DNA of 64,000 bases from Bacteroidales bacterium (GTDB lineage: Bacteria; Bacteroidota; Bacteroidia; Bacteroidales; UBA932): positions 62,001-126,000 of the forward strand of contig JAFSPG010000016.1 in NCBI GenBank assembly GCA_017443025.1. Reading direction: 5' to 3'. This document shows positions 1 to 64,000 of the stretch, piece after piece; the stretch's first letter is position 1; every line of letters begins with the position of its first letter. The notes beneath the pieces are model-generated. The model was not told the origin of the DNA, searched no databases, and saw nothing but the letters and a program-made list of their open reading frames with translations. The translations under genes and the position numbers were made by a program.

Positions 1-612
1 GCCTCGGGAATCGTATCCGAGACTGGCCTCAAAGGCATTGACGAACTCGAAGAGCTCTTCGGCCTTATTGATGCTGCATCGGTCTCCAACAAGGTCGAAA
101 TCGACCTCTCCCTGGCCCGCGGCCTGAATTATTATACAGGAGCCATCTTCGAGGTTAAGGCCAATGATTTTGCCATCGGCAGCATCTGCGGAGGCGGCCG
201 CTACGACAATCTCACAGGCATCTTCGGCCTGCCCGGCCTCTCGGGAGTTGGAATATCCTTCGGTGCCGACCGCATCTACGATGTGCTCAAGGGCCTGGAT
301 AAATTCCCTCCTTCCCTCGCTACGTCAACGACTCTTCTGTTTGCGAACATGGATGCCGCCGTGCTCCCGTACCTCATTCCCGTCGCCGCAGCCCTTCGCC
401 GCGAAGGTATAGCCTGCGAAATCTATCCCGAGGCAGGAAAGCTCAAGAAGCAGTTCGACTACGCCGACCGCAAGGGTATACCCTTCATCTCCATCAACGG
501 CAGCGACGAAGCCTCCTCCGGCACCGTCGGCATCAAGAACCTCTCCACCGGCGAGCAGCAGAAATTCCCCGCCGGAGACCTCAAGTCCATTATTGGATTC
601 TTAGGAAAGTAA
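1..612 (+). CDS. hisS: Histidyl-tRNA synthetase, C-terminal part (5' end outside window)
   Basis: The last 203 residues of the cytosolic enzyme that charges tRNA-His; frame 1 is open from base 1, so the start lies upstream of the window. Class II synthetase signatures are visible in order: LARGLNYYTGAIFEV (histidine-binding loop), CGGGRYDNL, and motif 3 GVGISFGADRIYDVL. From about base 310 the protein becomes the alpha/beta anticodon-binding domain, with KLKKQFDYAD and a FLGK end. The gene is followed directly by a hairpin terminator, so it closes its transcript. The motifs match the family well; the only missing information is the N-terminal half. Confidence 0.95.
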   Translation, partial: ASGIVSETGLKGIDELEELFGLIDAASVSNKVEIDLSLARGLNYYTGAIFEVKANDFAIGSICGGGRYDNLTGIFGLPGLSGVGISFGADRIYDVLKGLDKFPPSLATSTTLLFANMDAAVLPYLIPVAAALRREGIACEIYPEAGKLKKQFDYADRKGIPFISINGSDEASSGTVGIKNLSTGEQQKFPAGDLKSIIGFLGK

Positions 613-655
613 TTCTCTGTAATAGGTGGGAGCTCCGCCCCCGCGAGAAAAACTG

Positions 656-690
656 AAGCCAGCTGACTAGCTGGCTTTTAATGTTTTTCG
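656..690 (+). terminator. Rho-independent terminator after hisS (probably bidirectional)
   Basis: A perfect 9-bp stem, AAGCCAGCT / AGCTGGCTT with loop GACT (656-677), is followed by TTTAATGTTTTT. On the opposite strand the stem is followed by AGTTTTTCTC, so it can also stop leftward transcription leaving the adjacent tRNA. Confidence 0.85.
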
Positions 691-763
<73 letters not shown>

Positions 764-774
764 ATGTTGGACTG

Positions 775-805
775 CAAAGGTAGAACAATTTTTCTAAACT
801 GCAAA
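775..805 (-). promoter_or_regulatory. Promoter of tRNA-fMet
   Basis: On the minus strand: TTTG (802-805), 19-nt spacer, TACCTTTG (775-782), an exact match to the Bacteroidetes consensus TTTG-N19/20-TAnnTTTG. It starts only 2 nt past the stop codon of the GH31 gene and places the start site about 7 nt before the tRNA. Confidence 0.8.
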
Positions 806-807
806 AT

Positions 808-3156
808 TTACATTACAATTTCAATCTCGGTAGTCTCAGAGGCCTTTACCAAGGGGAAATAAACCTTGACGGCAGAGCCATCCAGGGCGCATTCGCCGCC
901 TTTTTTGCCGTTGAGGGTTACGCTCTTGGGCAAAGATTTAACTCCCTCGAGCACCAGGTAGAGGCTGCGGTTCTCGGACATTCCCTTGTAAGAGCCGTTG
1001 CGGGGATTAACCTTAATGCTGAGCTTGCCGCCGGAGAGATTCTTCTCAATCAGGGTAAAGGCGCAGGCGCTTTCATAGTCCTTCGAGAGGCCGTCGTCTT
1101 CATAAAGGCGGAAAGAAGATTTGCCGGCGCCGGGGACTACGAGAATGCCGAGAACGTTGCTTTCATCCTGAAGATTTCGGATTTCTTTTCCGGCAAGGGG
1201 AACAATGCTTCCGGCCTTGACATACCAGGGATTCTGGTCGATGGAATACTTAAGCGTCTTTACACTTCCTCCGCGGTGTGTCGTGTGCAGGGCCATGTCG
1301 TACCAGTTGTTTCCGGCAGGGAACCACATCTGGCGTGAGGCTTTGCCGTCTTCGCCGGCCGGCTCGCATACGGCGGTCGCAATGATACGGTCGCCGAAGA
1401 AATACTCCTGATTGTACTTGTAAGCCTCATCCTTTTCGGGGTAAACGTAGTACAGGGGCCGGCACATGCTTACGCCGGTATCGAAGGTCTCGCGGGCGAA
1501 GGTGTAGATGTATGGCGAGAGAGTATATCTCAGGCGGATAGCTTCGTGCATATAAGGATAATGCTCGGGATATGACCATATTCTCCTGTCGAGATTGATA
1601 TTCTGGGTAGAATGTGTCTTGAAAATAGGGGTGAACACTCCATACTGAATCCAGCGGGTGAAGAGCTCGCCGTTTGTCTTGTGCTTGTTGCCGCCCATCT
1701 GCTGATGCCCTCCGATATCGTGGCCCCAGTAGCCGTATCCGACATTGGATGCGGTAGAAGTAAAGAATGGAAGGAATTCCAGAACGCTCCACTGCTCGAA
1801 GGTGTCGCCGGAGAAACCGAGCTGGTAGCGATGGCTTCCGAGCCCGCCCCAGCGATGGTAGATAATCGGCCTGTCGGAACCATTTTGCTCCTTGTCGGTG
1901 AAGAAGGTATGGTTCAGCCAGAAGGTGTTGCTAAGACCCTTGACATACCTGGACTCAAGCCACTGCTGCCAGTCGAGCCACCAGAAATCCACTCCCTGGC
2001 GCTCCAACGGGCGGATTACGCTGTTAAAATAGGCATCGGCCCAAGCCTTCTGCGACATCCTGAAGGGTACCGAAGCGTGATAACCTTCTTTTCCGACAGG
2101 TTTGGAATTGCCGGCATAGAGATGTCCTTCCGGGCCGAAGATATAGTCCTTCGGGCCGTCATAGTCGTCGGTCCTCGAAAGATAATCCTTCACAAAAGCG
2201 GAATAGCACTCCTCGTGGGGACGGATGCCGGAGGCGGGGTGAAGATTGAGGGATGTCTTAAGGCCCATCCTGTGCAACTCTCCGAGAAATCCTTCCGGGT
2301 CGGGGAAAAGGTCGCGGTTCCAAGTGTATCCTGTCCAGCCCTGGCCCTGGAAGAAATGGTCGGGGCCGATACGGTTGCCAAGATCCTTGTAAGTATAATG
2401 CCAGTCCATATCCACAATCATGACGTCAATCGGGATGTCCCTCTGGCGAATCTCGCGGGCAAGGTCGAGCATTTCCTGGTCGGTATAAATCCAGTAGCGG
2501 CTCCACCAGTATCCCAGCGTATATTTCGGAGGAAGGGGAATGCGGCCGGCGACCTTGGTGAAGTCGCCGAGGGCTGCGGTATAATCGTGTCCGTATGCGA
2601 AAATATACCAGTCTATCCTGTCGCCTTCCGGCCTTGTAGCCACCCACCCGTTCTCATCGAAGATATGCCTTGACGATTCGTCCACGATGGCCCATCCGTC
2701 GCGCGAGAGAATTCCGGGCTCCATGTAGCCTTCCTGTTTGGAAAGCTTGTCAAAGCCTGTACATCCGTCGAGGGTGCGCGTGGTGCCAAGGAGATTGCCC
2801 TTAGGCTCCATCCCCGGCTTCCACGTGCCCATCGCAAAGCGAACGCTCAGGTCCTCGGGAGCAAAACGGCCACCCTTGTAGGCGAGTGTCAGTTTGCCGG
2901 TCTTTATGGTAAGGACTCCACCATTTATGCTCTTGCTGAACTTAGGGACGGGAAGATTACGGTTGACGATGGCAAAGGATGCGTGGTCTTCGAAAATGCC
3001 GTCGGCGGCCCATTCCATACGGATAAGCCTGTCGGTAAGGATGGTAAAACGGGCGTTGTCGAAGGTAACGACAGCCCCGGGGTTGGCTTTGGGGTTGTTG
3101 TCGGCCCAGAGGCTGATGCCGGCAAACAGGAGGATGATTGACAGGAAGTGTTTCAT
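808..3156 (-). CDS. Secreted glycoside hydrolase family 31 (alpha-glucosidase/alpha-xylosidase type)
   Basis: A 782-residue GH31 enzyme, a retaining exo-hydrolase of alpha-linked glucosides or xylosides. Residues 1-18 form a signal peptide (MKHFLSIILLFAGISLWA), so it probably acts in the periplasm. Next come the N-terminal beta-sandwich, the (beta/alpha)8 barrel and a C-terminal beta domain. Catalytic motifs are recognisable: WWLDWQQW near residue 395 holds the nucleophile Asp, and FSGDTFEQW near 450 the acid/base Asp. GYGYWGHDIGGH follows and is typical of the family. It is the last gene of a leftward run, 2 nt after the YgjP-like gene, and sits among housekeeping genes rather than in a utilisation locus. 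Substrate cannot be read from sequence alone. Confidence 0.9.
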   Translation of the reverse strand: MKHFLSIILLFAGISLWADNNPKANPGAVVTFDNARFTILTDRLIRMEWAADGIFEDHASFAIVNRNLPVPKFSKSINGGVLTIKTGKLTLAYKGGRFAPEDLSVRFAMGTWKPGMEPKGNLLGTTRTLDGCTGFDKLSKQEGYMEPGILSRDGWAIVDESSRHIFDENGWVATRPEGDRIDWYIFAYGHDYTAALGDFTKVAGRIPLPPKYTLGYWWSRYWIYTDQEMLDLAREIRQRDIPIDVMIVDMDWHYTYKDLGNRIGPDHFFQGQGWTGYTWNRDLFPDPEGFLGELHRMGLKTSLNLHPASGIRPHEECYSAFVKDYLSRTDDYDGPKDYIFGPEGHLYAGNSKPVGKEGYHASVPFRMSQKAWADAYFNSVIRPLERQGVDFWWLDWQQWLESRYVKGLSNTFWLNHTFFTDKEQNGSDRPIIYHRWGGLGSHRYQLGFSGDTFEQWSVLEFLPFFTSTASNVGYGYWGHDIGGHQQMGGNKHKTNGELFTRWIQYGVFTPIFKTHSTQNINLDRRIWSYPEHYPYMHEAIRLRYTLSPYIYTFARETFDTGVSMCRPLYYVYPEKDEAYKYNQEYFFGDRIIATAVCEPAGEDGKASRQMWFPAGNNWYDMALHTTHRGGSVKTLKYSIDQNPWYVKAGSIVPLAGKEIRNLQDESNVLGILVVPGAGKSSFRLYEDDGLSKDYESACAFTLIEKNLSGGKLSIKVNPRNGSYKGMSENRSLYLVLEGVKSLPKSVTLNGKKGGECALDGSAVKVYFPLVKASETTEIEIVM

Positions 3157-3158
3157 AA

Positions 3159-3593
3159 TTATGCGATTTTTTCTCCGCTGTAGGCGTGGTAGCCGCGGAT
3201 TTCTTTTCTTAACAATTTTTCGCTGCGGCCGATATGCTCAAGGCAGAGCTTGTCGAGCAGTTTATGGAAGGGGGCTCCGTGATTGAAAACCTGAAGGTGT
3301 GAGAGCTCGTGCAGGATTACATAGTCCCGGAGGTATACAGGCAGTAGCATAAGTGTCATGTTCAAGTTGATATTATGCTTGCTTGAGCAGCTTCCCCAGT
3401 TAGTCTTGTTATGCTTGATGGCAATACGGTTGTAGGAAAAGCCGTATTTTGAAGCCAGCCCGGCCGTCCGTGCCGGCAGCCACGTATGAGCCTCCTTGGA
3501 TATTTCAGTCCAGTCTCGACGCCTTGCGCTGCGGTTGAGGCGGCGCATTATCAGGATTCTTCCTATCCGGTCGAGAAAGGGGAGGTGAGTCAT
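3159..3593 (-). CDS. YgjP/WLM-like zinc metalloprotease (DUF45 type)
   Basis: A 144-residue protein with the core of the YgjP (DUF45/M48-related) family. The metal site reads HELSHLQVFNH near residue 93, with HExxH and a downstream His. It is preceded by the conserved NWGSCSSKHNINLN block, which the family uses next to the active site. No signal peptide is seen, so it is probably cytosolic. The ATG overlaps the trkA stop codon (ATGA), implying translational coupling. The protein is shorter than typical YgjP (~170-240 residues); the N-terminal part is reduced but the catalytic half is complete. The cellular substrate of the family is not settled. Confidence 0.8.
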   Translation of the reverse strand: MTHLPFLDRIGRILIMRRLNRSARRRDWTEISKEAHTWLPARTAGLASKYGFSYNRIAIKHNKTNWGSCSSKHNINLNMTLMLLPVYLRDYVILHELSHLQVFNHGAPFHKLLDKLCLEHIGRSEKLLRKEIRGYHAYSGEKIA

Positions 3594-4951
3594 CAGCGGA
3601 ACATTTTGTCCACTTCCTTGACAGCCTCGGGGAGGGCGAATACCACAACTCTGTCGCCGGCTACGATATGTGTGGAGCCGACAGCAATCATTGATTCATT
3701 ATCGCGAATCAGGCCACCTACGACGGCATTTTCAGGGAAGTCGATATCCATGAGCGGCCCTTTGGTGATTTTGCTTCCCGGAGACACTACGTATTCGAGA
3801 ACCTCGGCCGACGTACCGCTCATATATTTGATGAAACGTACCTTGCTGCTGAGGGTCATCTTGAAGATTCTTCCGGCGGTGAGGAGTTTCTTGTTGATGA
3901 TGGCATCGACGCCCATATCCTCTGCGAGCTTGATGTATTCGATATTCTCTACCTGGGCAATGGTGCGGCTCACGCCGAATTTCTTTGCAACCACGCAGGC
4001 GAGGATGTTGGTTTCGTCATTTCCGGTTACGGCGACGAAGGCATCGTATGACTTGATATCCTCTTCGAGCAGGAAATCGGAATTACGCCCGTCTCCTGCA
4101 ACAACTATAACGTTGTCGTCTGTCTTTTCGCTGAGCTCGAGGCATCTCTGTTTGTCAAGGTCTATCACCTTGATGGAATCGAGATATTTGCTCATGCTCC
4201 TTGCCACCATCGACCCGATTCGCGAAGCCCCCAGAATCATAAGGTTGCTGACCTCGATATTCCGTTTCCCGAGGAAGGTCATCAGCGGGTCAATTCCCTC
4301 GCTGGTGGTGAAAATGAATACAAGGTCGTTGAATTTGAAGTTGGTGGTGATTTTCGGGATGATGGTATGTTCTCCACGGGAGATGGCGACGACTCGGAAT
4401 GACATCCTGAAATCCGACATCTTCTCGGCGAAATCGGCCAGAGTCATATCCAGAAGAGGGGAGTCCTCGTCGAGTTTGAAAACGGCTATACGAAGTTTTC
4501 CGTGGGCGAAATCCATCGTTTCCGTCGAGGCCGTACGCTTAATCAGCGAAACTATCTCGTTCGATGCAATCTGCTCAGGGTAGAACAGCGTATCTATGCC
4601 GAGTCCGGTGAAAATCGGCATGTTGTCGTAGGCCAGATATTCCTCGTCATCGATACGGGCCGCAACTTTCTTGCAGCCAAGCTTCTTGGCCAGAAGGGCG
4701 CTTACTACGTTGACATCCTGCTGAGTGGAGGGGTTGACTCCGATAAACAGGTCTGCTTTTTCCACGCCAGCTTCCTTGAGGGCATTGATGGAAGAACAAG
4801 AGCCGACCATAGTGGCGACGTCGGCCGCTATTGCGAGTTTTGAAAGGCGCTCCTCGTCGAAGTCGATTACGGTTATGTCGTTGGCTTCGGCAGCCAGCAT
4901 TTTTGCAAGATGGGCTCCGATTTCGCCCGCGCCTTCGATTATAATTCTCAT
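3593..4951 (-). CDS. trkA: Trk potassium uptake regulatory subunit TrkA
   Basis: The cytosolic NAD(H)-binding ring subunit that gates TrkH/TrkG-type potassium channels. About 452 residues hold two RCK_N plus RCK_C repeats. The first Rossmann repeat begins MRIIIEGAGEIG, with VIDFDEERL as the acidic strand end. The second begins near residue 225 with NLMILGASRIG and VIDLDKQR. I chose the ATG at 4951 rather than one eight codons upstream, because the upstream one falls inside the preceding glycosyltransferase gene and MRIII is the normal family start. The partner trkH is not in the window. Confidence 0.92.
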   Translation of the reverse strand: MRIIIEGAGEIGAHLAKMLAAEANDITVIDFDEERLSKLAIAADVATMVGSCSSINALKEAGVEKADLFIGVNPSTQQDVNVVSALLAKKLGCKKVAARIDDEEYLAYDNMPIFTGLGIDTLFYPEQIASNEIVSLIKRTASTETMDFAHGKLRIAVFKLDEDSPLLDMTLADFAEKMSDFRMSFRVVAISRGEHTIIPKITTNFKFNDLVFIFTTSEGIDPLMTFLGKRNIEVSNLMILGASRIGSMVARSMSKYLDSIKVIDLDKQRCLELSEKTDDNVIVVAGDGRNSDFLLEEDIKSYDAFVAVTGNDETNILACVVAKKFGVSRTIAQVENIEYIKLAEDMGVDAIINKKLLTAGRIFKMTLSSKVRFIKYMSGTSAEVLEYVVSPGSKITKGPLMDIDFPENAVVGGLIRDNESMIAVGSTHIVAGDRVVVFALPEAVKEVDKMFR

Positions 4952-4955
4952 AAGC

Positions 4956-6053
4956 TTAGCTTTTCGACTGTACAAATATAGGAGATTTTCGGGAAATCAA
5001 CATAGCCCGAAGAGGCATACAGCCTTTGTATATTCCTTCAATCTTCGTACCGCCAGAGTTTTCAAGGAAGCGCTCTATGTCTGAGGCTTCAGGCCAGGGA
5101 GTGCGGAGACTGCGGTATTCGCGATGTGCCGCGGCCACTGCTTTCACGTACGAAAGCTTTCCGCAGAGTAAATATCCGGCTGCGGCGCAGCCGTCCAGTA
5201 TCTTTCGGGTGAATATGCGCCTGCGGGCCCTGGCGAGCCCTTTCCGGGCCGCTTTGTGGGCGGAAACTCCCCTTGAATGATATTCCAGGGCAAGCGTCTG
5301 CGCCAGATTGTTCCGGAGCATAAGCAGATTGTTCCTGAAGTTCAGGCGTAGCTTGAAAGGAGAATTGTTGGGGAGGGTGCCTCCGCCGAGGTGATATACC
5401 ACGGAGTCGGTAACTACGTGAGTCTCGTATCCACGCAGGGCCGCCCTCCAGCAGAAATCAATCTCCTCCATATGGGCGAAGAATCGCTCGTCCAGGCCTC
5501 CGAGTTCTTTCCACAGGCTGCTGCGTACCATAAGGCAGGCCCCTGTAGCCCAGAAGACGCGGGAGGGCGGGCCGTCGTATTGTCCGCTGTCTTTCTCAAC
5601 CCGTTTGAGAATACGGCCACGGCAGAAGGGGTAGCCGTATCGGTCGATATATCCTCCGGCGGCGCCTGCATATTCGAAGAGGTCCTTTTCATAATAAGAG
5701 TGGAGCTTCGGGGCGCAGATTCCGCAGGAGGGAGTCTTCTCCATCCATTCAACAAGAGGCTGCAGCCAGCCGCGCGGAGTTTCGATGTCAGAATTCAGGA
5801 GGACGAAATAATCGTAGCCTTCAAGCTGAGCCAAAGCTTTGTCATATCCTCCGGTGAAGCCGTAATTCCGGTCGAATTCGATTCTCTGAACAGAGGGGAA
5901 TTCGCTCCGAAGGAGTTTCACGGAGCCGTCGGAGGAAGCATTGTCGGCTACTACTACGTCGGCAATGCCTGCGGTGGAATCGAGCACTCCCGGAAGGAAT
6001 TTCCTGAGATAATCCTCCGTATTCCAATTAAGTATGACTACTGCGCACTTCAT
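4956..6053 (-). CDS. Glycosyltransferase family 2 (rhamnosyltransferase-like)
   Basis: A 365-residue GT-A glycosyltransferase that moves a sugar from a nucleotide donor, probably for cell-envelope glycan. The N-terminus reads VVILNWNTEDYL, followed by VVADNASSDGSV (donor-binding strand), NYGFTGG, and the DXD-type motif LLNSDIETP. RVFWATGACLMVR and FFAHMEEIDFCWR follow, where the ED pair is the usual catalytic base region. The C-terminal ~100 residues are basic and may contact the membrane. It sits 5 nt after tldE and 4 nt before trkA. Donor and acceptor are unknown. Confidence 0.88.
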   Translation of the reverse strand: MKCAVVILNWNTEDYLRKFLPGVLDSTAGIADVVVADNASSDGSVKLLRSEFPSVQRIEFDRNYGFTGGYDKALAQLEGYDYFVLLNSDIETPRGWLQPLVEWMEKTPSCGICAPKLHSYYEKDLFEYAGAAGGYIDRYGYPFCRGRILKRVEKDSGQYDGPPSRVFWATGACLMVRSSLWKELGGLDERFFAHMEEIDFCWRAALRGYETHVVTDSVVYHLGGGTLPNNSPFKLRLNFRNNLLMLRNNLAQTLALEYHSRGVSAHKAARKGLARARRRIFTRKILDGCAAAGYLLCGKLSYVKAVAAAHREYRSLRTPWPEASDIERFLENSGGTKIEGIYKGCMPLRAMLISRKSPIFVQSKS

Positions 6054-6058
6054 TTCCT

Positions 6059-7402
6059 CTACGAACTGATATCAACTTTTTCAAAGACCAGCGAGGGGAC
6101 CTGCCTTGAGCGGCAGGGCCTCGGGTCATTCCCGACTGCAAGAAGATGATTCCACAAATCAATCATATTGCCCGTCATCACGCATTCCCTTACCGGGAAA
6201 CTGCCATCGGGCCCTACGAAGAAGCCTTCTATTCCGAAGGAGAAATCTCCGGTTGCGCTGTTACAGTTACCTCCGTTGAAGCCGGTAATCCTTATTATGC
6301 CTTTCTCTCCGGCGCCAAGTCCTTTGAGGCAGGATGCAACAAGGGCGTCGCAGTCTTCGTTACGGCTGCTTAGAACGCAGGGGCGGGAGGCATCGTCTAT
6401 TGTCGGGGCCATTCCCGTTTTGTTTGCGATGAATGTCGTTACGAAGAAATTCTTAAGAACTCCATGCTCGACGAGGGGAAGTTCTATGGTCGCTACACCT
6501 TCAGTATCGAACAGGCGGGCTCCGGTGGCTCCTTTTTCCCTCGGCCTGTCGATTATGTCAAGCCATTCTGGGAAAAGTTTCTCTCCCAGGCGTCCAGTCA
6601 GGAAGGAATTGTTCTGCTGAATGGCGAAGCCGTTCATGGCGCTGAGAATGGGAGCCAAAAGCTTTGAGGAGCATTCGTTCTCGACAACTACTGTCATGCT
6701 GCCTCCGTCCGTGCGCTGCGGCCGCCTTTTGGCAAGGGCGGCCGCAAGAGCGGTGCGACCTATGGAAGCACCGTCAAGGGAGGCAGGATTCAGGGCGGAA
6801 TCCCACCAGTATGCGCTGACCTTGGAGTCTCCGTCCCTGACGGTGACTTCAGTGGCGTATTCGAAGGCCGTTTCAATGTGGCGGCAGCTGGCTCCGTTCG
6901 AATCGAAGATGCAGACGTCGGTAAGGCTGTCGGTGTATTCTCCCTCTTCGGAAATGATGTCGGGATGGCTCCCGAAGCAGGCGGCGCCGAGGCTTATTTC
7001 CATCCGCTTCTCCATAGTCATTGCCTCATAGGCTGCCTTGTTGTAGAGTCCGGCGTCTTCTCCGGAGCGTTCGGTCCTTTCTATGGGAGGAAGGTCGCGG
7101 GCCGGGTCTTCAGCCAGCATCGCCACGGCTTCCAGGGCCTTGGAAACGAAGGCATCGGCATCCCAGTCCAACTTATTTGTCGAAAATGTTCCGTAACGCT
7201 TATCCTTGAAGAGGGCAAGGGTGACGTTACGGTCCATATTGTGAGTTATCCTGTCGATCTGTCCGTCGAGAGTGGCCACAAGGTCCATGGCACTCTTGGT
7301 CAGGGTAATACGGCATTTATCGGCGCCAAGCCTCATGGCTGTGTCGAGATAGTTGCGGCCCATCGCTATTTCGTCGCGGGTAAGTGTCATGCTTTCCATC
7401 AT
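6059..7402 (-). CDS. tldE: TldE/PmbA-family metalloprotease subunit
   Basis: 447 residues of the TldD/TldE family, the non-catalytic partner that forms a heterodimer with TldD. TldD/E complexes trim peptides, including some ribosomally made natural products. The protein lacks an HExxxH site, as expected for the E subunit, and has conserved family blocks such as NECSSKLLAPILSAM and the glycine-rich C-terminal segment GFNGGNCNSATGDFSFGIEG. Its ATG overlaps the tldD stop by 4 nt, so the two are translationally coupled. No precursor peptide gene is apparent nearby. Confidence 0.9.
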   Translation of the reverse strand: MMESMTLTRDEIAMGRNYLDTAMRLGADKCRITLTKSAMDLVATLDGQIDRITHNMDRNVTLALFKDKRYGTFSTNKLDWDADAFVSKALEAVAMLAEDPARDLPPIERTERSGEDAGLYNKAAYEAMTMEKRMEISLGAACFGSHPDIISEEGEYTDSLTDVCIFDSNGASCRHIETAFEYATEVTVRDGDSKVSAYWWDSALNPASLDGASIGRTALAAALAKRRPQRTDGGSMTVVVENECSSKLLAPILSAMNGFAIQQNNSFLTGRLGEKLFPEWLDIIDRPREKGATGARLFDTEGVATIELPLVEHGVLKNFFVTTFIANKTGMAPTIDDASRPCVLSSRNEDCDALVASCLKGLGAGEKGIIRITGFNGGNCNSATGDFSFGIEGFFVGPDGSFPVRECVMTGNMIDLWNHLLAVGNDPRPCRSRQVPSLVFEKVDISS

Positions 7403-8910
7403 TCTCCTCCTACAGTTAAGCCGCCAACCAGTACCGTGGGAATTCCGCAGGAAACGGGTACGCTCTGTTCCTTTCCGCAGGTCCAGGCGCCGTCGTCAAT
7501 CTTAGCGTCGCAGCCTACAGCCACGATGTCGCTCAGGGCCTGGGGACCGTTGCCGATTATGTTTATGTCTTTAACAGGCGCTGTAAGATGCCCGTTTTCA
7601 ATCAGATAGCCGCTCTTTACATAGAAGGTGAAATCTCCTTCGCCGATTTTGACCTGACCGTTCGAGAATTCATCTACGTAAATTCCTTTCTTCACGGATG
7701 AGATGATGTCGGCGGAGGAGTCGGGGCCGCTTTCCATATATGTGGCTCTCATCCTCGGAATCGGGGCGCAGCGGAAATTCTCCCTTCTTCCGTTTCCGGT
7801 GGGTTGTACGCCGAGGGCCCTTGCGCTGATGCGGTCGTGGAGGAAGGAAGTCAGGACTCCTTTATCTACCATAACTGTGCGCTGTGCCGGTACTCCTTCG
7901 TCGTCGAAGTTGATGGAGCCGCGGTTCCCTTTAATCGTTCCGTCATCCACGATGGTGATATTCTCATTGCAGATTTTACTTCCGAGGCGGCCTTCGAAGA
8001 TGGACTGGCCTTTTCGTATGAAGTCGGCCTCGAAGGCGTGACCCATCGCTTCGTGAAGCAGGATGCCGGAGGCTCCGGCGCCCATCACCACGGGCATCTT
8101 GCCGCCTTTGGGACGGCCTGCGGCGAATTTATCGTCGATGTTGCGGAGAATATCGTGGCAAAGTTCGTCCGTGAGGCTGTCCGTTATCATCTCGGCTCCC
8201 TTGCGGAAACTCCTGCTCGAGTGGCAGTTGAGTACATTTTTTCCGTCGGAGAGTATTGCTGAGACGGCTACAGTACCCATCGGACGGGTTTCGTATTTTA
8301 ATTCTTCGTATGAGTTGTATATGAGGATGTCGCTGGTCTGGTACGACAGCACCGCCATTACTTTCAGTACCCGCTTGTCCGCACTGCGGAGTTTTTCGTC
8401 AAGGCTGTACAGTATCCTGGATAGTTCAGCCGGCTTGCGGTCGTTCCAGTTCTGCAGGAAGGGGTAGCGGTCGGCGGCGGGATTGGGCTGTCCGCGGTAC
8501 AGGCGCGGCACGTAGCCGTCGTCGCCGGCGATGCTGGCGGCGGCAGGGCCGGGCTGCAGGGCGCCCTCGCCCTTGCTCCGTGCGGCTGCACCCGCCACGG
8601 AGCGACTGCCTGCCGCGCCGATTGCCGCGGCACTCAGCGCCGCCGCGCGCATCGCGGCCGGGTCAGTGCTCTCGGCGTAGGCGTAGCCGGTTTTTTCTCC
8701 GAGCAGTGTACGTACTCCAACTCCGTAATCTACGTTGAATCCTCCCGAAGCGACAGCACCGTCGCGTAGCATCAGGTCAGTTGAGGAGGTGTTTTCAAAA
8801 AAGAGGTCGGCGTAAGTGCCGCCTCCTCCAAGAGCCGTTGCGATCAGTGCATCCAACTGCTCTTTGGTGACCTTGAAAGTATCGAGATAGTATTGCTTGT
8901 CGTAAATCAT
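7399..8910 (-). CDS. tldD: TldD-family zinc metalloprotease, catalytic subunit
   Basis: A 503-residue catalytic partner of the downstream tldE. The zinc motif HEAMGHAFEADF (HExxxH) is present near residue 275, inside the usual context GAGASGILLHEAMGH. Other family blocks include the N-terminal segment with GGGGTYADLFFE and the C-terminal VKKGIYVDEFSNGQV. A low-complexity Ala/Gly/Pro-rich insertion lies at about residues 105-140, unlike the flanks and probably a loop. It starts 5 nt after the zeta-like gene and overlaps tldE by 4 nt. Confidence 0.92.
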   Translation of the reverse strand: MIYDKQYYLDTFKVTKEQLDALIATALGGGGTYADLFFENTSSTDLMLRDGAVASGGFNVDYGVGVRTLLGEKTGYAYAESTDPAAMRAAALSAAAIGAAGSRSVAGAAARSKGEGALQPGPAAASIAGDDGYVPRLYRGQPNPAADRYPFLQNWNDRKPAELSRILYSLDEKLRSADKRVLKVMAVLSYQTSDILIYNSYEELKYETRPMGTVAVSAILSDGKNVLNCHSSRSFRKGAEMITDSLTDELCHDILRNIDDKFAAGRPKGGKMPVVMGAGASGILLHEAMGHAFEADFIRKGQSIFEGRLGSKICNENITIVDDGTIKGNRGSINFDDEGVPAQRTVMVDKGVLTSFLHDRISARALGVQPTGNGRRENFRCAPIPRMRATYMESGPDSSADIISSVKKGIYVDEFSNGQVKIGEGDFTFYVKSGYLIENGHLTAPVKDINIIGNGPQALSDIVAVGCDAKIDDGAWTCGKEQSVPVSCGIPTVLVGGLTVGGE

Positions 8911-8915
8911 TCCCT

Positions 8916-9527
8916 TTATTTCTGCCGGCCCTGACGCTCGTCGTCCTCTTCCTTGAATTTCTGTGCAAGCGCCCTGATTGCTTCATACTTGATGTTATCC
9001 TTCACGACCATGCTGGTTTTCCAGCCCTGGGCTATAAGTTTGAAGGGAACTTCAGTGTTGTCGGCGAGCATCCAGCGGTCGGATATGGCGCTGTAAACCT
9101 CGAAGAAATGTCTCAGTCCGCTCCTGTAACGGCGGCGTATCGTCGGCTCGGGTACATTGTGGCCGCCAGCCGCTACGCGGGCCCTTACCCTTTGAATGGC
9201 CAGTTCGGGCGAAGACAGCCAGAAGAACAGGGTAGTGATGGAATATCCCTTCTCGCGGGCGTCCAGGATGGTTCTTTCCAGACTCTTTGACGAGAGTGTG
9301 GTTTCGATGCAGAAATCCTCCTGCCTGTCGAAAAGATACTTGATTTTCATAACCATATATCTTCCGGCCAGAATCGAGGCTTTGTCGGGGTCGAAGGGGG
9401 AGAGTCCCTTTGCGAATTCGTCTGAGTTCACAAAGTGCTTGCACTGGAAAAGTTCCGGCAGAAGGGTATAAGACGCAGTGGTCTTCCCTGAGCCGTTACA
9501 TCCTGATATGATATACAGTTTTGGCAT
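8916..9527 (-). CDS. Zeta-toxin-like P-loop kinase
   Basis: A 203-residue nucleotide-binding protein of the zeta toxin/AAA_33 group common in Bacteroidetes. The Walker A motif is GCNGSGKTTASY at residues 9-20. It is followed by FVNSDEFAKGLSPFDPDKAS and FCIETTLSSKS, the substrate-binding features of zeta-type kinases, and a basic RVRARVAAGGHNVPEPTIRRR lid. No small antitoxin gene (epsilon-like) is adjacent; both neighbours overlap or nearly abut it in a housekeeping operon. A classical toxin role is therefore doubtful, and its phosphoryl acceptor is unknown. Confidence 0.75.
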   Translation of the reverse strand: MPKLYIISGCNGSGKTTASYTLLPELFQCKHFVNSDEFAKGLSPFDPDKASILAGRYMVMKIKYLFDRQEDFCIETTLSSKSLERTILDAREKGYSITTLFFWLSSPELAIQRVRARVAAGGHNVPEPTIRRRYRSGLRHFFEVYSAISDRWMLADNTEVPFKLIAQGWKTSMVVKDNIKYEAIRALAQKFKEEDDERQGRQK

Positions 9528-10231
9528 TATTCACCTCCAGTTACTCCGTAGCCGAAGAGGGCAAAATCCCCTTTGCATGGGTCTCCCGGGAAGATTTCAT
9601 CGAAGGCGGAGGTGATTTCCAGGGCCGTGGCGAGGTCCTTCTGGCGGCGGGACGTCAGCCCGAGGACAGAAGCCTGGGCATACACATGCGTGTCCAGAGG
9701 GATGATAAGGTCCGCCGGGTCAGAATCCTTCCATAGCCCGAGATCCACCTTTCCGTCTCGCCGGACCATCCAGCGCCGCAGCATATTTATCTTCTTGTTA
9801 GGAGCTTTGGCATCGGGCTTCTGCCCGAAAATCTCCGTCCTTATCTCGCCGGCTGTCATTCGCTCCAGGCTGTCGGCCCCGAGATAACGGGCCCTGAGCC
9901 TGTCGCAGATTGCAGCCACATCGCTCCATTTTACAGTCCTGTGAATACTGACGGCATCTCTCGGGCAGCAGTCCTTCATTACGAAGTCGTAGGGCTTCCA
10001 TGCCATCGCATCAAACAAGCGCCTGCAGTCGCGGACAATCATTGCCCTGCGGCCCCAGGCGAAGTGGGCGGCGAATATCGCTGCAATCTCAACATCCTTA
10101 AGCGAGCACTTTCCGCCGTGGAATTCCCGCGCAAAAAGCGTCGGGAAAGCTATCGGGTCTTCCTCGAAATAGACAGGGTCGTTGTACTTGTCGGCCCAGG
10201 CGGAAAGTTTCGCTTTAAGCTCAGATGTCAC
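9527..10231 (-). CDS. TIGR02757/DUF2400 family protein
   Basis: A 234-residue, probably cytosolic protein matching the TIGR02757 (DUF2400) family, which is widespread in Bacteroidetes and has no established function. Recognisable features are the N-terminal YNDPVYFEEDPIAFP, the Phe/Trp-rich AAIFAAHFAWGRRAMIV helix, and the C-terminal IPLDTHVYAQASVLGL plus the FALFGYGVTG end. The DTH...GL context recalls helix-hairpin-helix glycosylase-like folds, but no catalytic set could be assigned. Its ATG abuts the rubrerythrin stop, and its stop overlaps the zeta-like gene start by one base. Confidence 0.8.
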   Translation of the reverse strand: MTSELKAKLSAWADKYNDPVYFEEDPIAFPTLFAREFHGGKCSLKDVEIAAIFAAHFAWGRRAMIVRDCRRLFDAMAWKPYDFVMKDCCPRDAVSIHRTVKWSDVAAICDRLRARYLGADSLERMTAGEIRTEIFGQKPDAKAPNKKINMLRRWMVRRDGKVDLGLWKDSDPADLIIPLDTHVYAQASVLGLTSRRQKDLATALEITSAFDEIFPGDPCKGDFALFGYGVTGGE

Positions 10232-10774
10232 TTAGTAGTTCTCTGCAAGTACCTGGAAATAGCTCTGCGGATGGTCGCAAACGGGGCAAATCTCGGGAGC
10301 GGCCTTTCCTACCACTATATGTCCGCAGTTGGAGCACTGCCAGATGGCGTCACCGTCCTTGCTGAAGACCTTCTTGTCCTGAATGTTCTTCAGAAGCTTG
10401 CGATAGCGCTCCTCGTGATGCTTCTCGATGGCGCCTACCTTCTCGAACTTCTCGGCTATTTCGTCGAAGCCTTCTTCGCGGGCTTCCTTAGCCATTCTCG
10501 CGTACATGTCCGTCCACTCGAAGTTCTCGCCGGCAGCGGCATCGGCCAGGTTCTCTACTGTACCGGGAACTGCACCGCCGTGCAGATATTTGAACCAAAT
10601 CTTGGCGTGTTCCTTCTCGTTGGCGGCCGTTTCTTCAAACAGTGCGGCAATCTGTACGAATCCGTCCTTCTTGGCCTTGGATGCGTAGTAGCTGTACTTG
10701 TTGCGGGCCTGGGATTCACCGGCGAAGGCCTCCATCAGGTTCTTCTCGGTTTTTGTTCCTTTGAGTTCTTTCAT
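10232..10774 (-). CDS. rbr: Rubrerythrin (ferritin-like domain, C-terminal rubredoxin)
   Basis: A 180-residue non-haem iron peroxidase that reduces hydrogen peroxide in anaerobes. Residues 1-140 are the four-helix di-iron domain, with the ligand motifs [22 protein letters not shown] and [11 protein letters not shown]. Residues ~147-180 form a rubredoxin-type iron site, CSNCG...CPVC. The start at 10774 ([12 protein letters not shown]) is the normal family start; an upstream in-frame ATG would run into the promoter. It heads the leftward operon. A second rubrerythrin with the opposite domain order is encoded at 25564-26115. Confidence 0.94.
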
Positions 10775-10807
10775 ATTGCTGTGGATTAAAATTAATCGTA
10801 ATTTCCA

Positions 10808-10838
10808 CAAACTTACAAAAAAAATCCGAAACGCCAAT
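10808..10838 (-). promoter_or_regulatory. Probable rubrerythrin promoter
   Basis: On the minus strand: ATTG (10835-10838, one mismatch from TTTG), 19-nt spacer, TAAGTTTG (10808-10815). The -7 box is perfect. It overlaps the rplI terminator hairpin, an economical stop-then-start arrangement. Confidence 0.5.
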
Positions 10839-10853
10839 TGACGTTTCGGATTT
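10815..10853 (-). terminator. Terminator of the rpsF-rpsR-rplI operon
   Basis: Perfect 12-bp stem AAATCCGAAACG / CGTTTCGGATTT with an 8-nt loop; in the leftward direction it is followed by a run of T residues then GTAAG. It lies 20 nt after the rplI stop. Confidence 0.9.
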
Positions 10854-10873
10854 AAAAGTATGTTTGCCGGGAA

Positions 10874-11326
10874 TTAGGCTTCTTCGGCGATAAGTTCGAA
10901 TTTGAAAACGCCCTTTACGGCTTTGTAGCACTTCACCTCAGCCTCGTAGATACCAAGCTCCTTGGCGTCGTCTGCGAGAATGGTGATGTCTTTCTTGTCA
11001 ACCTCGACACCTGCTGCGGCGAGAGCGTCGGCGAGCTGGGCGGTGGTGACGGAACCGTAAATCTTACCGGACTCGCTGACCTTTACGGCAACCTTTACGA
11101 GAACGGAAGAAACCTTTGCGGCGAGGGCCTCGGCCTCTTCTACCTTCTTGGCCTCTTTGTGAGCACGCTGACGGAGAGTCTCTTCGTGCTGCTTGAGAGC
11201 GGAAGCGGTAGCAAGAGTTGCATAACCCTGGGGAATCAGATAATTGACAGCGTAGCCGTTCTTTACCTTGACTACATCATCGGCGTGACCGAGATTGGCC
11301 ACATCTTTCTTAAGAATAATTTCCAT
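10874..11326 (-). CDS. rplI: Ribosomal protein bL9
   Basis: A 150-residue large-subunit protein bound near the L1 stalk. The N-terminal domain reads MEIILKKDVANLG and VKVKNGYAVNYLIPQGYA, the family signature. It is joined by the long charged helix (about residues 45-75) to the C-terminal domain, with SGKIYGSVTTAQLADAL. It is the last gene of the operon, 15 nt after rpsR, and is followed by a strong terminator. Confidence 0.97.
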   Translation of the reverse strand: MEIILKKDVANLGHADDVVKVKNGYAVNYLIPQGYATLATASALKQHEETLRQRAHKEAKKVEEAEALAAKVSSVLVKVAVKVSESGKIYGSVTTAQLADALAAAGVEVDKKDITILADDAKELGIYEAEVKCYKAVKGVFKFELIAEEA

Positions 11327-11341
11327 AGTGCTGTCTCCTGA

Positions 11342-11614
11342 TTATTTAAGAAGGTCGGTAACATAGGGAAGAAGAGCGAGGGAGCGGGCGCGTTTGACGG
11401 CCTGGGCAACCTTGCGCTGGAACTTCAGAGAAGTACCGGTGATGCGGCGGGGAAGAATCTTACCCTGCTCGTTGAGGAACTTCTTGAGGAACTCGGGGTC
11501 CTTGTAATCAACATACTTGATGCCGGCCCTTTTGAAACGGCAGTATTTTTTCTTTCTGACCTCTACTGTCGGAGGGTTGAGATAGCGGATTTCGCTGTTT
11601 TGTGCATTTGCCAT
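11342..11614 (-). CDS. rpsR: Ribosomal protein bS18
   Basis: A 90-residue small-subunit protein that pairs with S6 on the platform. The conserved core [26 protein letters not shown] and [13 protein letters not shown] is intact, with the conserved basic helix. Spacing to rpsF and rplI is 15 nt on each side, consistent with one transcript. Confidence 0.97.
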
Positions 11615-11629
11615 AGTTGTTCCTCCTGA

Positions 11630-11983
11630 TTATTGTTCCTGCTGGGTTTTAGCCTGACGGTTGGCCCTTCTCTTCTCGGCGTATGCAACTGCATCTTTGT
11701 CGAGGGCGACGGTGATGAAGCGGATGATGCGCTCGTCGCGGTGATACTGGGTCTCAAGGGCAGCGACAAGCTGAGTGTCAGCCTTGAATTCGATAAGATG
11801 ATAAAAACCGGATGTCTTGTGCTGGATAGGATAGGCCAGCTGCTTCAGACCCCAGTCCTCTTCGTACACAACCTCACCACCATTGTCTTTGATGAAGTTT
11901 GAGTACTTGGCAACCGCTTCCTTCATCTGAGCCTCAGACAAAACGGGAGTTGCAATGAAAACGGTCTCGTACTGTTTGATCAT
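11630..11983 (-). CDS. rpsF: Ribosomal protein bS6
   Basis: A 117-residue small-subunit protein that binds S18. It begins MIKQYETVFIATPVLS and contains EDWGLKQLAYPIQHKTSGFY and IRFITVALDKD, the family blocks. It is first in the operon, with a clear promoter and a leader of about 65 nt. The leader contains the stretch GAGGCCGCACGAAGG, possibly part of an S6:S18-type autoregulatory leader. Confidence 0.97.
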   Translation of the reverse strand: MIKQYETVFIATPVLSEAQMKEAVAKYSNFIKDNGGEVVYEEDWGLKQLAYPIQHKTSGFYHLIEFKADTQLVAALETQYHRDERIIRFITVALDKDAVAYAEKRRANRQAKTQQEQ

Positions 11984-12054
11984 TTTGTTCGTAATTAATT
12001 GTAAATTAAACTATTATCCTTCGTGCGGCCTCAAAAAAGGCGCAAAAAGGACTG

Positions 12055-12086
12055 CAAATATAGCGCGTTTCTTTTTGAAAACCAAA
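12055..12086 (-). promoter_or_regulatory. Promoter of rpsF operon
   Basis: Minus strand TTTG (12083-12086), 20-nt spacer, TATATTTG (12055-12062): an exact consensus match. The predicted start site lies about 65 nt before the rpsF ATG. Confidence 0.85.
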
Positions 12087-12197
12087 TAATTTCCGCTATT
12101 TGCGGAGATGACACTCCCGACATATCGTGACTTCTCCGATTTGCTTTTAACAAGAACTGACAGCCATTACAAATGGAAATAGACATCCGCACCGATT

Positions 12198-12229
12198 TTT
12201 GGGTAAAATGGAAAGAATTGCTATATTTG
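12198..12229 (+). promoter_or_regulatory. Promoter of the acyltransferase gene
   Basis: TTTG (12198-12201), 20-nt spacer, TATATTTG (12222-12229): an exact consensus match. The ATG of the acyltransferase lies only 7 nt after the -7 box, so the transcript would be leaderless or nearly so. Confidence 0.85.
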
Positions 12230-12236
12230 TAGGACT

Positions 12237-13145
12237 ATGGCTAATGTTTGGCATAAATTTCTGTGTGCGCTGATACAACCTTTGCAGCGCATGCCTCTGG
12301 GCTTTCACTACGCCTGCTGTCGGGCCGTGTCCGGAGCGATGCGCCTCATCCGCTATCGCCAGGATGTAGTGACGGCCAACCTCGCAAGAAGTTTCCCCGA
12401 CAAGAAATACGGAGAGCTCAAGAAGATATCGAAGGACTTTTACCGCCATCTCGGCGAAGTCGCTGCTGAAACCATGTGGATTGGCGGGCGCCATCGCGAG
12501 AAGGGTAAGGCTAAAGTTCGCCGCCGCGGCATCATCACGCTGGAAGGAACGGAAGAACTTTATCGTGCATTTGAGAAAGGCAGCGTGATGGTTCTCAACA
12601 GTCATTGCGGCAACTGGGAGCTGATGGGCGCATATCTCGGCTTGACGGCCTGTAGCGAAGGTTCCACGTTCCCGGAAGCGGCAGTTACCGTAGTTTACCG
12701 CCGCCTTCACGGAAAATTCTCGGAATTCTTTTTCCACCGCAACCGCACAAGCCTACAGGCCAAGGACTTTGACGGATATGTTGAGTCCCGGGTAGTGATG
12801 CGCCATATCATACGGCACCTCAAAGATAAGAAAGTTTACGTTTTCCCGAATGACCAATATCCCTACGGCACAGCCCTGGCGCGGCTTGAAGTACCCTTCC
12901 TCAACCAGAAGACCGAAGCCATGACGGGGGCCGGCGAGGTGGCCGAGCGCTTCAAGATGAGCGTATTCTATATGAACGCCGACCGCACCGCACACGGACA
13001 CTACACGGTACGATATACAAAGATTTGTGACGATGCCTCCACGATGGGGACCGAAGCCATAATCGGACAATACTACTCGATGCTCGAGCAGGATATAAAC
13101 AACAACCCCTCCAACTATCTCTGGAGCCATAAAAGATGGAAATAA
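12237..13145 (+). CDS. LpxL/HtrB-like lysophospholipid/lipid A acyltransferase
   Basis: A 302-residue membrane-associated acyltransferase that adds secondary acyl chains during lipid A synthesis. The family motif NSHCGNWELMG near residue 120 supplies the HxxxxE catalytic pair. The N-terminus has the hydrophobic-basic segment normal for this group, and VFPNDQYPYG follows in the acceptor-binding region. The first ATG gives a normal family N-terminus, although the promoter leaves almost no 5' leader. It begins a rightward run with the DUF4831 gene, pepD and the peptide transporter. Confidence 0.88.
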   Translation: MANVWHKFLCALIQPLQRMPLGFHYACCRAVSGAMRLIRYRQDVVTANLARSFPDKKYGELKKISKDFYRHLGEVAAETMWIGGRHREKGKAKVRRRGIITLEGTEELYRAFEKGSVMVLNSHCGNWELMGAYLGLTACSEGSTFPEAAVTVVYRRLHGKFSEFFFHRNRTSLQAKDFDGYVESRVVMRHIIRHLKDKKVYVFPNDQYPYGTALARLEVPFLNQKTEAMTGAGEVAERFKMSVFYMNADRTAHGHYTVRYTKICDDASTMGTEAIIGQYYSMLEQDINNNPSNYLWSHKRWK

Positions 13146-13158
13146 TCACCCATAGGTT

Positions 13159-14175
13159 ATGAAAAGGATTATGATACTCGCCGCCATGGCGGCCATTCTG
13201 CTGCCGGCCGGTAAAGCGGCCGCACAAGACCCGGAAGGAGCTCTCTGCTATGCACTTCCCAAGACAGTCATCAACCTTGAGGTGGAAGCCGTAAAGGAAA
13301 CCTTCCACGCAGGGCCTTATGCAAAGTTTGCCAAGAAGTATCTCGGCATCGACGTACGTATGGCAGACGCCGTCACCTGCACCCTGGGTTCGGTAAATCT
13401 CGTTCCAGTCGTTGAGGCCGACCAGTCGAGCCGCTATCTGATTGTTCCAGGCAAAGGTTTCCCCGCCTTCCTCTCCCTGTCAAATCAGGGTCTGATTGCC
13501 ACCGGCGACGGTCTGAAAAGTCAGGAATGGAATTTCGCCCGTGAGGGCAAGGGAGACTTCCTCGGCAAGGGCACCAGTTCCAACCTCACCCAGGAATCCA
13601 CCACACTGTGGAAAAACGAATCCGGCGTATCCAAGGGCGTGAAACAGCAGATGATTGTTGAAAAATCCACCGAGGATAAGGCTCGCGAGGCGGCCAATAT
13701 GATATTTACCTTCAGGAAGATGCGCGTCCAGATAGTGACCGGCGACACCGACGCCACCTATTCCGGAGAGGCCATGAAGACCGTCCTCGACGAACTCAGC
13801 AGGCTCGAGGAAGAATACCTCTCGCTCTTTGCCGGATTCAGCGAATTTTCAACCCAGAAGATGAGTTTCAGCGTTATCCCTGAAAAGAGCAAGTCCGTAG
13901 GCAAATATATCGCCTTCCGACTCTCGGACTCCGAAGGCCTCCTGCCCTCGGATGATATCAGCGGCAAGCCTTATATCCTCGAAGTAAACGCTCAGCCGGT
14001 TACATCAGCCGCAGGTAATGCCCCGGCTTCCTCCAAAGCCGTCCTGGCACACTACAGAATTCCTGCGACCTGCACCGTCCGTCTCCTTGACGGCAGCATG
14101 GGAGTCATCCTCCAGACCCGCATTCCCATCTACCAGCTTGGCCTCGACAGTACATTCCCCATCAACGTAAAATAA
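13159..14175 (+). CDS. DUF4831-like secreted protein
   Basis: A 338-residue exported protein with signal peptide residues 1-22 (MKRIMILAAMAAILLPAGKAAAQ). The mature start CYALPKTVINLEVEAVKETF and following PYAKFAKKYLGI resemble the Bacteroidetes DUF4831 family, which has no assigned function. The rest is rich in beta-strand-like segments, without Cys pairs or catalytic motifs I can recognise. It lies 13 nt after the acyltransferase and 18 nt before pepD, so it is probably cotranscribed. Location is probably periplasm or outer-membrane face. Confidence 0.7.
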   Translation: MKRIMILAAMAAILLPAGKAAAQDPEGALCYALPKTVINLEVEAVKETFHAGPYAKFAKKYLGIDVRMADAVTCTLGSVNLVPVVEADQSSRYLIVPGKGFPAFLSLSNQGLIATGDGLKSQEWNFAREGKGDFLGKGTSSNLTQESTTLWKNESGVSKGVKQQMIVEKSTEDKAREAANMIFTFRKMRVQIVTGDTDATYSGEAMKTVLDELSRLEEEYLSLFAGFSEFSTQKMSFSVIPEKSKSVGKYIAFRLSDSEGLLPSDDISGKPYILEVNAQPVTSAAGNAPASSKAVLAHYRIPATCTVRLLDGSMGVILQTRIPIYQLGLDSTFPINVK

Positions 14176-14193
14176 TAATAATTCTATAAAACT

Positions 14194-15648
14194 ATGGCTA
14201 TCAAAGACTTAAAACCCACCGTCGTTTGGAATAATTTCCACGCGCTGACACAGATTCCCCGTCCTTCAAAGCACGAAGAAAAGGTTCAGGAATTCCTTCT
14301 TGAATGGGGAAAGACTCACGGAGTCGAAGTGATGCGCGACGACACCGGCAACATCATTTTCCGCGCCCCGGCAACTCCCGGTATGGAAAACCGCCGAGGA
14401 GTCATCCTCCAGGGCCATATGGATATGGTTCCCCAGAAGACAGGCGACAGCTCCCACGATTTCCTCAAGGACCCCATCGTCACCATGATTGACGGAGACT
14501 GGGTAACCGCCGACCGTACCACTCTCGGCGCCGACAACGGAATCGGGGTTGCAATGGGACTTTCAGTTCTCGAAGACAAGTCTGTCAAACACGGCCCCGT
14601 GGAAGTTCTCGTAACCTATGACGAAGAAACCGGAATGACAGGCGCAGAGTGCCTGAAGCCCGGAGTCCTCAAGGGCGATATCCTCATTAACCTCGACTCC
14701 GAGGAGGAAGGCGAGCTTTGTGTTGGATGTGCCGGCGGCCTCGACGCTACCGCCGATTTTGCCTATACCACGGCGAAGACTCCCGCAGGCTACGAAGGCT
14801 ATAAACTTTCAGTGAAGGGCCTACAGGGCGGACATTCCGGAATGGACATCTCACTGTACCGTGCCAATGCCAACAAGGCAGTTGCCCGAATTCTCCTTCC
14901 GCTCATTGAAAAGCTTGGAGTAAAGGTGGCCGATTTCACCGGAGGTTCGCTCCGCAATGCAATTCCTTTCGAAGCAACTGCACTTCTGGCCGTCCCGGCC
15001 GGCAAGGCGGCAGAGGCCGAAAAAACCATCAAGGCCATCTTCGCCGACATCCGCCGCGAATTCATCGACAGCGACCCCGGCTCAGAGCTCGTTGTCGAGA
15101 AAGTCGCCGCTCCCGAGGCCTGCATCGACGATGCAGTTATGCTTCGCGCCGTAAAGGCTATGCTCGCCTGCCCTTCAGGCGTTGTAAGGATGAGCCGCAC
15201 GATGGAAGGCCTCACCGAGACATCCACCAACATGGCCATAGTCCGCACCAAGGACGGCCATCTGACCATCCACTCCCTGATGCGCAGTGCCGTCGATTCT
15301 TCCAAGGCTTATCTCGCCGAGAAGATGCGCTGCCTCTTCGAACTTGCCGGCGCAGAGATTTCCTTCGCAGGAGGATATTCCGGCTGGACTCCCAAGCTCG
15401 ACACCCCGATGAACAAGGTGATGATGGAGCAGTACAAGAAGGTTTACGGCAAGGATATGAAGATTATGGCCACCCACGGCGGTCTCGAATGCGCCATCAT
15501 GGGAGCCAAGTATCCTCATTGGGAAATGGTATCCGTAGGCCCTACCATCAAATACCCTCATTCACCCGACGAAAGAGTCAACATCCCTTCAGTAGAACGC
15601 ACCTGGAACTACCTCAAGGCTGTCCTTGAAGCTGTTCCGGAGAAATAA
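14194..15648 (+). CDS. pepD: Aminoacyl-histidine dipeptidase (peptidase D, M20 family)
   Basis: A 484-residue cytosolic metallodipeptidase that splits Xaa-His and other dipeptides. Metal-ligand motifs appear in order: GHMDMV near residue 76, LGADNGIG near 113, TYDEETGMTGAE near 145, NLDSEEEG near 168, and a C-terminal HGGLECAI. The dimerisation (lid) domain lies between about residues 200 and 385. It is followed 19 nt later by a peptide transporter, an obvious uptake-and-digest pairing. Confidence 0.94.
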   Translation: MAIKDLKPTVVWNNFHALTQIPRPSKHEEKVQEFLLEWGKTHGVEVMRDDTGNIIFRAPATPGMENRRGVILQGHMDMVPQKTGDSSHDFLKDPIVTMIDGDWVTADRTTLGADNGIGVAMGLSVLEDKSVKHGPVEVLVTYDEETGMTGAECLKPGVLKGDILINLDSEEEGELCVGCAGGLDATADFAYTTAKTPAGYEGYKLSVKGLQGGHSGMDISLYRANANKAVARILLPLIEKLGVKVADFTGGSLRNAIPFEATALLAVPAGKAAEAEKTIKAIFADIRREFIDSDPGSELVVEKVAAPEACIDDAVMLRAVKAMLACPSGVVRMSRTMEGLTETSTNMAIVRTKDGHLTIHSLMRSAVDSSKAYLAEKMRCLFELAGAEISFAGGYSGWTPKLDTPMNKVMMEQYKKVYGKDMKIMATHGGLECAIMGAKYPHWEMVSVGPTIKYPHSPDERVNIPSVERTWNYLKAVLEAVPEK

Positions 15649-15667
15649 AATCTTAAAGCTTAAAATA

Positions 15668-17200
15668 ATGTTTAAAGGACATCCTAAAGGATTGTATGCC
15701 CTGGCACTTGCCAATACCGGCGAGCGCTTCGGATACTATACTATGATCGCCGTGTTCGCCCTCTTCCTGAGGGCCAACTTCGGCCTCGAGCCCGGCACTG
15801 CCGGTGTCATTTACAGCACCTTCCTGGCGCTGGTTTACTTCCTCCCTCTGGTGGGCGGTATTCTGGCCGATAAATTCGGTTTCGGAAAGATGGTCACCAC
15901 AGGTATCCTCGTCATGTTCTTCGGCTACCTGTTGCTCTCGCTCCCTCTTGGAAGCGGCACGCCGGCCCTGCTGGGAATGATGGCAGCCTTGCTGTTCATC
16001 AGCCTGGGTACGGGCCTTTTCAAAGGCAACCTCCAGGTTATGGTCGGAGACCTTTACAACGATCCGCAGTATGCGGCCAAACGTGATTCCGGCTTTTCCA
16101 TCTTCTATATGGCCATCAACATCGGAGCCCTGTTCGCCCCGACTGCAGCACTGGCCATCAAGAAGTGGGCTGAGACGTCCCTCGGCTTCGCCGGCAACGA
16201 TGCCTACCACTTCTCCTTCGCCGTGGCCTGTGTATCGCTCATAGTATCGATAGCCATTTACTACGTATTCCGCAAGACCTTCATCCACGTTGAGGGTGGC
16301 TCCAAGAAAGACAAGAAAGCCGCAGCCGTAGTCGAAGACAACCTCACCCCTGCCCAGACTAAGAGCCGCCTCGTCGCCCTCTTCATGGTGTTCGGCGTTG
16401 TGATTTTCTTCTGGATGGCCTTCCATCAGAACGGCCTCTCGCTCACATATTTCGCCGATGAATTCACTGCTCAGAGCGCCGACGGCATCCTCGGAATGTC
16501 ATTTAATGTGTGGAATCTGGTGGCAATCGTATTTGCAGTTTACGGACTCTTCTCGGTATTCCAGAGCAGCACCGCCAAGGGCAAATGGATTTCCACCGGA
16601 GTAGTGGCAGCCGCCATTGCCTTCCTCGTATGGCAATATACCCAGATAAGCGGTTCCGTAGAGGTTAAAGCCCCTATCTTCCAGCAGTTCAACCCCTTCT
16701 ATGTGGTTGCCCTTACACCGGTTTCCCTGGCTATATTCGGAGCCCTGGCAAAGAAAGGCAAGGAGCCTTCAGCACCCCGCAAGATTGCTTACGGTATGCT
16801 CGTTGCGGCATCGGCCTATGCCCTGATGCTCTTCTTCTCCATCGGCCTTCCGGTTCCTCAGACCGAAATCGTTGACGGGAACCCCGTAGCTCTGCACGTA
16901 GCAGACGTTACTCCCAACCTTCTGATTGGCACATACCTCATCTTGACCTTCGGTGAGCTCCTGCTTTCCCCGATGGGTATATCCTTCGTATCGAAGGTCG
17001 CTCCTCCCAAATATAAGGGTATGATGATGGGCTGCTGGTTCGTAGCCACCGCAATCGGAAACTTCCTCGTTCAGGTCGGCGGACTCCTCTGGGGTAAAAC
17101 TCCTCTCTGGGTTGTCTGGGGCGTATTCCTCGCCCTCTGCGTAATCTCCGCGGCCTTCATGTTCGCGATGATGAAAAAGCTCGAAGCCGCCACGAAATAA
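15668..17200 (+). CDS. POT/PTR2-family proton-coupled oligopeptide transporter
   Basis: A 510-residue major-facilitator protein of the inner membrane that imports di- and tripeptides with protons. The signature GERFGYYTMIAVFALFL lies near residue 18, and the second PTR2 signature FSIFYMAINIGALFAP near residue 145. Multiple hydrophobic helices follow to the C-terminus, with a family-like extra pair in the middle. I chose the ATG at 15668, since the upstream in-frame ATG overlaps pepD. Peptides imported here could feed PepD. Confidence 0.9.
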   Translation: MFKGHPKGLYALALANTGERFGYYTMIAVFALFLRANFGLEPGTAGVIYSTFLALVYFLPLVGGILADKFGFGKMVTTGILVMFFGYLLLSLPLGSGTPALLGMMAALLFISLGTGLFKGNLQVMVGDLYNDPQYAAKRDSGFSIFYMAINIGALFAPTAALAIKKWAETSLGFAGNDAYHFSFAVACVSLIVSIAIYYVFRKTFIHVEGGSKKDKKAAAVVEDNLTPAQTKSRLVALFMVFGVVIFFWMAFHQNGLSLTYFADEFTAQSADGILGMSFNVWNLVAIVFAVYGLFSVFQSSTAKGKWISTGVVAAAIAFLVWQYTQISGSVEVKAPIFQQFNPFYVVALTPVSLAIFGALAKKGKEPSAPRKIAYGMLVAASAYALMLFFSIGLPVPQTEIVDGNPVALHVADVTPNLLIGTYLILTFGELLLSPMGISFVSKVAPPKYKGMMMGCWFVATAIGNFLVQVGGLLWGKTPLWVVWGVFLALCVISAAFMFAMMKKLEAATK

Positions 17201-17211
17201 CCGTCCGGCAG

Positions 17212-17323
17212 CCCTGTGGCGCGTAAAGCCCTGATTAATAGTGATTTAATAATTTCTGGTATCCCGAAAATGGACACCAGAAATTATTATTTATCTCACT
17301 ATCAGCAACTTACGCTCCACGAG
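17212..17323 (+). repeat. REP-type palindrome, copy 1 (left of the RAYT gene)
   Basis: A ~112-bp imperfect palindrome. Its core is an 18-bp stem at 17247-17289 (TAATAATTTCTGGTATCC / GGACACCAGAAATTATTA, loop CGAAAAT) with one A-C mismatch. Outer arms of ~30 bp end in CTGTGGCGCGTAA and, inverted, CTCGTGGAGCGTAAG. A near-identical copy in the same orientation lies at 18920-19030. It begins 11 nt after the transporter stop. Confidence 0.85.
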
Positions 17324-17332
17324 CAAATTGTG

Positions 17333-17364
17333 TTTGATTATTTCCGAAGGAATATCTATTTTTG
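17333..17364 (+). promoter_or_regulatory. Promoter of the RAYT gene
   Basis: TTTG (17333-17336), 20-nt spacer, TATTTTTG (17357-17364), 9 bp beyond the end of the REP palindrome. The exact consensus match also rules out the in-frame ATG at 17328 as the start. Confidence 0.8.
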
Positions 17365-17408
17365 TAAAGGCCAGAGAGAGATTGTATAATTTGAAGGATA
17401 ACTATGCC

Positions 17409-18332
17409 ATGAAGCGAACCAATCTCCTCCCTGAACAGGTCTTCCACGTTTACCAAAGAACGTCGGATGGTGGCCTGCTATTTTACTCTCACACAGATTA
17501 TCTGGTATTCTTTACAATCTTTTGTTTCGCGGCCCGCAAGAAAAAGGTAGTTATTCTTGGCTTGTGCCAAATGCCGGACCATATCCATGCAATAGTGCAT
17601 GTGAAGTCGGTGGAACAATTATCAGATTTTGTCGGGTGTTACACTCGCTTATTCTCCTTAGAAATTAACGGTCCGACCGGTAAAACCGGGAAGGTATTTG
17701 AGCATAATTTCGGAAGAGCGGGCAAGTTCGGCCCGAAAAAGATTCGGACTACTCTCGCATATTTGTACAATAACCCGGTAGAGCGAAAACTATGTAGCCG
17801 CGCAGAGGAGTATAGATGGAATTATCTTGCCTATGCAACCCAACCGCACCCTTTCTCCGGGGCAATCAAACTTTCAAAAGCGAGAAAAATATACAGGGAA
17901 GCCCTTGCAATGGTGACTGGACTCCATAATAGGGGAAATTATCTCCGTCATGCCACCATAGGCATCATCTTTAGCAAACTTACAGATGATGAAAAGCTTC
18001 GGTTGATAGATGAGATAATATCCATCTGGTCGGTCGTTGATTATGAATTACTGTTATCTTATTATGGTACCTACGAGAATGTAATAACGGCATTTTCCAG
18101 CAATACCGGAAGTGAATATGACATTGCAGAATCTTTTGAACCATATTCAGATTCCGTTTATTCGAAGATATCCTCTTTCCTTGTTCGAGAGGGTTTGGTA
18201 CAAAGTCCAAGGGATGTCGTATCGATGGATGCCGAACGAAAATTTGACATAATTGCTCTCGTTCAAAAGCGGTTTATGATTCCACCCCGTCAGATTGCCA
18301 AATACTTTCACGTCGAATTTAAGACTGAGTAA
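17409..18332 (+). CDS. RAYT-type Y1 (HUH) transposase
   Basis: A 307-residue REP-associated tyrosine transposase, related to IS200/IS605 TnpA. It has the HUH motif QMPDHIHAIVHV (His58 and His60) and the catalytic-Tyr helix LAYLYNNPVERKL (Tyr118 likely), followed by EEYRWNYLAYA as in the family. Residues ~190-307 form a C-terminal extension ending in a helix-turn-helix-like segment (RFMIPPRQIAKYFHVE). It is flanked by two long palindromes that are plausible substrates. Such genes are usually single-copy domesticated enzymes. Codon use is more AT-rich than its neighbours. Confidence 0.85.
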   Translation: MKRTNLLPEQVFHVYQRTSDGGLLFYSHTDYLVFFTIFCFAARKKKVVILGLCQMPDHIHAIVHVKSVEQLSDFVGCYTRLFSLEINGPTGKTGKVFEHNFGRAGKFGPKKIRTTLAYLYNNPVERKLCSRAEEYRWNYLAYATQPHPFSGAIKLSKARKIYREALAMVTGLHNRGNYLRHATIGIIFSKLTDDEKLRLIDEIISIWSVVDYELLLSYYGTYENVITAFSSNTGSEYDIAESFEPYSDSVYSKISSFLVREGLVQSPRDVVSMDAERKFDIIALVQKRFMIPPRQIAKYFHVEFKTE

Positions 18333-18343
18333 TTGTGGCGTCG

Positions 18344-18375
18344 CTTGATTATTACGTTTTTATTCGGCATCTTTG
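18344..18375 (+). promoter_or_regulatory. Possible bcp promoter
   Basis: CTTG (18344-18347), 20-nt spacer, CATCTTTG (18368-18375): each box differs from the consensus by one base, with correct spacing, 21 nt before the bcp ATG. Confidence 0.4.
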
Positions 18376-18396
18376 CCGGAGATAATCTTGAAAACT

Positions 18397-18852
18397 ATGC
18401 TGAAAATCGGAGATAAAATGCCAGCCTTTGAGGTTATGGACCAGGATGGCAAGATGGTGAGTTCCACGGAATTCATCGGTAACGGACGTAAAACCATTAT
18501 CTACTTTTATCCGAAGGATAATACATCCGGATGCACGGCCGAGGCCTGTTCTTTTAGGGACAACTATGCCAAACTCACCGAGGCTGGTTACAATGTCGTC
18601 GGTGTAAGCAAGGACAGTTCGAAGTCACACTCCGGCTTCAGGGCAAAGTACGAACTGCCCTTCCGCCTTCTTTCCGACACCTCTACCAAGATGCTTCAGG
18701 ACTTTGGTGCCTGGGGTGAAAAAAAGATGTACGGAAAGACGGTTTTGGGAACCCTCCGCCGAACATTTATTTTCAATGAAGACGGCCTCCTCGAAAGAAT
18801 CATCGAGAAGGTCGATACCAAAAACGCCGCCGTGCAGATTCTGAATGCCTGA
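18397..18852 (+). CDS. bcp: Peroxiredoxin, Bcp/PrxQ type
   Basis: A 151-residue thiol peroxidase that reduces hydroperoxides in the cytosol. The active-site block is YFYPKDNTSGCTAEACSFRD: peroxidatic Cys followed five residues later by the resolving Cys, the usual PrxQ arrangement; the common P-G-C is S-G-C here. I chose the ATG at 18397 (MLKIGDKMPAF), the normal family start, over an ATG eight codons upstream that would overlap the likely promoter. The gene lies with the RAYT gene between two REP palindromes. Confidence 0.93.
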   Translation: MLKIGDKMPAFEVMDQDGKMVSSTEFIGNGRKTIIYFYPKDNTSGCTAEACSFRDNYAKLTEAGYNVVGVSKDSSKSHSGFRAKYELPFRLLSDTSTKMLQDFGAWGEKKMYGKTVLGTLRRTFIFNEDGLLERIIEKVDTKNAAVQILNA

Positions 18853-18919
18853 GTCACGCCGGCCCGCAGGCAGGGTCGTGAGCCTGTGACGGTATTTGCG
18901 GTGCTCAATCTTCCTGTCG

Positions 18920-19030
18920 CCCGTGGAGCATAAAGTGTTGATACATAGCGATTTAATAATTTCTGGTGTCCCGAAAATGGACACCAGAAATTATTATTTA
19001 TCTCACTATCAGCAACTTACGCTCCACGAG
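18920..19030 (+). repeat. REP-type palindrome, copy 2 (right of bcp)
   Basis: A ~111-bp palindrome with a perfect 18-bp central stem (18954-18971 with 18979-18996, loop CGAAAAT). Outer arms read CCGTGGAGCATAA on the left and, inverted, CTCGTGGAGCGTAAG on the right. From the core onward it is nearly identical to the copy at 17212-17323. It fills most of the space between the convergent bcp and BI-1 genes. Confidence 0.88.
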
Positions 19031-19079
19031 ACTTATCCCGTTGTGGGCTTAGCCGGTCGTGGGCGGTTGCGATTCAAGA

Positions 19080-19802
19080 TTATCTTCTGCTGCCGAGGAT
19101 TCTAAGGAGCATGATGAAGAGGTTGATGAAGTCGAGGTAAAGGCTCAGACTGCCCATCAGGGCCAGTTTGGCGGTTTGCTCTTCATTGCCCTCCATGCAG
19201 GCATTACTTACCATCAGCTTGATTTTCTGCGTGTCATATGCGGTCAGTCCTACAAATATCAGGACTCCCAAATAGTTCAGCCATAAGGCCAAGCCGGAAC
19301 TTTTGAGAAAAATGTTGACAACAGAAGCGATGATAAGGCCGACAAGAAGCATGATAAGGAATCTGCCCATGCCGGACAAGTCCTTCTTGATGATATAACC
19401 TATGAACGACATCACTGCAAAGGTGCCGGCGGTTATAAAGAATGTGGTGGCGATGCTTTCCATCGTATATACGAGAAAAATGAAGGACATCGTCACGCCG
19501 TTGAGCAAGGCATAAGCGGCAAACATTATTCCGGCTGTCCTGGCCGACATTCTGTCGATGCGGGCGGTCAGCCAGAGTACGAGACCTATTTCCGCGATGC
19601 AAAGAATCCAGATGAGACTTCTGCTGGTCAGGAGGGCCGTCATTATGTTAACGTTCTTGACGACTATCAACGCAACGAGTGCCGTCATAGCCAGACCGCA
19701 GGCCATCCAGGCATATACATTACGCATTACCCTTGCAAAAGTTGCAGGAAAATCCGCAGAACCGTCCTGCACGTCGTAGCTGTAATATTTATTGTATCCC
19801 AT
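19080..19802 (-). CDS. Bax inhibitor-1/YccA family membrane protein
   Basis: A 240-residue inner-membrane protein with about seven hydrophobic helices, typical of bacterial BI-1 proteins such as YbhL/YccA. Recognisable points are the N-terminal FARVMRNVYAWMACGLAMTA, the central GVTMSFIFLVYT, and LIFVGLTAYDTQKIK with SLYLDFINLFIMLLRILG at the C-terminus. The Asp residues of the last two helices match those that sense pH in characterised members. It follows murI by 19 nt on the same strand and is probably cotranscribed. Confidence 0.9.
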   Translation of the reverse strand: MGYNKYYSYDVQDGSADFPATFARVMRNVYAWMACGLAMTALVALIVVKNVNIMTALLTSRSLIWILCIAEIGLVLWLTARIDRMSARTAGIMFAAYALLNGVTMSFIFLVYTMESIATTFFITAGTFAVMSFIGYIIKKDLSGMGRFLIMLLVGLIIASVVNIFLKSSGLALWLNYLGVLIFVGLTAYDTQKIKLMVSNACMEGNEEQTAKLALMGSLSLYLDFINLFIMLLRILGSRR

Positions 19803-19821
19803 ATCAGTTTACGGTTTGAAA

Positions 19822-20613
19822 TTATGATATAGCAAGTTTGAACAATGTCTTGAGTGTGTCCGGGCTGCCGCTGCACAAAAGTTGTACCGAGGGACTTGAA
19901 TCTCCGGCAGGGGCGGAGGCTGGCAGGAGGCCGGAGTCTTCCATGACGCGTCGCGTCTGGCGGGCGACGGCGGGGGCCGGGTCGATGAAGCGGACCTCCG
20001 CGATGCGGCCCGGCGCCGCGGATGCCCAGCGGGCGGCTTCGCGCTCCATTACCGGCAGCAGGAAGGGATAATGAGTGCAGCCGAGGACGACGATATCTGC
20101 GCCTTCGTCAAGCAGGGGATAAAGGCTTTCGCGGACAGTAGCTTCGGCTTCCGGACCTTCAAGCACGCCCCTTTCGACGAGCTCTACGAAGTCCTTGCCG
20201 ACGTGCTCCACTATACGGCAGCCATCTTCGAAATTACCCTTGGTTTTCAAATACTTGGAGGCCTTCAGTGTGCCGGCCGTGGCCAGTACGCCGATTACGC
20301 CGGATTTAGTTCCCAGGGCGGCGGGCTTGACGGCAGGTTCCATCCCTATGAAGGGAATGTCGAACTCCTGCCGCAGAGTGGCGATAGCTGCGGCGGTCGC
20401 TGTATTGCAAGCCACGACGATAATCTGTGCGCCTTTCTCCATCAGAAGACGGGTTATGACGCGGGCCCTGTCGATGATATAATCCTGAGTTTTTTCGCCG
20501 TAGGGGCAATGGGCCGAATCGGAGTAATAGACATACTCCTGCTCCGGCATCAGCCGAATCAGCTCCTTGAGGACGGACAAGCCGCCGGACCCGGAATCGA
20601 AAACTCCAATCAT
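19822..20613 (-). CDS. murI: Glutamate racemase
   Basis: A 263-residue cytosolic enzyme that makes D-glutamate for peptidoglycan. The N-terminal IGVFDSGSGGLSVL and YYSDSAHCPYG are family signatures. The two catalytic cysteines lie in VVACNTATA and LGCTHYPFL. I chose the ATG at 20613 (MIGVFDSG); a longer frame begins 15 codons upstream but would cover the only -7-like box (20622-20629 on the minus strand). That box leaves a leader of only a few bases. The C-terminal ~40 residues are Ala/Pro/Ser-rich and variable. Confidence 0.94.
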   Translation of the reverse strand: MIGVFDSGSGGLSVLKELIRLMPEQEYVYYSDSAHCPYGEKTQDYIIDRARVITRLLMEKGAQIIVVACNTATAAAIATLRQEFDIPFIGMEPAVKPAALGTKSGVIGVLATAGTLKASKYLKTKGNFEDGCRIVEHVGKDFVELVERGVLEGPEAEATVRESLYPLLDEGADIVVLGCTHYPFLLPVMEREAARWASAAPGRIAEVRFIDPAPAVARQTRRVMEDSGLLPASAPAGDSSPSVQLLCSGSPDTLKTLFKLAIS

Positions 20614-20621
20614 AACTTTCA

Positions 20622-20629
20622 CAAAAATA
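20622..20629 (-). promoter_or_regulatory. Possible murI -7 promoter element
   Basis: TATTTTTG on the minus strand, 8 nt before the murI ATG. No good TTTG at the expected -33 distance was found, so this is weaker than other promoters here. Confidence 0.4.
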
Positions 20630-20652
20630 CAAATTTTTATTAAATCCACATC

Positions 20653-20682
20653 TGTCATATCGAGCGAAGTCGAGATATCTTT
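20653..20682 (+). repeat. Dispersed dyad repeat, copy 1
   Basis: TGTCATATCGAGCGAAGTCGAGATATCTTT, split here as TGTCATATCGAGCGAAG and TCGAGATATCTTT. Outer arms ATATC/GATAT pair, with an inner GA/TC pair and loop GCGAAG. Two more copies flank the gatC-like gene (57322 and 58725) with ATTTC/GAAAT arms. Confidence 0.8.
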
Positions 20683-20718
20683 AAAGAACCCATTAACAAT
20701 TCTTTTCCAAAAAATACT

Positions 20719-20726
20719 TATATTTG
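20719..20726 (+). promoter_or_regulatory. Possible glnA -7 promoter element
   Basis: TATATTTG, 31 nt before the glnA ATG. The matching -33 TTTG is missing, so activator dependence or a different site is possible. Confidence 0.4.
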
Positions 20727-20757
20727 AAGTCTTGCCGAAAGAGGCGAAAGATTATTT

Positions 20758-22272
20758 ATGGAAAAGACACTTGAACTGAATCCCAATGAAGTCATAGCCT
20801 TTCTTCAGAAAAGGCCGGAGAACTTCACCCTGGACGATCTTATACAATTCATCAAAGCCAAAGGCATCAGGATGATAGACTTTATGTATCCCGCCGAAGA
20901 CGGGCGCGTAAAGACTCTGAATTTCGTAATTAACAATCTTGAATACGCAGAAACCATATTGACCGAAGGCGAGCGAGTCGACGGCTCAAGCCTTTTCCCT
21001 TCCTTCGTCGAGGCCGGCAACAGCGACCTCTATGTCATTCCCCGCTACCGGACGGCCTTCGTTGACCCCTTCTGCGAGATTCCAACCCTCTGCCTTCTGT
21101 GCAACTTCTATAACAAAGACGGAAAGGCCTTCTCGGGAGCCCCGTACCAGACGCTCCTGAGGGCAGAAGCTGTCTTCGAGGAGTCTACAGGGATGACATT
21201 CGAGGCGATGGGCGAGCTCGAGTACTACGCAATCGCCGACGAGCAGCCCCTTTTCCCGGCCACCGATCAGCGTGGCTATCACGAATCCGAACCCTTTGCC
21301 AAACTTAACGGCTTCCGCCGTAAGTGTATGGATTTCGTTGCCAAGACCGGAGGTCAGATAAAATACGGGCACAGCGAAGTCGGCAACTTCCGCCAGGACG
21401 GGAAAATTTACGAGCAGAACGAAATTGAATTCCTCCCTTGCCCCATCGAAACCGCAGCCGACCAGCTTCTGCTGGCAAAATGGGTAATCCGTAATCTCGC
21501 ATGGGAATGCGGTCTTGACGTATGCTTTGCCCCTAAACTGACCGCCGGCAAGGCCGGAAGCGGCCTGCATATCCATATGAGGTTGATGAAGGATGGCAAG
21601 AATGTCACCCTCGGCCCCGACGGACATCTTTCAGAAGAAGCCCTGAGGGCCATAGCCGGACTTATGAAGATGGCTCCCGCCATCACGGCCTTCGGCAACA
21701 AGAATCCGACTTCATATTTCCGCCTCGTTCCTCATCAGGAAGCCCCGACCAACGTATGCTGGGGCGACTGCAACCGCTCCGCCCTCGTGCGCGTGCCGCT
21801 TGGCTGGAGCAGCGGCCGCGATATGTGCCACGCCGCCAATCCCCAGCAGCCCTCTGCTAAAATCGACACCACCGGCAAGCAGACCTTCGAGATGCGCAGC
21901 CCCGACTGTTCGGCCGACATCTATCAGCTTATGGCAGGCCTCTGCGTGGCCGCAAGATATGGCCTCGAACTCCCCGCGGATGAGGCCCTCAGAATAGCCC
22001 GTGAAACCTACGTCGACCTCGATATCCACAAGGCCGAGAATGCCGCAAAGCTTTCAACCCTTGATGCCCTTCCGGCCAGCTGTATCGAATCCTCCAGATG
22101 TCTGGACGGCAGCAGGGCGGTCTTCGAGGCAAAAGGAGTTTTCCAGCCAAAGATGATCGACGGAATTATCAAGGCACTGAAGGGCTATGACGACGGCTCC
22201 CTTCACGAAAAGGCAAAATCACATCCCGGCCTGATGAAGGAAATTGTCGAAAAATACTTCTATTGCGGATAA
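20758..22272 (+). CDS. glnA: Glutamine synthetase (type I-like)
   Basis: A 504-residue ATP-dependent ligase joining ammonium to glutamate. Family blocks are present: the beta-grasp N-terminus with GERVDGSSLFPSF, EAMGELEYYAI (metal ligands), NEIEFLP, AGKAGSGLHIHM (ammonia/metal site), KNPTSYFRLVPHQEAP, and FEMRSPDCSAD. No tyrosine adenylylation motif of the enterobacterial NLYDLPPE form is visible. It heads an operon with prfB 3 nt downstream. Length and motifs fit the ~500-residue GS of Bacteroidetes. Confidence 0.92.
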   Translation: MEKTLELNPNEVIAFLQKRPENFTLDDLIQFIKAKGIRMIDFMYPAEDGRVKTLNFVINNLEYAETILTEGERVDGSSLFPSFVEAGNSDLYVIPRYRTAFVDPFCEIPTLCLLCNFYNKDGKAFSGAPYQTLLRAEAVFEESTGMTFEAMGELEYYAIADEQPLFPATDQRGYHESEPFAKLNGFRRKCMDFVAKTGGQIKYGHSEVGNFRQDGKIYEQNEIEFLPCPIETAADQLLLAKWVIRNLAWECGLDVCFAPKLTAGKAGSGLHIHMRLMKDGKNVTLGPDGHLSEEALRAIAGLMKMAPAITAFGNKNPTSYFRLVPHQEAPTNVCWGDCNRSALVRVPLGWSSGRDMCHAANPQQPSAKIDTTGKQTFEMRSPDCSADIYQLMAGLCVAARYGLELPADEALRIARETYVDLDIHKAENAAKLSTLDALPASCIESSRCLDGSRAVFEAKGVFQPKMIDGIIKALKGYDDGSLHEKAKSHPGLMKEIVEKYFYCG

Positions 22273-22275
22273 ACA

Positions 22276-23424
22276 ATGATTTTAGCGGAACAAATAAAGG
22301 ACTTGAAAGACAGGCTGGAAACGCTCCACGGCTGCATCGACATCGAGGGCAAGCGTGCCCGGGTGGCGCAGCTGGAGGTCAAGACACAGTCGCCTGATTT
22401 CTGGAACGATGCAAAAGCTGCGGAGGCCTTTATGAAGTCACTCAACGCCGTCAAGGCCTGGGTGGTGGATTATGACGCGGCATCCGCCGCCCTCGACGAT
22501 ATCGAAGTCCTTTATGAGTTCGCCCGCGAGAGCCGCACTGCCGCCGGCGACGAAGCCCCTGCTACAACTGAAGAACTCGAGCTGGAAACCGCATTCAAGG
22601 CCGCCAACGAGAAGGTTGAAGCCCTTGAAGTAAAGAATATGCTTGGCGATGAGGGCGACAACCTCGGAGCCATCCTCACGATTAATTCCGGAGCAGGAGG
22701 CACCGAATCCAATGATTGGTCGGCGATGCTCATGCGTATGTATATGCGCTGGGGCGAAAGGAACGGAATGAAGATGACGGTGACCGAACTCATCGACGGA
22801 GAAGAAGCCGGCATCAAATCGACCACCATCGAATTTGAAGGAGATTACGCCTACGGATACCTGAAGGCCGAGAACGGAGTCCACCGCTTGGTGAGAATCT
22901 CGCCCTTCAATGCCCAGGGCAAGCGTCAGACCACATTTTCGTCTGTCTTCGTATATCCCCTTGTCGATGACACCATCAATATAGTCATCAATCCCTCCGA
23001 CCTCGAATGGGATACTTTCCGAAGCGGAGGCCACGGCGGACAGAACGTCAACAAAGTCGAGACTGGCGTACGCGTACGCCATATCCCTACGGGAATCATG
23101 GTCGAGAACACCGAGACCCGTTCACAGTTCGACAACCGCGACAATGCCCTCCGTATCCTCAAATCCCGCCTGTACGACATCGAACTGAAAAAGCGTCAGG
23201 CCAAGCAGGCGGAGCTCGAAGGCCAGAAGAAGCGCATCGAATGGGGTTCCCAGATTCGCTCCTACGTCCTTCACCCTTATAAACTCGTGAAAGACCTGCG
23301 TACGGGCTATTCCACCACCGACACCCAGGCGGTTCTCGACGGCGACCTGAATGAGTTCATGCGCACCTTCCTGATGCAGCAGGGCTCCGGCACCGCCCCC
23401 GCCGTCATCGATGACATAGATTAA
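22276..23424 (+). CDS. prfB: Peptide chain release factor 2 (no programmed frameshift)
   Basis: A 382-residue factor that terminates translation at UGA and UAA. The stop-recognition tripeptide SPF lies in [16 protein letters not shown], and the catalytic GGQ in [15 protein letters not shown]. The codon region equivalent to the usual frameshift site (GCIDIEGK, codons 19-26) contains no in-frame TGA. The gene is thus one uninterrupted frame and lacks the autoregulatory +1 frameshift found in many bacteria. It begins 3 nt after glnA. Confidence 0.95.
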
Positions 23425-23441
23425 TAGTAAATTTAAGATAT

Positions 23442-25061
23442 ATGGCAGTAGATTTCAAGTATGCGCCCATGTTTCAGCTGGGCCCTGACAAGACAGAGTA
23501 TTACAAACTGACCTCGGACTATGTGTCCGTGGGGGATTTCGAAGGAAAACCTATCCTTAAAGTGGCACCCGAGGCCCTGACGCTTCTGGCAAAGACGGCC
23601 TTCAGGGACGTTAATTTCCTCCTCAGGCCTGAGCACAACGAGCAGGTGGCCAAGATCCTCAGGGACCCTGAGGCCTCCGACAATGATAAATACGTGGCCC
23701 TGATGTTCCTCCGCAACGCAGAGGTGGCAGCCAAAGGGAAATTGCCCTTCTGCCAGGACACCGGCACTGCCATCATCCACGGCGAGAAAGGCCAGCAGGT
23801 CTGGACGGGCTTCGACGACAAGGAGGCCCTCTCAAAAGGCGTATTCGAGACATACACCACCGAGAATCTCCGCTACAGCCAGAATGCGCCCCTCGATATG
23901 TATAAGGAAGTGAATACCAAATGCAATCTTCCTGCGCAGATCGACATCGACGCCGAAGAGGGAATGGAATATAGATTCCTCTGCGTAGTAAAGGGAGGTG
24001 GCAGCGCCAACAAGAGCTATCTCTACCAGATGACCAAGGCAGTCCTTAACCCGGATACCCTCGTTCCCTTCCTGGTCGAGAAGATGAAGACTCTCGGTAC
24101 GGCAGCCTGCCCGCCTTATCACATTGCCTTCGTTATCGGCGGCACCTCCGCAGAGAAGAATCTCCTCACCGTAAAGCTGGCCTCTACACATTATTATGAT
24201 ACTCTCCCCACGACCGGCGATGAAACCGGCCGCGCTTTCCGCGACGTAGCCCTCGAGGAAGAGGTTTGGAAAGAAGCCTGTAAGATTGGGCTCGGTGCTC
24301 AGTTCGGCGGAAAATACTTCGCTCACGACATCCGTATCGTACGCCTGCCCCGTCACGGAGCATCCTGCCCCATCGGCCTTGGCGTAAGCTGCTCGGCCGA
24401 CCGTAACATCAAGGCTAAAATCAACAAAGACGGAATCTGGATCGAGAAACTCGACGACAATCCCACAAGGCTTATCCCCGAAGAGTTGCGTCAGGCCGGA
24501 GAAGGCGGAGGAGTAAAGATTAACCTCGACCGCCCGATGAAGGAAGTCCTCGCCGACCTTACCAAATATCCTGTATCGACGCGTCTGAGCCTCAGCGGCA
24601 CCATCATCGTGGCCCGCGACATAGCTCACGCCCGCCTGAAGGAAAGGGTTGACAGGGGAGAAGACCTCCCGCAGTATTTCAAGGACCATCCTGTGTTCTA
24701 TGCCGGCCCTGCCAAGACTCCGGAAGGAATGCCTTGCGGCTCGATGGGCCCCACGACCGCACAGAGAATGGATCCATACGTGGACCTCTTCCAGAGCAAG
24801 GGCGGCAGCATGATAATGATTGCCAAGGGTAACCGCACCCAGCAGGTTACCGACGCCTGCAAGAAATACGGCGGATTCTACCTCGGCTCCATCGGCGGCC
24901 CGGCCGCAGTGCTCAGCAGCGACGGCATCAAGAGCATCGAATGCGTCGAATATCCCGACCTCGGAATGGAGGCAATCTGGAAGATTCACGTAGAAGACTT
25001 CCCGGCCTTCATCCTCGTTGACGACAAGGGTAACGATTTCTTCAAGAAACTGGGCCTGTAG
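23442..25061 (+). CDS. fumA: Fumarate hydratase, class I (iron-sulfur)
   Basis: A 539-residue cytosolic enzyme interconverting fumarate and malate with a labile [4Fe-4S] cluster. Cluster-ligand contexts are visible in [10 protein letters not shown] near residue 105, GVSCSADRN near 322, and the [19 protein letters not shown] block near 428. Length and order fit the single-chain class I enzymes with fused alpha and beta parts. In a gut Bacteroidales it would serve the reductive branch to succinate. It lies 17 nt after prfB. Confidence 0.94.
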
Positions 25062-25062
25062 A

Positions 25063-25512
25063 ATGGCAGACAGCGTCAGAATAGACAAATTTCTCTGGGC
25101 AATCCGGGTGTACAAGACACGCTCGGATGCCACTGAGGCCTGCAAGGGCAACAAAGTGCGGGCCGGCGGAGCGCCGGCCAAGCCCTCGCGCATGGTGAAG
25201 ATAGGGGAGACCATAGAAGTGCGCAAAGGAGCAATCCAGTTCACCTATAAAGTAAAGGCCCTGCTCGAAAAGCGCGTCGGTGCGGCAGTAGTACCTCAGT
25301 ATGCCGAGAATCTTACTCCTGAATCCGAGATGGAGAAGCTGAAGGCTCCCGTGGAGACCTTTTTCGTGCGCCGTGACCGCGGAGCCGGGCGCCCCACCAA
25401 AAAGGACCGCCGGGAGATGGACTCTGCAATGGATGAGATTGACTATTCTCCAGAAGAAATCCCCGACGATATCGCAGCATTCTTCGGAATCGGGGAAGAC
25501 GATGATTTCTAA
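25063..25512 (+). CDS. S4-domain RNA-binding protein (Hsp15-like)
   Basis: A 149-residue basic protein with an N-terminal S4 domain: RIDKFLWAIRVYKTRSDATEACKG split as RIDKFLWAIRV and YKTRSDATEACKG, then NKVRAGGAPAKPSRMVKIGE. This is the pattern of Hsp15/HslR proteins that handle stalled 50S subunits. The C-terminal third is charged and ends in an acidic tail (EDDDF). The start is ATG 25063, one base after the fumarase stop; a longer frame would lie inside fumarase. It closes the glnA-prfB-fumA operon. Confidence 0.88.
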   Translation: MADSVRIDKFLWAIRVYKTRSDATEACKGNKVRAGGAPAKPSRMVKIGETIEVRKGAIQFTYKVKALLEKRVGAAVVPQYAENLTPESEMEKLKAPVETFFVRRDRGAGRPTKKDRREMDSAMDEIDYSPEEIPDDIAAFFGIGEDDDF

Positions 25513-25517
25513 ACAAA

Positions 25518-25550
25518 AAAGGCGACCGAGAGGCCGCCTTATTCTTTAAT
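25518..25550 (+). terminator. Bidirectional terminator between converging genes
   Basis: Stem AAGGCG-A-CC / GG-C-CGCCTT with loop GAGA, followed rightward by ATTCTTTAAT and leftward by TTTTTTGTTT. It separates the S4 gene from the converging rubrerythrin gene. Confidence 0.8.
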
Positions 25551-25563
25551 ATGTCAGCGAGGA

Positions 25564-26115
25564 CTATTTGAAATAGCGCTGAAGAAGGCCGTAGAAACCG
25601 GCGCCGTGGCGGGCTTCGTCTTTGGCCATTTCGTGTACGGTGTCGTGGATGGCGTCGTAGCCGAGCTGCTTGGCCCGCGAAGCGATGGCAAGTTTGCCTT
25701 CGCAGGCACCAGCCTCGGCCTGATAACGCTTCTCGAGATTAGTCTTGGTGTCCCAGACAAACTCTCCGAGGAGCTCTGCGAACTTGGAAGCGTGGTCGGC
25801 CTCTTCGAAAGCATAGCGCTTAAAGGCCTCGGCAATCTCGGGATAGCCCTCGCGCTCGGCCTGGCGTGACATTGCAAGGTACATTCCTACTTCCGAGCAT
25901 TCGCTATTGAAATGGTCGCGGAGGCCCTGCATGATCTCCTGGTCTTCCACCTTACCGTCGCCGATATGGTGCTCGCAGGCCCACTGGGGCTTGCCGGCTT
26001 CCTCTTCGATTTCTACGAATTTCTCACCGGGGACTTTGCACTGGGGGCAACGCTCGGGCGGGTTCTCGCCTTCATAAACGTAACCGCAGACAAGGCATCT
26101 GAATTTCTTTTTCAT
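25564..26115 (-). CDS. Reverse rubrerythrin (N-terminal rubredoxin, C-terminal ferritin-like domain)
   Basis: A 183-residue oxidative-stress protein with the domain order reversed relative to the rubrerythrin at 10232. The N-terminal rubredoxin site is [10 protein letters not shown]...CPQCKVPG (residues 7-30). The di-iron four-helix domain follows, with [24 protein letters not shown] and MAKDEARHG supplying ligands. Such proteins act as NADH-dependent peroxide reductases in anaerobes. It lies 30 nt after the EEP lipoprotein on the same strand; no separate promoter was found. Confidence 0.92.
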
Positions 26116-26145
26116 ATATATATAGGTGCTTTTAAGTGTTGTCTA

Positions 26146-28044
26146 TTAGTCGAAAGTCATATAGGCTACAACGGCAAAGTGGTCAGAAGGACACCAGGTG
26201 GCATCATCTTCAGCCACATAAGTCCTGCGGATAGTCTTGTATAAGGTTGGAGTTACCGTATGCGATGCTGAGTTCTTGTAGATTACGTGATCCAGACGCC
26301 TGTCAGGACGGCTCTTCGTGAACGAAATGAAGGGATAGTAATAATTGTGCTGGGTGCCTGTCATGGTACCGTTGTAGGTTTTGTAGTACCAACTGCTGAG
26401 GTCTCCGGCAGCATCGTGTACGTCATACATTGTATCGTAGACATCGGTCCAGTAGGAAGTGAGTTCAAGATAGTTGGGACAGTCTGTAGTTTTGTCCTCT
26501 TCCTTTGAGCCGAAGTTCAAGTCGCCTACTGCTATAATAGGAAGATCCTCAACGTCGTTCTTCAGATGCTGGGCGAATGTCTTGAAACTCTTGACATTGT
26601 TGAGATTATCGCCGTCTGTGTTACCAAGATAGGTGTCAAAGTGGGTGACGATGAACCAGAAGCGCTTGCCGGATACCTTGTGGCGGCAGAGAGCATAGAC
26701 TGCCGTATGGCGGCCTGTTTCGTGCTCGTAGGCATTCTTCATGGATGACCAGTAATCGTCCTCTTTGTTGCAAAGCCAAACGTAGCCTTCGTCTTCGACA
26801 GTGATGGTGTTCTTGTTGTAGGCGAAGACGTTGGCATAGTACATTTCAGCAGAGTAAGAATACCCGGTGATAATGTTACCGCTCCTGCTTACCTTGTTGG
26901 GATAATCCATCTTCCAGGTATAATCGCTGCTGGACAGTCCCTGTGCGATGGCCCAGGCCTTGATGTCGTGCTCCTCGCCAGGCATGTTGTCCTCGCCGAT
27001 TTCGTTGATGCCGAAGATATCAGCACCCATACCTGCGATGGTGGAGCCAATGCCAGCCTGCACGTCGGAACGACTCATATCAATATATGTATTGTTTGTA
27101 CCTGCTCGGTTTTCTTCCATCTTGATGTTATAAACGCCCACAGTGATGCCGGGGGCCTCTGCAGTAGGCTCGCCGCCATCTTCGGCGGTAAGGTTGTTAA
27201 TCTGCAGGAGATTTTCCGTGCGGCCCGCAGCAAAGGTCTTGCTCACAAACTCAGCTACGTCAGTGGAAGCGAGAGTGTGGCCGCTGCCCCAGAACTTCAG
27301 ACGCATAAAAGCACCATCGGCCTGATAAACCAGGGCCTCGAGGCCGGATTCGTATGTCTGGGCGGGAATGGCAATATAAACGTATGTGTCGCTGCCGGAA
27401 AGGACAAGGTTGTCAAATTCGTAGGTCAGCGAACCGGAGTTGCCGCCGCTGAAGTCTCCGCTGTAGCCGCCTGCGTTCGTCGTAAGGGTAAAGTCGCCGC
27501 TTATCTTCTCGGAACCGAGGGAATTGACCACAATCTTGTCAAGGGTGGCGCTTCCGTTGAGGGCGAGACGGATGATACCGCAGAAACTCTTGAGTGAAAC
27601 GCCGTAAACATTTCCGTTCTTTACTGCCGTGCCATAGAAAGGAGTGGCAGCTTTGTCGGTAGTGCCGGCGGAATAAGTCTGGGTTGCGGGAACGGATACA
27701 ACGTTCGTTGACGTTGTGCCGGGATAGAGAACACGGTATGGCTCACTGAGGGAACCATTTACCGTAAACTCTGCCACGGACTTAGCGTTGTATGCGCTGG
27801 AAAGGGCCTCGGACTTGGTACCGTTGATGGATACTTTGTCGCCAGTCTGCCAGAACATCTTGTAGGTGCCTTCAGTGGCACCCTCGCCGATACATGCTTT
27901 CGACTCTGCGTCGTCAGTATCTGCGCGGAGAATGATTCTCTCCTGGCCGGGCTCGGTACCTTCGGATGATTTCGAACACGAAAACACCAGGCAACAAGCT
28001 GATGCTGCAATGAAAGAAAGGCTGAAAAACTTTCTTAATGTCAT
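26146..28044 (-). CDS. Lipoprotein with fimbrillin-like N-domain and EEP hydrolase domain
   Basis: 632 residues: a lipoprotein signal (lipobox LVFSC, Cys near residue 24), then a fimbrillin-like beta domain (about 30-270). A C-terminal endonuclease/exonuclease/phosphatase domain follows (about 285-630). EEP catalytic positions are visible: VYNIKMEEN (Asn), GINEIGED (Glu), VTHFDTYLG (His), AVGDLNFGS (Asp, Asn), RLDHVIYK and SDHFAVVAY (Asp-His). Phosphodiester or phosphomonoester cleavage at the cell surface is likely; the substrate is unknown. The N-domain resembles those of the proteins at 41409 and 46234. Start 28044 was chosen to match the signal peptide. It diverges from the DUF6377 regulator. 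Confidence 0.85.
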   Translation of the reverse strand: MTLRKFFSLSFIAASACCLVFSCSKSSEGTEPGQERIILRADTDDAESKACIGEGATEGTYKMFWQTGDKVSINGTKSEALSSAYNAKSVAEFTVNGSLSEPYRVLYPGTTSTNVVSVPATQTYSAGTTDKAATPFYGTAVKNGNVYGVSLKSFCGIIRLALNGSATLDKIVVNSLGSEKISGDFTLTTNAGGYSGDFSGGNSGSLTYEFDNLVLSGSDTYVYIAIPAQTYESGLEALVYQADGAFMRLKFWGSGHTLASTDVAEFVSKTFAAGRTENLLQINNLTAEDGGEPTAEAPGITVGVYNIKMEENRAGTNNTYIDMSRSDVQAGIGSTIAGMGADIFGINEIGEDNMPGEEHDIKAWAIAQGLSSSDYTWKMDYPNKVSRSGNIITGYSYSAEMYYANVFAYNKNTITVEDEGYVWLCNKEDDYWSSMKNAYEHETGRHTAVYALCRHKVSGKRFWFIVTHFDTYLGNTDGDNLNNVKSFKTFAQHLKNDVEDLPIIAVGDLNFGSKEEDKTTDCPNYLELTSYWTDVYDTMYDVHDAAGDLSSWYYKTYNGTMTGTQHNYYYPFISFTKSRPDRRLDHVIYKNSASHTVTPTLYKTIRRTYVAEDDATWCPSDHFAVVAYMTFD

Positions 28045-28098
28045 AATATTGAATAATTTAAAAATATCAAAAGTGGTTTTAGTCGCATATAGAATAAA

Positions 28099-28130
28099 CA
28101 AAGTTATTAAAAATGTTTTAAATTTGCAAA
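28099..28130 (-). promoter_or_regulatory. Promoter of the EEP lipoprotein gene
   Basis: Minus strand TTTG (28127-28130), 20-nt spacer, TAACTTTG (28099-28106): an exact consensus match, with a leader of about 45-50 nt. On the plus strand the same gap has TAAATTTG (28119) and TAATTTTG (28140) boxes for the divergent regulator but no well-placed -33. Confidence 0.82.
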
Positions 28131-28154
28131 ACGAGTGACTAATTTTGCTTTAAC

Positions 28155-29735
28155 ATGAGAGGCTTTAACATACTTCTGATATCACTTTTTACACTCGCCT
28201 TGCCATGCAGGGGAGAGGATATTCAGAAGACAGGCAGAAGCGACGCCCTTGTCGAGGAACTCCTCACAAAAATCGACAGTACGGCCGTGTACGCTGCCAG
28301 GAGAGAGCAGGCTATCGATGCCGTCAAATCGAAATTGCCAGGGAATACTGATATGGAAAGGTATGACCTTTATCACGAATTATCCGTGATGTATTCCAAT
28401 TATCTGGTAGATTCCTCTATAGTATATATGGAGAGGGCCGTGAAGCTGTCGCAGTCGTTCAGCGACAAGCGATACAGAATCAAATCTGAACTTTCACTCG
28501 CGAATATCCTGGCGGATTCGGGTTTTTATACAGAGGCCCACGAGATTATTACAGCTATCGACAGGCATTCCATAGACCAAACCCTCCTCATACCTTATTA
28601 CAGGGCCCAGGCCAATCTGCTTCACAAGCTTTACTCCAGCTCATACGAACCGGTTGATTACCGGAATAAATATCGTGCCGAGTATAATATCTATCGTGAT
28701 TCCCTTCTGGCTGTTACGGATTCTACCAGTGACCTCTTCCTTCAGAATATGGAAAAGAAGGAGGCGAGGGCGGGGAATATCGCCGCTGCGAGGAAATACA
28801 ACGCGATCCGCCTTTCAAGAATCACTGACAAGAAGTCTGCCTCTTACGCAACCTGCCTGTACGACAGATTTGTAATCTCATACCTGTATGAAAGAAAACT
28901 TACAGGCGCAGCCATTGATGATGTCCTTGAATCCGCAATCATTGAAGTCGAGCACTGCAACAAGAATATCGCTTCGCTCTTGCGAGTGGAGAATATATTG
29001 CTGTATTTCAATGATATAGTTGCAGCCAAAAAGGTGTCGGACTACTATTTTTCCTCCCTGCTGAAGTTTGGTTCAAGAAGGCGTATAATAGAAGGTGTTG
29101 AACTTACCCTTAAGATTAACGACCAGACCTTCAAGACTCTCGAGCGCAGGGAATACCAGATCAAGATAGGCCTCGCATTTGTTTTAATTCTGTTATTCGT
29201 CCTGGTGTTTACCCTTCTGAAGATGAACAGCACCCGCCTCAAGCTTGTCAGGATGAAGGATGATCTGGATCAGTCGTCAAAAATTTCGAAAGGTTACGTG
29301 GGTGTCGTTTTCAGGCTGTATTCTTCCTATATCAAGCGCCTTGAGATTTTCCGCACTAAGATTCATACAACGCTTAGGAAAGGACAGATTGAGCAGGCCC
29401 TTGAACTTACTAGCCCTCTTGGCGACAATGCGGGTGAGGATCGTCGTGAACTGTTCCATAATTTTGACACTGTCTTTGTCGATATCTTTCCGGATTTTAT
29501 CCAGAAGGTTAACGGTTGTCTTAAACCTGAGGCCCAGATAATCCCAAAGAAAACCGAGATACTTAATACCGAACTTAGAATCCTCGCTATCATCAAACTG
29601 GGGATAGAAGACAGTTCTAAAATCGCTGAAATGCTGCATTGCTCGGTAAAGACGGTTTACAATCTCAGGTCAGGTCTGAAAGCCCGGCTCGCTATTCCGG
29701 AAGAGGAGTTCAATAAGGTGATTTCTGAGATATAA
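28155..29735 (+). CDS. DUF6377-type membrane regulator with C-terminal HTH
   Basis: A 526-residue likely transcription regulator of the adjacent locus. It has a signal peptide (residues 1-20), a helical periplasmic TPR-like region (~25-330), and one membrane helix (IGLAFVLILLFVLVFTLL, ~336-353). A cytosolic coiled segment and a C-terminal HTH follow, containing LRILAIIKLGIEDSSKIAEML then SVKTVYNLRSGLKAR, a LuxR/GerE-like fold. This build matches Bacteroidetes DUF6377 proteins that neighbour SusCD loci. It probably senses a ligand in the periplasm and activates from the membrane. A strong terminator follows. Confidence 0.78.
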   Translation: MRGFNILLISLFTLALPCRGEDIQKTGRSDALVEELLTKIDSTAVYAARREQAIDAVKSKLPGNTDMERYDLYHELSVMYSNYLVDSSIVYMERAVKLSQSFSDKRYRIKSELSLANILADSGFYTEAHEIITAIDRHSIDQTLLIPYYRAQANLLHKLYSSSYEPVDYRNKYRAEYNIYRDSLLAVTDSTSDLFLQNMEKKEARAGNIAAARKYNAIRLSRITDKKSASYATCLYDRFVISYLYERKLTGAAIDDVLESAIIEVEHCNKNIASLLRVENILLYFNDIVAAKKVSDYYFSSLLKFGSRRRIIEGVELTLKINDQTFKTLERREYQIKIGLAFVLILLFVLVFTLLKMNSTRLKLVRMKDDLDQSSKISKGYVGVVFRLYSSYIKRLEIFRTKIHTTLRKGQIEQALELTSPLGDNAGEDRRELFHNFDTVFVDIFPDFIQKVNGCLKPEAQIIPKKTEILNTELRILAIIKLGIEDSSKIAEMLHCSVKTVYNLRSGLKARLAIPEEEFNKVISEI

Positions 29736-29847
29736 AATCGTTTTTTTGCTTCCTGATATTTCCCGAATTTTGTTTTGTAAAACAATTTATATAATTGATA
29801 ATCAATAGATACTCGTTTCCCAAAACGTTTAATAATTTCCCATTTTT

Positions 29848-29877
29848 CCGGAGACCACAACTCTCCGGTTTTTTTTT
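29848..29877 (+). terminator. Terminator after the regulator gene
   Basis: Stem CCGGAGA / TCTCCGG with loop CCACAAC, followed by nine T residues. It separates the regulator from the SusCD operon; the next operon's -7 box begins 3 nt after the T-run. Confidence 0.9.
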
Positions 29878-29879
29878 CA

Positions 29880-29887
29880 TAATTTTG
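29880..29887 (+). promoter_or_regulatory. Putative -7 element of the SusCD operon
   Basis: TAATTTTG lies 18 nt before the first ATG of the operon. The expected -33 position falls in the terminator stem and does not read TTTG, which would fit a promoter needing an activator. Confidence 0.45.
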
Positions 29888-29905
29888 TAAGTCAAAAATC
29901 ATAGT

Positions 29906-30934
29906 ATGCGCGCAATGAAAGACACAATCAAAGCAATTGCTTTAATCTTGATTCTTTTCCTTCCGGTTTCAGCCTACGCCAAGAAGGACAAGAAGCCTCA
30001 GGAGAAGAAAACTCTCAGGGTGCTCTATTGGAACATCCAAAATGGAATGTGGGCCGGACAAGAAGAGAACTACAAGACTTTCGTCGAGTGGATCAAATCC
30101 AAGGATCCGGACATCTGCATTTTCTGCGAAGCCGGCTCGATTTACTATAACGGCACTAATAAGCACATGCCGAACGAGGAGCGCTATCTCCCTGCTCACT
30201 GGGGAGAGTTCTGTGCGAGATGGGGTCATCAGTATCACTTTGTGACTCCCCGTCGTGTGTCCAAATCTACGCCTTTCGGACTTAGCAACTATCCCGATGC
30301 CGTCACATCCAAATATCCCATCGACAGCATAGCCATCATCCGCGGCTCAAAGCCCGATTCAGTGGTGGTCAATCCCGCCGGTTGGGTACAGATTCATATC
30401 GAGGGTGTCGAGAAACCCCTGAATATTATTGCACTTCACCTCAAGCACGGCAAATTCGGATACGGCGTTCCCCACGACCAGCGTGCAGCCAGTGCAGAGC
30501 GGTATGAAGGAGAGCAGCACCGCGTCAAAGAGCTTACCTGCATCCTTAACGGCACTGTCCGTAAGTCTAAGGATCCGGATAAAGAGCTATGGATTATGGC
30601 TGGTGACTTCAACTCCTATAGCCGCAAGGATAATTTCAAGTACAAATGGAACAATGCGTCACTGGGATTCCAGACCCAGGACTATATGATTTTCAAGTCG
30701 CCTTTCTTCGACCTTGTTGCTGAATGCTACCCCGATATATTCATGCCATCCTGCGGAAATTTGAGAATCGACTATATGTACGTCTCGAAGCCGATGCTTA
30801 AGGCCTGTTCGGATGTTTATGCCGAGGTGAAGGATAAATATCTCAAGAGAGAGCATTCCGGAGTCTCTACTTTCTACATCCCTTCCGACCACTATCCGAT
30901 CATTGCGGATTTCAAGATATCGAAAATGAAATAA
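29906..30934 (+). CDS. Secreted EEP-family hydrolase
   Basis: A 342-residue exported endonuclease/exonuclease/phosphatase-fold enzyme. The signal peptide is MKDTIKAIALILILFLPVSAYA (start 29906, or 29915 for the second Met). Catalytic positions: LYWNIQNGMW (Asn), CIFCEAGS (Glu), ALHLKHG (His), MAGDFNSYSR (Asp, Asn), RIDYMYV, and SDHYPIIADF (Asp-His). It has no lipobox, so it is probably periplasmic. It is first in the SusCD operon, which suggests removal of phosphate or a phosphodiester from the imported glycan. Nuclease or sphingomyelinase-like activity cannot be excluded. Confidence 0.85.
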   Translation: MRAMKDTIKAIALILILFLPVSAYAKKDKKPQEKKTLRVLYWNIQNGMWAGQEENYKTFVEWIKSKDPDICIFCEAGSIYYNGTNKHMPNEERYLPAHWGEFCARWGHQYHFVTPRRVSKSTPFGLSNYPDAVTSKYPIDSIAIIRGSKPDSVVVNPAGWVQIHIEGVEKPLNIIALHLKHGKFGYGVPHDQRAASAERYEGEQHRVKELTCILNGTVRKSKDPDKELWIMAGDFNSYSRKDNFKYKWNNASLGFQTQDYMIFKSPFFDLVAECYPDIFMPSCGNLRIDYMYVSKPMLKACSDVYAEVKDKYLKREHSGVSTFYIPSDHYPIIADFKISKMK

Positions 30935-30951
30935 GTAAAACTCAAACACGT

Positions 30952-31833
30952 ATGGACAAAAAAATCATTTTCCTTTTGTGTGCGTCATTTGCTGTTCTCT
31001 GCTCCTGCAAAAAGAGCAGCGACGGCGATTCTGCCACACGAAGCGAGTTCATCAAGGTGTATGAAACATCTGCGGACAACACCGTGGACAACATCCAGGT
31101 TCCTTTCGACGGAGTCGAGGATGGTAAGATTCACGTTTTGTCTAATGTCCCGTTGGATTGGAAATACCTTGTGAACCAGAGCGAATCAGACACAGATTGG
31201 TTGGTAATCAAATCTGTTGAAGAGATTGAACCCGGACACACTGTGGTGACTTATGATGCCTCATCCATCCTGGAGCTCAATTCTTTGGAGCGCAGATCCG
31301 GAAGGCTTAGTTTCTCCTGTCCTTCAGCTTCCCTCGGAAAGTTCCTTACTGTCCGTCAGGGTTACGATAGGAGGTTCCTGGAAGAATTCGATGATGAACC
31401 AGACGGTAATCTGGTGATCACCGGCAAGCAGACCTACACCACAGACGAGCACCCTGAGCTCAACAAAGACTATTTCGACTACATTTCCTTCAATGCCTGG
31501 GCAGTGAGCGAAAACGAGTTTATGAGCAAGAACATTACCCTGGACATCACTATAAGCGGTGGTCACTTCTACGACACCGGTCTTACTACTTACAGGGTTA
31601 ACGTTCCTCTCGGAACTGCAGCTGAGAAAGGAAACCTCAAGTATCTGCTCGTTCTGGGTGACGGAGTTCGTATGAGCCCGAAGACAAAATTCACCTTCTC
31701 GACAGCCAACGATGATCAGGTCTATGTTCACATTGACAATTTCGCAGGCTATCAGGTCACTGAGGCTGAATGGAGCGTCCTGATCGAAGACGATTACTTC
31801 GAGGATGATTCTGATGACGGAGGATGGATTTAG
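30952..31833 (+). CDS. Surface lipoprotein with BACON-like N-terminal domain
   Basis: A 293-residue lipoprotein with lipobox AVLCSC (Cys19). Residues ~30-140 look like a BACON-type beta domain: NVPLDWKYLV followed by RSGRLSFSCP and FLTVRQGYD is the usual 'attack-by-numbers' pattern of tryptophan, then substitution, then RQ. Residues ~150-293 are a second all-beta domain of unknown family ending in an acidic tail (EDDYFEDDSDDGG). A role as a glycan-binding surface protein is inferred from its place 12 nt before susC. Confidence 0.7.
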   Translation: MDKKIIFLLCASFAVLCSCKKSSDGDSATRSEFIKVYETSADNTVDNIQVPFDGVEDGKIHVLSNVPLDWKYLVNQSESDTDWLVIKSVEEIEPGHTVVTYDASSILELNSLERRSGRLSFSCPSASLGKFLTVRQGYDRRFLEEFDDEPDGNLVITGKQTYTTDEHPELNKDYFDYISFNAWAVSENEFMSKNITLDITISGGHFYDTGLTTYRVNVPLGTAAEKGNLKYLLVLGDGVRMSPKTKFTFSTANDDQVYVHIDNFAGYQVTEAEWSVLIEDDYFEDDSDDGGWI

Positions 31834-31845
31834 GAGGAGAATGCT

Positions 31846-34800
31846 ATGAAAAAGTTTATTGTAACAACTCTCGCGCTTATTGCGCTGCTTCCTGCCTTCG
31901 CCCAGACCCGCAAGGTCAGCGGTGTTGTGCGTGATGAGAATTCAGAAGCCCTTGCAGGCGCTATCGTAGTCGTAAAGAGCGGCGGAGCCAAAGGCGCCGT
32001 GACAAGCTCTACTACAACGGATGTTTCGGGTTCTTATACCGTCGAGTGCAAGGACGGCGACTTCATCTCCGTTCACTTCCTTGGTTATACTGAGGCTGCA
32101 TACCCGGTAAAAGGCAAGAACACACTCGATATAAGCATGACCCCGGATGCAAGCCAAAGGCTTGAAGAAGTCGTGGTTATCGGTTACGGTGCCGTCAAAA
32201 AGGCTGATCTTACCGGTTCCGTAACCAACGTGAAGATGGCTGAGGTCCGCAACGAACCGGTTCTCTCCATCGACCAGGCCCTCCAGGGCCGTGTGGCCGG
32301 TATGGAGATTACAAGTACCGACGGTGAACCTGGTTCCGATGCAGTTATCCGTATCCGTGGATCCCGTTCCATTACCGCATCCAACGACCCTCTTATTGTC
32401 GTGGACGGCGTAATGATGGACGAGGGATTCTCGCTCAGTGATGTCAACCCTTCCGATATCGAAGCTATTTCCGTACTGAAGGATGCATCTTCCACCGCCA
32501 TCTACGGTGCACGTGGTGCAAACGGTGTTATCATCATCACCACCAAGGGTAGTTCAGACGCCTCGGATCCCGCGCAGAACATCGCCATTACATTCAAGGC
32601 TTCTGCCGGTGTCTCTACGCTTCCCCGCAATCTGGATTTGATGGATGCCACTGAATATGGTATTTACCGTAACGAGTATTACCAGCACAGTGGAGCTTCT
32701 GGCAATATGAATGATAATACCCCTCTGAGCAATCTGTCTGTAAAGACTCCATTCACCAATGGCTCCGGAACAAACTGGATTAAAGACGTCAGCAGGGTAG
32801 CTCCTTTCCAGAACTATTCAATTTCGATGAACGGTTTCCAGGGAAAGACGAAATTCTATGCCAGCCTCTCGTACAGCGACGAGCAGGGTATCATCAAAAA
32901 GAGCGGCAAACAGAATATTACCGGAACATTGAATGTCACCAACAAATTGTTCAAGTGGCTGACGGTATATGCCAATATGCGCTACCAGTATCGTCTTCAG
33001 GACAATACCCTCGCCCAAATCGGCGGCGGCAGCTGGCAGTATGCAGCGCAGTATCTTTCTCCGCTCATTACCCCCAAGGATTCATACAACCCTTTGAATA
33101 ACTCCAACCCTACCATTTCGAATGCGGTTGTACGCTTGAATGAGAACACCGACCACACCGACCGTAGCATGCTTAACGTTACTGTCGGTGCCAGCGTAAG
33201 GATTTCAGCGCCTATCAAATATAAGACAAAGGTCAGTTACTATTACTTCGACCGCCAGCGCTATAAATACAATCCTTCTACTCTTCCCTCCAGAACCGAC
33301 GATATGGGCGGTTATGCATACAGGCAGAATTACGGAGAGCAGAGCATCTACAATGAGAATACCCTCGAGTATTCTTTCGAGAAGAAACGCCATCACGTTG
33401 ACATAACCCTTGGACAGACCTACAAGCACTTTACGTCTCATACCTTCACGCTTGACGGCGAAGGCTATGTCGTAGATAACGTCAAGTGGAACAATATGGG
33501 TGCTGTTCTCAGTAAGGACAGCTATGGTGCAAGCACCGATCAGGTTATCAAGGACAAAGTCGCTTTCTTCGCCCGTCTCAATTACAATTTCAGAAAAAAA
33601 TATTACCTTACCCTTACCGGCCGTTTTGACGGTGCATCCAACTTCGCAGCCAACCACAAATGGGGCTTCTTCCCCTCTGCTGCTTTCAAATGGGCCGTGG
33701 TAAAGGAACCCTGGTTCAAGAACGTCGATTGGCTTGACGACCTTTCCCTCAAGGTCAGTCTCGGTCAGTCCGGTAACGACCTCAACCAGGCGTACAGGTC
33801 GCTTGCAAGGCTCGACAGCGGTTCCGGCGGATATCCTTTCGGAGGCTCCTACAGTCAGGAATACTGGCAGGCCCGAATCGCTTCCCCTAACCTTACCTGG
33901 GAAACTACTACCGTAGCAAACGTCGCCCTCGACGTAGACTTATTCAACAGCAGGGTAAGTTTCACCGCTGAAGCCTACCGGGCCGTTACCAGAGACCTTC
34001 TCCTTACGGTCAAGGTTCCCCAGAGTACAGGTTATGATAACAAGTACCAGAATATTGGCCGTACAACCACCAAAGGCTGGGAATTGTCATTCAGCTCACG
34101 CAACATCGTAACGCGTAACTTTACCTGGTCGAGCTCCTTCACGATTTCCCACGCTTCCTCTGTAGTTAATAATATGGGGCCGGAAGCTCAGGTTGCTAAA
34201 AAGAACGCTCCCCGTGGAGGATATATGAATGCCGGTTACAGGGCAGGTTATCCTCTCAACGCATACTGGGGCTTCCAGTATGCCGGAGTATGGCACAACA
34301 GCGATGAGGTTGAACGTAACAAGATTACCCACGCCTACGCCAACGAACAGGCTACAGGTAAGCTTGGTACACCGATTTTCATCGACCAGAATCACGACGG
34401 TCTGCTTAACCAGCTGGATATCGTCTACCTCGGTTCTTCTGATCCTAAGGTATCAGGTGGTCTGCAGAACAATTTCCGCTTCAGGAATTTCTCACTGGGA
34501 GTATTCTTCTCCTATTCACTCGGTGGAAAGGCTCTCAACTATGCTGAATACTTTATGGCCGGCTCCCGCCGTACCAATCAGTTTGCATATATGGTCAATT
34601 GCTGGCATCCCGAGAAGAATCCTAACTCCAACCTTCCCCGTGCCGGTATCTTCGACGCAGAAGCCATGCCGAGCTCATTCCAGATTCACGACGGTTCATA
34701 CCTTCGTCTGAAGACCGTCAGCCTGTCGTACAGGTTCAATCTCAAGAGCCGCTTGCTCCGCGAACTTGAAGTTTCGGTTTCCGGAGAAAACCTCTATCTG

Positions 34801-34917
34801 TGGACCAACTACAACGGCTTCGACCCGGACGTATCTTCCGGCGGAATCAACGGATATGATATTTCCTGGTATCCGAAGCCCCGCCGCATAGTGTTCTCGC
34901 TCCAACTTAAATATTGA
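31846..34917 (+). CDS. susC: SusC-like TonB-dependent outer-membrane transporter
   Basis: A 1023-residue outer-membrane importer that works with the following SusD. It has a signal peptide (MKKFIVTTLALIALLPAFAQ) and a carboxypeptidase-regulatory-like N-domain (~22-100). The TonB-box-like LEEVVVIGYGAVKKADLTGSV lies near residue 105 (written here as LEEVVVIGYG plus AVKKADLTGSV). The plug contains SIDQALQGRVAGM, SDIEAISVLKDASS and TAIYGARGANGVI. A 22-strand barrel follows, with FSLQLKY at the end. Its stop overlaps the susD ATG (TGATG), so expression is coupled. Confidence 0.97.
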   Translation: MKKFIVTTLALIALLPAFAQTRKVSGVVRDENSEALAGAIVVVKSGGAKGAVTSSTTTDVSGSYTVECKDGDFISVHFLGYTEAAYPVKGKNTLDISMTPDASQRLEEVVVIGYGAVKKADLTGSVTNVKMAEVRNEPVLSIDQALQGRVAGMEITSTDGEPGSDAVIRIRGSRSITASNDPLIVVDGVMMDEGFSLSDVNPSDIEAISVLKDASSTAIYGARGANGVIIITTKGSSDASDPAQNIAITFKASAGVSTLPRNLDLMDATEYGIYRNEYYQHSGASGNMNDNTPLSNLSVKTPFTNGSGTNWIKDVSRVAPFQNYSISMNGFQGKTKFYASLSYSDEQGIIKKSGKQNITGTLNVTNKLFKWLTVYANMRYQYRLQDNTLAQIGGGSWQYAAQYLSPLITPKDSYNPLNNSNPTISNAVVRLNENTDHTDRSMLNVTVGASVRISAPIKYKTKVSYYYFDRQRYKYNPSTLPSRTDDMGGYAYRQNYGEQSIYNENTLEYSFEKKRHHVDITLGQTYKHFTSHTFTLDGEGYVVDNVKWNNMGAVLSKDSYGASTDQVIKDKVAFFARLNYNFRKKYYLTLTGRFDGASNFAANHKWGFFPSAAFKWAVVKEPWFKNVDWLDDLSLKVSLGQSGNDLNQAYRSLARLDSGSGGYPFGGSYSQEYWQARIASPNLTWETTTVANVALDVDLFNSRVSFTAEAYRAVTRDLLLTVKVPQSTGYDNKYQNIGRTTTKGWELSFSSRNIVTRNFTWSSSFTISHASSVVNNMGPEAQVAKKNAPRGGYMNAGYRAGYPLNAYWGFQYAGVWHNSDEVERNKITHAYANEQATGKLGTPIFIDQNHDGLLNQLDIVYLGSSDPKVSGGLQNNFRFRNFSLGVFFSYSLGGKALNYAEYFMAGSRRTNQFAYMVNCWHPEKNPNSNLPRAGIFDAEAMPSSFQIHDGSYLRLKTVSLSYRFNLKSRLLRELEVSVSGENLYLWTNYNGFDPDVSSGGINGYDISWYPKPRRIVFSLQLKY

Positions 34918-36431
34918 TGCGCCGTATGAAAAAGTTTATAAGAACAATCGCCATATTTGCAGGACTGTTTTCATTTGCAGCCTGCTCGCTCAAGGAAGAT
35001 TCCTCCGGAGTCACGGTTCCGGATAAATTCTTCAATACAACAGTTCAGATTCGTGCTGCTCTCAACGGTTGCTACGATCCACTGAACGGAATTCATAATT
35101 TCCAGTACTTCATAGCAGTTGAAGGAGCCAACGACCTTGCACACGCCGGCAACAACTCACAGAAGGATGCCAAGCTCGACATCAACCCGGCCAGCCCCGG
35201 TGCAGCTACCAATGTTTGGAGAAGGACTTGGATGGGAATACGCTATTGTCTGAGCACCCTTGCCGGAATAGAACGCTCCCCACTGAGTGACAGCGAAAAA
35301 ATGCCTTACTACGTAGAATGCCGGATACTGCTTTCCTATTATTATTATATACTCACCAGTTTCTTCGGCGACGTACCTTTCTATGAAGACTATATTGAGA
35401 ACGAAGACGATATGCTCCGTATTGCCAAACTCGGACGAATGAGCGCCGAAGAAACCCGCAATACGCTTATCGAAGAGCTCAAACTCTACGTTCCCTCTCT
35501 TCCTCAGATCCGTACCTGCGACCAGCAGTACAACTATTGCGGAGCCGCAATGGGTTGGATGCTGATTGCCAAGATGGCTGCCTGGAACAAAAAATGGGAC
35601 GATGTCATCTATGCCTGCGAGCACCTCGAAGCTATGTATGGCAGCCTCAGCCAGTATCCTTATTCGGATGTATGTTTCCGCAACAAATTTACGCCCGAGT
35701 CTATTTTTGAAATCAATCACGAATACGTTGAAGGAGCTATTGATTATTCCGTTCCCGACAATCTGGCAATTTCTGCCGTAGTGCTGCCTCAAACCAAGAC
35801 TGCTGGTACGGATATCTTCGACGGCGTATCCATCCCTGAAGTTGGCGACAAAGCCACCTGCTACACTCCGGTCAGGCCTACTCCCCATCTTAAGGATGAT
35901 ATCGCTCCGTCAAATGTCGGTGACATTCGGCGTGACTTCAACATCACAAGAAGTTGGAACGGTGTCAACTTCCCCAGCAACCATTCCTGGATGGGCCATA
36001 AGTTCTGGTGCTTTGGTGTTTACCAGAATAAAGACAACAATAATTACAAGATTTTCCGCTATGCCGACGCTTTGCTGCTGCTTGCTGAGGCCTGGTGCGA
36101 AAAAGGAAACTATTCAAAAGCTGTCGAGTATCTCAATATGGTTCGCTCACGTGCCCAGATTTCCAACTACGTATTCGTAGGCGCAATCAAGCTTCGCGGC
36201 GAAATCAGAGATGAACGTGCCCGCGAGCTCTTCGGCGAATTCGGCCGCAAATACGACCTCGTCCGCTGGGGAATCTGGTACGATCAGGTGGTTGCCTACA
36301 ATACCTCCTCCCTCGTTCAGCAGTTTATCCGCCCTTGCCACAGGTTCTATCCGATTCCGGATGCCCAGTGCGCCATTTCAGGCGGAGTTCTCTCGAATCC
36401 GGAGTATGACAGATATAATCTTACAAACTAA
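34917..36431 (+). CDS. susD: SusD/RagB-family glycan-binding lipoprotein
   Basis: A 504-residue surface lipoprotein that forms the lid of SusC. The signal and lipobox are FSFAACS, followed by the TPR-rich fold. Family markers include ALNGCYDPLNG near the start, ECRILLSYYYYILTSFFGDVPF, RYADALLLLAEAWCEKG, and the C-terminal GEIRDERARELFGEFGRKYDLVRWG with YPIPDAQ. Start 34917 overlaps the susC stop; MKKFIRT at 34926 is an equally plausible start. Aromatic residues that bind the glycan cannot be assigned without a structure. Confidence 0.96.
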   Translation: MRRMKKFIRTIAIFAGLFSFAACSLKEDSSGVTVPDKFFNTTVQIRAALNGCYDPLNGIHNFQYFIAVEGANDLAHAGNNSQKDAKLDINPASPGAATNVWRRTWMGIRYCLSTLAGIERSPLSDSEKMPYYVECRILLSYYYYILTSFFGDVPFYEDYIENEDDMLRIAKLGRMSAEETRNTLIEELKLYVPSLPQIRTCDQQYNYCGAAMGWMLIAKMAAWNKKWDDVIYACEHLEAMYGSLSQYPYSDVCFRNKFTPESIFEINHEYVEGAIDYSVPDNLAISAVVLPQTKTAGTDIFDGVSIPEVGDKATCYTPVRPTPHLKDDIAPSNVGDIRRDFNITRSWNGVNFPSNHSWMGHKFWCFGVYQNKDNNNYKIFRYADALLLLAEAWCEKGNYSKAVEYLNMVRSRAQISNYVFVGAIKLRGEIRDERARELFGEFGRKYDLVRWGIWYDQVVAYNTSSLVQQFIRPCHRFYPIPDAQCAISGGVLSNPEYDRYNLTN

Positions 36432-36436
36432 GGGCT

Positions 36437-37108
36437 ATGAAGAAGATAATTCTATATACAATGGTGATTCTTGCTGCTGCAGCCTGCACCAAGAATTCTG
36501 AGTACGACCAGACTCTTGGCCTTCTCTCAGCCAACAACTTACTTTCCGCCGACGGCGGCAGCACTCAGGTAGCTGTATTCTCGAACACATCCTGGACTGT
36601 TGAAATGGATCATCCCGTATCCTGGGCTTCCATCGACCGTTTCGGCGGCCACAAGACCGGACATCTTGTGTTCGATTATGAAATCAATTACGGCCGTGCC
36701 CGCCGCGTGAAACTCATATTCAAGGCCGGAGGCGAAACCCGGACGATGAATATGTATCAGCAGGCACGTTATGACGACTCCAAGTGTAAAATGAAACTCG
36801 ACGCCTCGTCAGTCGTAGCTCTGGCTGAAGGAAAGATTGAAGAAATCCCCTTCGAAACTAACCTGATTTACAACCTGGACGAGATGTTCCTCACCGTCAC
36901 CTATCCCGAAGGCCAGGAGCCCGAGGCTGACTGGGTAAGCCTTGTCAGCGTAGAGAAGGACAAAGTCACCGTTGAGATCGCGCCAAACACTACAGGTGTC
37001 ACCCGTATGGCCAACATGAGACTGTCCCACACGGATGCCGGTTCAATGAACTCCGAGGAGGGTGATACCATTTATTCTAACACTGTTACTGTCGTTCAGA
37101 CCTTATAG
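36437..37108 (+). CDS. BACON-domain surface lipoprotein
   Basis: A 223-residue lipoprotein (lipobox LAAAACT) with one clear BACON domain at about 30-120: SADGGSTQVAVFSNTSWTVEM, split as SADGGSTQVAVFS and NTSWTVEM, then TGHLVFDYEINY and RTMNMYQQAR. A second similar beta domain covers ~125-223 and ends TVTVVQTL. It is only two such domains, so probably a spacer or accessory glycan-binding protein between SusD and the larger lipoproteins. It lies 5 nt after susD. Confidence 0.78.
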   Translation: MKKIILYTMVILAAAACTKNSEYDQTLGLLSANNLLSADGGSTQVAVFSNTSWTVEMDHPVSWASIDRFGGHKTGHLVFDYEINYGRARRVKLIFKAGGETRTMNMYQQARYDDSKCKMKLDASSVVALAEGKIEEIPFETNLIYNLDEMFLTVTYPEGQEPEADWVSLVSVEKDKVTVEIAPNTTGVTRMANMRLSHTDAGSMNSEEGDTIYSNTVTVVQTL

Positions 37109-37112
37109 CATT

Positions 37113-39323
37113 ATGAAAAAGACAATTATACTAGCAATTACATCTTTTGCCCTTCTGCTGTGCCAGTCTTGCGACAAGGACAGCCACGATGTCTATGCTC
37201 CCGATGAGCTTGGTATGGAAGAGCACGACTTCTATGTAGAACAGGAAGGCGGAGATATCGAAGTTTCTTTCCTTGCTAACAAAAAGGGAAAAGTCTCTCT
37301 GATGAATCTCTCCGATGAATCCTGGGTGGATCTCGGACTCACATCGTTCAAGGCCGACGGCATCCTCCCTGTGCATATCCGTGCCAACGAAGGATTCCCC
37401 CGTCGCGCAGACCTCCTTTTCACCACAGACACTCGTAAGGATACCGTATCGGTTTTCCAGAAGGGTGCCATTGATGAGAAGTTCTACATTGCAATCAGTA
37501 CGATGATAGTTTATAACGGCACCGGCTTAGCCAATGTAGTAGATGCCGACATCAACGTACCTCTTAGCAATATCAAGATTGAAGTCCGCTTCTCCGGAGA
37601 TGATGAATGGATCAAGGATTGTACGCTTACCGAAGATAAGCTTACATTCACGACCACGGATAACCCGGATAAGAACTATATGCGCCGCGCCTCCATCGTG
37701 CTTACCTATACAGACGGATGGAGGGAAAAGCGTGAAATCGCAATCGAGGTTCTTCAGGCGCGCTCCGACAATAAAGTCGGTACCGTCTTCAGCGCCGAGA
37801 AACTTCGCACCATAGCTACTGTAGGTGGATATACCCTCCCTGATGACGCCCTTATCGAAGGTTACATCGTCAGTACGACCGCAGGCGGTAACGCCGGTGA
37901 TGCCATTGTTGATGACTACAAGCAGGGTACAGGTGTAATTGACTACACCCTTACCGACCGTACTGCATATCTCGAAAGCCCTGATGGCAAGTATGGCTTC
38001 AGACTCATCACTCCTACGGTTGAGGATAATACCTTTACCCGTTACAGCCTCATTCTGCTTAAGGCCGGTGGCGCAGTAGTGAAGAAATCATCAGGAGAAC
38101 CTGTGCAATACACTATCGAAGGCGTCAGTTCCAGCGACCTTTTCACCAGCACTGACGGCACATCCACAATGCCTTGGAAGGAAAAGAGCATCGCCGAGCT
38201 TACCGACGACGATATCAACACCCTCGTAAAGATCAAGGATTGCGAGATTGCGATGCGCAAGGGCCCCTTCACTCCAGTTAATGAAGGTTATACATCCCTC
38301 CACACCTACAACCGCCTGGCTAAATATCCTATCCTTATCCGCGACATCGAAGGTGGCAGTATGTATATGTTTACCAATATGACCTGCCCCTACCGCCGCA
38401 ATGGTGAGACTCTCCCTTACGGCAGCGGCAGCATTACCGGTATCGTGGTTCACGAGAATTACAAGAGCTTCGAGAAGGACGGCAACATCGGCCGTTATCA
38501 GCTCCGTCATCTCCTCCGCGAGGAAATCGAACTCGCAAAAGACTTCGCAGATAACTTCTCCGGTCTCATTACCGAGTTCCGTTATGCTAAATTCCCGGGT
38601 GAATTTGAGGAAACCTTACTTCCCGATGCAATTCTTGCAACTAAGGGTAACGGCGAGCTTTGCCATACCTATGGTTCGGTAAGCAACTTCTCTCCCTCCT
38701 ATTTCTATATCGGAAAATGCGGTAGCTCGAGGAAGGGTAAATATGAGGAAGGCGCTGGAATCGAACTTGACGAAGGTGGAATCTATGAGCCTTGGATTGG
38801 CAAGGAAGACGAGCAGAACACCGACGGCAAGGGCTGGTTCAAAGACAACCTCAAGATCAGCTGGTCCAACAAATACTGGTGGGACGGCGACAATTCCCGC
38901 GGTTATTGCTGGCTGGTCAACTTCAGCACCGAAGGTATCGTTTCCGACAAAGTCTCGATGCAGTTCGCAATGTACAACAACTCCCAGAGCGCCAGGTCAC
39001 CCCGTTACTGGAAGGCTCAGTACTCAATCGACAATATCGATACTGACGCCGCAAGCGACGACAAGTGGATAGACATTGCCGAATTCACCGTACCGGATGT
39101 TGCTATCTGGGCTACCCAGAACGACTGGCAGACCCTCGGCACCCGCGTATATGATTTCCCTCTTCCTGTTGAAATCCTCGGCCACGAAAGCGTAAGTATC
39201 CGCCTTATGCCACGCAATAACAAGGCGGCCGCCAAGTCTGAGGACTCTTACGACAGCAGCACAATCGCCAATAACAGCGGTTACAATACTATGGACTATT
39301 TTGCAGTACGCTACAACAAGTAG
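37113..39323 (+). CDS. Large surface lipoprotein with BACON-like and DUF5689-like domains
   Basis: A 736-residue lipoprotein (lipobox LLCQSC). Residues ~25-120 resemble a BACON domain (SFLANKKGKVSLMNL, DTVSVFQKG). Residues ~120-215 are another beta domain ending EIAIEVLQAR. About 220-480 looks like DUF5689, an OB-fold-like domain: ALIEGYIVSTTAGGNAGD, RTAYLESPDGKYGFRL and SITGIVVHENY are typical blocks. The C-terminal ~230 residues form a beta-rich domain with many Trp/Tyr, possibly glycan-binding. DUF5689 proteins often co-occur with EEP hydrolases in Bacteroidetes loci. Start 37113 is used because an upstream ATG lies inside the previous gene. Confidence 0.75.
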   Translation: MKKTIILAITSFALLLCQSCDKDSHDVYAPDELGMEEHDFYVEQEGGDIEVSFLANKKGKVSLMNLSDESWVDLGLTSFKADGILPVHIRANEGFPRRADLLFTTDTRKDTVSVFQKGAIDEKFYIAISTMIVYNGTGLANVVDADINVPLSNIKIEVRFSGDDEWIKDCTLTEDKLTFTTTDNPDKNYMRRASIVLTYTDGWREKREIAIEVLQARSDNKVGTVFSAEKLRTIATVGGYTLPDDALIEGYIVSTTAGGNAGDAIVDDYKQGTGVIDYTLTDRTAYLESPDGKYGFRLITPTVEDNTFTRYSLILLKAGGAVVKKSSGEPVQYTIEGVSSSDLFTSTDGTSTMPWKEKSIAELTDDDINTLVKIKDCEIAMRKGPFTPVNEGYTSLHTYNRLAKYPILIRDIEGGSMYMFTNMTCPYRRNGETLPYGSGSITGIVVHENYKSFEKDGNIGRYQLRHLLREEIELAKDFADNFSGLITEFRYAKFPGEFEETLLPDAILATKGNGELCHTYGSVSNFSPSYFYIGKCGSSRKGKYEEGAGIELDEGGIYEPWIGKEDEQNTDGKGWFKDNLKISWSNKYWWDGDNSRGYCWLVNFSTEGIVSDKVSMQFAMYNNSQSARSPRYWKAQYSIDNIDTDAASDDKWIDIAEFTVPDVAIWATQNDWQTLGTRVYDFPLPVEILGHESVSIRLMPRNNKAAAKSEDSYDSSTIANNSGYNTMDYFAVRYNK

Positions 39324-39326
39324 AAT

Positions 39327-41252
39327 ATGAAAAAGTTAATTACAATAGCAATTCTTCTCCTGCCGGCGCTGTTTGCCTGCAAAAAGTCTTCCGATTCCGG
39401 AAGCGCTGTTGCAACTGGCGTGGTGCTGAGTATGGACAAAATCAACCTGAGTGTAGGCGAGACTGCCACACTAACTGCAGCCGTGCTTCCTACCTCGCTC
39501 AAGATGGGCGTGGTATGGAGTGTGCTTGACGGTACTTATGTTGACGTTCAAGGTGGCAAAATCACCGCCAAAGCTGAAGGCGTGACCTACGTTATCGCCA
39601 CTTCCGCAGACGGATACCAGAAAGCCGCCTGTATGGTGAGTGTGAATCCTCCGATTCAGTACAGCGTAACCATACTTGACGAAATCGGCCAGCCTGTCAG
39701 CGAAATATACGGCTATCCCAGTATGAATATGATTCTCTCTGCCTATACTTCAGACGGTGAGATACACGAATTAACCTGGAGCGTAGAAGATGAGGCAGCC
39801 GGTACAATCACCGATGACGGTCTTCTCGTCCTTGGAGCTTCTGCAAGCGCCTCAGAGGATTACATATATGATATTCAGTCATACGTCAAGGTAGTTACTG
39901 AGGATGGTTGCGGCTGCAAAGTTCCCGTCAGAAGCAGTCTCCTTAACGGAATCCGTATTGATGACGAATACTATCCCGCAGGATCGGTCATTGATTTGGA
40001 AGAGGAGCATACTTATCCTATCGCATTCCTGTATCAGGGTGCAGGTGAAAGCACGGAAGTCATTCCTGCCGGTGGGCTCAATATGGACCTGAGCGACAAT
40101 ATCGATTTCACAATTCAGGACATAGGCGGCACATATATGCTTGCAACCGGACCGAATACGGAGGTTTCTTCTATCCTCAGCATAAGCGCGGTAGGCTCAT
40201 TGGATAAGGTGGAACTTGTAGGACTCAATGTTCCTAAGTCCTATCCTGTCAAGGCGAAGTTCTTGGGTGGCTCTTCATCTACGCTGTCATTCGAATGGAC
40301 TGAAGGCGATGTTTCTGAAGACGGCACCAAGCCTTATACCGCTACGCTTTATAAGGATGCAGACTGCACCGAGGTTGAACTCTCTTATGAGATTCCTGCC
40401 GACGATGCTTGCTGGAACAGCCAGAAGCCGAAGCTCGTATTCAGCGGCCTTACCCCTGGAACCAATTATTGGTTTAAGGTAACCGATACGACTACCGGAG
40501 ATGAAAAGGAATCTGCGATAATCCCTGCCACTACCGAGGAATTCAATATTGTTATGGTCTCCGATACTCCTGCAGAGGAGGGAGACGTAATCCTTGCTGA
40601 AGACTTCGGTCAGCTCTGCTGGGGCGCCGATGAGATTTATCAGGCAGCCGGAATCGACGTTGTTTCTTCAAGTACCGGATACAATACCGACACTAAGAAG
40701 AGCTTCACATACCGTGAGGCCTACTCATTCGTCAAGACAACCGGACAGTACGCCCAGAGGAGTCTGACCGCGCAGGCCGTAGCCAAGAAGGAAGACGGAG
40801 TCCGCTTTGCCAAGTGGGCGCAGGGCCAGTATGCCCGAATTTATGTAGGCCCCGGATATCTCTTCCTGAGTACTTCCTCCTATGGAACCCACATCATAAC
40901 TCCTGAGCTGAATAATATTCCTGAAGGACAGACAGCAAAACTTCTGGTAACGCTTCACGCCTCCGGAAAAGCATCCGGTGGAGAGGCAGCACTCGCTGTC
41001 CAGCACGGTAAATCTTTCTACGAGATTTCCTCTAACAATCAGACCAATAAGAATAAACTCGACCTTACTTCGAATGTCCAGACAATCACTTTCAGTGACG
41101 GTATCACCAATCTCGAGAAGTTCGAGGTGACTATCGAAGGAGTCGTCAAGGGAGACAGGATTTGTTTCGGTCCTACCTCGGAAACAGCTTCAGGAGCCTC
41201 CAATATGATGATCCTCAGCGATATGACTATCACTATTGTTGAACTACAATAA
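39327..41252 (+). CDS. Modular lipoprotein A: Ig-like domains plus one FN3/jelly-roll-like module
   Basis: A 641-residue lipoprotein (lipobox ALFACK). Residues ~30-110 form a Big_2-type Ig domain (VLSMDKINLSVGETATL, GGKITAKAEG). About 110-300 are further beta domains. About 305-641 are one copy of a two-part module. The first part is an FN3-like half with TLSFEWTEGD, YKDADCTEVELSYEIPADDACW (split YKDADCTEVEL, SYEIPADDACW) and LTPGTNYWFKVTDTTTG. The second is a beta-sandwich-like half starting GDVILAEDFGQLCWGADE near 419 and ending MMILSDMTITIVEL. The module recurs twice each in the proteins at 41409 and 46234. No catalytic motif is seen; surface binding is inferred. Confidence 0.7.
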   Translation: MKKLITIAILLLPALFACKKSSDSGSAVATGVVLSMDKINLSVGETATLTAAVLPTSLKMGVVWSVLDGTYVDVQGGKITAKAEGVTYVIATSADGYQKAACMVSVNPPIQYSVTILDEIGQPVSEIYGYPSMNMILSAYTSDGEIHELTWSVEDEAAGTITDDGLLVLGASASASEDYIYDIQSYVKVVTEDGCGCKVPVRSSLLNGIRIDDEYYPAGSVIDLEEEHTYPIAFLYQGAGESTEVIPAGGLNMDLSDNIDFTIQDIGGTYMLATGPNTEVSSILSISAVGSLDKVELVGLNVPKSYPVKAKFLGGSSSTLSFEWTEGDVSEDGTKPYTATLYKDADCTEVELSYEIPADDACWNSQKPKLVFSGLTPGTNYWFKVTDTTTGDEKESAIIPATTEEFNIVMVSDTPAEEGDVILAEDFGQLCWGADEIYQAAGIDVVSSSTGYNTDTKKSFTYREAYSFVKTTGQYAQRSLTAQAVAKKEDGVRFAKWAQGQYARIYVGPGYLFLSTSSYGTHIITPELNNIPEGQTAKLLVTLHASGKASGGEAALAVQHGKSFYEISSNNQTNKNKLDLTSNVQTITFSDGITNLEKFEVTIEGVVKGDRICFGPTSETASGASNMMILSDMTITIVELQ

Positions 41253-41263
41253 ATCTCAACTAT

Positions 41264-41395
41264 ATGATTAAAAAACACACTTACACAGCCCCTTGGTGCG
41301 AACAGGAGTTCGTCATTGAGGAAGACTCTTTCATGAGTCCGAGCACCAGTCTCGATCCGCTACAGGATGACCCTGACACAATTGATTGGGATTAA
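41264..41395 (+). CDS. Small 43-residue protein of unknown function
   Basis: A short ORF, ATG 41264 to TAA 41395, lies between two large lipoprotein genes (11 nt after one, 13 nt before the next). The protein begins MIKKHTYTAPWCEQEFVIEE and ends DDPDTIDWD: basic start, acidic end, no signal peptide or membrane helix. Its layout (short, M-KK-Y-P start, acidic tail ending in WD) recalls small Bacteroidales ORFs that precede surface-protein genes. This is from memory of the pattern, not a named family. Tight spacing and a stop directly before the next gene support real translation. Confidence 0.55.
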   Translation: MIKKHTYTAPWCEQEFVIEEDSFMSPSTSLDPLQDDPDTIDWD

Positions 41396-41408
41396 AAAGT
41401 ATTGCCTT

Positions 41409-44400
41409 ATGAAAAAGATTCTACTCCTTTCAGCTGCAGTACTCAGCATCCTCGCAGCAGTTTCCTGTGCTAAGGAAGAACAGGAAACCGAAAATCGCGT
41501 TGTCAAATCAAAGGCACGCACTACTCTCACCGCCACCCTCCAGTCTTCCAAGACAGCCCTTGGCGACATGGTTGCCGGAGCCTGGCCTAACTTCTGGAAA
41601 ACCGACGACCAAATCAGTGTCAACGGTGTAATTTCTGACCCTCTCGATGCGAACTATGACGGCCAGACAGACGCTTCTTTCTCTTTCGAGGGGCTACTTA
41701 CTCCGAACTACTATGCTGCATACCCGGCATCTGCTGTTTCCGGTTACGACCAGGGCAATGCAACTATCACCGTGCCGGCTGTTCAGAACTTTGCAAACGG
41801 TACCTACGACCCTGCAGCATTCATAATGGGCGGAGTTAGCGACAGCGATGCACTTGTCCTTTCGCCTAAGGTCAGCGTAATTCACCTTAGCTTTACTGGA
41901 AGTGCTTCCATCTGCAAAATCAAATTGACAGGTGCTTCGGAAGCTGCCCTCAGCGGTACATTCTCAACTAACTTCACTGACTTTACTCCAGTCAATGTTT
42001 CCAACGTTGTTGAACTGAAAGCCGCAGACGCCATTCAGCTCCCTGCAGACTTCTTCATCAGCGTACCCGTTGGTCTTGTAGGCGCTCTTAATGTTACAGC
42101 TTACGACAGCGATGGCGGTAAAATGAGCAGGAACGCTACTGTCAAGTCTGCTCTTGCCGCCGGACAGGTTTACTCTCCTTCCGCCCTTGCTTATACACCT
42201 TCCTACGCAATCGAAGCTACTGCTGAAGGCATCACAAGCTCTACAGCTATTATCTGCTGGGACAACTGCGGCGATGAAGGACATTGCCCTGCTTATACCG
42301 TCAGCGTTTACTCCGATGCTGGTTGCAACGACCTTGTTGCCAGCTATGCGGTGCCCGCCGGCGATGCTTGCTGGGGCAACGAAGCACCGAGGTTCTGTAT
42401 CAGCGGCCTTGCAGCCTCTACGACTTATTATGTAAAGGTTATCAACGAGACCAAGGGCGCAGAAAGCAACATCCTGCCTGTTACCACTGCTGAATTCAAT
42501 ATAGTAGAGGTTTCCAACACTCCTGCAGAAGTTGGTGATGTCATTCTGGCTGAAGACTTCAGTGAACTCCGCTGGGATTGCGATATGATTGGTGTAGGTG
42601 CAGGCTTCTTCCCTACATCTCAGGATTCCTTTGCCAATAATGAAGTTGCTTCCTATCAGGCTGCTGCAACTTCCAACGAGAAGACTCTCGGCAGCCAGAC
42701 CACTGCGTTGGCTCTCAGCCGTCTTGCACATTGGGCACAGGGAGCAAAGAACAACTTGTACATTCACCCTGGTTATATCAAACTGGTCGGTAGCAGCAAC
42801 GTTACCCACTTGGTAACACCTGCTCTCAACGGTATTCCTGATGGAATGGTTGCTACCGTTGAGGTTGAAGTAACGGCCAGCAGGTATTACAGTGCTTCTT
42901 CCGATTCCTATGCAACAGATAAAGCCATTGTTGCCGTACAGACCGGTGATTTAAATGAACTTGTAGCCGGTGGCACCAATACGCTTGATTTGTCGTCGAA
43001 TATTGCAAACATCACCCTTCCCGCAGAAACCGCCTGGAATACCTTCAAGGTAACTCTAAACGGTGTTTCTCACGGAGATCGTCTGGCATTCGGTGCTCAG
43101 AAGGATATTAAGAAGAACGAAGCACGTATGAACATCAGCGATATGAAGGTTACCGTAAAGGCCCTTTATGATCCCGATGGACTTGCCGCAAGCGTCAAGA
43201 GCGTATCTTCCAGCACTGCCACCTTTACCTGGACTCATGCCGGTTCGGCTAGCCAGGACGTTGCAAAGCCATATAGAATCTCTCTCTACAGCGATTCAGG
43301 ATGCGAAAATCTTGTGGTTTCACACGAGATTGAAGCAGGTGCGTCCTGCTGGAACAGCAAGATTCCTTGCTTCATTATTGGCGGCCTCCAGCCTGCAACC
43401 ACTTACTGGTTTATCGCTGAGGACACTGAAAGCGGAGCAACTTCTGAGGCGGTCAACGTTACGACGGAAGACTTTACACCTGTAGATGCAACTACGGTTT
43501 CTGATGCTAGCATTGGTGATGTTATCCTTGCCGAAGACTTCAGTGAGATTGGCTGGGGCTCGGATGATATTGGCAGCGCTGCCGGTTTTGTTCCGGATAC
43601 AAAGGATACGACCATACCTTCCGGTATTAATCCCGAGGGTAGTTTTGTTAAGTATGATAACACCGGTAGCCGTTACTTCGGCGCAGGAGTTATCCTTGGA
43701 GACTCCCGTCTGTCGCACGGCTGGGGCTTCTTCGGCAACAGCTCGGTTTACCTCCACAACGGGTATTCGCGAGTAGGCGCGAAAGGCTCCGAAGGTAAGG
43801 CTGCTCGTACCCATATAGTAACGCCTGCTCTCTCCGGTATTCCTGAGGGTAAACTTGCGACCATCGAGGTGACTGTAACTGCCACGAAGTACGATAGTTC
43901 GATTGATATTTCCGTCTTCGCTGAAAAAGACCTTACTCTGAACTCAGAGACCAGTCCCAGCAGCTCCAATTATAGAAAATACACTGGTGCTTCTCTCTCC
44001 GACGGTCATAGCTTTGGCATAACGACAACTAGATCATGGGATACCAAGACGGTAACTCTGACCGATATCGACAGAGAGCATCAGCTGATTATCGGATCTC
44101 TTGAAAACTATAAAGATCCTGCAGATGGTCAGTACAAGAACCGTTTCTACATCTCTGATGTGAAGGTCAAGATTACCGACCTCATTGATGATCCTACCCG
44201 CAAGATCAAAGATGCAGCTTCCCTGATAGAGTTTGCAAACGATGTCAACGCCGGTGAAGTGGATTTGGCAGCCATCGTTACTAAGGATATCACCGTCTCT
44301 GCCGAGGAGGCCGACACCTTCAATTCTATCGTAGACTTTGCAGGTACCCTCGACGGTAACGGCAAGACCATTACCGGTCTTACCAAGCCTCTGTTCGACG

Positions 44401-46121
44401 ACCTTAAGGGTTCAGTAGCCGACCTTACCCTTAACTCCACGCTGAACATTACTGCAGACCAGCTGGATCTGGGTATTCTTGCCAATGTCCTTTCCGGAAC
44501 GGCAGACGGTTGTACTACCCAGGGTAGCGTTATCTTCAACGTCGCCGGCGGCGTTACCGGTGAGCACCACATCGCCGGTATGATCGGTCAGTCGCTAGAG
44601 GGTTCCTCTATCACCAACTGTACCAACGAGGCCAGCGTCACTAACGAAACTTCCTATGCCGGCGGCAACGGAAGCGAGTTGATGGTTGGCGGTGTACTGG
44701 GAACCTTCTGGGGCATTGATTTCACCATCTCAGGTTGCGAAAATACTGGTACTGTAATCAATAATGGCGCCTGGAATAAAGATGTTTCTGTAGGTGGTAT
44801 TATCGGCCAGGCAGGCAACTCGACTGGCAACTCCTGCACCATGACAGTCTCTGGCTGTACAAATAGCGGCATTGTTACCAACAACGGTCAAACCACCGAC
44901 GCCACTAACAGTGTCGGCGGTGTCATTGGCTGGATTCGCTTTGGTACATATAATGACAATTCCAATACCGGAACTATTACCAATTCCGGTAATGCCAAAC
45001 AAAACCGTGTTGGAGGTCTGATCGGTTATCTGGACCAGAATGCCACCTTTGACGACAACTCCAACAGCGGAGCCGTTTCCAATACCGGCACAGCATCTGA
45101 TATCAACTATGTTGGAGGCTTGCTTGGTCGTATGCAAACTGGTAACACCTTCAAGAATAATTCCAACAGCGGTACAGTTTCCAATTCCGGTGATGCTATC
45201 AATTACGTATATATGGGCGGAATCGTAGGCTACCTGGATAAGAATAACGTTATTTCCGATGCTGGAAACAGCGCCAAGTATAGACTCATCAATTCCGGTG
45301 ATATCGAGAATGGCGGCAGCGCCAAGAACATTTGCATCGGAGGTCTGTTCGGTAGGAATAGCAGCGGTTATTTCAATATGACCGGTACTTCCAGCAAGTA
45401 CAGCTACAACAGCGGAAACATCACCGATAATTCCGGCCCCGCCAAGAGCAATGGCGGAGATCTTAGCATCGGCGGTATCGCCGGTTACACCACTACTGGT
45501 ATCAAGACGCAGTATGCCCGCAATACCGGAACTATCTACGTTACTGGTGACAAGGGCAATACGTCAGTCAATGTCGGCGGTATCGGCGGCTGGATCAGCA
45601 ACGCTTCCTTCAACTTCAACAACTGTAGGAATACCGGTGATGTCATAGTTGACTGCACCACTACAGCTTCTATCTGGGCTGCAGGTATTGTTGCTTGTCC
45701 GAAACCTAATACCACCGAACATTATTACTGGCGTTCCAATGCGACTATTGATACGCACGCTGCAACGGTTGGCGGTGAGAATTACACGGCCGGTTTGATG
45801 GCTACTGTCGAAGGCAGCGATGCCAGCAGCACTTTCAAAATGACTGGACACAGACTGGCGGGCACCATCTGGGGCAGCAAGACTACGACTGGTCTCTTCT
45901 GCTGTACCAAGAATGCAAGCGCCTCCTTCTTCATCAAGAAAGGCGATGAGAAAAATCCTAATATGATTGCCCCCGGTACCGTGCTTAAGGACAACAATCG
46001 TGAAGTTACCATCAACGACATCACTGATATAACTATCGGTGTTCTTGCCGGTGGCGCCGGTTCCACCTACGATATTACCTCCGTAATAGCAGACGGACAT
46101 CTTGTAATCCAGGACTGGTAA
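41409..46121 (+). CDS. Modular lipoprotein B: fimbrillin-like domain, two FN3/jelly-roll-like modules, beta-helix repeats
   Basis: A 1570-residue lipoprotein (lipobox LAAVSCA; start 41409, MKKILLLSA). Domains: fimbrillin-like N-domain ~30-260 (SKTALGDMVAGAWPNFWKTDD, split SKTALGDMVAGAWP and NFWKTDDQISVNG); module 1 ~266-587 with GDVILAEDFSELRW at 376; module 2 ~590-930 with GDVILAEDFSEIGWGSDD at 703. Residues ~930-1570 are a Gly/Asn/Ser-rich array of VGGxIG-type units with NSGTVSNSG spacers. This suggests a GLUG-like parallel beta-helix adhesin. No enzyme motif is visible. It ends the first operon at a strong terminator. Surface attachment or substrate capture is inferred. Confidence 0.75.
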   Translation: MKKILLLSAAVLSILAAVSCAKEEQETENRVVKSKARTTLTATLQSSKTALGDMVAGAWPNFWKTDDQISVNGVISDPLDANYDGQTDASFSFEGLLTPNYYAAYPASAVSGYDQGNATITVPAVQNFANGTYDPAAFIMGGVSDSDALVLSPKVSVIHLSFTGSASICKIKLTGASEAALSGTFSTNFTDFTPVNVSNVVELKAADAIQLPADFFISVPVGLVGALNVTAYDSDGGKMSRNATVKSALAAGQVYSPSALAYTPSYAIEATAEGITSSTAIICWDNCGDEGHCPAYTVSVYSDAGCNDLVASYAVPAGDACWGNEAPRFCISGLAASTTYYVKVINETKGAESNILPVTTAEFNIVEVSNTPAEVGDVILAEDFSELRWDCDMIGVGAGFFPTSQDSFANNEVASYQAAATSNEKTLGSQTTALALSRLAHWAQGAKNNLYIHPGYIKLVGSSNVTHLVTPALNGIPDGMVATVEVEVTASRYYSASSDSYATDKAIVAVQTGDLNELVAGGTNTLDLSSNIANITLPAETAWNTFKVTLNGVSHGDRLAFGAQKDIKKNEARMNISDMKVTVKALYDPDGLAASVKSVSSSTATFTWTHAGSASQDVAKPYRISLYSDSGCENLVVSHEIEAGASCWNSKIPCFIIGGLQPATTYWFIAEDTESGATSEAVNVTTEDFTPVDATTVSDASIGDVILAEDFSEIGWGSDDIGSAAGFVPDTKDTTIPSGINPEGSFVKYDNTGSRYFGAGVILGDSRLSHGWGFFGNSSVYLHNGYSRVGAKGSEGKAARTHIVTPALSGIPEGKLATIEVTVTATKYDSSIDISVFAEKDLTLNSETSPSSSNYRKYTGASLSDGHSFGITTTRSWDTKTVTLTDIDREHQLIIGSLENYKDPADGQYKNRFYISDVKVKITDLIDDPTRKIKDAASLIEFANDVNAGEVDLAAIVTKDITVSAEEADTFNSIVDFAGTLDGNGKTITGLTKPLFDDLKGSVADLTLNSTLNITADQLDLGILANVLSGTADGCTTQGSVIFNVAGGVTGEHHIAGMIGQSLEGSSITNCTNEASVTNETSYAGGNGSELMVGGVLGTFWGIDFTISGCENTGTVINNGAWNKDVSVGGIIGQAGNSTGNSCTMTVSGCTNSGIVTNNGQTTDATNSVGGVIGWIRFGTYNDNSNTGTITNSGNAKQNRVGGLIGYLDQNATFDDNSNSGAVSNTGTASDINYVGGLLGRMQTGNTFKNNSNSGTVSNSGDAINYVYMGGIVGYLDKNNVISDAGNSAKYRLINSGDIENGGSAKNICIGGLFGRNSSGYFNMTGTSSKYSYNSGNITDNSGPAKSNGGDLSIGGIAGYTTTGIKTQYARNTGTIYVTGDKGNTSVNVGGIGGWISNASFNFNNCRNTGDVIVDCTTTASIWAAGIVACPKPNTTEHYYWRSNATIDTHAATVGGENYTAGLMATVEGSDASSTFKMTGHRLAGTIWGSKTTTGLFCCTKNASASFFIKKGDEKNPNMIAPGTVLKDNNREVTINDITDITIGVLAGGAGSTYDITSVIADGHLVIQDW
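44660..45650 (+). repeat. Degenerate tandem repeats coding the beta-helix array
   Basis: About eight to ten coding units of roughly 100-130 bp, each yielding VGG(I/L/V)(I/L)G and an Asn/Ser/Gly/Thr spacer such as NNSNSGTVSNSGDA. Recurrent DNA words include AACTCCAACAGCGG, TTCCAACAGCGG and TTTCCAATTCCGG. Units are diverged at synonymous sites, so the array is not a recent expansion. Confidence 0.7.
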
Positions 46122-46146
46122 TCTTACCTAATACTCTCTATAATTA

Positions 46147-46175
46147 AAGCCTTCTGGTAACAGAAGGCTTTTTTT
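46147..46175 (+). terminator. Terminator of the SusCD operon
   Basis: Perfect 10-bp stem AAGCCTTCTG / CAGAAGGCTT with loop GTAA, followed by TTTTT. The T-run overlaps the -33 box of the next promoter. Confidence 0.93.
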
Positions 46176-46204
46176 GTATTTTTTGTGCATTTTTGCTATT
46201 TTTG
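46173..46204 (+). promoter_or_regulatory. Promoter of the second operon
   Basis: TTTG (46173-46176), 20-nt spacer, TATTTTTG (46197-46204): exact consensus. The -33 box is the end of the terminator T-run just upstream. It also excludes in-frame ATGs at 46174 and 46213 as likely starts, leaving 46234. Confidence 0.83.
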
Positions 46205-46233
46205 TACATATTATGGTGAATTGTACAGATATT

Positions 46234-49200
46234 ATGAATAAGCTTGTAAAATTCCTTTTCGCGGCAGGTCTCTTTATGGCTCTGGCTGCCTGTTCCCGTC
46301 AATTGGAGGAAGATCCCTTTGTTTATGGAGGTAAGACAGTTACTTTCACTGCAACCTTCCAGCAAACCCGCACGGCCCTTGGTGAGCCCGAGGGCAGCAT
46401 GTGGCCCAATCTCTGGTGCGAGGGCGACGTAATCAGCGTCAACGGAGTGCTCTCCGAGCCCCTCTCGGCTGAAGCTGCCGGTGGAAGCACGGCTACATTC
46501 ACCGTCCATGGAGTATCTGCCCCTTACGAGGCTGTGTATCCTGCAGGAGTTACTGAAATCCCTACTGAACAGACTTATGTCGAAGGCAGTTATGATCCTG
46601 CAGCCTTTGTGATGCACGCATCATCGAATACTTTGGACCTGGACTTCGTTTCCGAAGTTTCTATCTTCAGGTTTACCCCTACCGGCGACGGTGGTGAGCT
46701 TATTTCCGGCGTTTACGTCAATGGTTACAAGATGACAGCCCCTAACGGCGTGGAACTCGGAAAGCCCTGGTTCGTTGTTATCGCTCCCGGTGATTACACC
46801 CAGCAGGGTATCCGTGTTATCGTCAGGGATACCGAAGGCGGCGCTATGCTTCGCAGCGCTGCTACTACAAAGGAATATGTGGCAGGAGGAATGTACAGCG
46901 CCTCGCTCGATTATGTCCCTGATCCGGAAATCCTGAACGTTTACGGTATCGTTACCTGTGGCGGTCAGGGCGTTCCCGACGTACTTGTCTCTGACGGCGT
47001 CAATATCGTCAAGACCAACTCCAAGGGCCGTTATGCCTTCCATTCCGATAAGAAATGGCAGAATGTATTCATCACCATACCTACAGGTTATGAGGCTCCT
47101 CTTAACGGAACGCGTCCCGCGTATTACAAACCTCTCGACGAAGATGAATTTACCCCCGAGCAGGCAGACTTCGAGCTCATAGAGTCTCCGGTCGAGGACT
47201 TCAGGCTCCTCGTGCTCGGTGACATCCATCTGGCCCGCCGTACCAACGACCTTGAGCAGTTCTCCAAAGTGTCGAAGACTATCCTCGATAATATTGACAA
47301 CGCTCCCGGAAAGGTATATGCCGTTACCCTCGGCGACCACGCCTGGGATATGTATTGGGTCAGCAATAATTTCAACCTGACCGATTTCGTCAGTACCATG
47401 GACGAGACCTTTGCTTCGAGGAACGTACCCTTCTTCTATACGATGGGTAACCACGACAACGAGATGGAGGTTTCCGGCGACGTCGACAAGGCTCTCGCAT
47501 ATATCCACAAAGTTGCCCCGACCTACTACTCATTCAACCTCGGCAAGATTCATTTCATCGTCCTCGACAATATGGATTTCACCGGAGTGCCTTCAGGACA
47601 GTCGCATCGAAGCGAGTACAAGAAGAACTTCACCGCCGACCAGCTGGAATGGCTGCGCCAGGACTTGTCATATGTGGATAAATCTACACCTATCTTCCTT
47701 ACTGCCCACGAGCCTATGGCCGTGCCGGACAATCTTGGCTGGAAAGAGGAACTTGACGGCGCAGACGCCGACAAAGAGGCCTTCCTTCAGATATTTGACG
47801 GCTACGACGTCAATATGATAACAGGCCATACCCACAGCATGTTCAACCGTACCATTGCGCCTAATTTCCACGAACATAACTACGGCGCCGTGTGCGGAAC
47901 CTGGTGGTGGTCGGGATACCTTACAGCCGGCATCCACATCGGCCAGGAGGGTACTCCCGGAGGAATCGGAATATTCGATTTCAGCGGCAAAAACTTTACA
48001 CATTATTATCAGGCTGCAGGACACGACAGGGATTACCAGTTCCGCGCCTATGACATGAACAAGGTCAAGGAATATGTTACTATGGACCTTGCCGGCGGAC
48101 ACTCGGACTTTACGAAATATTACAACTATATTCAGAACTTTGAATCTAACGTAATATATGTCAACGTCTGGGACTGGGACGAAACCTGGAATGTTGAAAT
48201 TATTGAAGACGGAAATCCTCTTGAGGTTACCCGCGTAGGCAGCTCCTATGATCCGCTTCACATTGTAGCCTTTACCGCTCCTCGCCTCAAGATATCCTCC
48301 GCAAGCGAGTCTCCTTCATTCCAGACACGAAAGTGGAATCACTACTTCAAGGCTACGGCGTCAAGCGCTACAAGTCCTGTTACCGTGAGGGTGACGGACC
48401 GCTACGGCAATGTATTCACCGAAGATATGACACGTCCAAAGGACTTCTCCATCGCCGAATACCGCAATGCTGCAGCCCGTACCGGCCTTGTTGCAACTCC
48501 TCTGTCCGAGAGCTCTTCTACCCTGGCCTTCAAGTGGACTCAGGGCGATTCCTCCGGCGATGACGTAACATCTCCTTACAAGGCTTCCCTCTACCGCGAC
48601 CAGTCCTGCACCGACCTTGTGGTATCGTTTGATATCCCGGCCGACCATAGTTGCTGGGATGGCAAGGGCCCTCGCTTCACATTTGCAGGTCTGGAGCCTT
48701 CCACCACCTATTGGTTCCAGGTACAGGATACCGTAAGCGGCGAGAAGTCAACGCCTATCAGTTCTACCACCAAGGACTTTACCGTGGTGGATCCTTCTAC
48801 CGTAAGCAATGCCGGTGTCGGCGATGTTATCCTGGCCGAGGACTTCAGCGAGATTGCCTGGGGCTCCGATATGCTGTGTACTGCTGCCGGTTTCATTCCT
48901 TCGGGTAAACCTCTTGAGCCGTTGAGCGGTGATATAACTACCAGTAATGGCTCGTTCCTGGTATACGACAATACCTCCGGTCGCATCTACGGCGAGACCA
49001 GGGTCACTTCCGATAAGAGGCTTTACAACTGGGGCTTTTTCGGAAATAGCTCGGTATTCTCTTATGCTGGATATCTGCGCGTGGGTGCATCGGACTCCGG
49101 GGCGCGCACACATATAGTATCTCCTGCCCTGTCCGGAATCCCGGCCGGAAAGATTGCGACGATTGATGTAACTGTTACTTCAAGCACTTACAACAGCGGT

Positions 49201-51273
49201 ACCGATGTCGCTGTGTTCATAAATGACCATACTTCCCTCACCCTTGTGTTGGCCCCGGACCAGAAGGAAAGTACTAATCCTAAGTTCTCAAGCTCCGGCG
49301 GTAAATATACTGGCGCTTCGCTTGTCAATGGCTATCCTCTCGATGCAGAGGTAAAGAGCTGGACCACTAAGACCGTCCGCATCGATGGTGTCTCCCGCAA
49401 CGACTGCCTTATCATCGGCTCCTACGAGAACATTGATACCAAGAACCGTTTCTTCCTTGACGATGTTAAGGTAGAGATTGTGAGCTTGGAAGACATTCCT
49501 GCGGTAAGCGCCAGTCTCGGCAAGGCGACATCATGTAGCCTTACCTTTACTTGGACTGAAGGTTATGGTGCTGCAAACGATGTCTCCAAACCTTGGACCT
49601 TTGCTCTATACAGAGATGCAGCATGCACGGATTTGGTGGTATCACATAGCATAGATGAAGGCAGTTCAAAATGGAGCGATAAACAGCCCAGATTTATTTT
49701 CGGCGGTCTGGATCCTGGTACTGATTACTGGTTTAAGGCGTTCGATACAACACCCGGAGAAGAAAAATTCTCTAATGTAGTCAAGGCAACTACGCTCTCT
49801 TTCACCCGTGTTGATGCTTCTCAGGTTTCAAATGCCGGAGTTAGTGACGTTATTCTGGCTGAAGACTTCTCCGAAACTTATGGGCCGGACGAGTGGGACG
49901 AAGCGGCAGGCTTTATGCCTACTGCAAGTGCCAGAAATTTGGATCCTCCGTCTGGAGAAAATCCTGCCGGCTCTTTTGAGGTGTATAGCAGTACAGGTAC
50001 CCGTTATTGGGGTAATAATGTCAGGATGGCACCAGCAGAAAGGCGTATGGCGCACGGATGGGGATTCTACGGTAACAGCGCCGTTTATTCCCGTTCCGGA
50101 TATTTCCGAGTGGCTACAACAAGCGGTCGTACGCACATCGTTACTCCTAAATTAGCCGGTATTCCTGACGGAATGAGGGCTACGATAGAAGTTACGGTCA
50201 CTGCTCTCCTGCATGAGAAAGCCAGTAACGTGGATGTTGCCGTATTCGTCAAAGACGATATGACGAAAAACTCCACAACTGATATAACAAGCGCCTCTTT
50301 CTGCAAATATACGGGAGGCTCTCTCTCCAATGGTTACGCTTTGGGAATGGCGAATACTACCCAGAAGAAGTGGTATACAAAAACAATTGAAATCTCAAAC
50401 GTAACAAATAAGCATCAGCTTGTTATTGGCTCTTTGAACAATGTTAGCGGGAAGAACAGGTTTAACTTGGCCGATGTCAAAGTTACCATTATTGCTCTCG
50501 AGGATCCTAATCGTACGGTCAAGGTGAGCGTCATCGGCGACAGCATTTCTACTTTTGCCGGCTGGTGCGACACCACCAAGGGCGGAGCCTACTATCCCAA
50601 GAGCGACTGCGATGTATCTTCCGTATCTGATACCTGGTGGTATAGATTAATCTACAACAAGTTGACGACCACCAAGTTCGAGAAGAACATATCCGCCGGT
50701 AACACCACTGTAGTACAGAATACTACTGGAGATTCAGGTGCCTACTGGTACGGCTGGGATTTTGGTACAAGACTCCAGACTCTCGGTATCGGAGACCCTG
50801 ACGTAGTCCTGATCCACGGCGGCACCAATGACTATGGCCACACCAGCTGGTACAGCACTTCAGAGGAACTGATTAATGGGGTAGCGATGAACGTATCATC
50901 TTTCCCTTCATCAGCACAGGAAGAACTTGATATTCTCTTTGAGCTGGCTGATGCTGCCACTACGGTAGATGCCGCCGATGCTCTTGATGGCACAACCTTC
51001 TGCGCAGCGTATATCCGCCTGATAAAGATGATTCAGACGCGCCATCCCGGTGTTAAGATCGTTTGCGTCATCGGTGATTATCTCAGAGGCGGCCAGGGCG
51101 ATGCCATCAAGCTCATTGCCAATCATTTTGGCGAGGATCAAGTACGCTATGCTGACATACTTGGAGAAAAAGTAACAATTGCCAAGTACGCCAACCCTCA
51201 TCCCAATGCTGCCGGTATGGCAACAATGGCTGAATTCATTTATTCCAAAGTCGGTTCCTGGATTGACGAATAA
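46234..51273 (+). CDS. Modular lipoprotein C: fimbrillin-like, metallophosphoesterase, two FN3/jelly-roll-like modules, SGNH hydrolase
   Basis: A 1679-residue lipoprotein (MNKLVKFLFAAG, lipobox LAACS). Order: fimbrillin-like domain ~25-245; MetallophosN beta domain ~250-315 (VYGIVTCGGQGVPDVLVSDG); calcineurin-like phosphoesterase ~320-540 with GDIHL at 329, LGDHAWD, MGNHDNE, TAHEP and GHTHS near 531; MetallophosC ~550-745. Then module 1 ~750-1085 (GDVILAEDFSEIAWGSD at 863) and module 2 ~1090-1425 (SDVILAEDFSE at 1204). An SGNH/GDSL hydrolase ends the protein (~1430-1679), with VIGDSIST, GGTNDYG and NPHPNAAG. All catalytic residues of both enzymes look present: a surface phosphatase and an esterase/deacetylase in one chain. 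Confidence 0.85.
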   Translation: MNKLVKFLFAAGLFMALAACSRQLEEDPFVYGGKTVTFTATFQQTRTALGEPEGSMWPNLWCEGDVISVNGVLSEPLSAEAAGGSTATFTVHGVSAPYEAVYPAGVTEIPTEQTYVEGSYDPAAFVMHASSNTLDLDFVSEVSIFRFTPTGDGGELISGVYVNGYKMTAPNGVELGKPWFVVIAPGDYTQQGIRVIVRDTEGGAMLRSAATTKEYVAGGMYSASLDYVPDPEILNVYGIVTCGGQGVPDVLVSDGVNIVKTNSKGRYAFHSDKKWQNVFITIPTGYEAPLNGTRPAYYKPLDEDEFTPEQADFELIESPVEDFRLLVLGDIHLARRTNDLEQFSKVSKTILDNIDNAPGKVYAVTLGDHAWDMYWVSNNFNLTDFVSTMDETFASRNVPFFYTMGNHDNEMEVSGDVDKALAYIHKVAPTYYSFNLGKIHFIVLDNMDFTGVPSGQSHRSEYKKNFTADQLEWLRQDLSYVDKSTPIFLTAHEPMAVPDNLGWKEELDGADADKEAFLQIFDGYDVNMITGHTHSMFNRTIAPNFHEHNYGAVCGTWWWSGYLTAGIHIGQEGTPGGIGIFDFSGKNFTHYYQAAGHDRDYQFRAYDMNKVKEYVTMDLAGGHSDFTKYYNYIQNFESNVIYVNVWDWDETWNVEIIEDGNPLEVTRVGSSYDPLHIVAFTAPRLKISSASESPSFQTRKWNHYFKATASSATSPVTVRVTDRYGNVFTEDMTRPKDFSIAEYRNAAARTGLVATPLSESSSTLAFKWTQGDSSGDDVTSPYKASLYRDQSCTDLVVSFDIPADHSCWDGKGPRFTFAGLEPSTTYWFQVQDTVSGEKSTPISSTTKDFTVVDPSTVSNAGVGDVILAEDFSEIAWGSDMLCTAAGFIPSGKPLEPLSGDITTSNGSFLVYDNTSGRIYGETRVTSDKRLYNWGFFGNSSVFSYAGYLRVGASDSGARTHIVSPALSGIPAGKIATIDVTVTSSTYNSGTDVAVFINDHTSLTLVLAPDQKESTNPKFSSSGGKYTGASLVNGYPLDAEVKSWTTKTVRIDGVSRNDCLIIGSYENIDTKNRFFLDDVKVEIVSLEDIPAVSASLGKATSCSLTFTWTEGYGAANDVSKPWTFALYRDAACTDLVVSHSIDEGSSKWSDKQPRFIFGGLDPGTDYWFKAFDTTPGEEKFSNVVKATTLSFTRVDASQVSNAGVSDVILAEDFSETYGPDEWDEAAGFMPTASARNLDPPSGENPAGSFEVYSSTGTRYWGNNVRMAPAERRMAHGWGFYGNSAVYSRSGYFRVATTSGRTHIVTPKLAGIPDGMRATIEVTVTALLHEKASNVDVAVFVKDDMTKNSTTDITSASFCKYTGGSLSNGYALGMANTTQKKWYTKTIEISNVTNKHQLVIGSLNNVSGKNRFNLADVKVTIIALEDPNRTVKVSVIGDSISTFAGWCDTTKGGAYYPKSDCDVSSVSDTWWYRLIYNKLTTTKFEKNISAGNTTVVQNTTGDSGAYWYGWDFGTRLQTLGIGDPDVVLIHGGTNDYGHTSWYSTSEELINGVAMNVSSFPSSAQEELDILFELADAATTVDAADALDGTTFCAAYIRLIKMIQTRHPGVKIVCVIGDYLRGGQGDAIKLIANHFGEDQVRYADILGEKVTIAKYANPHPNAAGMATMAEFIYSKVGSWIDE

Positions 51274-51288
51274 TATTTATAACTGCTA

Positions 51289-52665
51289 GTGAAAAAGATA
51301 CTTGTATTAGCCGCGATTCTGCTTGCCCTGCCAGTAATGGCCGGCAGCCGGAATATTGATATCACCAAGATGGGCGCCAAGGAAGGCCCTGGAAGGGACA
51401 ACGCTCCCGCCATCCAGAAGGCTATCGATAAGGTCAGCCTTGCCGGCGGTGGAACCGTCACCGTCCCGGCGGGCGACTTCATTACCGGCCCCGTTGAGCT
51501 GAAATCCGGCGTCGAACTCCATCTCGAGATGGGAGCCCGGCTCCTTGGGCTTCCGGACATCGCCGCATATGAGAAGGCTCATTTTGTATACAAGAGCGGC
51601 AGAAAATCACCTCATTCTGGGCTGATCTATGCTCATGGACAAGAGAATATTGCCATAACCGGCCTCGGAACCATCGACGGACAGGGAGGTCATCCGGCTT
51701 TCAAGGTAGGAAAGGCTGATCCGGGCGGAAGACCAATGATCATCCTTTTCCGCAATTGCCGGAACGTGACGGTCAATGACGTCCGTCTCGAGAATTCCGC
51801 TCATTGGGTGGAGTATTATACCGATTGCAAGGGTGTAAGGATAAGCGGCATCAAGGTCTATTCACATTGCAATTACAATAACGACGGAATAGACATCGAG
51901 TCCAGCGACGTAGTAGTTACCAATTGTATCTTCGACTGCGAGGACGATGCCATCTGCCTGAAAGGCGCCGGCGGCAATCTCTGCGAGAATGTAAGCGTAA
52001 GCAATTGCGTAGCCGCCTCCAACTGCAATGCAATAAAGCTTGGAACCGGTTCTTCAGTCGGCTATCGCAACATTACAATCAGCGATATCACCGTACGCGC
52101 CGCCAGTGAAGATAATTTCAGACACTGGTCCACAAAAATCAAGGGCGTTACCGCTCCCGTCACCGTAATCTCCGGCATTGCCGTCGAGGTGGTTGACGGC
52201 GGTATCTGCGAGAATGTAAACATCAGCAATATCGCCATGCGTGACGTCCAGACGCCTATTTTCATACGTCTTGGGCGACGAGGAAGGGATTGTTCCAAGA
52301 GCCGGATGAAGGGCATTACAATAAGCGGGGTAACTGCCGTTGCTGAGAGTATGATGTCCAGTTCCATCACCGGAGTACCCGGGCTTTATCCCGAGGACAT
52401 CTATCTGTCGGATATAGACATTACAGCTCCAGGCGGAGGTACTGCCGATATGGCAAATATAGTAGTTCCTGAAGCGGAGGATACCTATCCGGAGAACAGG
52501 AAACTTGGCACCTGCCTCCCAGCAGGAGGCCTATATATCAGGCACGCCAATAATGTGTTCCTCTCCAATGTCAGTTTCCACTTCCGCAAACCTGATGAAC
52601 GTCCTCTCATCGTAACTGATGACTGCAAGAATATAGTTGGATTAAATCAGTGCAGCTCACGTTGA
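51289..52665 (+). CDS. Glycoside hydrolase family 28 (polygalacturonase-like), GTG start
   Basis: A 458-residue right-handed beta-helix hydrolase of the GH28 family, which cleaves galacturonate- or related uronate/rhamnose-containing chains. The signal peptide is MKKILVLAAILLALPVMAG. Catalytic blocks: NNDGIDIESS (the NTD-type Asp) near residue 200, CEDDAICLKG (the DD pair) near 222, and CNAIKLGT (the RIK-type substrate site, Arg replaced by Ala). The start must be GTG 51289, since a stop codon lies immediately upstream in frame and no ATG fits. It is 15 nt after lipoprotein C. Confidence 0.88.
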   Translation: MKKILVLAAILLALPVMAGSRNIDITKMGAKEGPGRDNAPAIQKAIDKVSLAGGGTVTVPAGDFITGPVELKSGVELHLEMGARLLGLPDIAAYEKAHFVYKSGRKSPHSGLIYAHGQENIAITGLGTIDGQGGHPAFKVGKADPGGRPMIILFRNCRNVTVNDVRLENSAHWVEYYTDCKGVRISGIKVYSHCNYNNDGIDIESSDVVVTNCIFDCEDDAICLKGAGGNLCENVSVSNCVAASNCNAIKLGTGSSVGYRNITISDITVRAASEDNFRHWSTKIKGVTAPVTVISGIAVEVVDGGICENVNISNIAMRDVQTPIFIRLGRRGRDCSKSRMKGITISGVTAVAESMMSSSITGVPGLYPEDIYLSDIDITAPGGGTADMANIVVPEAEDTYPENRKLGTCLPAGGLYIRHANNVFLSNVSFHFRKPDERPLIVTDDCKNIVGLNQCSSR

Positions 52666-54548
52666 AACGAATAGCCGGTCTTATCAGCATACTCCTCTTC
52701 CTGGTCGCCTGTACGGCACCGAAAAGCCGGGAAGAGGTGTTTGGCTTGCTGAACCTTGACCGGCCCGGGCTGGAGGAAGTCAAATCCCATTGCGAGAAGA
52801 AGCAGTGGGCTGAAGCTTCCGAGGCCCTGCTGGGCTATTACCGCACGAGGCAGGGAATCTATATCCCCGGCCAGGAGTCGAGGACGGCTTCGTCCCGCGA
52901 CAGTCTCTGGGCCGCCGATGCCATGCAACATACTTTCCACGTGCTCGCGGATACGGTATGGAATTACGGAAAGGACATCAACTGGGAATACTGGCCGGTA
53001 AAGGACATTGAGATGCGGGTTCAGCTGCATCGTCACGGCTGGTGGTATTCACTTGGTCGGATGTACTGCACGAGCGGCGATGAAAAATACGCCGCCGAGT
53101 ATGTGGATGAATTCCGCGACTGGGTAAAGAAGAATCCCTACAAGCCTTTTGGAGTCGACCAAAACGGAACCGTGAGCAGCGGCAGCCTTGATGTGAATTC
53201 GCCCAACGAGTGCTTTGCCTGGAGGCCTCTGGAAATCGGAATCCGCCTTCTGCGGTGGTGCACCCATTTTTCCCTGTTTTTGGATTCTCCACAGTTTACG
53301 CCGGAGTTCCTTCTGGAGTTCCTGCAGTCATATCATCAGAACGCTTCCGTACTGATGCGGTCGTTCAGCCCTTCCGGCAACCATCTTATACATCAGTCTT
53401 CCGGAGTTATCAGGGCCGGTATCTGTTTCCCTGAATTCAAGGACGCCGAGTCCTGGGTGAAGGCCGGAGTGGACAATCTGAAAGCGGAGATTTCCCGCCA
53501 GTCCTATCCAGATGGCTGTCATTTCGAACTTGACCCTGGCTACCATATCGGCGTTGTGGAATCGTATGACGATGCAATTCAGGTGGCCGTGGATAACGGC
53601 AGGCTTGACCTTTTCCCGGCAGAAGTTCTCGAACAACTGGTTCGCATGGCCTCCTATTACCAGGACTATTGTTATCCTGACTGGACCCATCCGTGCTTCA
53701 GCGACGCCCGCCGTCACGACGACCTTGCGAGCCCGGAGCTATTGAAAGACATCAGCGGATACTGCGATTCTCCTCAGGCCCGTCAGATTCTCTGGTTTGC
53801 CACCGAAGGCAGGGAAGGTGAGGCCCCATCATACAAATCTTCCGGCCATCCGGATACAGGCTTCTATGCTTTCCGCGACGGCTGGTATGATGCAAATATT
53901 ATAATGCCCGTGAAGGCTACCGAGCGTGGTATGTGGCATGCACAGCCCGATTTCGGTACCTTCGAACTCTGGGCTTATGGAAAGATTCTCATGCCAGACG
54001 CCGGAGCATATGTGTACTCCGGCGATACGGAAATTGAGCGCCAGCGTGCCTATTTCAAGGCTACTGCCCGCCACAACGCCTTGACTCTTGACGACAGGAA
54101 TTACGACGCACCAAAGCCTAAGGTCCTCGCCTGGCAGCCTGATGCCGGCAGGGGAGTGCAGAGGCTTGTTGTCGAGCACGAGGCCTACGAAGGCCTTACG
54201 CGCCGCCGCAGCATATCCTTCGTGAAAGAAAAATATTTTGAAATCGTAGATGAAGTTTCAGGCCCGGCAAGCGGAAGGCTTACGCTTCGCAATGGTTTTG
54301 GCCGTGGTGCCCTGGAGAGAATCTCCGAAGGTGAATATGTTTACCGCGACGGCTGCGCGGGCCTCAGCATAAGCATCACCGGCCCGAAGGGTTCTGTGAT
54401 TAGCGTCGATACCGACTGGTTCAGCGAAGCCATGCACGAAAAGTCCGAGCGTCCTGTGTTGCGTATCGACCTTGACCGAGCCTCGGGCGCAGGGCCACAG
54501 CGTTTTGTGACCGTACTCCGTCCTTTTTATATCCCGAAAGATAATTGA
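52650..54548 (+). CDS. Heparinase II/III-like polysaccharide lyase, lipoprotein
   Basis: About 630 residues, with an alpha/alpha-toroid N-domain and C-terminal beta-sandwich as in heparinase III (PL12/PL15/PL17-like) lyases. These cut uronate-linked chains by beta-elimination. The lipobox is LFLVACT. Catalytic-region blocks: SPSGNHLIHQSSG near residue 250 (Asn-His), LDPGYHIGVVESYDDA near 300 (Tyr), MWHAQPDFGTFELWAYGK near 430 (His). No ATG fits: GTG 52650, or TTG 52662 overlapping the GH28 stop (giving MKRIAGLIS). Its product would be an unsaturated uronate, matching kduI and kduD downstream. The exact PL family is uncertain. Confidence 0.82.
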   Translation: MQLTLKRIAGLISILLFLVACTAPKSREEVFGLLNLDRPGLEEVKSHCEKKQWAEASEALLGYYRTRQGIYIPGQESRTASSRDSLWAADAMQHTFHVLADTVWNYGKDINWEYWPVKDIEMRVQLHRHGWWYSLGRMYCTSGDEKYAAEYVDEFRDWVKKNPYKPFGVDQNGTVSSGSLDVNSPNECFAWRPLEIGIRLLRWCTHFSLFLDSPQFTPEFLLEFLQSYHQNASVLMRSFSPSGNHLIHQSSGVIRAGICFPEFKDAESWVKAGVDNLKAEISRQSYPDGCHFELDPGYHIGVVESYDDAIQVAVDNGRLDLFPAEVLEQLVRMASYYQDYCYPDWTHPCFSDARRHDDLASPELLKDISGYCDSPQARQILWFATEGREGEAPSYKSSGHPDTGFYAFRDGWYDANIIMPVKATERGMWHAQPDFGTFELWAYGKILMPDAGAYVYSGDTEIERQRAYFKATARHNALTLDDRNYDAPKPKVLAWQPDAGRGVQRLVVEHEAYEGLTRRRSISFVKEKYFEIVDEVSGPASGRLTLRNGFGRGALERISEGEYVYRDGCAGLSISITGPKGSVISVDTDWFSEAMHEKSERPVLRIDLDRASGAGPQRFVTVLRPFYIPKDN

Positions 54549-54563
54549 TAATACCATAGAATC

Positions 54564-55040
54564 ATGAAAAAGATTATGTTTACTCTTGCTACTCTCGCAG
54601 CTCTTTTCGGATGCTGCAACAAAGGAAGTGAACTGGTTAACCCCGAAGGTTACGTGATGGAACATCCTGCCATTGACGTAGCTGATCCTATCGCCGTGGC
54701 CGACTGGTGGTGCAAGAATCTAGGCTTTACCATTACAAAGCAGAAAGACGATGATACCCATACCACTTTCATCGTCGATGCTTCCGGCCGTATCGCCATC
54801 GAACTTTATCGTGCAAGGACTCAGCCTGTGGCTCCCGATTATGCTTCGATGGACCCCCTCACACTTCATTTCGGCTTTACTTCAAAGGACGTGGATGCAG
54901 ATATAGAGAAAATGCTGGCAGCCGGCGCTACTCTCGTGGTTCACGAGAAGGCTCCCGGCTTCGACGGTGCTATGATGAAGGACCCCTTCGGAATCTCCAT
55001 CCAGTTCGTAAAGCGTGAAAAGAGCGTTCTGTTAAAGTAA
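54564..55040 (+). CDS. Secreted VOC (glyoxalase-like) lipoprotein
   Basis: A 158-residue protein of the vicinal oxygen chelate superfamily with a lipoprotein signal (MKKIMFTLATLAALFGCC). Possible metal ligands are His in EHPAIDVADP, Glu in IAIELYR and His in LTLHFGF; the position usually filled by a final Glu appears as Gln in GISIQFVK. Cytosolic relatives are common, but export as a lipoprotein is not. Its place between the lyase and GH39 genes suggests it acts on a reactive uronate intermediate, though that is inference. It could also be a binding protein. Confidence 0.75.
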   Translation: MKKIMFTLATLAALFGCCNKGSELVNPEGYVMEHPAIDVADPIAVADWWCKNLGFTITKQKDDDTHTTFIVDASGRIAIELYRARTQPVAPDYASMDPLTLHFGFTSKDVDADIEKMLAAGATLVVHEKAPGFDGAMMKDPFGISIQFVKREKSVLLK

Positions 55041-55055
55041 ACAAACAACTGTAAT

Positions 55056-56471
55056 ATGAAACGAATAATTACAAGTTGTCTGATTCTGTTCTGTGCAGGT
55101 GCAGTCCTGTCGGCTCAGATTGTCGTGTCTCCCAACGAGACCGTAGGGCCTATCAAGAGGATGAATGCCGTGAACAACGGCCCCCGTATCAATAATTCCG
55201 AGCAGGTATATAACAGTACTACCGGGTATTTTACGGCTGCCAACGTAGGCTATTCCCGCAATCACGATGCCGCCGGCTACGGCGCCTACGGAGAGCACGT
55301 GGTGGATATCTCCATCATTTTCCCTGATTTCTCGAAGGATCCAAACAAGCCGGAGTCTTATGACTTTACCCTTACCGACAGATATGTAAAGAGCATTCAG
55401 GATGCAGGCGTGGAGGTATTCTACCGTCTTGGCCAGAGCATCGAGAACCAGCCTCTGAAAAAGTACAACATCTATCCTCCCAAGGACAACAAGAAGTGGG
55501 CACAGATATGCGAGCATATCATCCGCCACTACAATGAGGGCTGGGCCGACGGCTTCCACTTCAATATCAAGTACTGGGAAATCTGGAACGAGCCCAACCT
55601 CGAGTGGGACAACGACAAGTGGAAGGTGGATCCCCGTTGCTGGGCCGGTTCTCCCGAGCAGTTCTACGACTTCTTCGAAGTTGCCGTCAAGCACCTCAAG
55701 GGCTGCTTCCCCAATCTTCTCATCGGCGGTCCCGCAATGTCCGGTACAGACCCTGGTATAAGGACCGTCCCCAAATGGTATGAACTTCTTCTTTCTGAAA
55801 TGAGGAAAAGGAATGTGCCCCTGGACTTCTTCGCCTGGCATATTTATGAGAATGATCCCACCATTTATGTAGATTATGCATATCAGGTACGTGCCCTTTT
55901 GGACAAGTATGGCTACGAGAAGGCCGAGTCTTTCCTGAATGAGTGGAACTATATCAAGAGCTGGACCGACGATTATCCTTATTCCGTCCGTGCCATGGCA
56001 AGCCCCAAGGCCGGAGCTTTCGTCTGCGCCGCAATGCAGGAATGCCAGAACAGCCCTGCCGATATGCTGATGTATTATGTCTATACTCCCGGTTCCAAGT
56101 TCAACGGCCTCTTCGACCAGCTGAGCGACAAGCCAATCTGGAGCTACTGGGCCCTTTACGCCTGGGGCAAGCTCAAGACTCTCGGTACGCAGATAAAGGC
56201 CGAATGCAACATTCCTGATGTCCGCGTTACCGCCGCCCGTGACGCAGAAGGCCATATCGGCATTCTGGTGAGCCGCTATATCATAGATAATAACATAACC
56301 TCATCCAAGGATGTCAAACTGAGCCTCGCCGACGGCAAGTTCGACGGCAAGGTCCGTTGTCACATCACCGACGAGTACAGCATGTACACCGAGTATCCAG
56401 TGGCTCTTCAACCGGATGGCACACTAGTGCTTTCCATGGAACCTGATTCTTTCTTTTTCATTGAATTTTAA
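55056..56471 (+). CDS. GH39-like secreted glycosidase
   Basis: A 471-residue (beta/alpha)8 hydrolase with a signal peptide (MKRIITSCLILFCAGAVLSAQ). The N-terminal GPIKRMNAVNNGPRI is a GH39-type block. The acid/base Glu lies in KYWEIWNEPNLEW near residue 175 and the nucleophile Glu in FLNEWNYIK near residue 295. A C-terminal beta domain follows. GH39 includes beta-xylosidases and alpha-L-iduronidases; in a uronate-lyase operon an iduronidase- or uronidase-like role is attractive but not shown. It is probably periplasmic. Confidence 0.82.
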   Translation: MKRIITSCLILFCAGAVLSAQIVVSPNETVGPIKRMNAVNNGPRINNSEQVYNSTTGYFTAANVGYSRNHDAAGYGAYGEHVVDISIIFPDFSKDPNKPESYDFTLTDRYVKSIQDAGVEVFYRLGQSIENQPLKKYNIYPPKDNKKWAQICEHIIRHYNEGWADGFHFNIKYWEIWNEPNLEWDNDKWKVDPRCWAGSPEQFYDFFEVAVKHLKGCFPNLLIGGPAMSGTDPGIRTVPKWYELLLSEMRKRNVPLDFFAWHIYENDPTIYVDYAYQVRALLDKYGYEKAESFLNEWNYIKSWTDDYPYSVRAMASPKAGAFVCAAMQECQNSPADMLMYYVYTPGSKFNGLFDQLSDKPIWSYWALYAWGKLKTLGTQIKAECNIPDVRVTAARDAEGHIGILVSRYIIDNNITSSKDVKLSLADGKFDGKVRCHITDEYSMYTEYPVALQPDGTLVLSMEPDSFFFIEF

Positions 56472-56492
56472 TCATTTTAAATTATAACTGCT

Positions 56493-57296
56493 ATGGCTAA
56501 TATTTTCTCTCTCGAGGGCAAAAATGCCTGGATTACCGGAGCTTCCTACGGTATCGGTTTCAACATCGCCAAGGCTTTCGTGGCTGCAGGCGCAAAGAAC
56601 ATCATTTTCAACGACATCAACGAGGCTGCTCTTCAGCGCGGTCTTGACAACTACAAAGAAGCCGGCATCACCAATGTAAAGGGTTATGTCTGCGACGTTA
56701 CCGACGAAGTCGCCGTCAAGGCTCTTGTGGAGACTATCCACAAGGAGGTCGGCCAGATTGACATTCTCGTCAACAATGCCGGTATCATCAAGCGTATCCC
56801 CATGCACGAGATGGAGCGCAAGGAATTCCAGCAGGTTATCGATGTCGACCTGGTTGCTCCTTTCATCTGCTCTTCAGCAGTTCTTCCTGAAATGATGGAG
56901 CGCAAGGAAGGCAAGATTATCAATATCTGCTCGATGATGAGCGAACTCGGTCGCGAGACCGTTTCCGCTTATGCAGCTGCCAAGGGCGGCCTGAAGATGC
57001 TCACCCGCAACATCTGCTCCGAGTACGGTGAGTACAATATCCAGTGCAACGGTATCGGCCCCGGCTATATCGCCACCCCTCAGACCGCTCCTCTCCGCGA
57101 GAAGCAGCCCGATGGCAGCCGTCATCCATTCGACAGCTTCATCTGCGCCAAGACTCCCGCAGGACGCTGGCTCGATCCTTCCGAACTCGGCGGCCCCGCA
57201 GTATTCCTGGCCTCACACGCTTCGGATGCAGTTAACGGTCACGTTCTATACGTTGACGGCGGTATCCTCGCATACATCGGAAAACAACCTAAATAG
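56493..57296 (+). CDS. kduD: KduD-like short-chain dehydrogenase
   Basis: A 267-residue cytosolic SDR oxidoreductase, probably 2-dehydro-3-deoxy-D-gluconate 5-dehydrogenase, which reduces 2,5-diketo-3-deoxygluconate to KDG. The cofactor motif is TGASYGIG (residues 15-22), followed by NNAGII. The catalytic set is SMMSELGRETVSAYAAAKGG (Ser, Tyr, Lys), and the C-terminal GHVLYVDGGILAYIG is typical. No signal peptide. Gluconate 5-dehydrogenase is the main alternative, but the nearby kduI favours KduD. Confidence 0.87.
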   Translation: MANIFSLEGKNAWITGASYGIGFNIAKAFVAAGAKNIIFNDINEAALQRGLDNYKEAGITNVKGYVCDVTDEVAVKALVETIHKEVGQIDILVNNAGIIKRIPMHEMERKEFQQVIDVDLVAPFICSSAVLPEMMERKEGKIINICSMMSELGRETVSAYAAAKGGLKMLTRNICSEYGEYNIQCNGIGPGYIATPQTAPLREKQPDGSRHPFDSFICAKTPAGRWLDPSELGGPAVFLASHASDAVNGHVLYVDGGILAYIGKQPK

Positions 57297-57321
57297 CTCA
57301 ATGTCATTTATAGCAATTTAA

Positions 57322-57350
57322 TGTCATTTCGAGCGTAGTCGAGAAATCTT
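57322..57350 (+). repeat. Dispersed dyad repeat, copy 2 (at gatC start)
   Basis: TGTCATTTCGAGCGTAG followed by TCGAGAAATCTT. Arms ATTTC/GAAAT pair around GA-GCGTAG-TC. It ends 1 nt before the ATG of the gatC-like gene. Confidence 0.8.
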
Positions 57351-57351
57351 T

Positions 57352-58755
57352 ATGGAACAAGTATTCTCTTACATAATCGGCCTTGGGGCCGCCGTGATGA
57401 TGCCTATCCTCTTTTTCATTCTGGGGGTATGCATAGGCATCAAGCCCGGTAAAGCCCTTAAGAGCGGCCTTCTTGTAGGCGTCGGTTTCGTAGGACTATC
57501 AGTTGTCACTGCCCTTCTTACTTCTTCGCTGGGCGGACCTCTGAAACAGGTTACCGAAATCTACGGCCTGCAGCTGGGAATCTTCGATATGGGCTGGCCC
57601 GCAGCGGCTTCAGTGGCCTATAATACTACGGTAGGTGCATTTATCATCCCGGTCTGTCTGGGAATCAACATTCTGCTCCTGCTGGTCAAGGCGACAAAGA
57701 CCATCAACATCGACCTCTGGAATTACTGGCATTATGCCTTCATCGGCGCTGTGGTCTATTTCGCCTGCGGAAGTATTTGGTGGGGCTTCTTCGCCGCTGT
57801 CATCTGCTTCATAATCACTCTCTTCATGGCCGACCTGACCACAAGGAAGTTCCAGAAGTATTACAAGGACCTCGATGGTATTTCCATTCCTCAGCCATTC
57901 TGCCAGGGCTTCGTCCCCTTTGCCGAGGGCCTCAACTGGTGCCTCGACAAGATTCCCGGAATGAGCAAGCTGGATATTGATGCCGAAGGAATGAAGAAGA
58001 AATTCGGCGTCCTGGGCGAGCCTCTGCTCCTGGGCGTCATAGTAGGTCTTATCATCGGCATACTGAGTTATTCTTCCTGGGATGAAAGGGTAGAGCATAT
58101 CCCTGCCATTCTCGGACTTGGTATCAAGATGGGTGCGGTGATGGAACTCATTCCCCGCATTACCGGCCTCTTTATCGAGGGCTTGAAACCCATTGCCGAG
58201 GCCACGAAGGATATGATGTCGAGGAAATTCAAGAATTCTTCCGGCATCAGCATCGGTATGAGCCCGGCTCTGGTAATCGGCCATCCTACCACCCTTGTGG
58301 TATCGCTCCTTCTCATCCCCGTGACCCTTCTGCTCGCAGTTATCCTTCCGGGCAACCAGTTCCTGCCGCTGGCTTCGCTGGCCGGTATGTTCTATGTGTT
58401 CCCGATGGTTCTGCCTGTCACCAAGGGTAATGTGGTCAAGACCTTCATCATCGGGCTTGTAGCCCTGACCGTAGGCCTGTACTTCGTAACCGACTTGGCT
58501 CCTCATTTCACCCAGGCTGCCCAGGATGTATATGCCCGCACGGGTGATTCGGCCGTAGCTATTCCCGAAGGCTTCCTCGGAGGTGCGCTCGACTTTGCGT
58601 CCAGCATTTTCTCCTGGGTAATCTTCCATCTTGTCCATGATTTCAAATGGATAGGCAGTGGAATCCTGGTCATCGGAACCACAGTCATGGCCATCATCAA
58701 CAGAAGAAGAATAATCAAGGCTTCTGTCATTTCGAGCGAAGTCGAGAAATCTTAA
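57352..58755 (+). CDS. gatC: Lone PTS galactitol-type EIIC permease (GatC/SgaT-like)
   Basis: A 467-residue inner-membrane protein with about 10-12 hydrophobic helices, matching EIIC of the Gat (galactitol) group. Markers are [23 protein letters not shown], split [15 protein letters not shown] and VCIGIKPG, with [46 protein letters not shown], and [13 protein letters not shown]. No EIIA, EIIB, EI or HPr gene is nearby, so it probably works as a facilitator or secondary transporter. It sits between kduD and kduI, so its substrate is probably a uronate derivative. A dyad repeat precedes its ATG, and another encodes its last residues ([10 protein letters not shown]). Confidence 0.85.
58725..58754 (+). 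repeat. Dispersed dyad repeat, copy 3 (inside gatC 3' end)
   Basis: TGTCATTTCGAGCGAAG then TCGAGAAATCTTA, the same orientation as copy 2. It supplies the last nine codons and most of the stop codon of the gatC-like gene and lies 7 nt before kduI. Confidence 0.82.
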
Positions 58756-58760
58756 TCATT

Positions 58761-59678
58761 ATGAAAAAATTTTTCACAGCAGCTCTGCTGCTTAGCACAT
58801 TTGCCATGAGCGCACAGACAAAGTACACTATCCAGACGGCTTGTCATCCTGCCGACGTTAAAGGATATGACACCGAGACGCTGAGGGCCCGTTTCATGAT
58901 GCCCACCGTCATGGCCGCCGACGAGATCAATCTCACATATTCTCTTTACGACCGCTTTATCTTCAGCGGTGCCGTTCCTGCCACCAAGCCTCTGAAGCTC
59001 GAGACTATCGATCCTCTCAAGGCTGAGTATTTCCTTGAGCGCCGCGAGCTCGGCGTCATCAACGTTGGTGGAGATGGTATCGTTTCCGTCGATGGTAAAG
59101 AGTATGTCCTCAAATTCAAGGATGCCCTTTATGTCGGCCGTGGAGTAAAGGACGTTGTTTTCAAGAGCAAGGACGCTTCCAAGCCGGCCAAGTTCTATCT
59201 CAACAGCGCTACTGCCCACAAGGCCTACAAGACTCAGCTGATTACCATTGACGGCCGCAAAGGCTCCATCAAGGCCAATTCCTTTGCCGCCGGCAAGATG
59301 GAAGACAGCAACGACCGCGTAATCAACCAGCTCATCGTCAACAACGTGCTGGAAGAGGGCCCTTGCCAGCTGCAGATGGGTCTTACCGAGCTCAAGCCGG
59401 GCAGCGTATGGAATACTATGCCCGCGCACACTCACTCTCGCCGCATCGAGGCATACTTCTATTTCAATGTCACCGAGGGCAATATGATTTGCCATTTCAT
59501 GGGTGAGCCCCAGCAGGAGCGTATCGTATGGCTTGCCAACGAGCAGGCTATCATGAGCCCCGAGTGGAGCATCCACGCCGCAGCAGGTACCTCGAACTAC
59601 ATGTTCATCTGGGGTATGGCCGGCGAGAACCTCAACTACGGCGACATGGACAAGATATCCTATACCGAAATGAGGTAA
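58761..59678 (+). CDS. kduI: KduI (5-keto-4-deoxyuronate isomerase) with signal peptide
   Basis: 305 residues: an isomerase that converts 4-deoxy-5-ketouronate from lyase products to 2,5-diketo-3-deoxygluconate. The cupin metal site is complete: [16 protein letters not shown] (two His and Glu) and [11 protein letters not shown] (third His), with the family N-terminal block [14 protein letters not shown]. Unlike the cytosolic E. coli enzyme, it begins [19 protein letters not shown], a clear signal peptide, so it is probably periplasmic. It ends the operon; a terminator follows. No in-frame internal ATG precedes the family core, so this is not an easy start mistake. Confidence 0.9.
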
Positions 59679-59685
59679 TATGATT

Positions 59686-59714
59686 AGCCCCGGGAATTCC
59701 TCCCGGGCTTTTTG
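59686..59714 (+). terminator. Terminator after kduI
   Basis: GC-rich stem GCCCCGGGA / TCCCGGGC (one bulged C) with a short loop, followed by TTTTTG. It marks the right end of the utilisation locus. Confidence 0.9.
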
Positions 59715-59796
59715 TATGTATTTACAGGATTCTTAGAACTCCAGGTCGGAAAAGATAGGATTATGTAAGTGCACTCGTAGTTTTCTTGTCAAACTA

Positions 59797-59827
59797 TTTG
59801 GAAAATAGGTAATATTGATTAACTTTG
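59797..59827 (+). promoter_or_regulatory. Promoter of the candidate small RNA
   Basis: TTTG (59797-59800), 19-nt spacer, TAACTTTG (59820-59827): exact consensus, with no protein gene downstream on this strand for 2.6 kb. Confidence 0.75.
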
Positions 59828-59832
59828 CAGCA

Positions 59833-59916
59833 CGAAAGTGTATATGGAACGCCCCGATGCGACCACCTGCACTCTAAAAAAGATGAAGCTCTCGAGAAAT
59901 CGAGAGCTTATTTTTT
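59833..59916 (+). ncRNA. Candidate structured small RNA (~85 nt)
   Basis: Between a consensus promoter and a strong terminator lies ~85 nt with a plausible fold. AGTGTA (59837-59842) pairs with TGCACT (59868-59873); TGG (59845-59847) with CCA (59863-59865); CGC (59850-59852) with GCG (59859-59861) around loop CCCGAT. After an A-rich linker, AAGCTCTCGA / TCGAGAGCTT (59886-59909) forms a 10-bp terminator stem with a GAAA tetraloop and a T-run. I do not recognise the family. An overlapping short reading frame runs on through the terminator into the tRNA and is unlikely to be translated. Confidence 0.6.
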
Positions 59917-59970
59917 GTGGCAGGATTCCCGGAAATGCAAGCATTTCAGCCACGCCCGACCGGAACAACA

Positions 59971-59995
59971 GAAGGATGCACAATGTGCATCCTTC
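59971..59995 (-). other. Hairpin downstream of tRNA-Arg
   Basis: Perfect 11-bp stem GAAGGATGCAC / GTGCATCCTTC with a 3-nt loop, 9 nt past the tRNA 3' end. In the leftward direction TGTTGTTCC follows, so it may be a weak terminator or a processing signal. The rest of 59679-60004 holds only the small RNA unit and the kduI terminator. Confidence 0.55.
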
Positions 59996-60004
59996 CTCAA
60001 AGTT

Positions 60005-60081
60005 TGGTGACGCCTGCAGGATTCAAACCTGCGACCTTTTGATCCGTAGTCAAATGCTCTATTCAGCTGAGCTAAGGCGCC
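60005..60081 (-). tRNA. tRNA-Arg (ACG), CCA encoded
   Basis: A 77-nt cloverleaf on the minus strand. Acceptor GGCGCCT / AGGCGTC (one G-U), D stem GCTC/GAGC, anticodon arm TTTGA-CTACGGA-TCAAA giving anticodon ACG, and T arm GCAGG-TTTGAAT-CCTGC. It ends in discriminator A and a genomically encoded CCA (60005-60007). It lies 20 nt after rplS on the same strand and is probably transcribed with it. Confidence 0.94.
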
Positions 60082-60101
60082 ATTTTCAGGGTTTGTGACC
60101 C

Positions 60102-60476
60102 TTATTCTTCTTCTTTCACAACGAACTTCTTCTCCTGAATCCTGGCCTTTTTGCCGGAGAGATTGCGGAGGTAGAAGATTCTTGCCCTGCGGACCTTACC
60201 GACCTTGTTGATCTCGATGCTTTCGATAGCAGGGGACTGGTAGGGGAAGATTCTTTCTACGCCGATACCGTTGGAAACCTTGCGGACCGTGAAGGTCTTG
60301 GTGAAGGGTGAACCGCCGGAAATCTGGATGACGACACCTCTGAATTTCTGGAGTCTCTCTTTGTCTCCTTCCTTGATCTTGAGGGTAACGGTGATGGTAT
60401 CACCGGCCTTGAACTGGGGGTATTCGGCTACTTTCTCGTTCTGGAAAGATTGCTCTACTAATTTAATAAAATCCAT
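60102..60476 (-). CDS. rplS: Ribosomal protein bL19
   Basis: A 124-residue large-subunit protein at the 30S-50S interface. It begins MDFIKLVEQSF and contains FKAGDTITV, RLQKFRGVVIQISGG, FTVRKVSNGIGVERIFPYQSP (split FTVRKVSNGIGVE, RIFPYQSP) and KVRRARIFYLRNLSGKKARI, all family hallmarks. The ATG at 60476 is the normal start; an upstream one lies in the leader. It has its own promoter and is followed by tRNA-Arg. Confidence 0.97.
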   Translation of the reverse strand: MDFIKLVEQSFQNEKVAEYPQFKAGDTITVTLKIKEGDKERLQKFRGVVIQISGGSPFTKTFTVRKVSNGIGVERIFPYQSPAIESIEINKVGKVRRARIFYLRNLSGKKARIQEKKFVVKEEE

Positions 60477-60540
60477 AATCCTGATACTTTTAGCGCAACA
60501 TTGCTTAGCGTGCAAGAGGTTGCATTGATTTTCGGGACTG

Positions 60541-60571
60541 CAAATGTAGGAATAATTTCGCTATCTGCAAA
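60541..60571 (-). promoter_or_regulatory. Promoter of rplS
   Basis: Minus strand TTTG (60568-60571), 19-nt spacer, TACATTTG (60541-60548): exact consensus, about 65 nt upstream of the ATG, between dnaJ and rplS. Confidence 0.85.
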
Positions 60572-60586
60572 TTTTTTTATTCAAAA

Positions 60587-61777
60587 TCAGAAGTTCTCCT
60601 TCATTTTCTCGAAGAGGTTGCGGTCGTCGCGGCTCGGGTTGGGAGTGAATGATTCGCTCGCCCTCATACCTTCGATGGCTTCTTTCTCGCTCTTGGAGAG
60701 TTTCTTCGGAATCCAGACGATGAACTTGACGTAAAGGTCGCCGTTGGAGCTTCCGAGATAGTTGCGCAGGCCGGGAAGTCCTTTGCCCTTGAGCCTTACG
60801 ACCGTACCTGACTGGGTGCCGGGTTCTACCTTGACTTTATATGCGCCGTCCAGTGCCTGGATCGTAACTTCTGTGCCGAGTATGGCGTCGGTTACCGAGA
60901 TAATCTGGGTGCAGAAAAGGTCTTTTCCGTCGCGGAGGAATCTTTCGTGAGGGAGTTCCTCAACCAGCACGAGAAGGTCGCCGGAAGGGCCGCCGCGCTT
61001 GCCGGCATGGCCCTGGCCGCTTACGGAGAGTTGCATTCCGTTTTCTATGCCTGCGGGGATATTGACATCTATCGGTACTCTCTTGCGTATCAGGCCGGTG
61101 CCGTTGCAGTTGCGGCAGGGGTTCTTGACAATCTGGCCTTCGCCTCCGCAGCGGGGGCAGGTGGTGTATGTAATCGTACGCCCGAAAATGCCCGCCGAAA
61201 CGTGCTGCTCCTGGCCGGAACCTTTACAGTTCGGGCAGGTCTCTATGTCGGAAGCATTCTTGGTGCCTTTCCCGCCGCATTCGGGGCAAGCCTCATTGCG
61301 TTCGATTGAAACCGTCTTGGTAACGCCCTTGGCGATTTCTTCGAGCGTAAGTTTTACGCGGGTACGGATATCCCGGCCGCGGATGACTCTGTCGCGGGCC
61401 TGTCCACCCTGACCTCCGAAACCGCCGAAGCCCCCGAAACCGCCGAATCCTCCGAAGCCCTGGAAACTTCCTCCGAATAGATTGCTCAGTATGTCGTTGA
61501 GGTCGAAGTTGCTGAAGTCGGCGGCGCCCTGACCGTCGATGCCGGCGTGGCCGAACTGGTCGTAGCGCTTCTTCTTTTCGGGGTCGCTAAGCACGGAGTA
61601 GGCCTCGGAGGCCTCCTTGAAGATGGCTTCGGCCTTCTTCTTCTCTTCCTCCGTGCCGTTCACCCATTTATAAGGATGCCATTTGAGCGTAATCTGCTTG
61701 TAGGCCGATTTGATTTCATCGGCCGATGCGGAACGTGACACGCCCAAAACCTCGTAGTAATCTCTTTTTTCTGCCAT
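60587..61777 (-). CDS. dnaJ: Chaperone DnaJ with HPD motif changed to HPY
   Basis: A 396-residue Hsp40. J domain 1-75 begins KRDYYEVLGVSRSAS; a Gly/Phe region follows (~85-125) with repeated GGFGGFGG. The zinc-finger domain has four CxxCxGxG-type repeats (CPECGGKG, CPNCKGSG, CPRCGGEG, CRNCNGTG), then the two C-terminal substrate-binding domains. The invariant His-Pro-Asp, needed to stimulate DnaK ATPase, reads H34-P35-Y36 here (codon TAT at 61670-61672); one G-to-T change from GAT would account for it. Everything else looks intact. It follows grpE by 8 nt. Confidence 0.93.
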   Translation of the reverse strand: MAEKRDYYEVLGVSRSASADEIKSAYKQITLKWHPYKWVNGTEEEKKKAEAIFKEASEAYSVLSDPEKKKRYDQFGHAGIDGQGAADFSNFDLNDILSNLFGGSFQGFGGFGGFGGFGGFGGQGGQARDRVIRGRDIRTRVKLTLEEIAKGVTKTVSIERNEACPECGGKGTKNASDIETCPNCKGSGQEQHVSAGIFGRTITYTTCPRCGGEGQIVKNPCRNCNGTGLIRKRVPIDVNIPAGIENGMQLSVSGQGHAGKRGGPSGDLLVLVEELPHERFLRDGKDLFCTQIISVTDAILGTEVTIQALDGAYKVKVEPGTQSGTVVRLKGKGLPGLRNYLGSSNGDLYVKFIVWIPKKLSKSEKEAIEGMRASESFTPNPSRDDRNLFEKMKENF

Positions 61778-61785
61778 AAGTCAAA

Positions 61786-62271
61786 TTAAATTCCGACGGC
61801 CACTTTTGCAAAGCGGAGAACTTTGCCTCCATAGAGGTAACCTGTCTGGATTACATCATATACAAGGCCTTTCTTCTCCTCTTCAGCAACGGGGACCATC
61901 GCTTCCGCTTCATGGAAATCGGTGTCGAACTTGGCACCCATCGCTTCAATCTTTTCGAGCCCGCAGCTCTTGAGATATGCGAATAACTTATTGTAAATCA
62001 ATGTTGTACCTTCCTTTGCGGCTTCGTCTTTGGAGGACTCCAGAAGCTGCATTGCGCGCTCAAGGTCATCGAGCACCGGGAGCAAACCCTTAATGGTGTC
62101 GGCTGCAGCGTTGCTGACGATTTCCTTCCTCTGCTCCTCGTTGCGGAGACGGAAGGTGTTGAACTCGGCCAGAAGCTTAAGGTAATCGCTTTTCTCCTTT
62201 GCGAGTTCTTCCTCAAGAGAGGCAATCCTGGCCTCTGTTTCCTCCTGTTTCTTATTCTTGGTTTTTGCCAT
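61786..62271 (-). CDS. grpE: Nucleotide exchange factor GrpE
   Basis: A 161-residue cofactor that releases ADP from DnaK. A long N-terminal coiled-coil (about residues 8-55) leads into LLAEFNTFRLRNEEQRKE and LLPVLDDLERAM. The C-terminal beta domain has VYDVIQTGYLYGGKVLRFAKVAV, split VYDVIQTGYLYGG and KVLRFAKVAV, the family signature. It is the first gene of the grpE-dnaJ pair; a TATCTTTG box lies ~100 nt upstream on the minus strand (62368-62375), without a good -33. Confidence 0.96.
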   Translation of the reverse strand: MAKTKNKKQEETEARIASLEEELAKEKSDYLKLLAEFNTFRLRNEEQRKEIVSNAAADTIKGLLPVLDDLERAMQLLESSKDEAAKEGTTLIYNKLFAYLKSCGLEKIEAMGAKFDTDFHEAEAMVPVAEEEKKGLVYDVIQTGYLYGGKVLRFAKVAVGI

Positions 62272-62384
62272 AATACCTTAATGATATATTGCTGTAAGCG
62301 TTTCCACAAAATTACTGCCAAGCGTCATTTACTGACAGAATGGCAGATTCTTTATTCTTTGCGGCGACAAAGATACTCAACAGT

Positions 62385-62416
62385 TTTGAAGAAAGGAGAA
62401 TTATTCGTAAGTTTGA
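62385..62416 (+). promoter_or_regulatory. Promoter of the gene at 62436
   Basis: TTTG (62385-62388), 20-nt spacer, TAAGTTTG (62409-62416): exact consensus, 19 nt before the ATG. Confidence 0.82.
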
Positions 62417-62435
62417 ACTCCAAAAATCTGTCAGA

Positions 62436-64000
62436 TGAGGCGTTTCCTTGCGGTTTTAACATTATCAGCCGTACTGGCTCCCACCCTTTGGGCCAGGCGC
62501 GTCGAAGGACGCGTCCACAGCGGATTGCGCCTGCTTTCCGGCATTATCGTAACTGACGGAGTCAATTTTACAAAGACAGGCCACGAAGGCACTTTCCGAC
62601 TTGACGCCTCCGACGCAAATACATTCATCAGCGTTGTCGTTCCTGAAGGTTTCACCGTTCCGGAAGCCGGCTTTTTCCAGAGGCTGGAAGGCCGCCGCTG
62701 GTTCGATTTCGACCTCAATCCTTCATTTGTTTCGAATGATTACACCCTTATGGCTTTATACGTCCCTGCTCCTGACGGCGATGACACTCTCGGAGTATTC
62801 AGGCGTGAGATTATGCCTGCTCTTTCCGATGCAGCTCTTCGCCTGAGGATTGCCGGGAGGACGAACGCCTTGCTTTTCGGCCGGCCCTCAGCAGAAGAAT
62901 TCAGTGAACTGAAAAAGACAAAAGTCCCTCTATACGGAGTGAAATCAGGCGGCAGGATGCCCGACAACTATGCCTTTTACCTTGGCTCTGAGCTAATCAT
63001 CGTATCTGATAATCCGCCCTTCATCGGCGGGCTGATTGGCAATGCCTCTAAAGATGCCGCCCTGATTATAGCTCTAAGCCAGCCCATGTATTCGATGGAT
63101 GATGGCGGAGCCTCTATCATTGAAGCCGTTAAAGGCAGGAAGGTGGATTTTATAAGCGGCTACGAAAGGCGCAGACACAATACCATTTTTAACGACAGCA
63201 TTGAAGAACACGTAATTCCTTCGCTGTGCGGAGCCTCCTGGGAGGATACCCGTTCATCTGACGGCAGCCCTCGCGGGTTCTCGCTTTTCAGACATGGCGC
63301 CAAAGGACTTGAATGGCAGATTTGCAACATCGGAGCCGCTCCAGATTTGCAGTTCGAAGTCATCACTCCAGGAGGGAATGCAAAGTATCCCTCGGAACTC
63401 CTTGTAAGAGTCTGGGATTACGATTCCAAATGGGAAATCTCCTGGGCACAGGACGGAGCCTCTATGGGCAAAATGAAGGAAATTGAGCCGGGGCTTCTGG
63501 CTGCCACCCCCGGGCGCTATGCCAAAGAGGCCCAAATCAAAGTGACCGACCGTTTCGGAGCGGTGCGCCTTGCTGACGCAAATCTGAAAGAGCATCCCGA
63601 GATGTCCGAGAGCTTCAGCGTCCGCGACAAGACGGAAGCTCAGTTTTACGCCGAAGTATTTTCAGCCATCGGAAGGGGAGTCTCCACCCTCGGATTCAAT
63701 CTCCAGCTGACTTCTTCAGGTTCGGTGATTCTTTGCCGCGACAGTTATCCCCGCTACAGCGATGCTCCAGGCGGCATACGCGCAGCCGACCTTATAAGGA
63801 AAGTCGAGGCCTACACTTTAGGGAAAGGCCTTTCGCCCAGGCGCTATACTTTCTCCGTCAACAGCGGCTCCGGAGTCGGTGAAGGCAAGGTGTGGCCGGA
63901 ATTCCGCAAATTCGCAGATGCCTGCTGCAATGTATTGATGGATGCAGGACTCGGCGAGAGGCTCATGGTGGCCAGCTTCGACGACCGGCTCCTTAACTAT
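62436..64000 (+). CDS. Secreted metallophosphoesterase-GDPD fusion with degenerate active sites (3' end outside window)
   Basis: At least 521 residues; the frame is open to the window end. Signal peptide MRRFLAVLTLSAVLAPTLWA, then a MetallophosN-like domain (VEGRVHSGLRLLSGIIVTDG). A region then follows the layout of calcineurin-like phosphoesterases, but the usual GD becomes GRPS (~148), GNHD becomes VKSGGR (~168), HxP becomes SQP (~214) and GHTH becomes GYER (~241). A MetallophosC-like segment follows (SLCGASWED, DGSPRGF). From ~397 it resembles GDPD: LGFNLQLT where the family has ELD, ILCRDSY where HE/HD is usual, and TFSVNS for NIEIK. Likely a pseudoenzyme or binding protein. Confidence 0.75.

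Follow-up and report, generated by a model that had tools for sequence, protein, structure and literature searches.

A repeated unit of an FN3-like half and a predicted jelly-roll half in neighbouring lipoproteins of a Bacteroidales polysaccharide utilization locus

We describe a protein unit of about 340 residues that is spread in five copies over three neighbouring lipoproteins of a Bacteroidales genome (P1 with one copy, P2 and P3 with two each) and that recurs in related loci. The window, by which we mean the whole 64,000-nucleotide stretch of DNA analysed, holds the five units at 40224-50505; a preliminary description made from the letters alone had given the span as 40239..51000, which is corrected here to a beginning at about 40224 and an end at 50505. 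Each unit, referred to as F-J, joins an FN3-like half of about 113 aa (F) to a second half of about 225 aa (J) (Table 1). From its profile similarities, J is best read as a branch with long loops within the choice-of-anchor J / T9SS jelly-roll superfamily: its fold is likely ordinary and its family is unnamed. As to function, we lean with modest confidence towards a non-catalytic role, in which F-J, a divergent jelly roll on an FN3-like spacer, would serve a polysaccharide utilization locus as an arm that holds the glycan or provides spacing.

Table 1. The F-J units, their host lipoproteins and the adjoining genes, in window positions
Feature	Position	Strand	Remarks
Upstream genes	31846..39323	+	SusC-like, SusD, BACON protein, DUF5689 protein
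P1 lipoprotein	39327..41252	+	lipobox LFAC (by eye), Big_2 (aa 30-104), unnamed middle, one F-J
F half, P1 unit	40224..40562	+	FN3-like
J half, P1 unit	40563..41249	+	class A: WAQG
P2 lipoprotein	41409..46121	+	lipobox VSC, N-terminal domain of ~265 aa, F-J-F-J, GLUG-type C-terminal repeats
F half, first P2 unit	42189..42515	+	
J half, first P2 unit	42516..43172	+	class A
F half, second P2 unit	43158..43496	+	
J half, second P2 unit	43497..44189	+	class B: WGFxGNS
GLUG-type repeat region, P2	44190..46118	+	
P3 lipoprotein	46234..51273	+	lipobox LAAC, P2-related N-terminal domain, calcineurin-like phosphoesterase, F-J-F-J, SGNH hydrolase
MetallophosN + Metallophos + MetallophosC, P3	46945..48417	+	aa 238-728
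F half, first P3 unit	48463..48801	+	
J half, first P3 unit	48802..49494	+	class B
F half, second P3 unit	49480..49824	+	
J half, second P3 unit	49825..50505	+	class B
SGNH/GDSL hydrolase domain, P3	50521..51270	+	aa 1430-1679; nearest solved chains 4m8k, 4nrd
Downstream genes	51289..59678	+	GH28, heparinase II/III-like lyase, VOC-like, GH39, KduD-like SDR, EIIC-GAT, KduI

That five copies lie in the proteins at 39327, 41409 and 46234 (one, two and two) had been proposed before, and both BLASTP and profile searches bear it out. The three proteins match one another down to E 5.6e-142, and a profile of the five J halves finds its five places in the window, each at E 3.5e-94 or lower in the own genome, matches that hold by construction since the profile was built from these halves. 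With the same profile no sixth J copy was found in the own genome (93.49% complete) at E <= 0.1. A candidate sixth J start in the DUF5689 protein at 37113 (LAKDFADNFS) was rejected, as the J profile at full sensitivity gave no match there to E 10. The copies are homologous and diverged at synonymous sites, as had been said: over the ten pairs, whole-unit amino-acid identity is 30-52% and synonymous sites are saturated (pS 0.68-0.85). The described start of the second half, (G/S)DVILAEDF, is found in all five copies as GDVILAEDF or SDVILAEDF. Other motifs turned out to be less general. The signature RLxHWGFxGNSxVYxxxGYxRVG occurs in three of the five, the P1 unit and the first P2 unit having WAQG...PGY instead, and F.WT.G with YWFK, which had been ascribed to every copy, is replaced by CWDN and YYVK in the first P2 unit.

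A scan of 84,980 species genomes yielded 44 relative loci, all titled Bacteroidales or Bacteroidia. A ruminant stomach compartment appears in eleven of the 44 titles and a RUG label (which we take to stand for rumen uncultured genome) in a further 19; one title names horse faeces and the others are silent. The window and these loci contain 112 J domains, of which 104 are full-length, one protein being counted twice in the overlapping loci L042 and L057. F precedes J within 20 residues in 102 of the 104; the two J domains that have no preceding F (L052, L062) start about 45 bases or less from a contig end. Altogether 114 units were found, 101 of them from the window and loci L033-L076; loci L001-L032 were excluded from all unit counts, some of their genomes being the same as those of the named loci. 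Alignment A4 comprises 93 of the 101 units after removal of those at least 90% identical to another, whereas the tree was built on 100 distinct units and the conservation counts on 99 distinct J halves. The five-row profile matches, at E <= 0.001, 11 of 37 genomes of the own genus (own included) and none of 24 other genomes of the order. A 29-row profile at E <= 1e-5 matches 9 of 393 genomes of the order and 2 of 395 of the phylum, the own genome being counted in both, and its matches beyond the own genus are partial.

None of 39 candidate stretches from viral contigs encodes an F-J relative, and a search of plasmids gave no match to the unit. Among phages a single record was found, MT838177.1 (unannotated, UNVERIFIED, from human faeces), with 29.7% identity over 72% of the unit. 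This 5.6-kb record (L130), labelled Bacteriophage sp., carries F-J on one ORF (J at E 1.9e-32, F at E 2.3e-19) beside an ORF that we presume by eye to encode a FecR-type protein. It looks like a bacterial fragment, and it places the F-J unit in a human gut sample. In the open-access literature, no title or abstract among the matches listed deals with the unit.

The F half is FN3-like. Against fn3 (PF00041, cut-off 25 bits) the F halves of P2 (26.3 bits) and P3 (29.5 bits) pass and that of P1 (19.3) falls below, and 72 of the 93 aligned units match at E <= 1. Both F cysteines are kept in 69 of 99 units and at least one in 98, a pattern compatible with a disulfide.

For the J half, Pfam gives nothing for the window copies at E <= 1. 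No CBM family appears among the best 25 of 40 Pfam matches for the 93 units, nor in the Pfam matches of P1-P3. Thus the earlier remark that no existing family could be named for the second half holds for Pfam, both in the window and across the 93 units. The profile search of Pfam and Bacteroidales that had been suggested leaves J unnamed but also reveals kin, with J a divergent member of a known jelly-roll superfamily. NF052644 is matched by 27 of the 93 units at E <= 1 (best 2.4e-9), in its jelly-roll part, choice_anch_J by 10 (best 6.7e-4), and MAM weakly by three (best E 0.084). The cut-off of NF052644 (T9SS_DNase_Rie, 260 bits) is far from reached, the best of ten units scanned singly scoring 36.9 bits, and nothing passes it in 149 genomes of the order, own included. 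Choice-of-anchor J (NF038128, cut-off 30 bits) is present in 85 of 119 genomes of the order; it has no match in the own genome, and none for P1-P3 at E <= 1.

Profile-profile comparison indicates common ancestry of J with the choice-of-anchor J / cleaved-adhesin superfamily. The 99 J sequences align to a choice_anch_J set with hhalign probability 91, E 1.1e-6 and score 45.9, compared with 14.7 for the reversed control and at most 15.3 for 15 column shuffles; this alignment spans J columns 100-219 only, that is, the C-terminal half. The choice_anch_J set was drawn from 25 of 30 fetched loci, five that had no usable stretch having been dropped. Against a T9SS-type jelly-roll set of eight rows, J reaches probability 99.3 and E 4.2e-20 over columns 7-222, a comparison that is not independent because the set owes seven of its eight rows to searches with the J profile. 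The T9SS-type set itself matches choice_anch_J at 96.4 (E 1.1e-9), while the F half scores 0.3% and 0.2% against the choice_anch_J and T9SS-type sets. A choice_anch_J profile of nine sequences matches the gingipain chains 4itc, 3m1h and 3km5 (E 9.5e-41 to 1e-27), which we take to be K domains. Eight distant J-profile matches outside the own genus were scanned against NCBIfam. Five of them match NF052644 at E <= 0.01, among them L112, L113, L115 and L123 at E 1.1e-26 to 2.7e-16 over the jelly-roll part; L109, L110 and L111 match neither NF052644 nor choice_anch_J at E <= 0.01. The distant matches align with J at ILxEDF, GW.G.KVY, G..K.G, TPxL and RFFIDD. Among solved structures, J alone finds at best a ribosomal protein (E 0.28), the whole unit finds FN3 proteins with its F half (best E 0.0011) and nothing better than E 0.37 with its J half, and the mixed T9SS-type set finds nothing in the PDB to E 10. 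The jelly-roll fold of J is thus a prediction from these profile relationships. By eye, an M6-type protease (L115, L126) and another protein (L125) seem to have a J-like domain set into an FN3-like stretch, behind its first strands.

The likeness to known systems can be made more precise. For NF052644, the family of the T9SS-dependent surface endonuclease AS87_RS02955, we compared J with the family together with its non-equivalog relatives. The motif order is alike, with an ILxEDF start, GW.G..VY...G..K.G, TP.L and an RFF(I/L)DD(I/V) end. The J rows are longer, however, at 214-231 aa (two) against 141-153 aa for the shorter relatives (five), stay under the family cut-off, and sit on lipoproteins after an FN3-like half, whereas the NF052644 relatives belong to proteins with T9SS tails. 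Choice-of-anchor J (NF038128) and the gingipain adhesin share with J the homology of the C-terminal half, an EDF-like start and a DD(I/V) end, but J has loops of its own (WGFxGNS or WAQG, KYTG). A parallel in lay-out is BT2081, which is described as an Ig-like part (residues 21-114) followed by a jelly roll (115-361) with a putative carbohydrate pocket and a predicted membrane anchor (PMC2954218). It resembles F-J in its Ig-like and jelly-roll lay-out, similar length, predicted membrane anchor and Glu/Asp calcium pair, but BT2081 is solitary and lacks the repetition and the enzyme partners of F-J. No model for a BT2081-type family is among the Pfam matches of P1-P3 or the best 25 of 40 for the 93 units.

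The copies are old. In the unit tree, one of several quick trees made without bootstrap, 67 of the 100 units cluster by protein and position into five clades: the P1-type units of single-F-J proteins (ten rows, support 99), most first P2-type units (16 rows, support 100), most second or third P2-type units (13 rows, support 98), most first P3-type units (17 rows, support 99) and eleven second P3-type units (support 100). A mixed set of 11 rows (support 100) unites second P3-type units from other species with units that are second in P1-type proteins (L065, L066). The usual groups do not include both P2-type units of L044, nor one each from L037 and L055, and L036 and L039 have first P3-type units that pair with each other apart from the rest. 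Such clustering by position with exceptions implies long-established copies that for the most part have stayed in position, with occasional exchange of units. The 67 rows are grouped in the same way by a tree of F alone and a tree of J alone, with four changes in each, the least possible total; the P1 group fails to form one clade in the F tree (two changes), and support for the second-P2 group in the J tree is 76. As the groups were themselves taken from the unit tree, these trees show the agreement of the two halves and are not independent proof of the groups.

Conservation in J follows the same positional groups, which cover 67 rows drawn from the unit tree and leave out 32 of the 99. Each of the five groups has 89-116 J columns with at least 90% conservation, partly as a reflection of closer kinship, but the columns in which all five agree on one residue, at 90% or more, number only 18. 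P1 and first-P2 units show WAQG and PGY, the other three groups WGFxGNS and KYTG. Few acidic or His positions are common to all groups (E13, D14, H104). With so few columns in common, one common ligand site, as the shared glycan-binding element suggested earlier would have, is not evident, and the pattern argues for distinct surfaces at the different positions and against a single binding site copied five times. Two positions stand out: Glu13 is E in 99 of 99 J halves, and Asp221 is D in 87 and E in 8 (100% D in four groups, 90% in one). BT2081 binds a calcium on its convex face with Glu122 near the start of the jelly roll and Asp351 near its end (PMC2954218), and another report mentions a similar calcium site in the cleaved-adhesin family (PMC4882317). 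E13/D221 of J resembles the BT2081 pair by position and residue type only, an analogy that suggests a putative structural calcium site in J.

As had been proposed, one unit is combined with different partners: Big_2 in P1, GLUG-type repeats in P2, calcineurin-like phosphoesterase and SGNH hydrolase in P3, and more in relatives, with one to three units per protein. In P1 the unit is C-terminal and not between other domains. The repeat region of the window's P2 has a sole match, Peptidase_M26_N, under its cut-off, and Glug is matched by 13 of 15 aligned members of this region. The phosphoesterase of P3 shows GDIH, GD, GNHD and GHTH by eye, presumably the phosphoesterase motifs known under these names. 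Seven relatives picked for unusual partners were scanned one by one, and four have a phosphoesterase- or esterase-type partner: L034 and L060 combine BACON, F-J and MetallophosN/MetallophosC parts (no central Metallophos at E <= 0.01), L059 is an F-J-Exo_endo_phos fusion, and L070 has F-J-F-J plus a BD-FAE-like esterase. L066, L067 and L068 have no such partner. A kinship of the lone Exo_endo_phos gene at 29906 to the L059 fusion was rejected because their best BLASTP match, over 23 residues, has an E of 0.11. The idea of a plug-in module therefore survives in part: the partners are varied and some exchange has occurred, but the units are mostly old position-specific paralogues that have not been freely exchanged.

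SGNH hydrolases are expected to have an Asp three residues ahead of the final His. GTND and the final HPN or HPT are kept in all 13 aligned copies of the P3-type domain, which were chosen by their GDSIS motif; the Asp is seen in two of the 13 (L051, L060) and is absent in the window's P3. The N-terminal domain of P3 is 29.7% identical to that of P2. Mfa_like_1 matches 3 of 35 aligned members of this domain (best E 0.0011) and does not match the domain of the window's P2, so 'fimbrillin-like' would be a lead only. The domain (window 41409-42146 and 46291-46860) appears as a widespread module in its own right, with 50 ORF stretches from the window and the 44 loci that match it over more than 150 aa, overlapping loci perhaps being counted twice, and at least one is joined to GLUG-type repeats where F-J is missing (L073, ~10735-14574).

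The genes around the lipoproteins follow one another on one strand at close spacing in the order SusC-like, SusD, BACON, DUF5689, P1, P2, P3, GH28, lyase, VOC-like, GH39, KduD-like, EIIC-GAT and KduI. The gene at 31846 we take from its sequence to be SusC-like; VOC-like is likewise an assumed name, as is KduD-like for a protein that a family scan returns as a short-chain dehydrogenase. An EIIC-GAT (PTS permease) gene lies between the KduD-like and KduI genes of this Bacteroidales uronate locus (window 57352-58755). The gene content of the relatives was read by TBLASTN (at least 60 bits) from 44 loci of at most ~17 kb, often cut by contig ends, so that absences mean little. P3-type matches occur in 25 loci, P2-type in 19, P1-type and DUF5689 in 12 each, BACON in 11, SusD in 10, SusC in 9, lyase in 8 and GH39 in 7, and GH28 in 16 (11 at 77-84% identity, five at 29-34%). 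The 12 P1-bearing loci have DUF5689 in all 12, BACON in 11, SusD in 9 and SusC in 4, in the window's order; L072 has P1 and then GH28, L040 P2 and then GH28. The locus is partly conserved in relatives. Distant F-J loci (L068, L069, L074, L075) lie by other SusC/SusD genes with 26-40% identity to the window's, so the unit occurs in more than one kind of locus.

The lyase, encoded at 52650, is nearest to the heparinase III chain 5jmd (E 1.5e-149), which we take to be BT4657. A review describes BT4657 as a PL12 lyase of the B. thetaiotaomicron heparin/HS locus that acts on low-sulfated and unsulfated heparin (PMC9067506). The own genome (93.49% complete) has four sulfatase-family matches, three of them over the cut-off, and none of the four is on the window's contig. 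A sulfated-GAG substrate, which we had considered, is not supported on a contig that has no sulfatase match. The combination of lyase, GH28 and GH39 (window 51289-56471) on such a contig may point to a non-sulfated uronic-acid glycan, and our best guess at the substrate is a glycan of that kind, heparosan-like or, given GH28, pectic.

Glycan-holding is the most economical reading because the hosts are lipoproteins, have SusC/SusD neighbours and carry enzyme partners. F would be the spacer and J a divergent jelly roll with a structural calcium site; together they would form an old building block of surface lipoproteins in one polysaccharide utilization locus, in which exposed J loops would hold the locus's uronic-acid-containing glycan. 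P1 would then act as a surface glycan-binding protein, and P2 and P3 would keep the GLUG part and the phosphoesterase/esterase beside the substrate and the SusC/SusD pair. The three proteins have the setting of surface glycan-binding proteins, with a lipobox in all three and a SusD family member at 34926. Those of the B. thetaiotaomicron heparin/HS locus, such as BT4661, are likewise lipoproteins beside SusC/SusD and a heparinase-III-like lyase, (PMC9067506), but P2 and P3 differ by their extra GLUG or enzyme domains. A bolder version, which we regard as tentative and as falling short of an even chance, makes J a new family of carbohydrate-binding modules that has three or more specificity classes, the five copies bringing phosphoesterase, SGNH esterase and GLUG scaffold to different parts of one uronic-acid glycan. 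The classes would be WAQG, WGFxGNS/KYTG and a third, which some species have in place of WGFxGNS/KYTG at the second P3 position.

Other explanations account for part of these observations. Tandem F-J might be a pure stalk that lifts the GLUG, phosphoesterase/SGNH and Ig parts off the membrane and binds nothing. The variable number of units, one to three per protein, would fit, as would several columns conserved throughout (E, F, W, P, G) that recur in the wider set and look structural. We nevertheless think it unlikely, since the 89-116 group-conserved J columns, including group-specific polar and aromatic ones, exceed the need of a bare spacer, even with groups that are fairly young, and since the P1 unit is C-terminal. 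Five copies in neighbouring genes on one strand could instead suggest docking, in which F-J joins the three lipoproteins to one another or to SusC/SusD in one surface complex, and position-specific conservation fits distinct partners. The MAM domain, weakly reached by three of 93 units, is reported to have been implicated in receptor multimerization (PMC5104691). Against this, some loci have no P2 or no P3 (L072, L040), so a fixed three-part assembly is not required, and docking too is improbable in our view.

Finally, J might itself be catalytic. The Riemerella type protein of NF052644 is reportedly an endonuclease, and for this reason a purely non-catalytic role is not certain. The matches to the jelly-roll part of this family in 27 of 93 units (best E 2.4e-9) and the recurrence of phosphoesterase partners are in keeping with a nuclease like the protein behind the family's name. 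The scores are far below the 260-bit cut-off, though (best 36.9 in ten units), acidic or His positions common to all groups are few, and E13/D221 would fit a structural calcium site, which makes a catalytic J very improbable.

J lies outside Pfam and yet is a repeated part of Bacteroidales surface machinery in ruminants and other guts. With J placed in the superfamily, annotators have a family to build, and biochemists can express a defined unit of ~340 residues. If this unit binds glycan, that would explain how a phosphoesterase, an esterase and a GLUG scaffold are brought to the same polymer by one locus.
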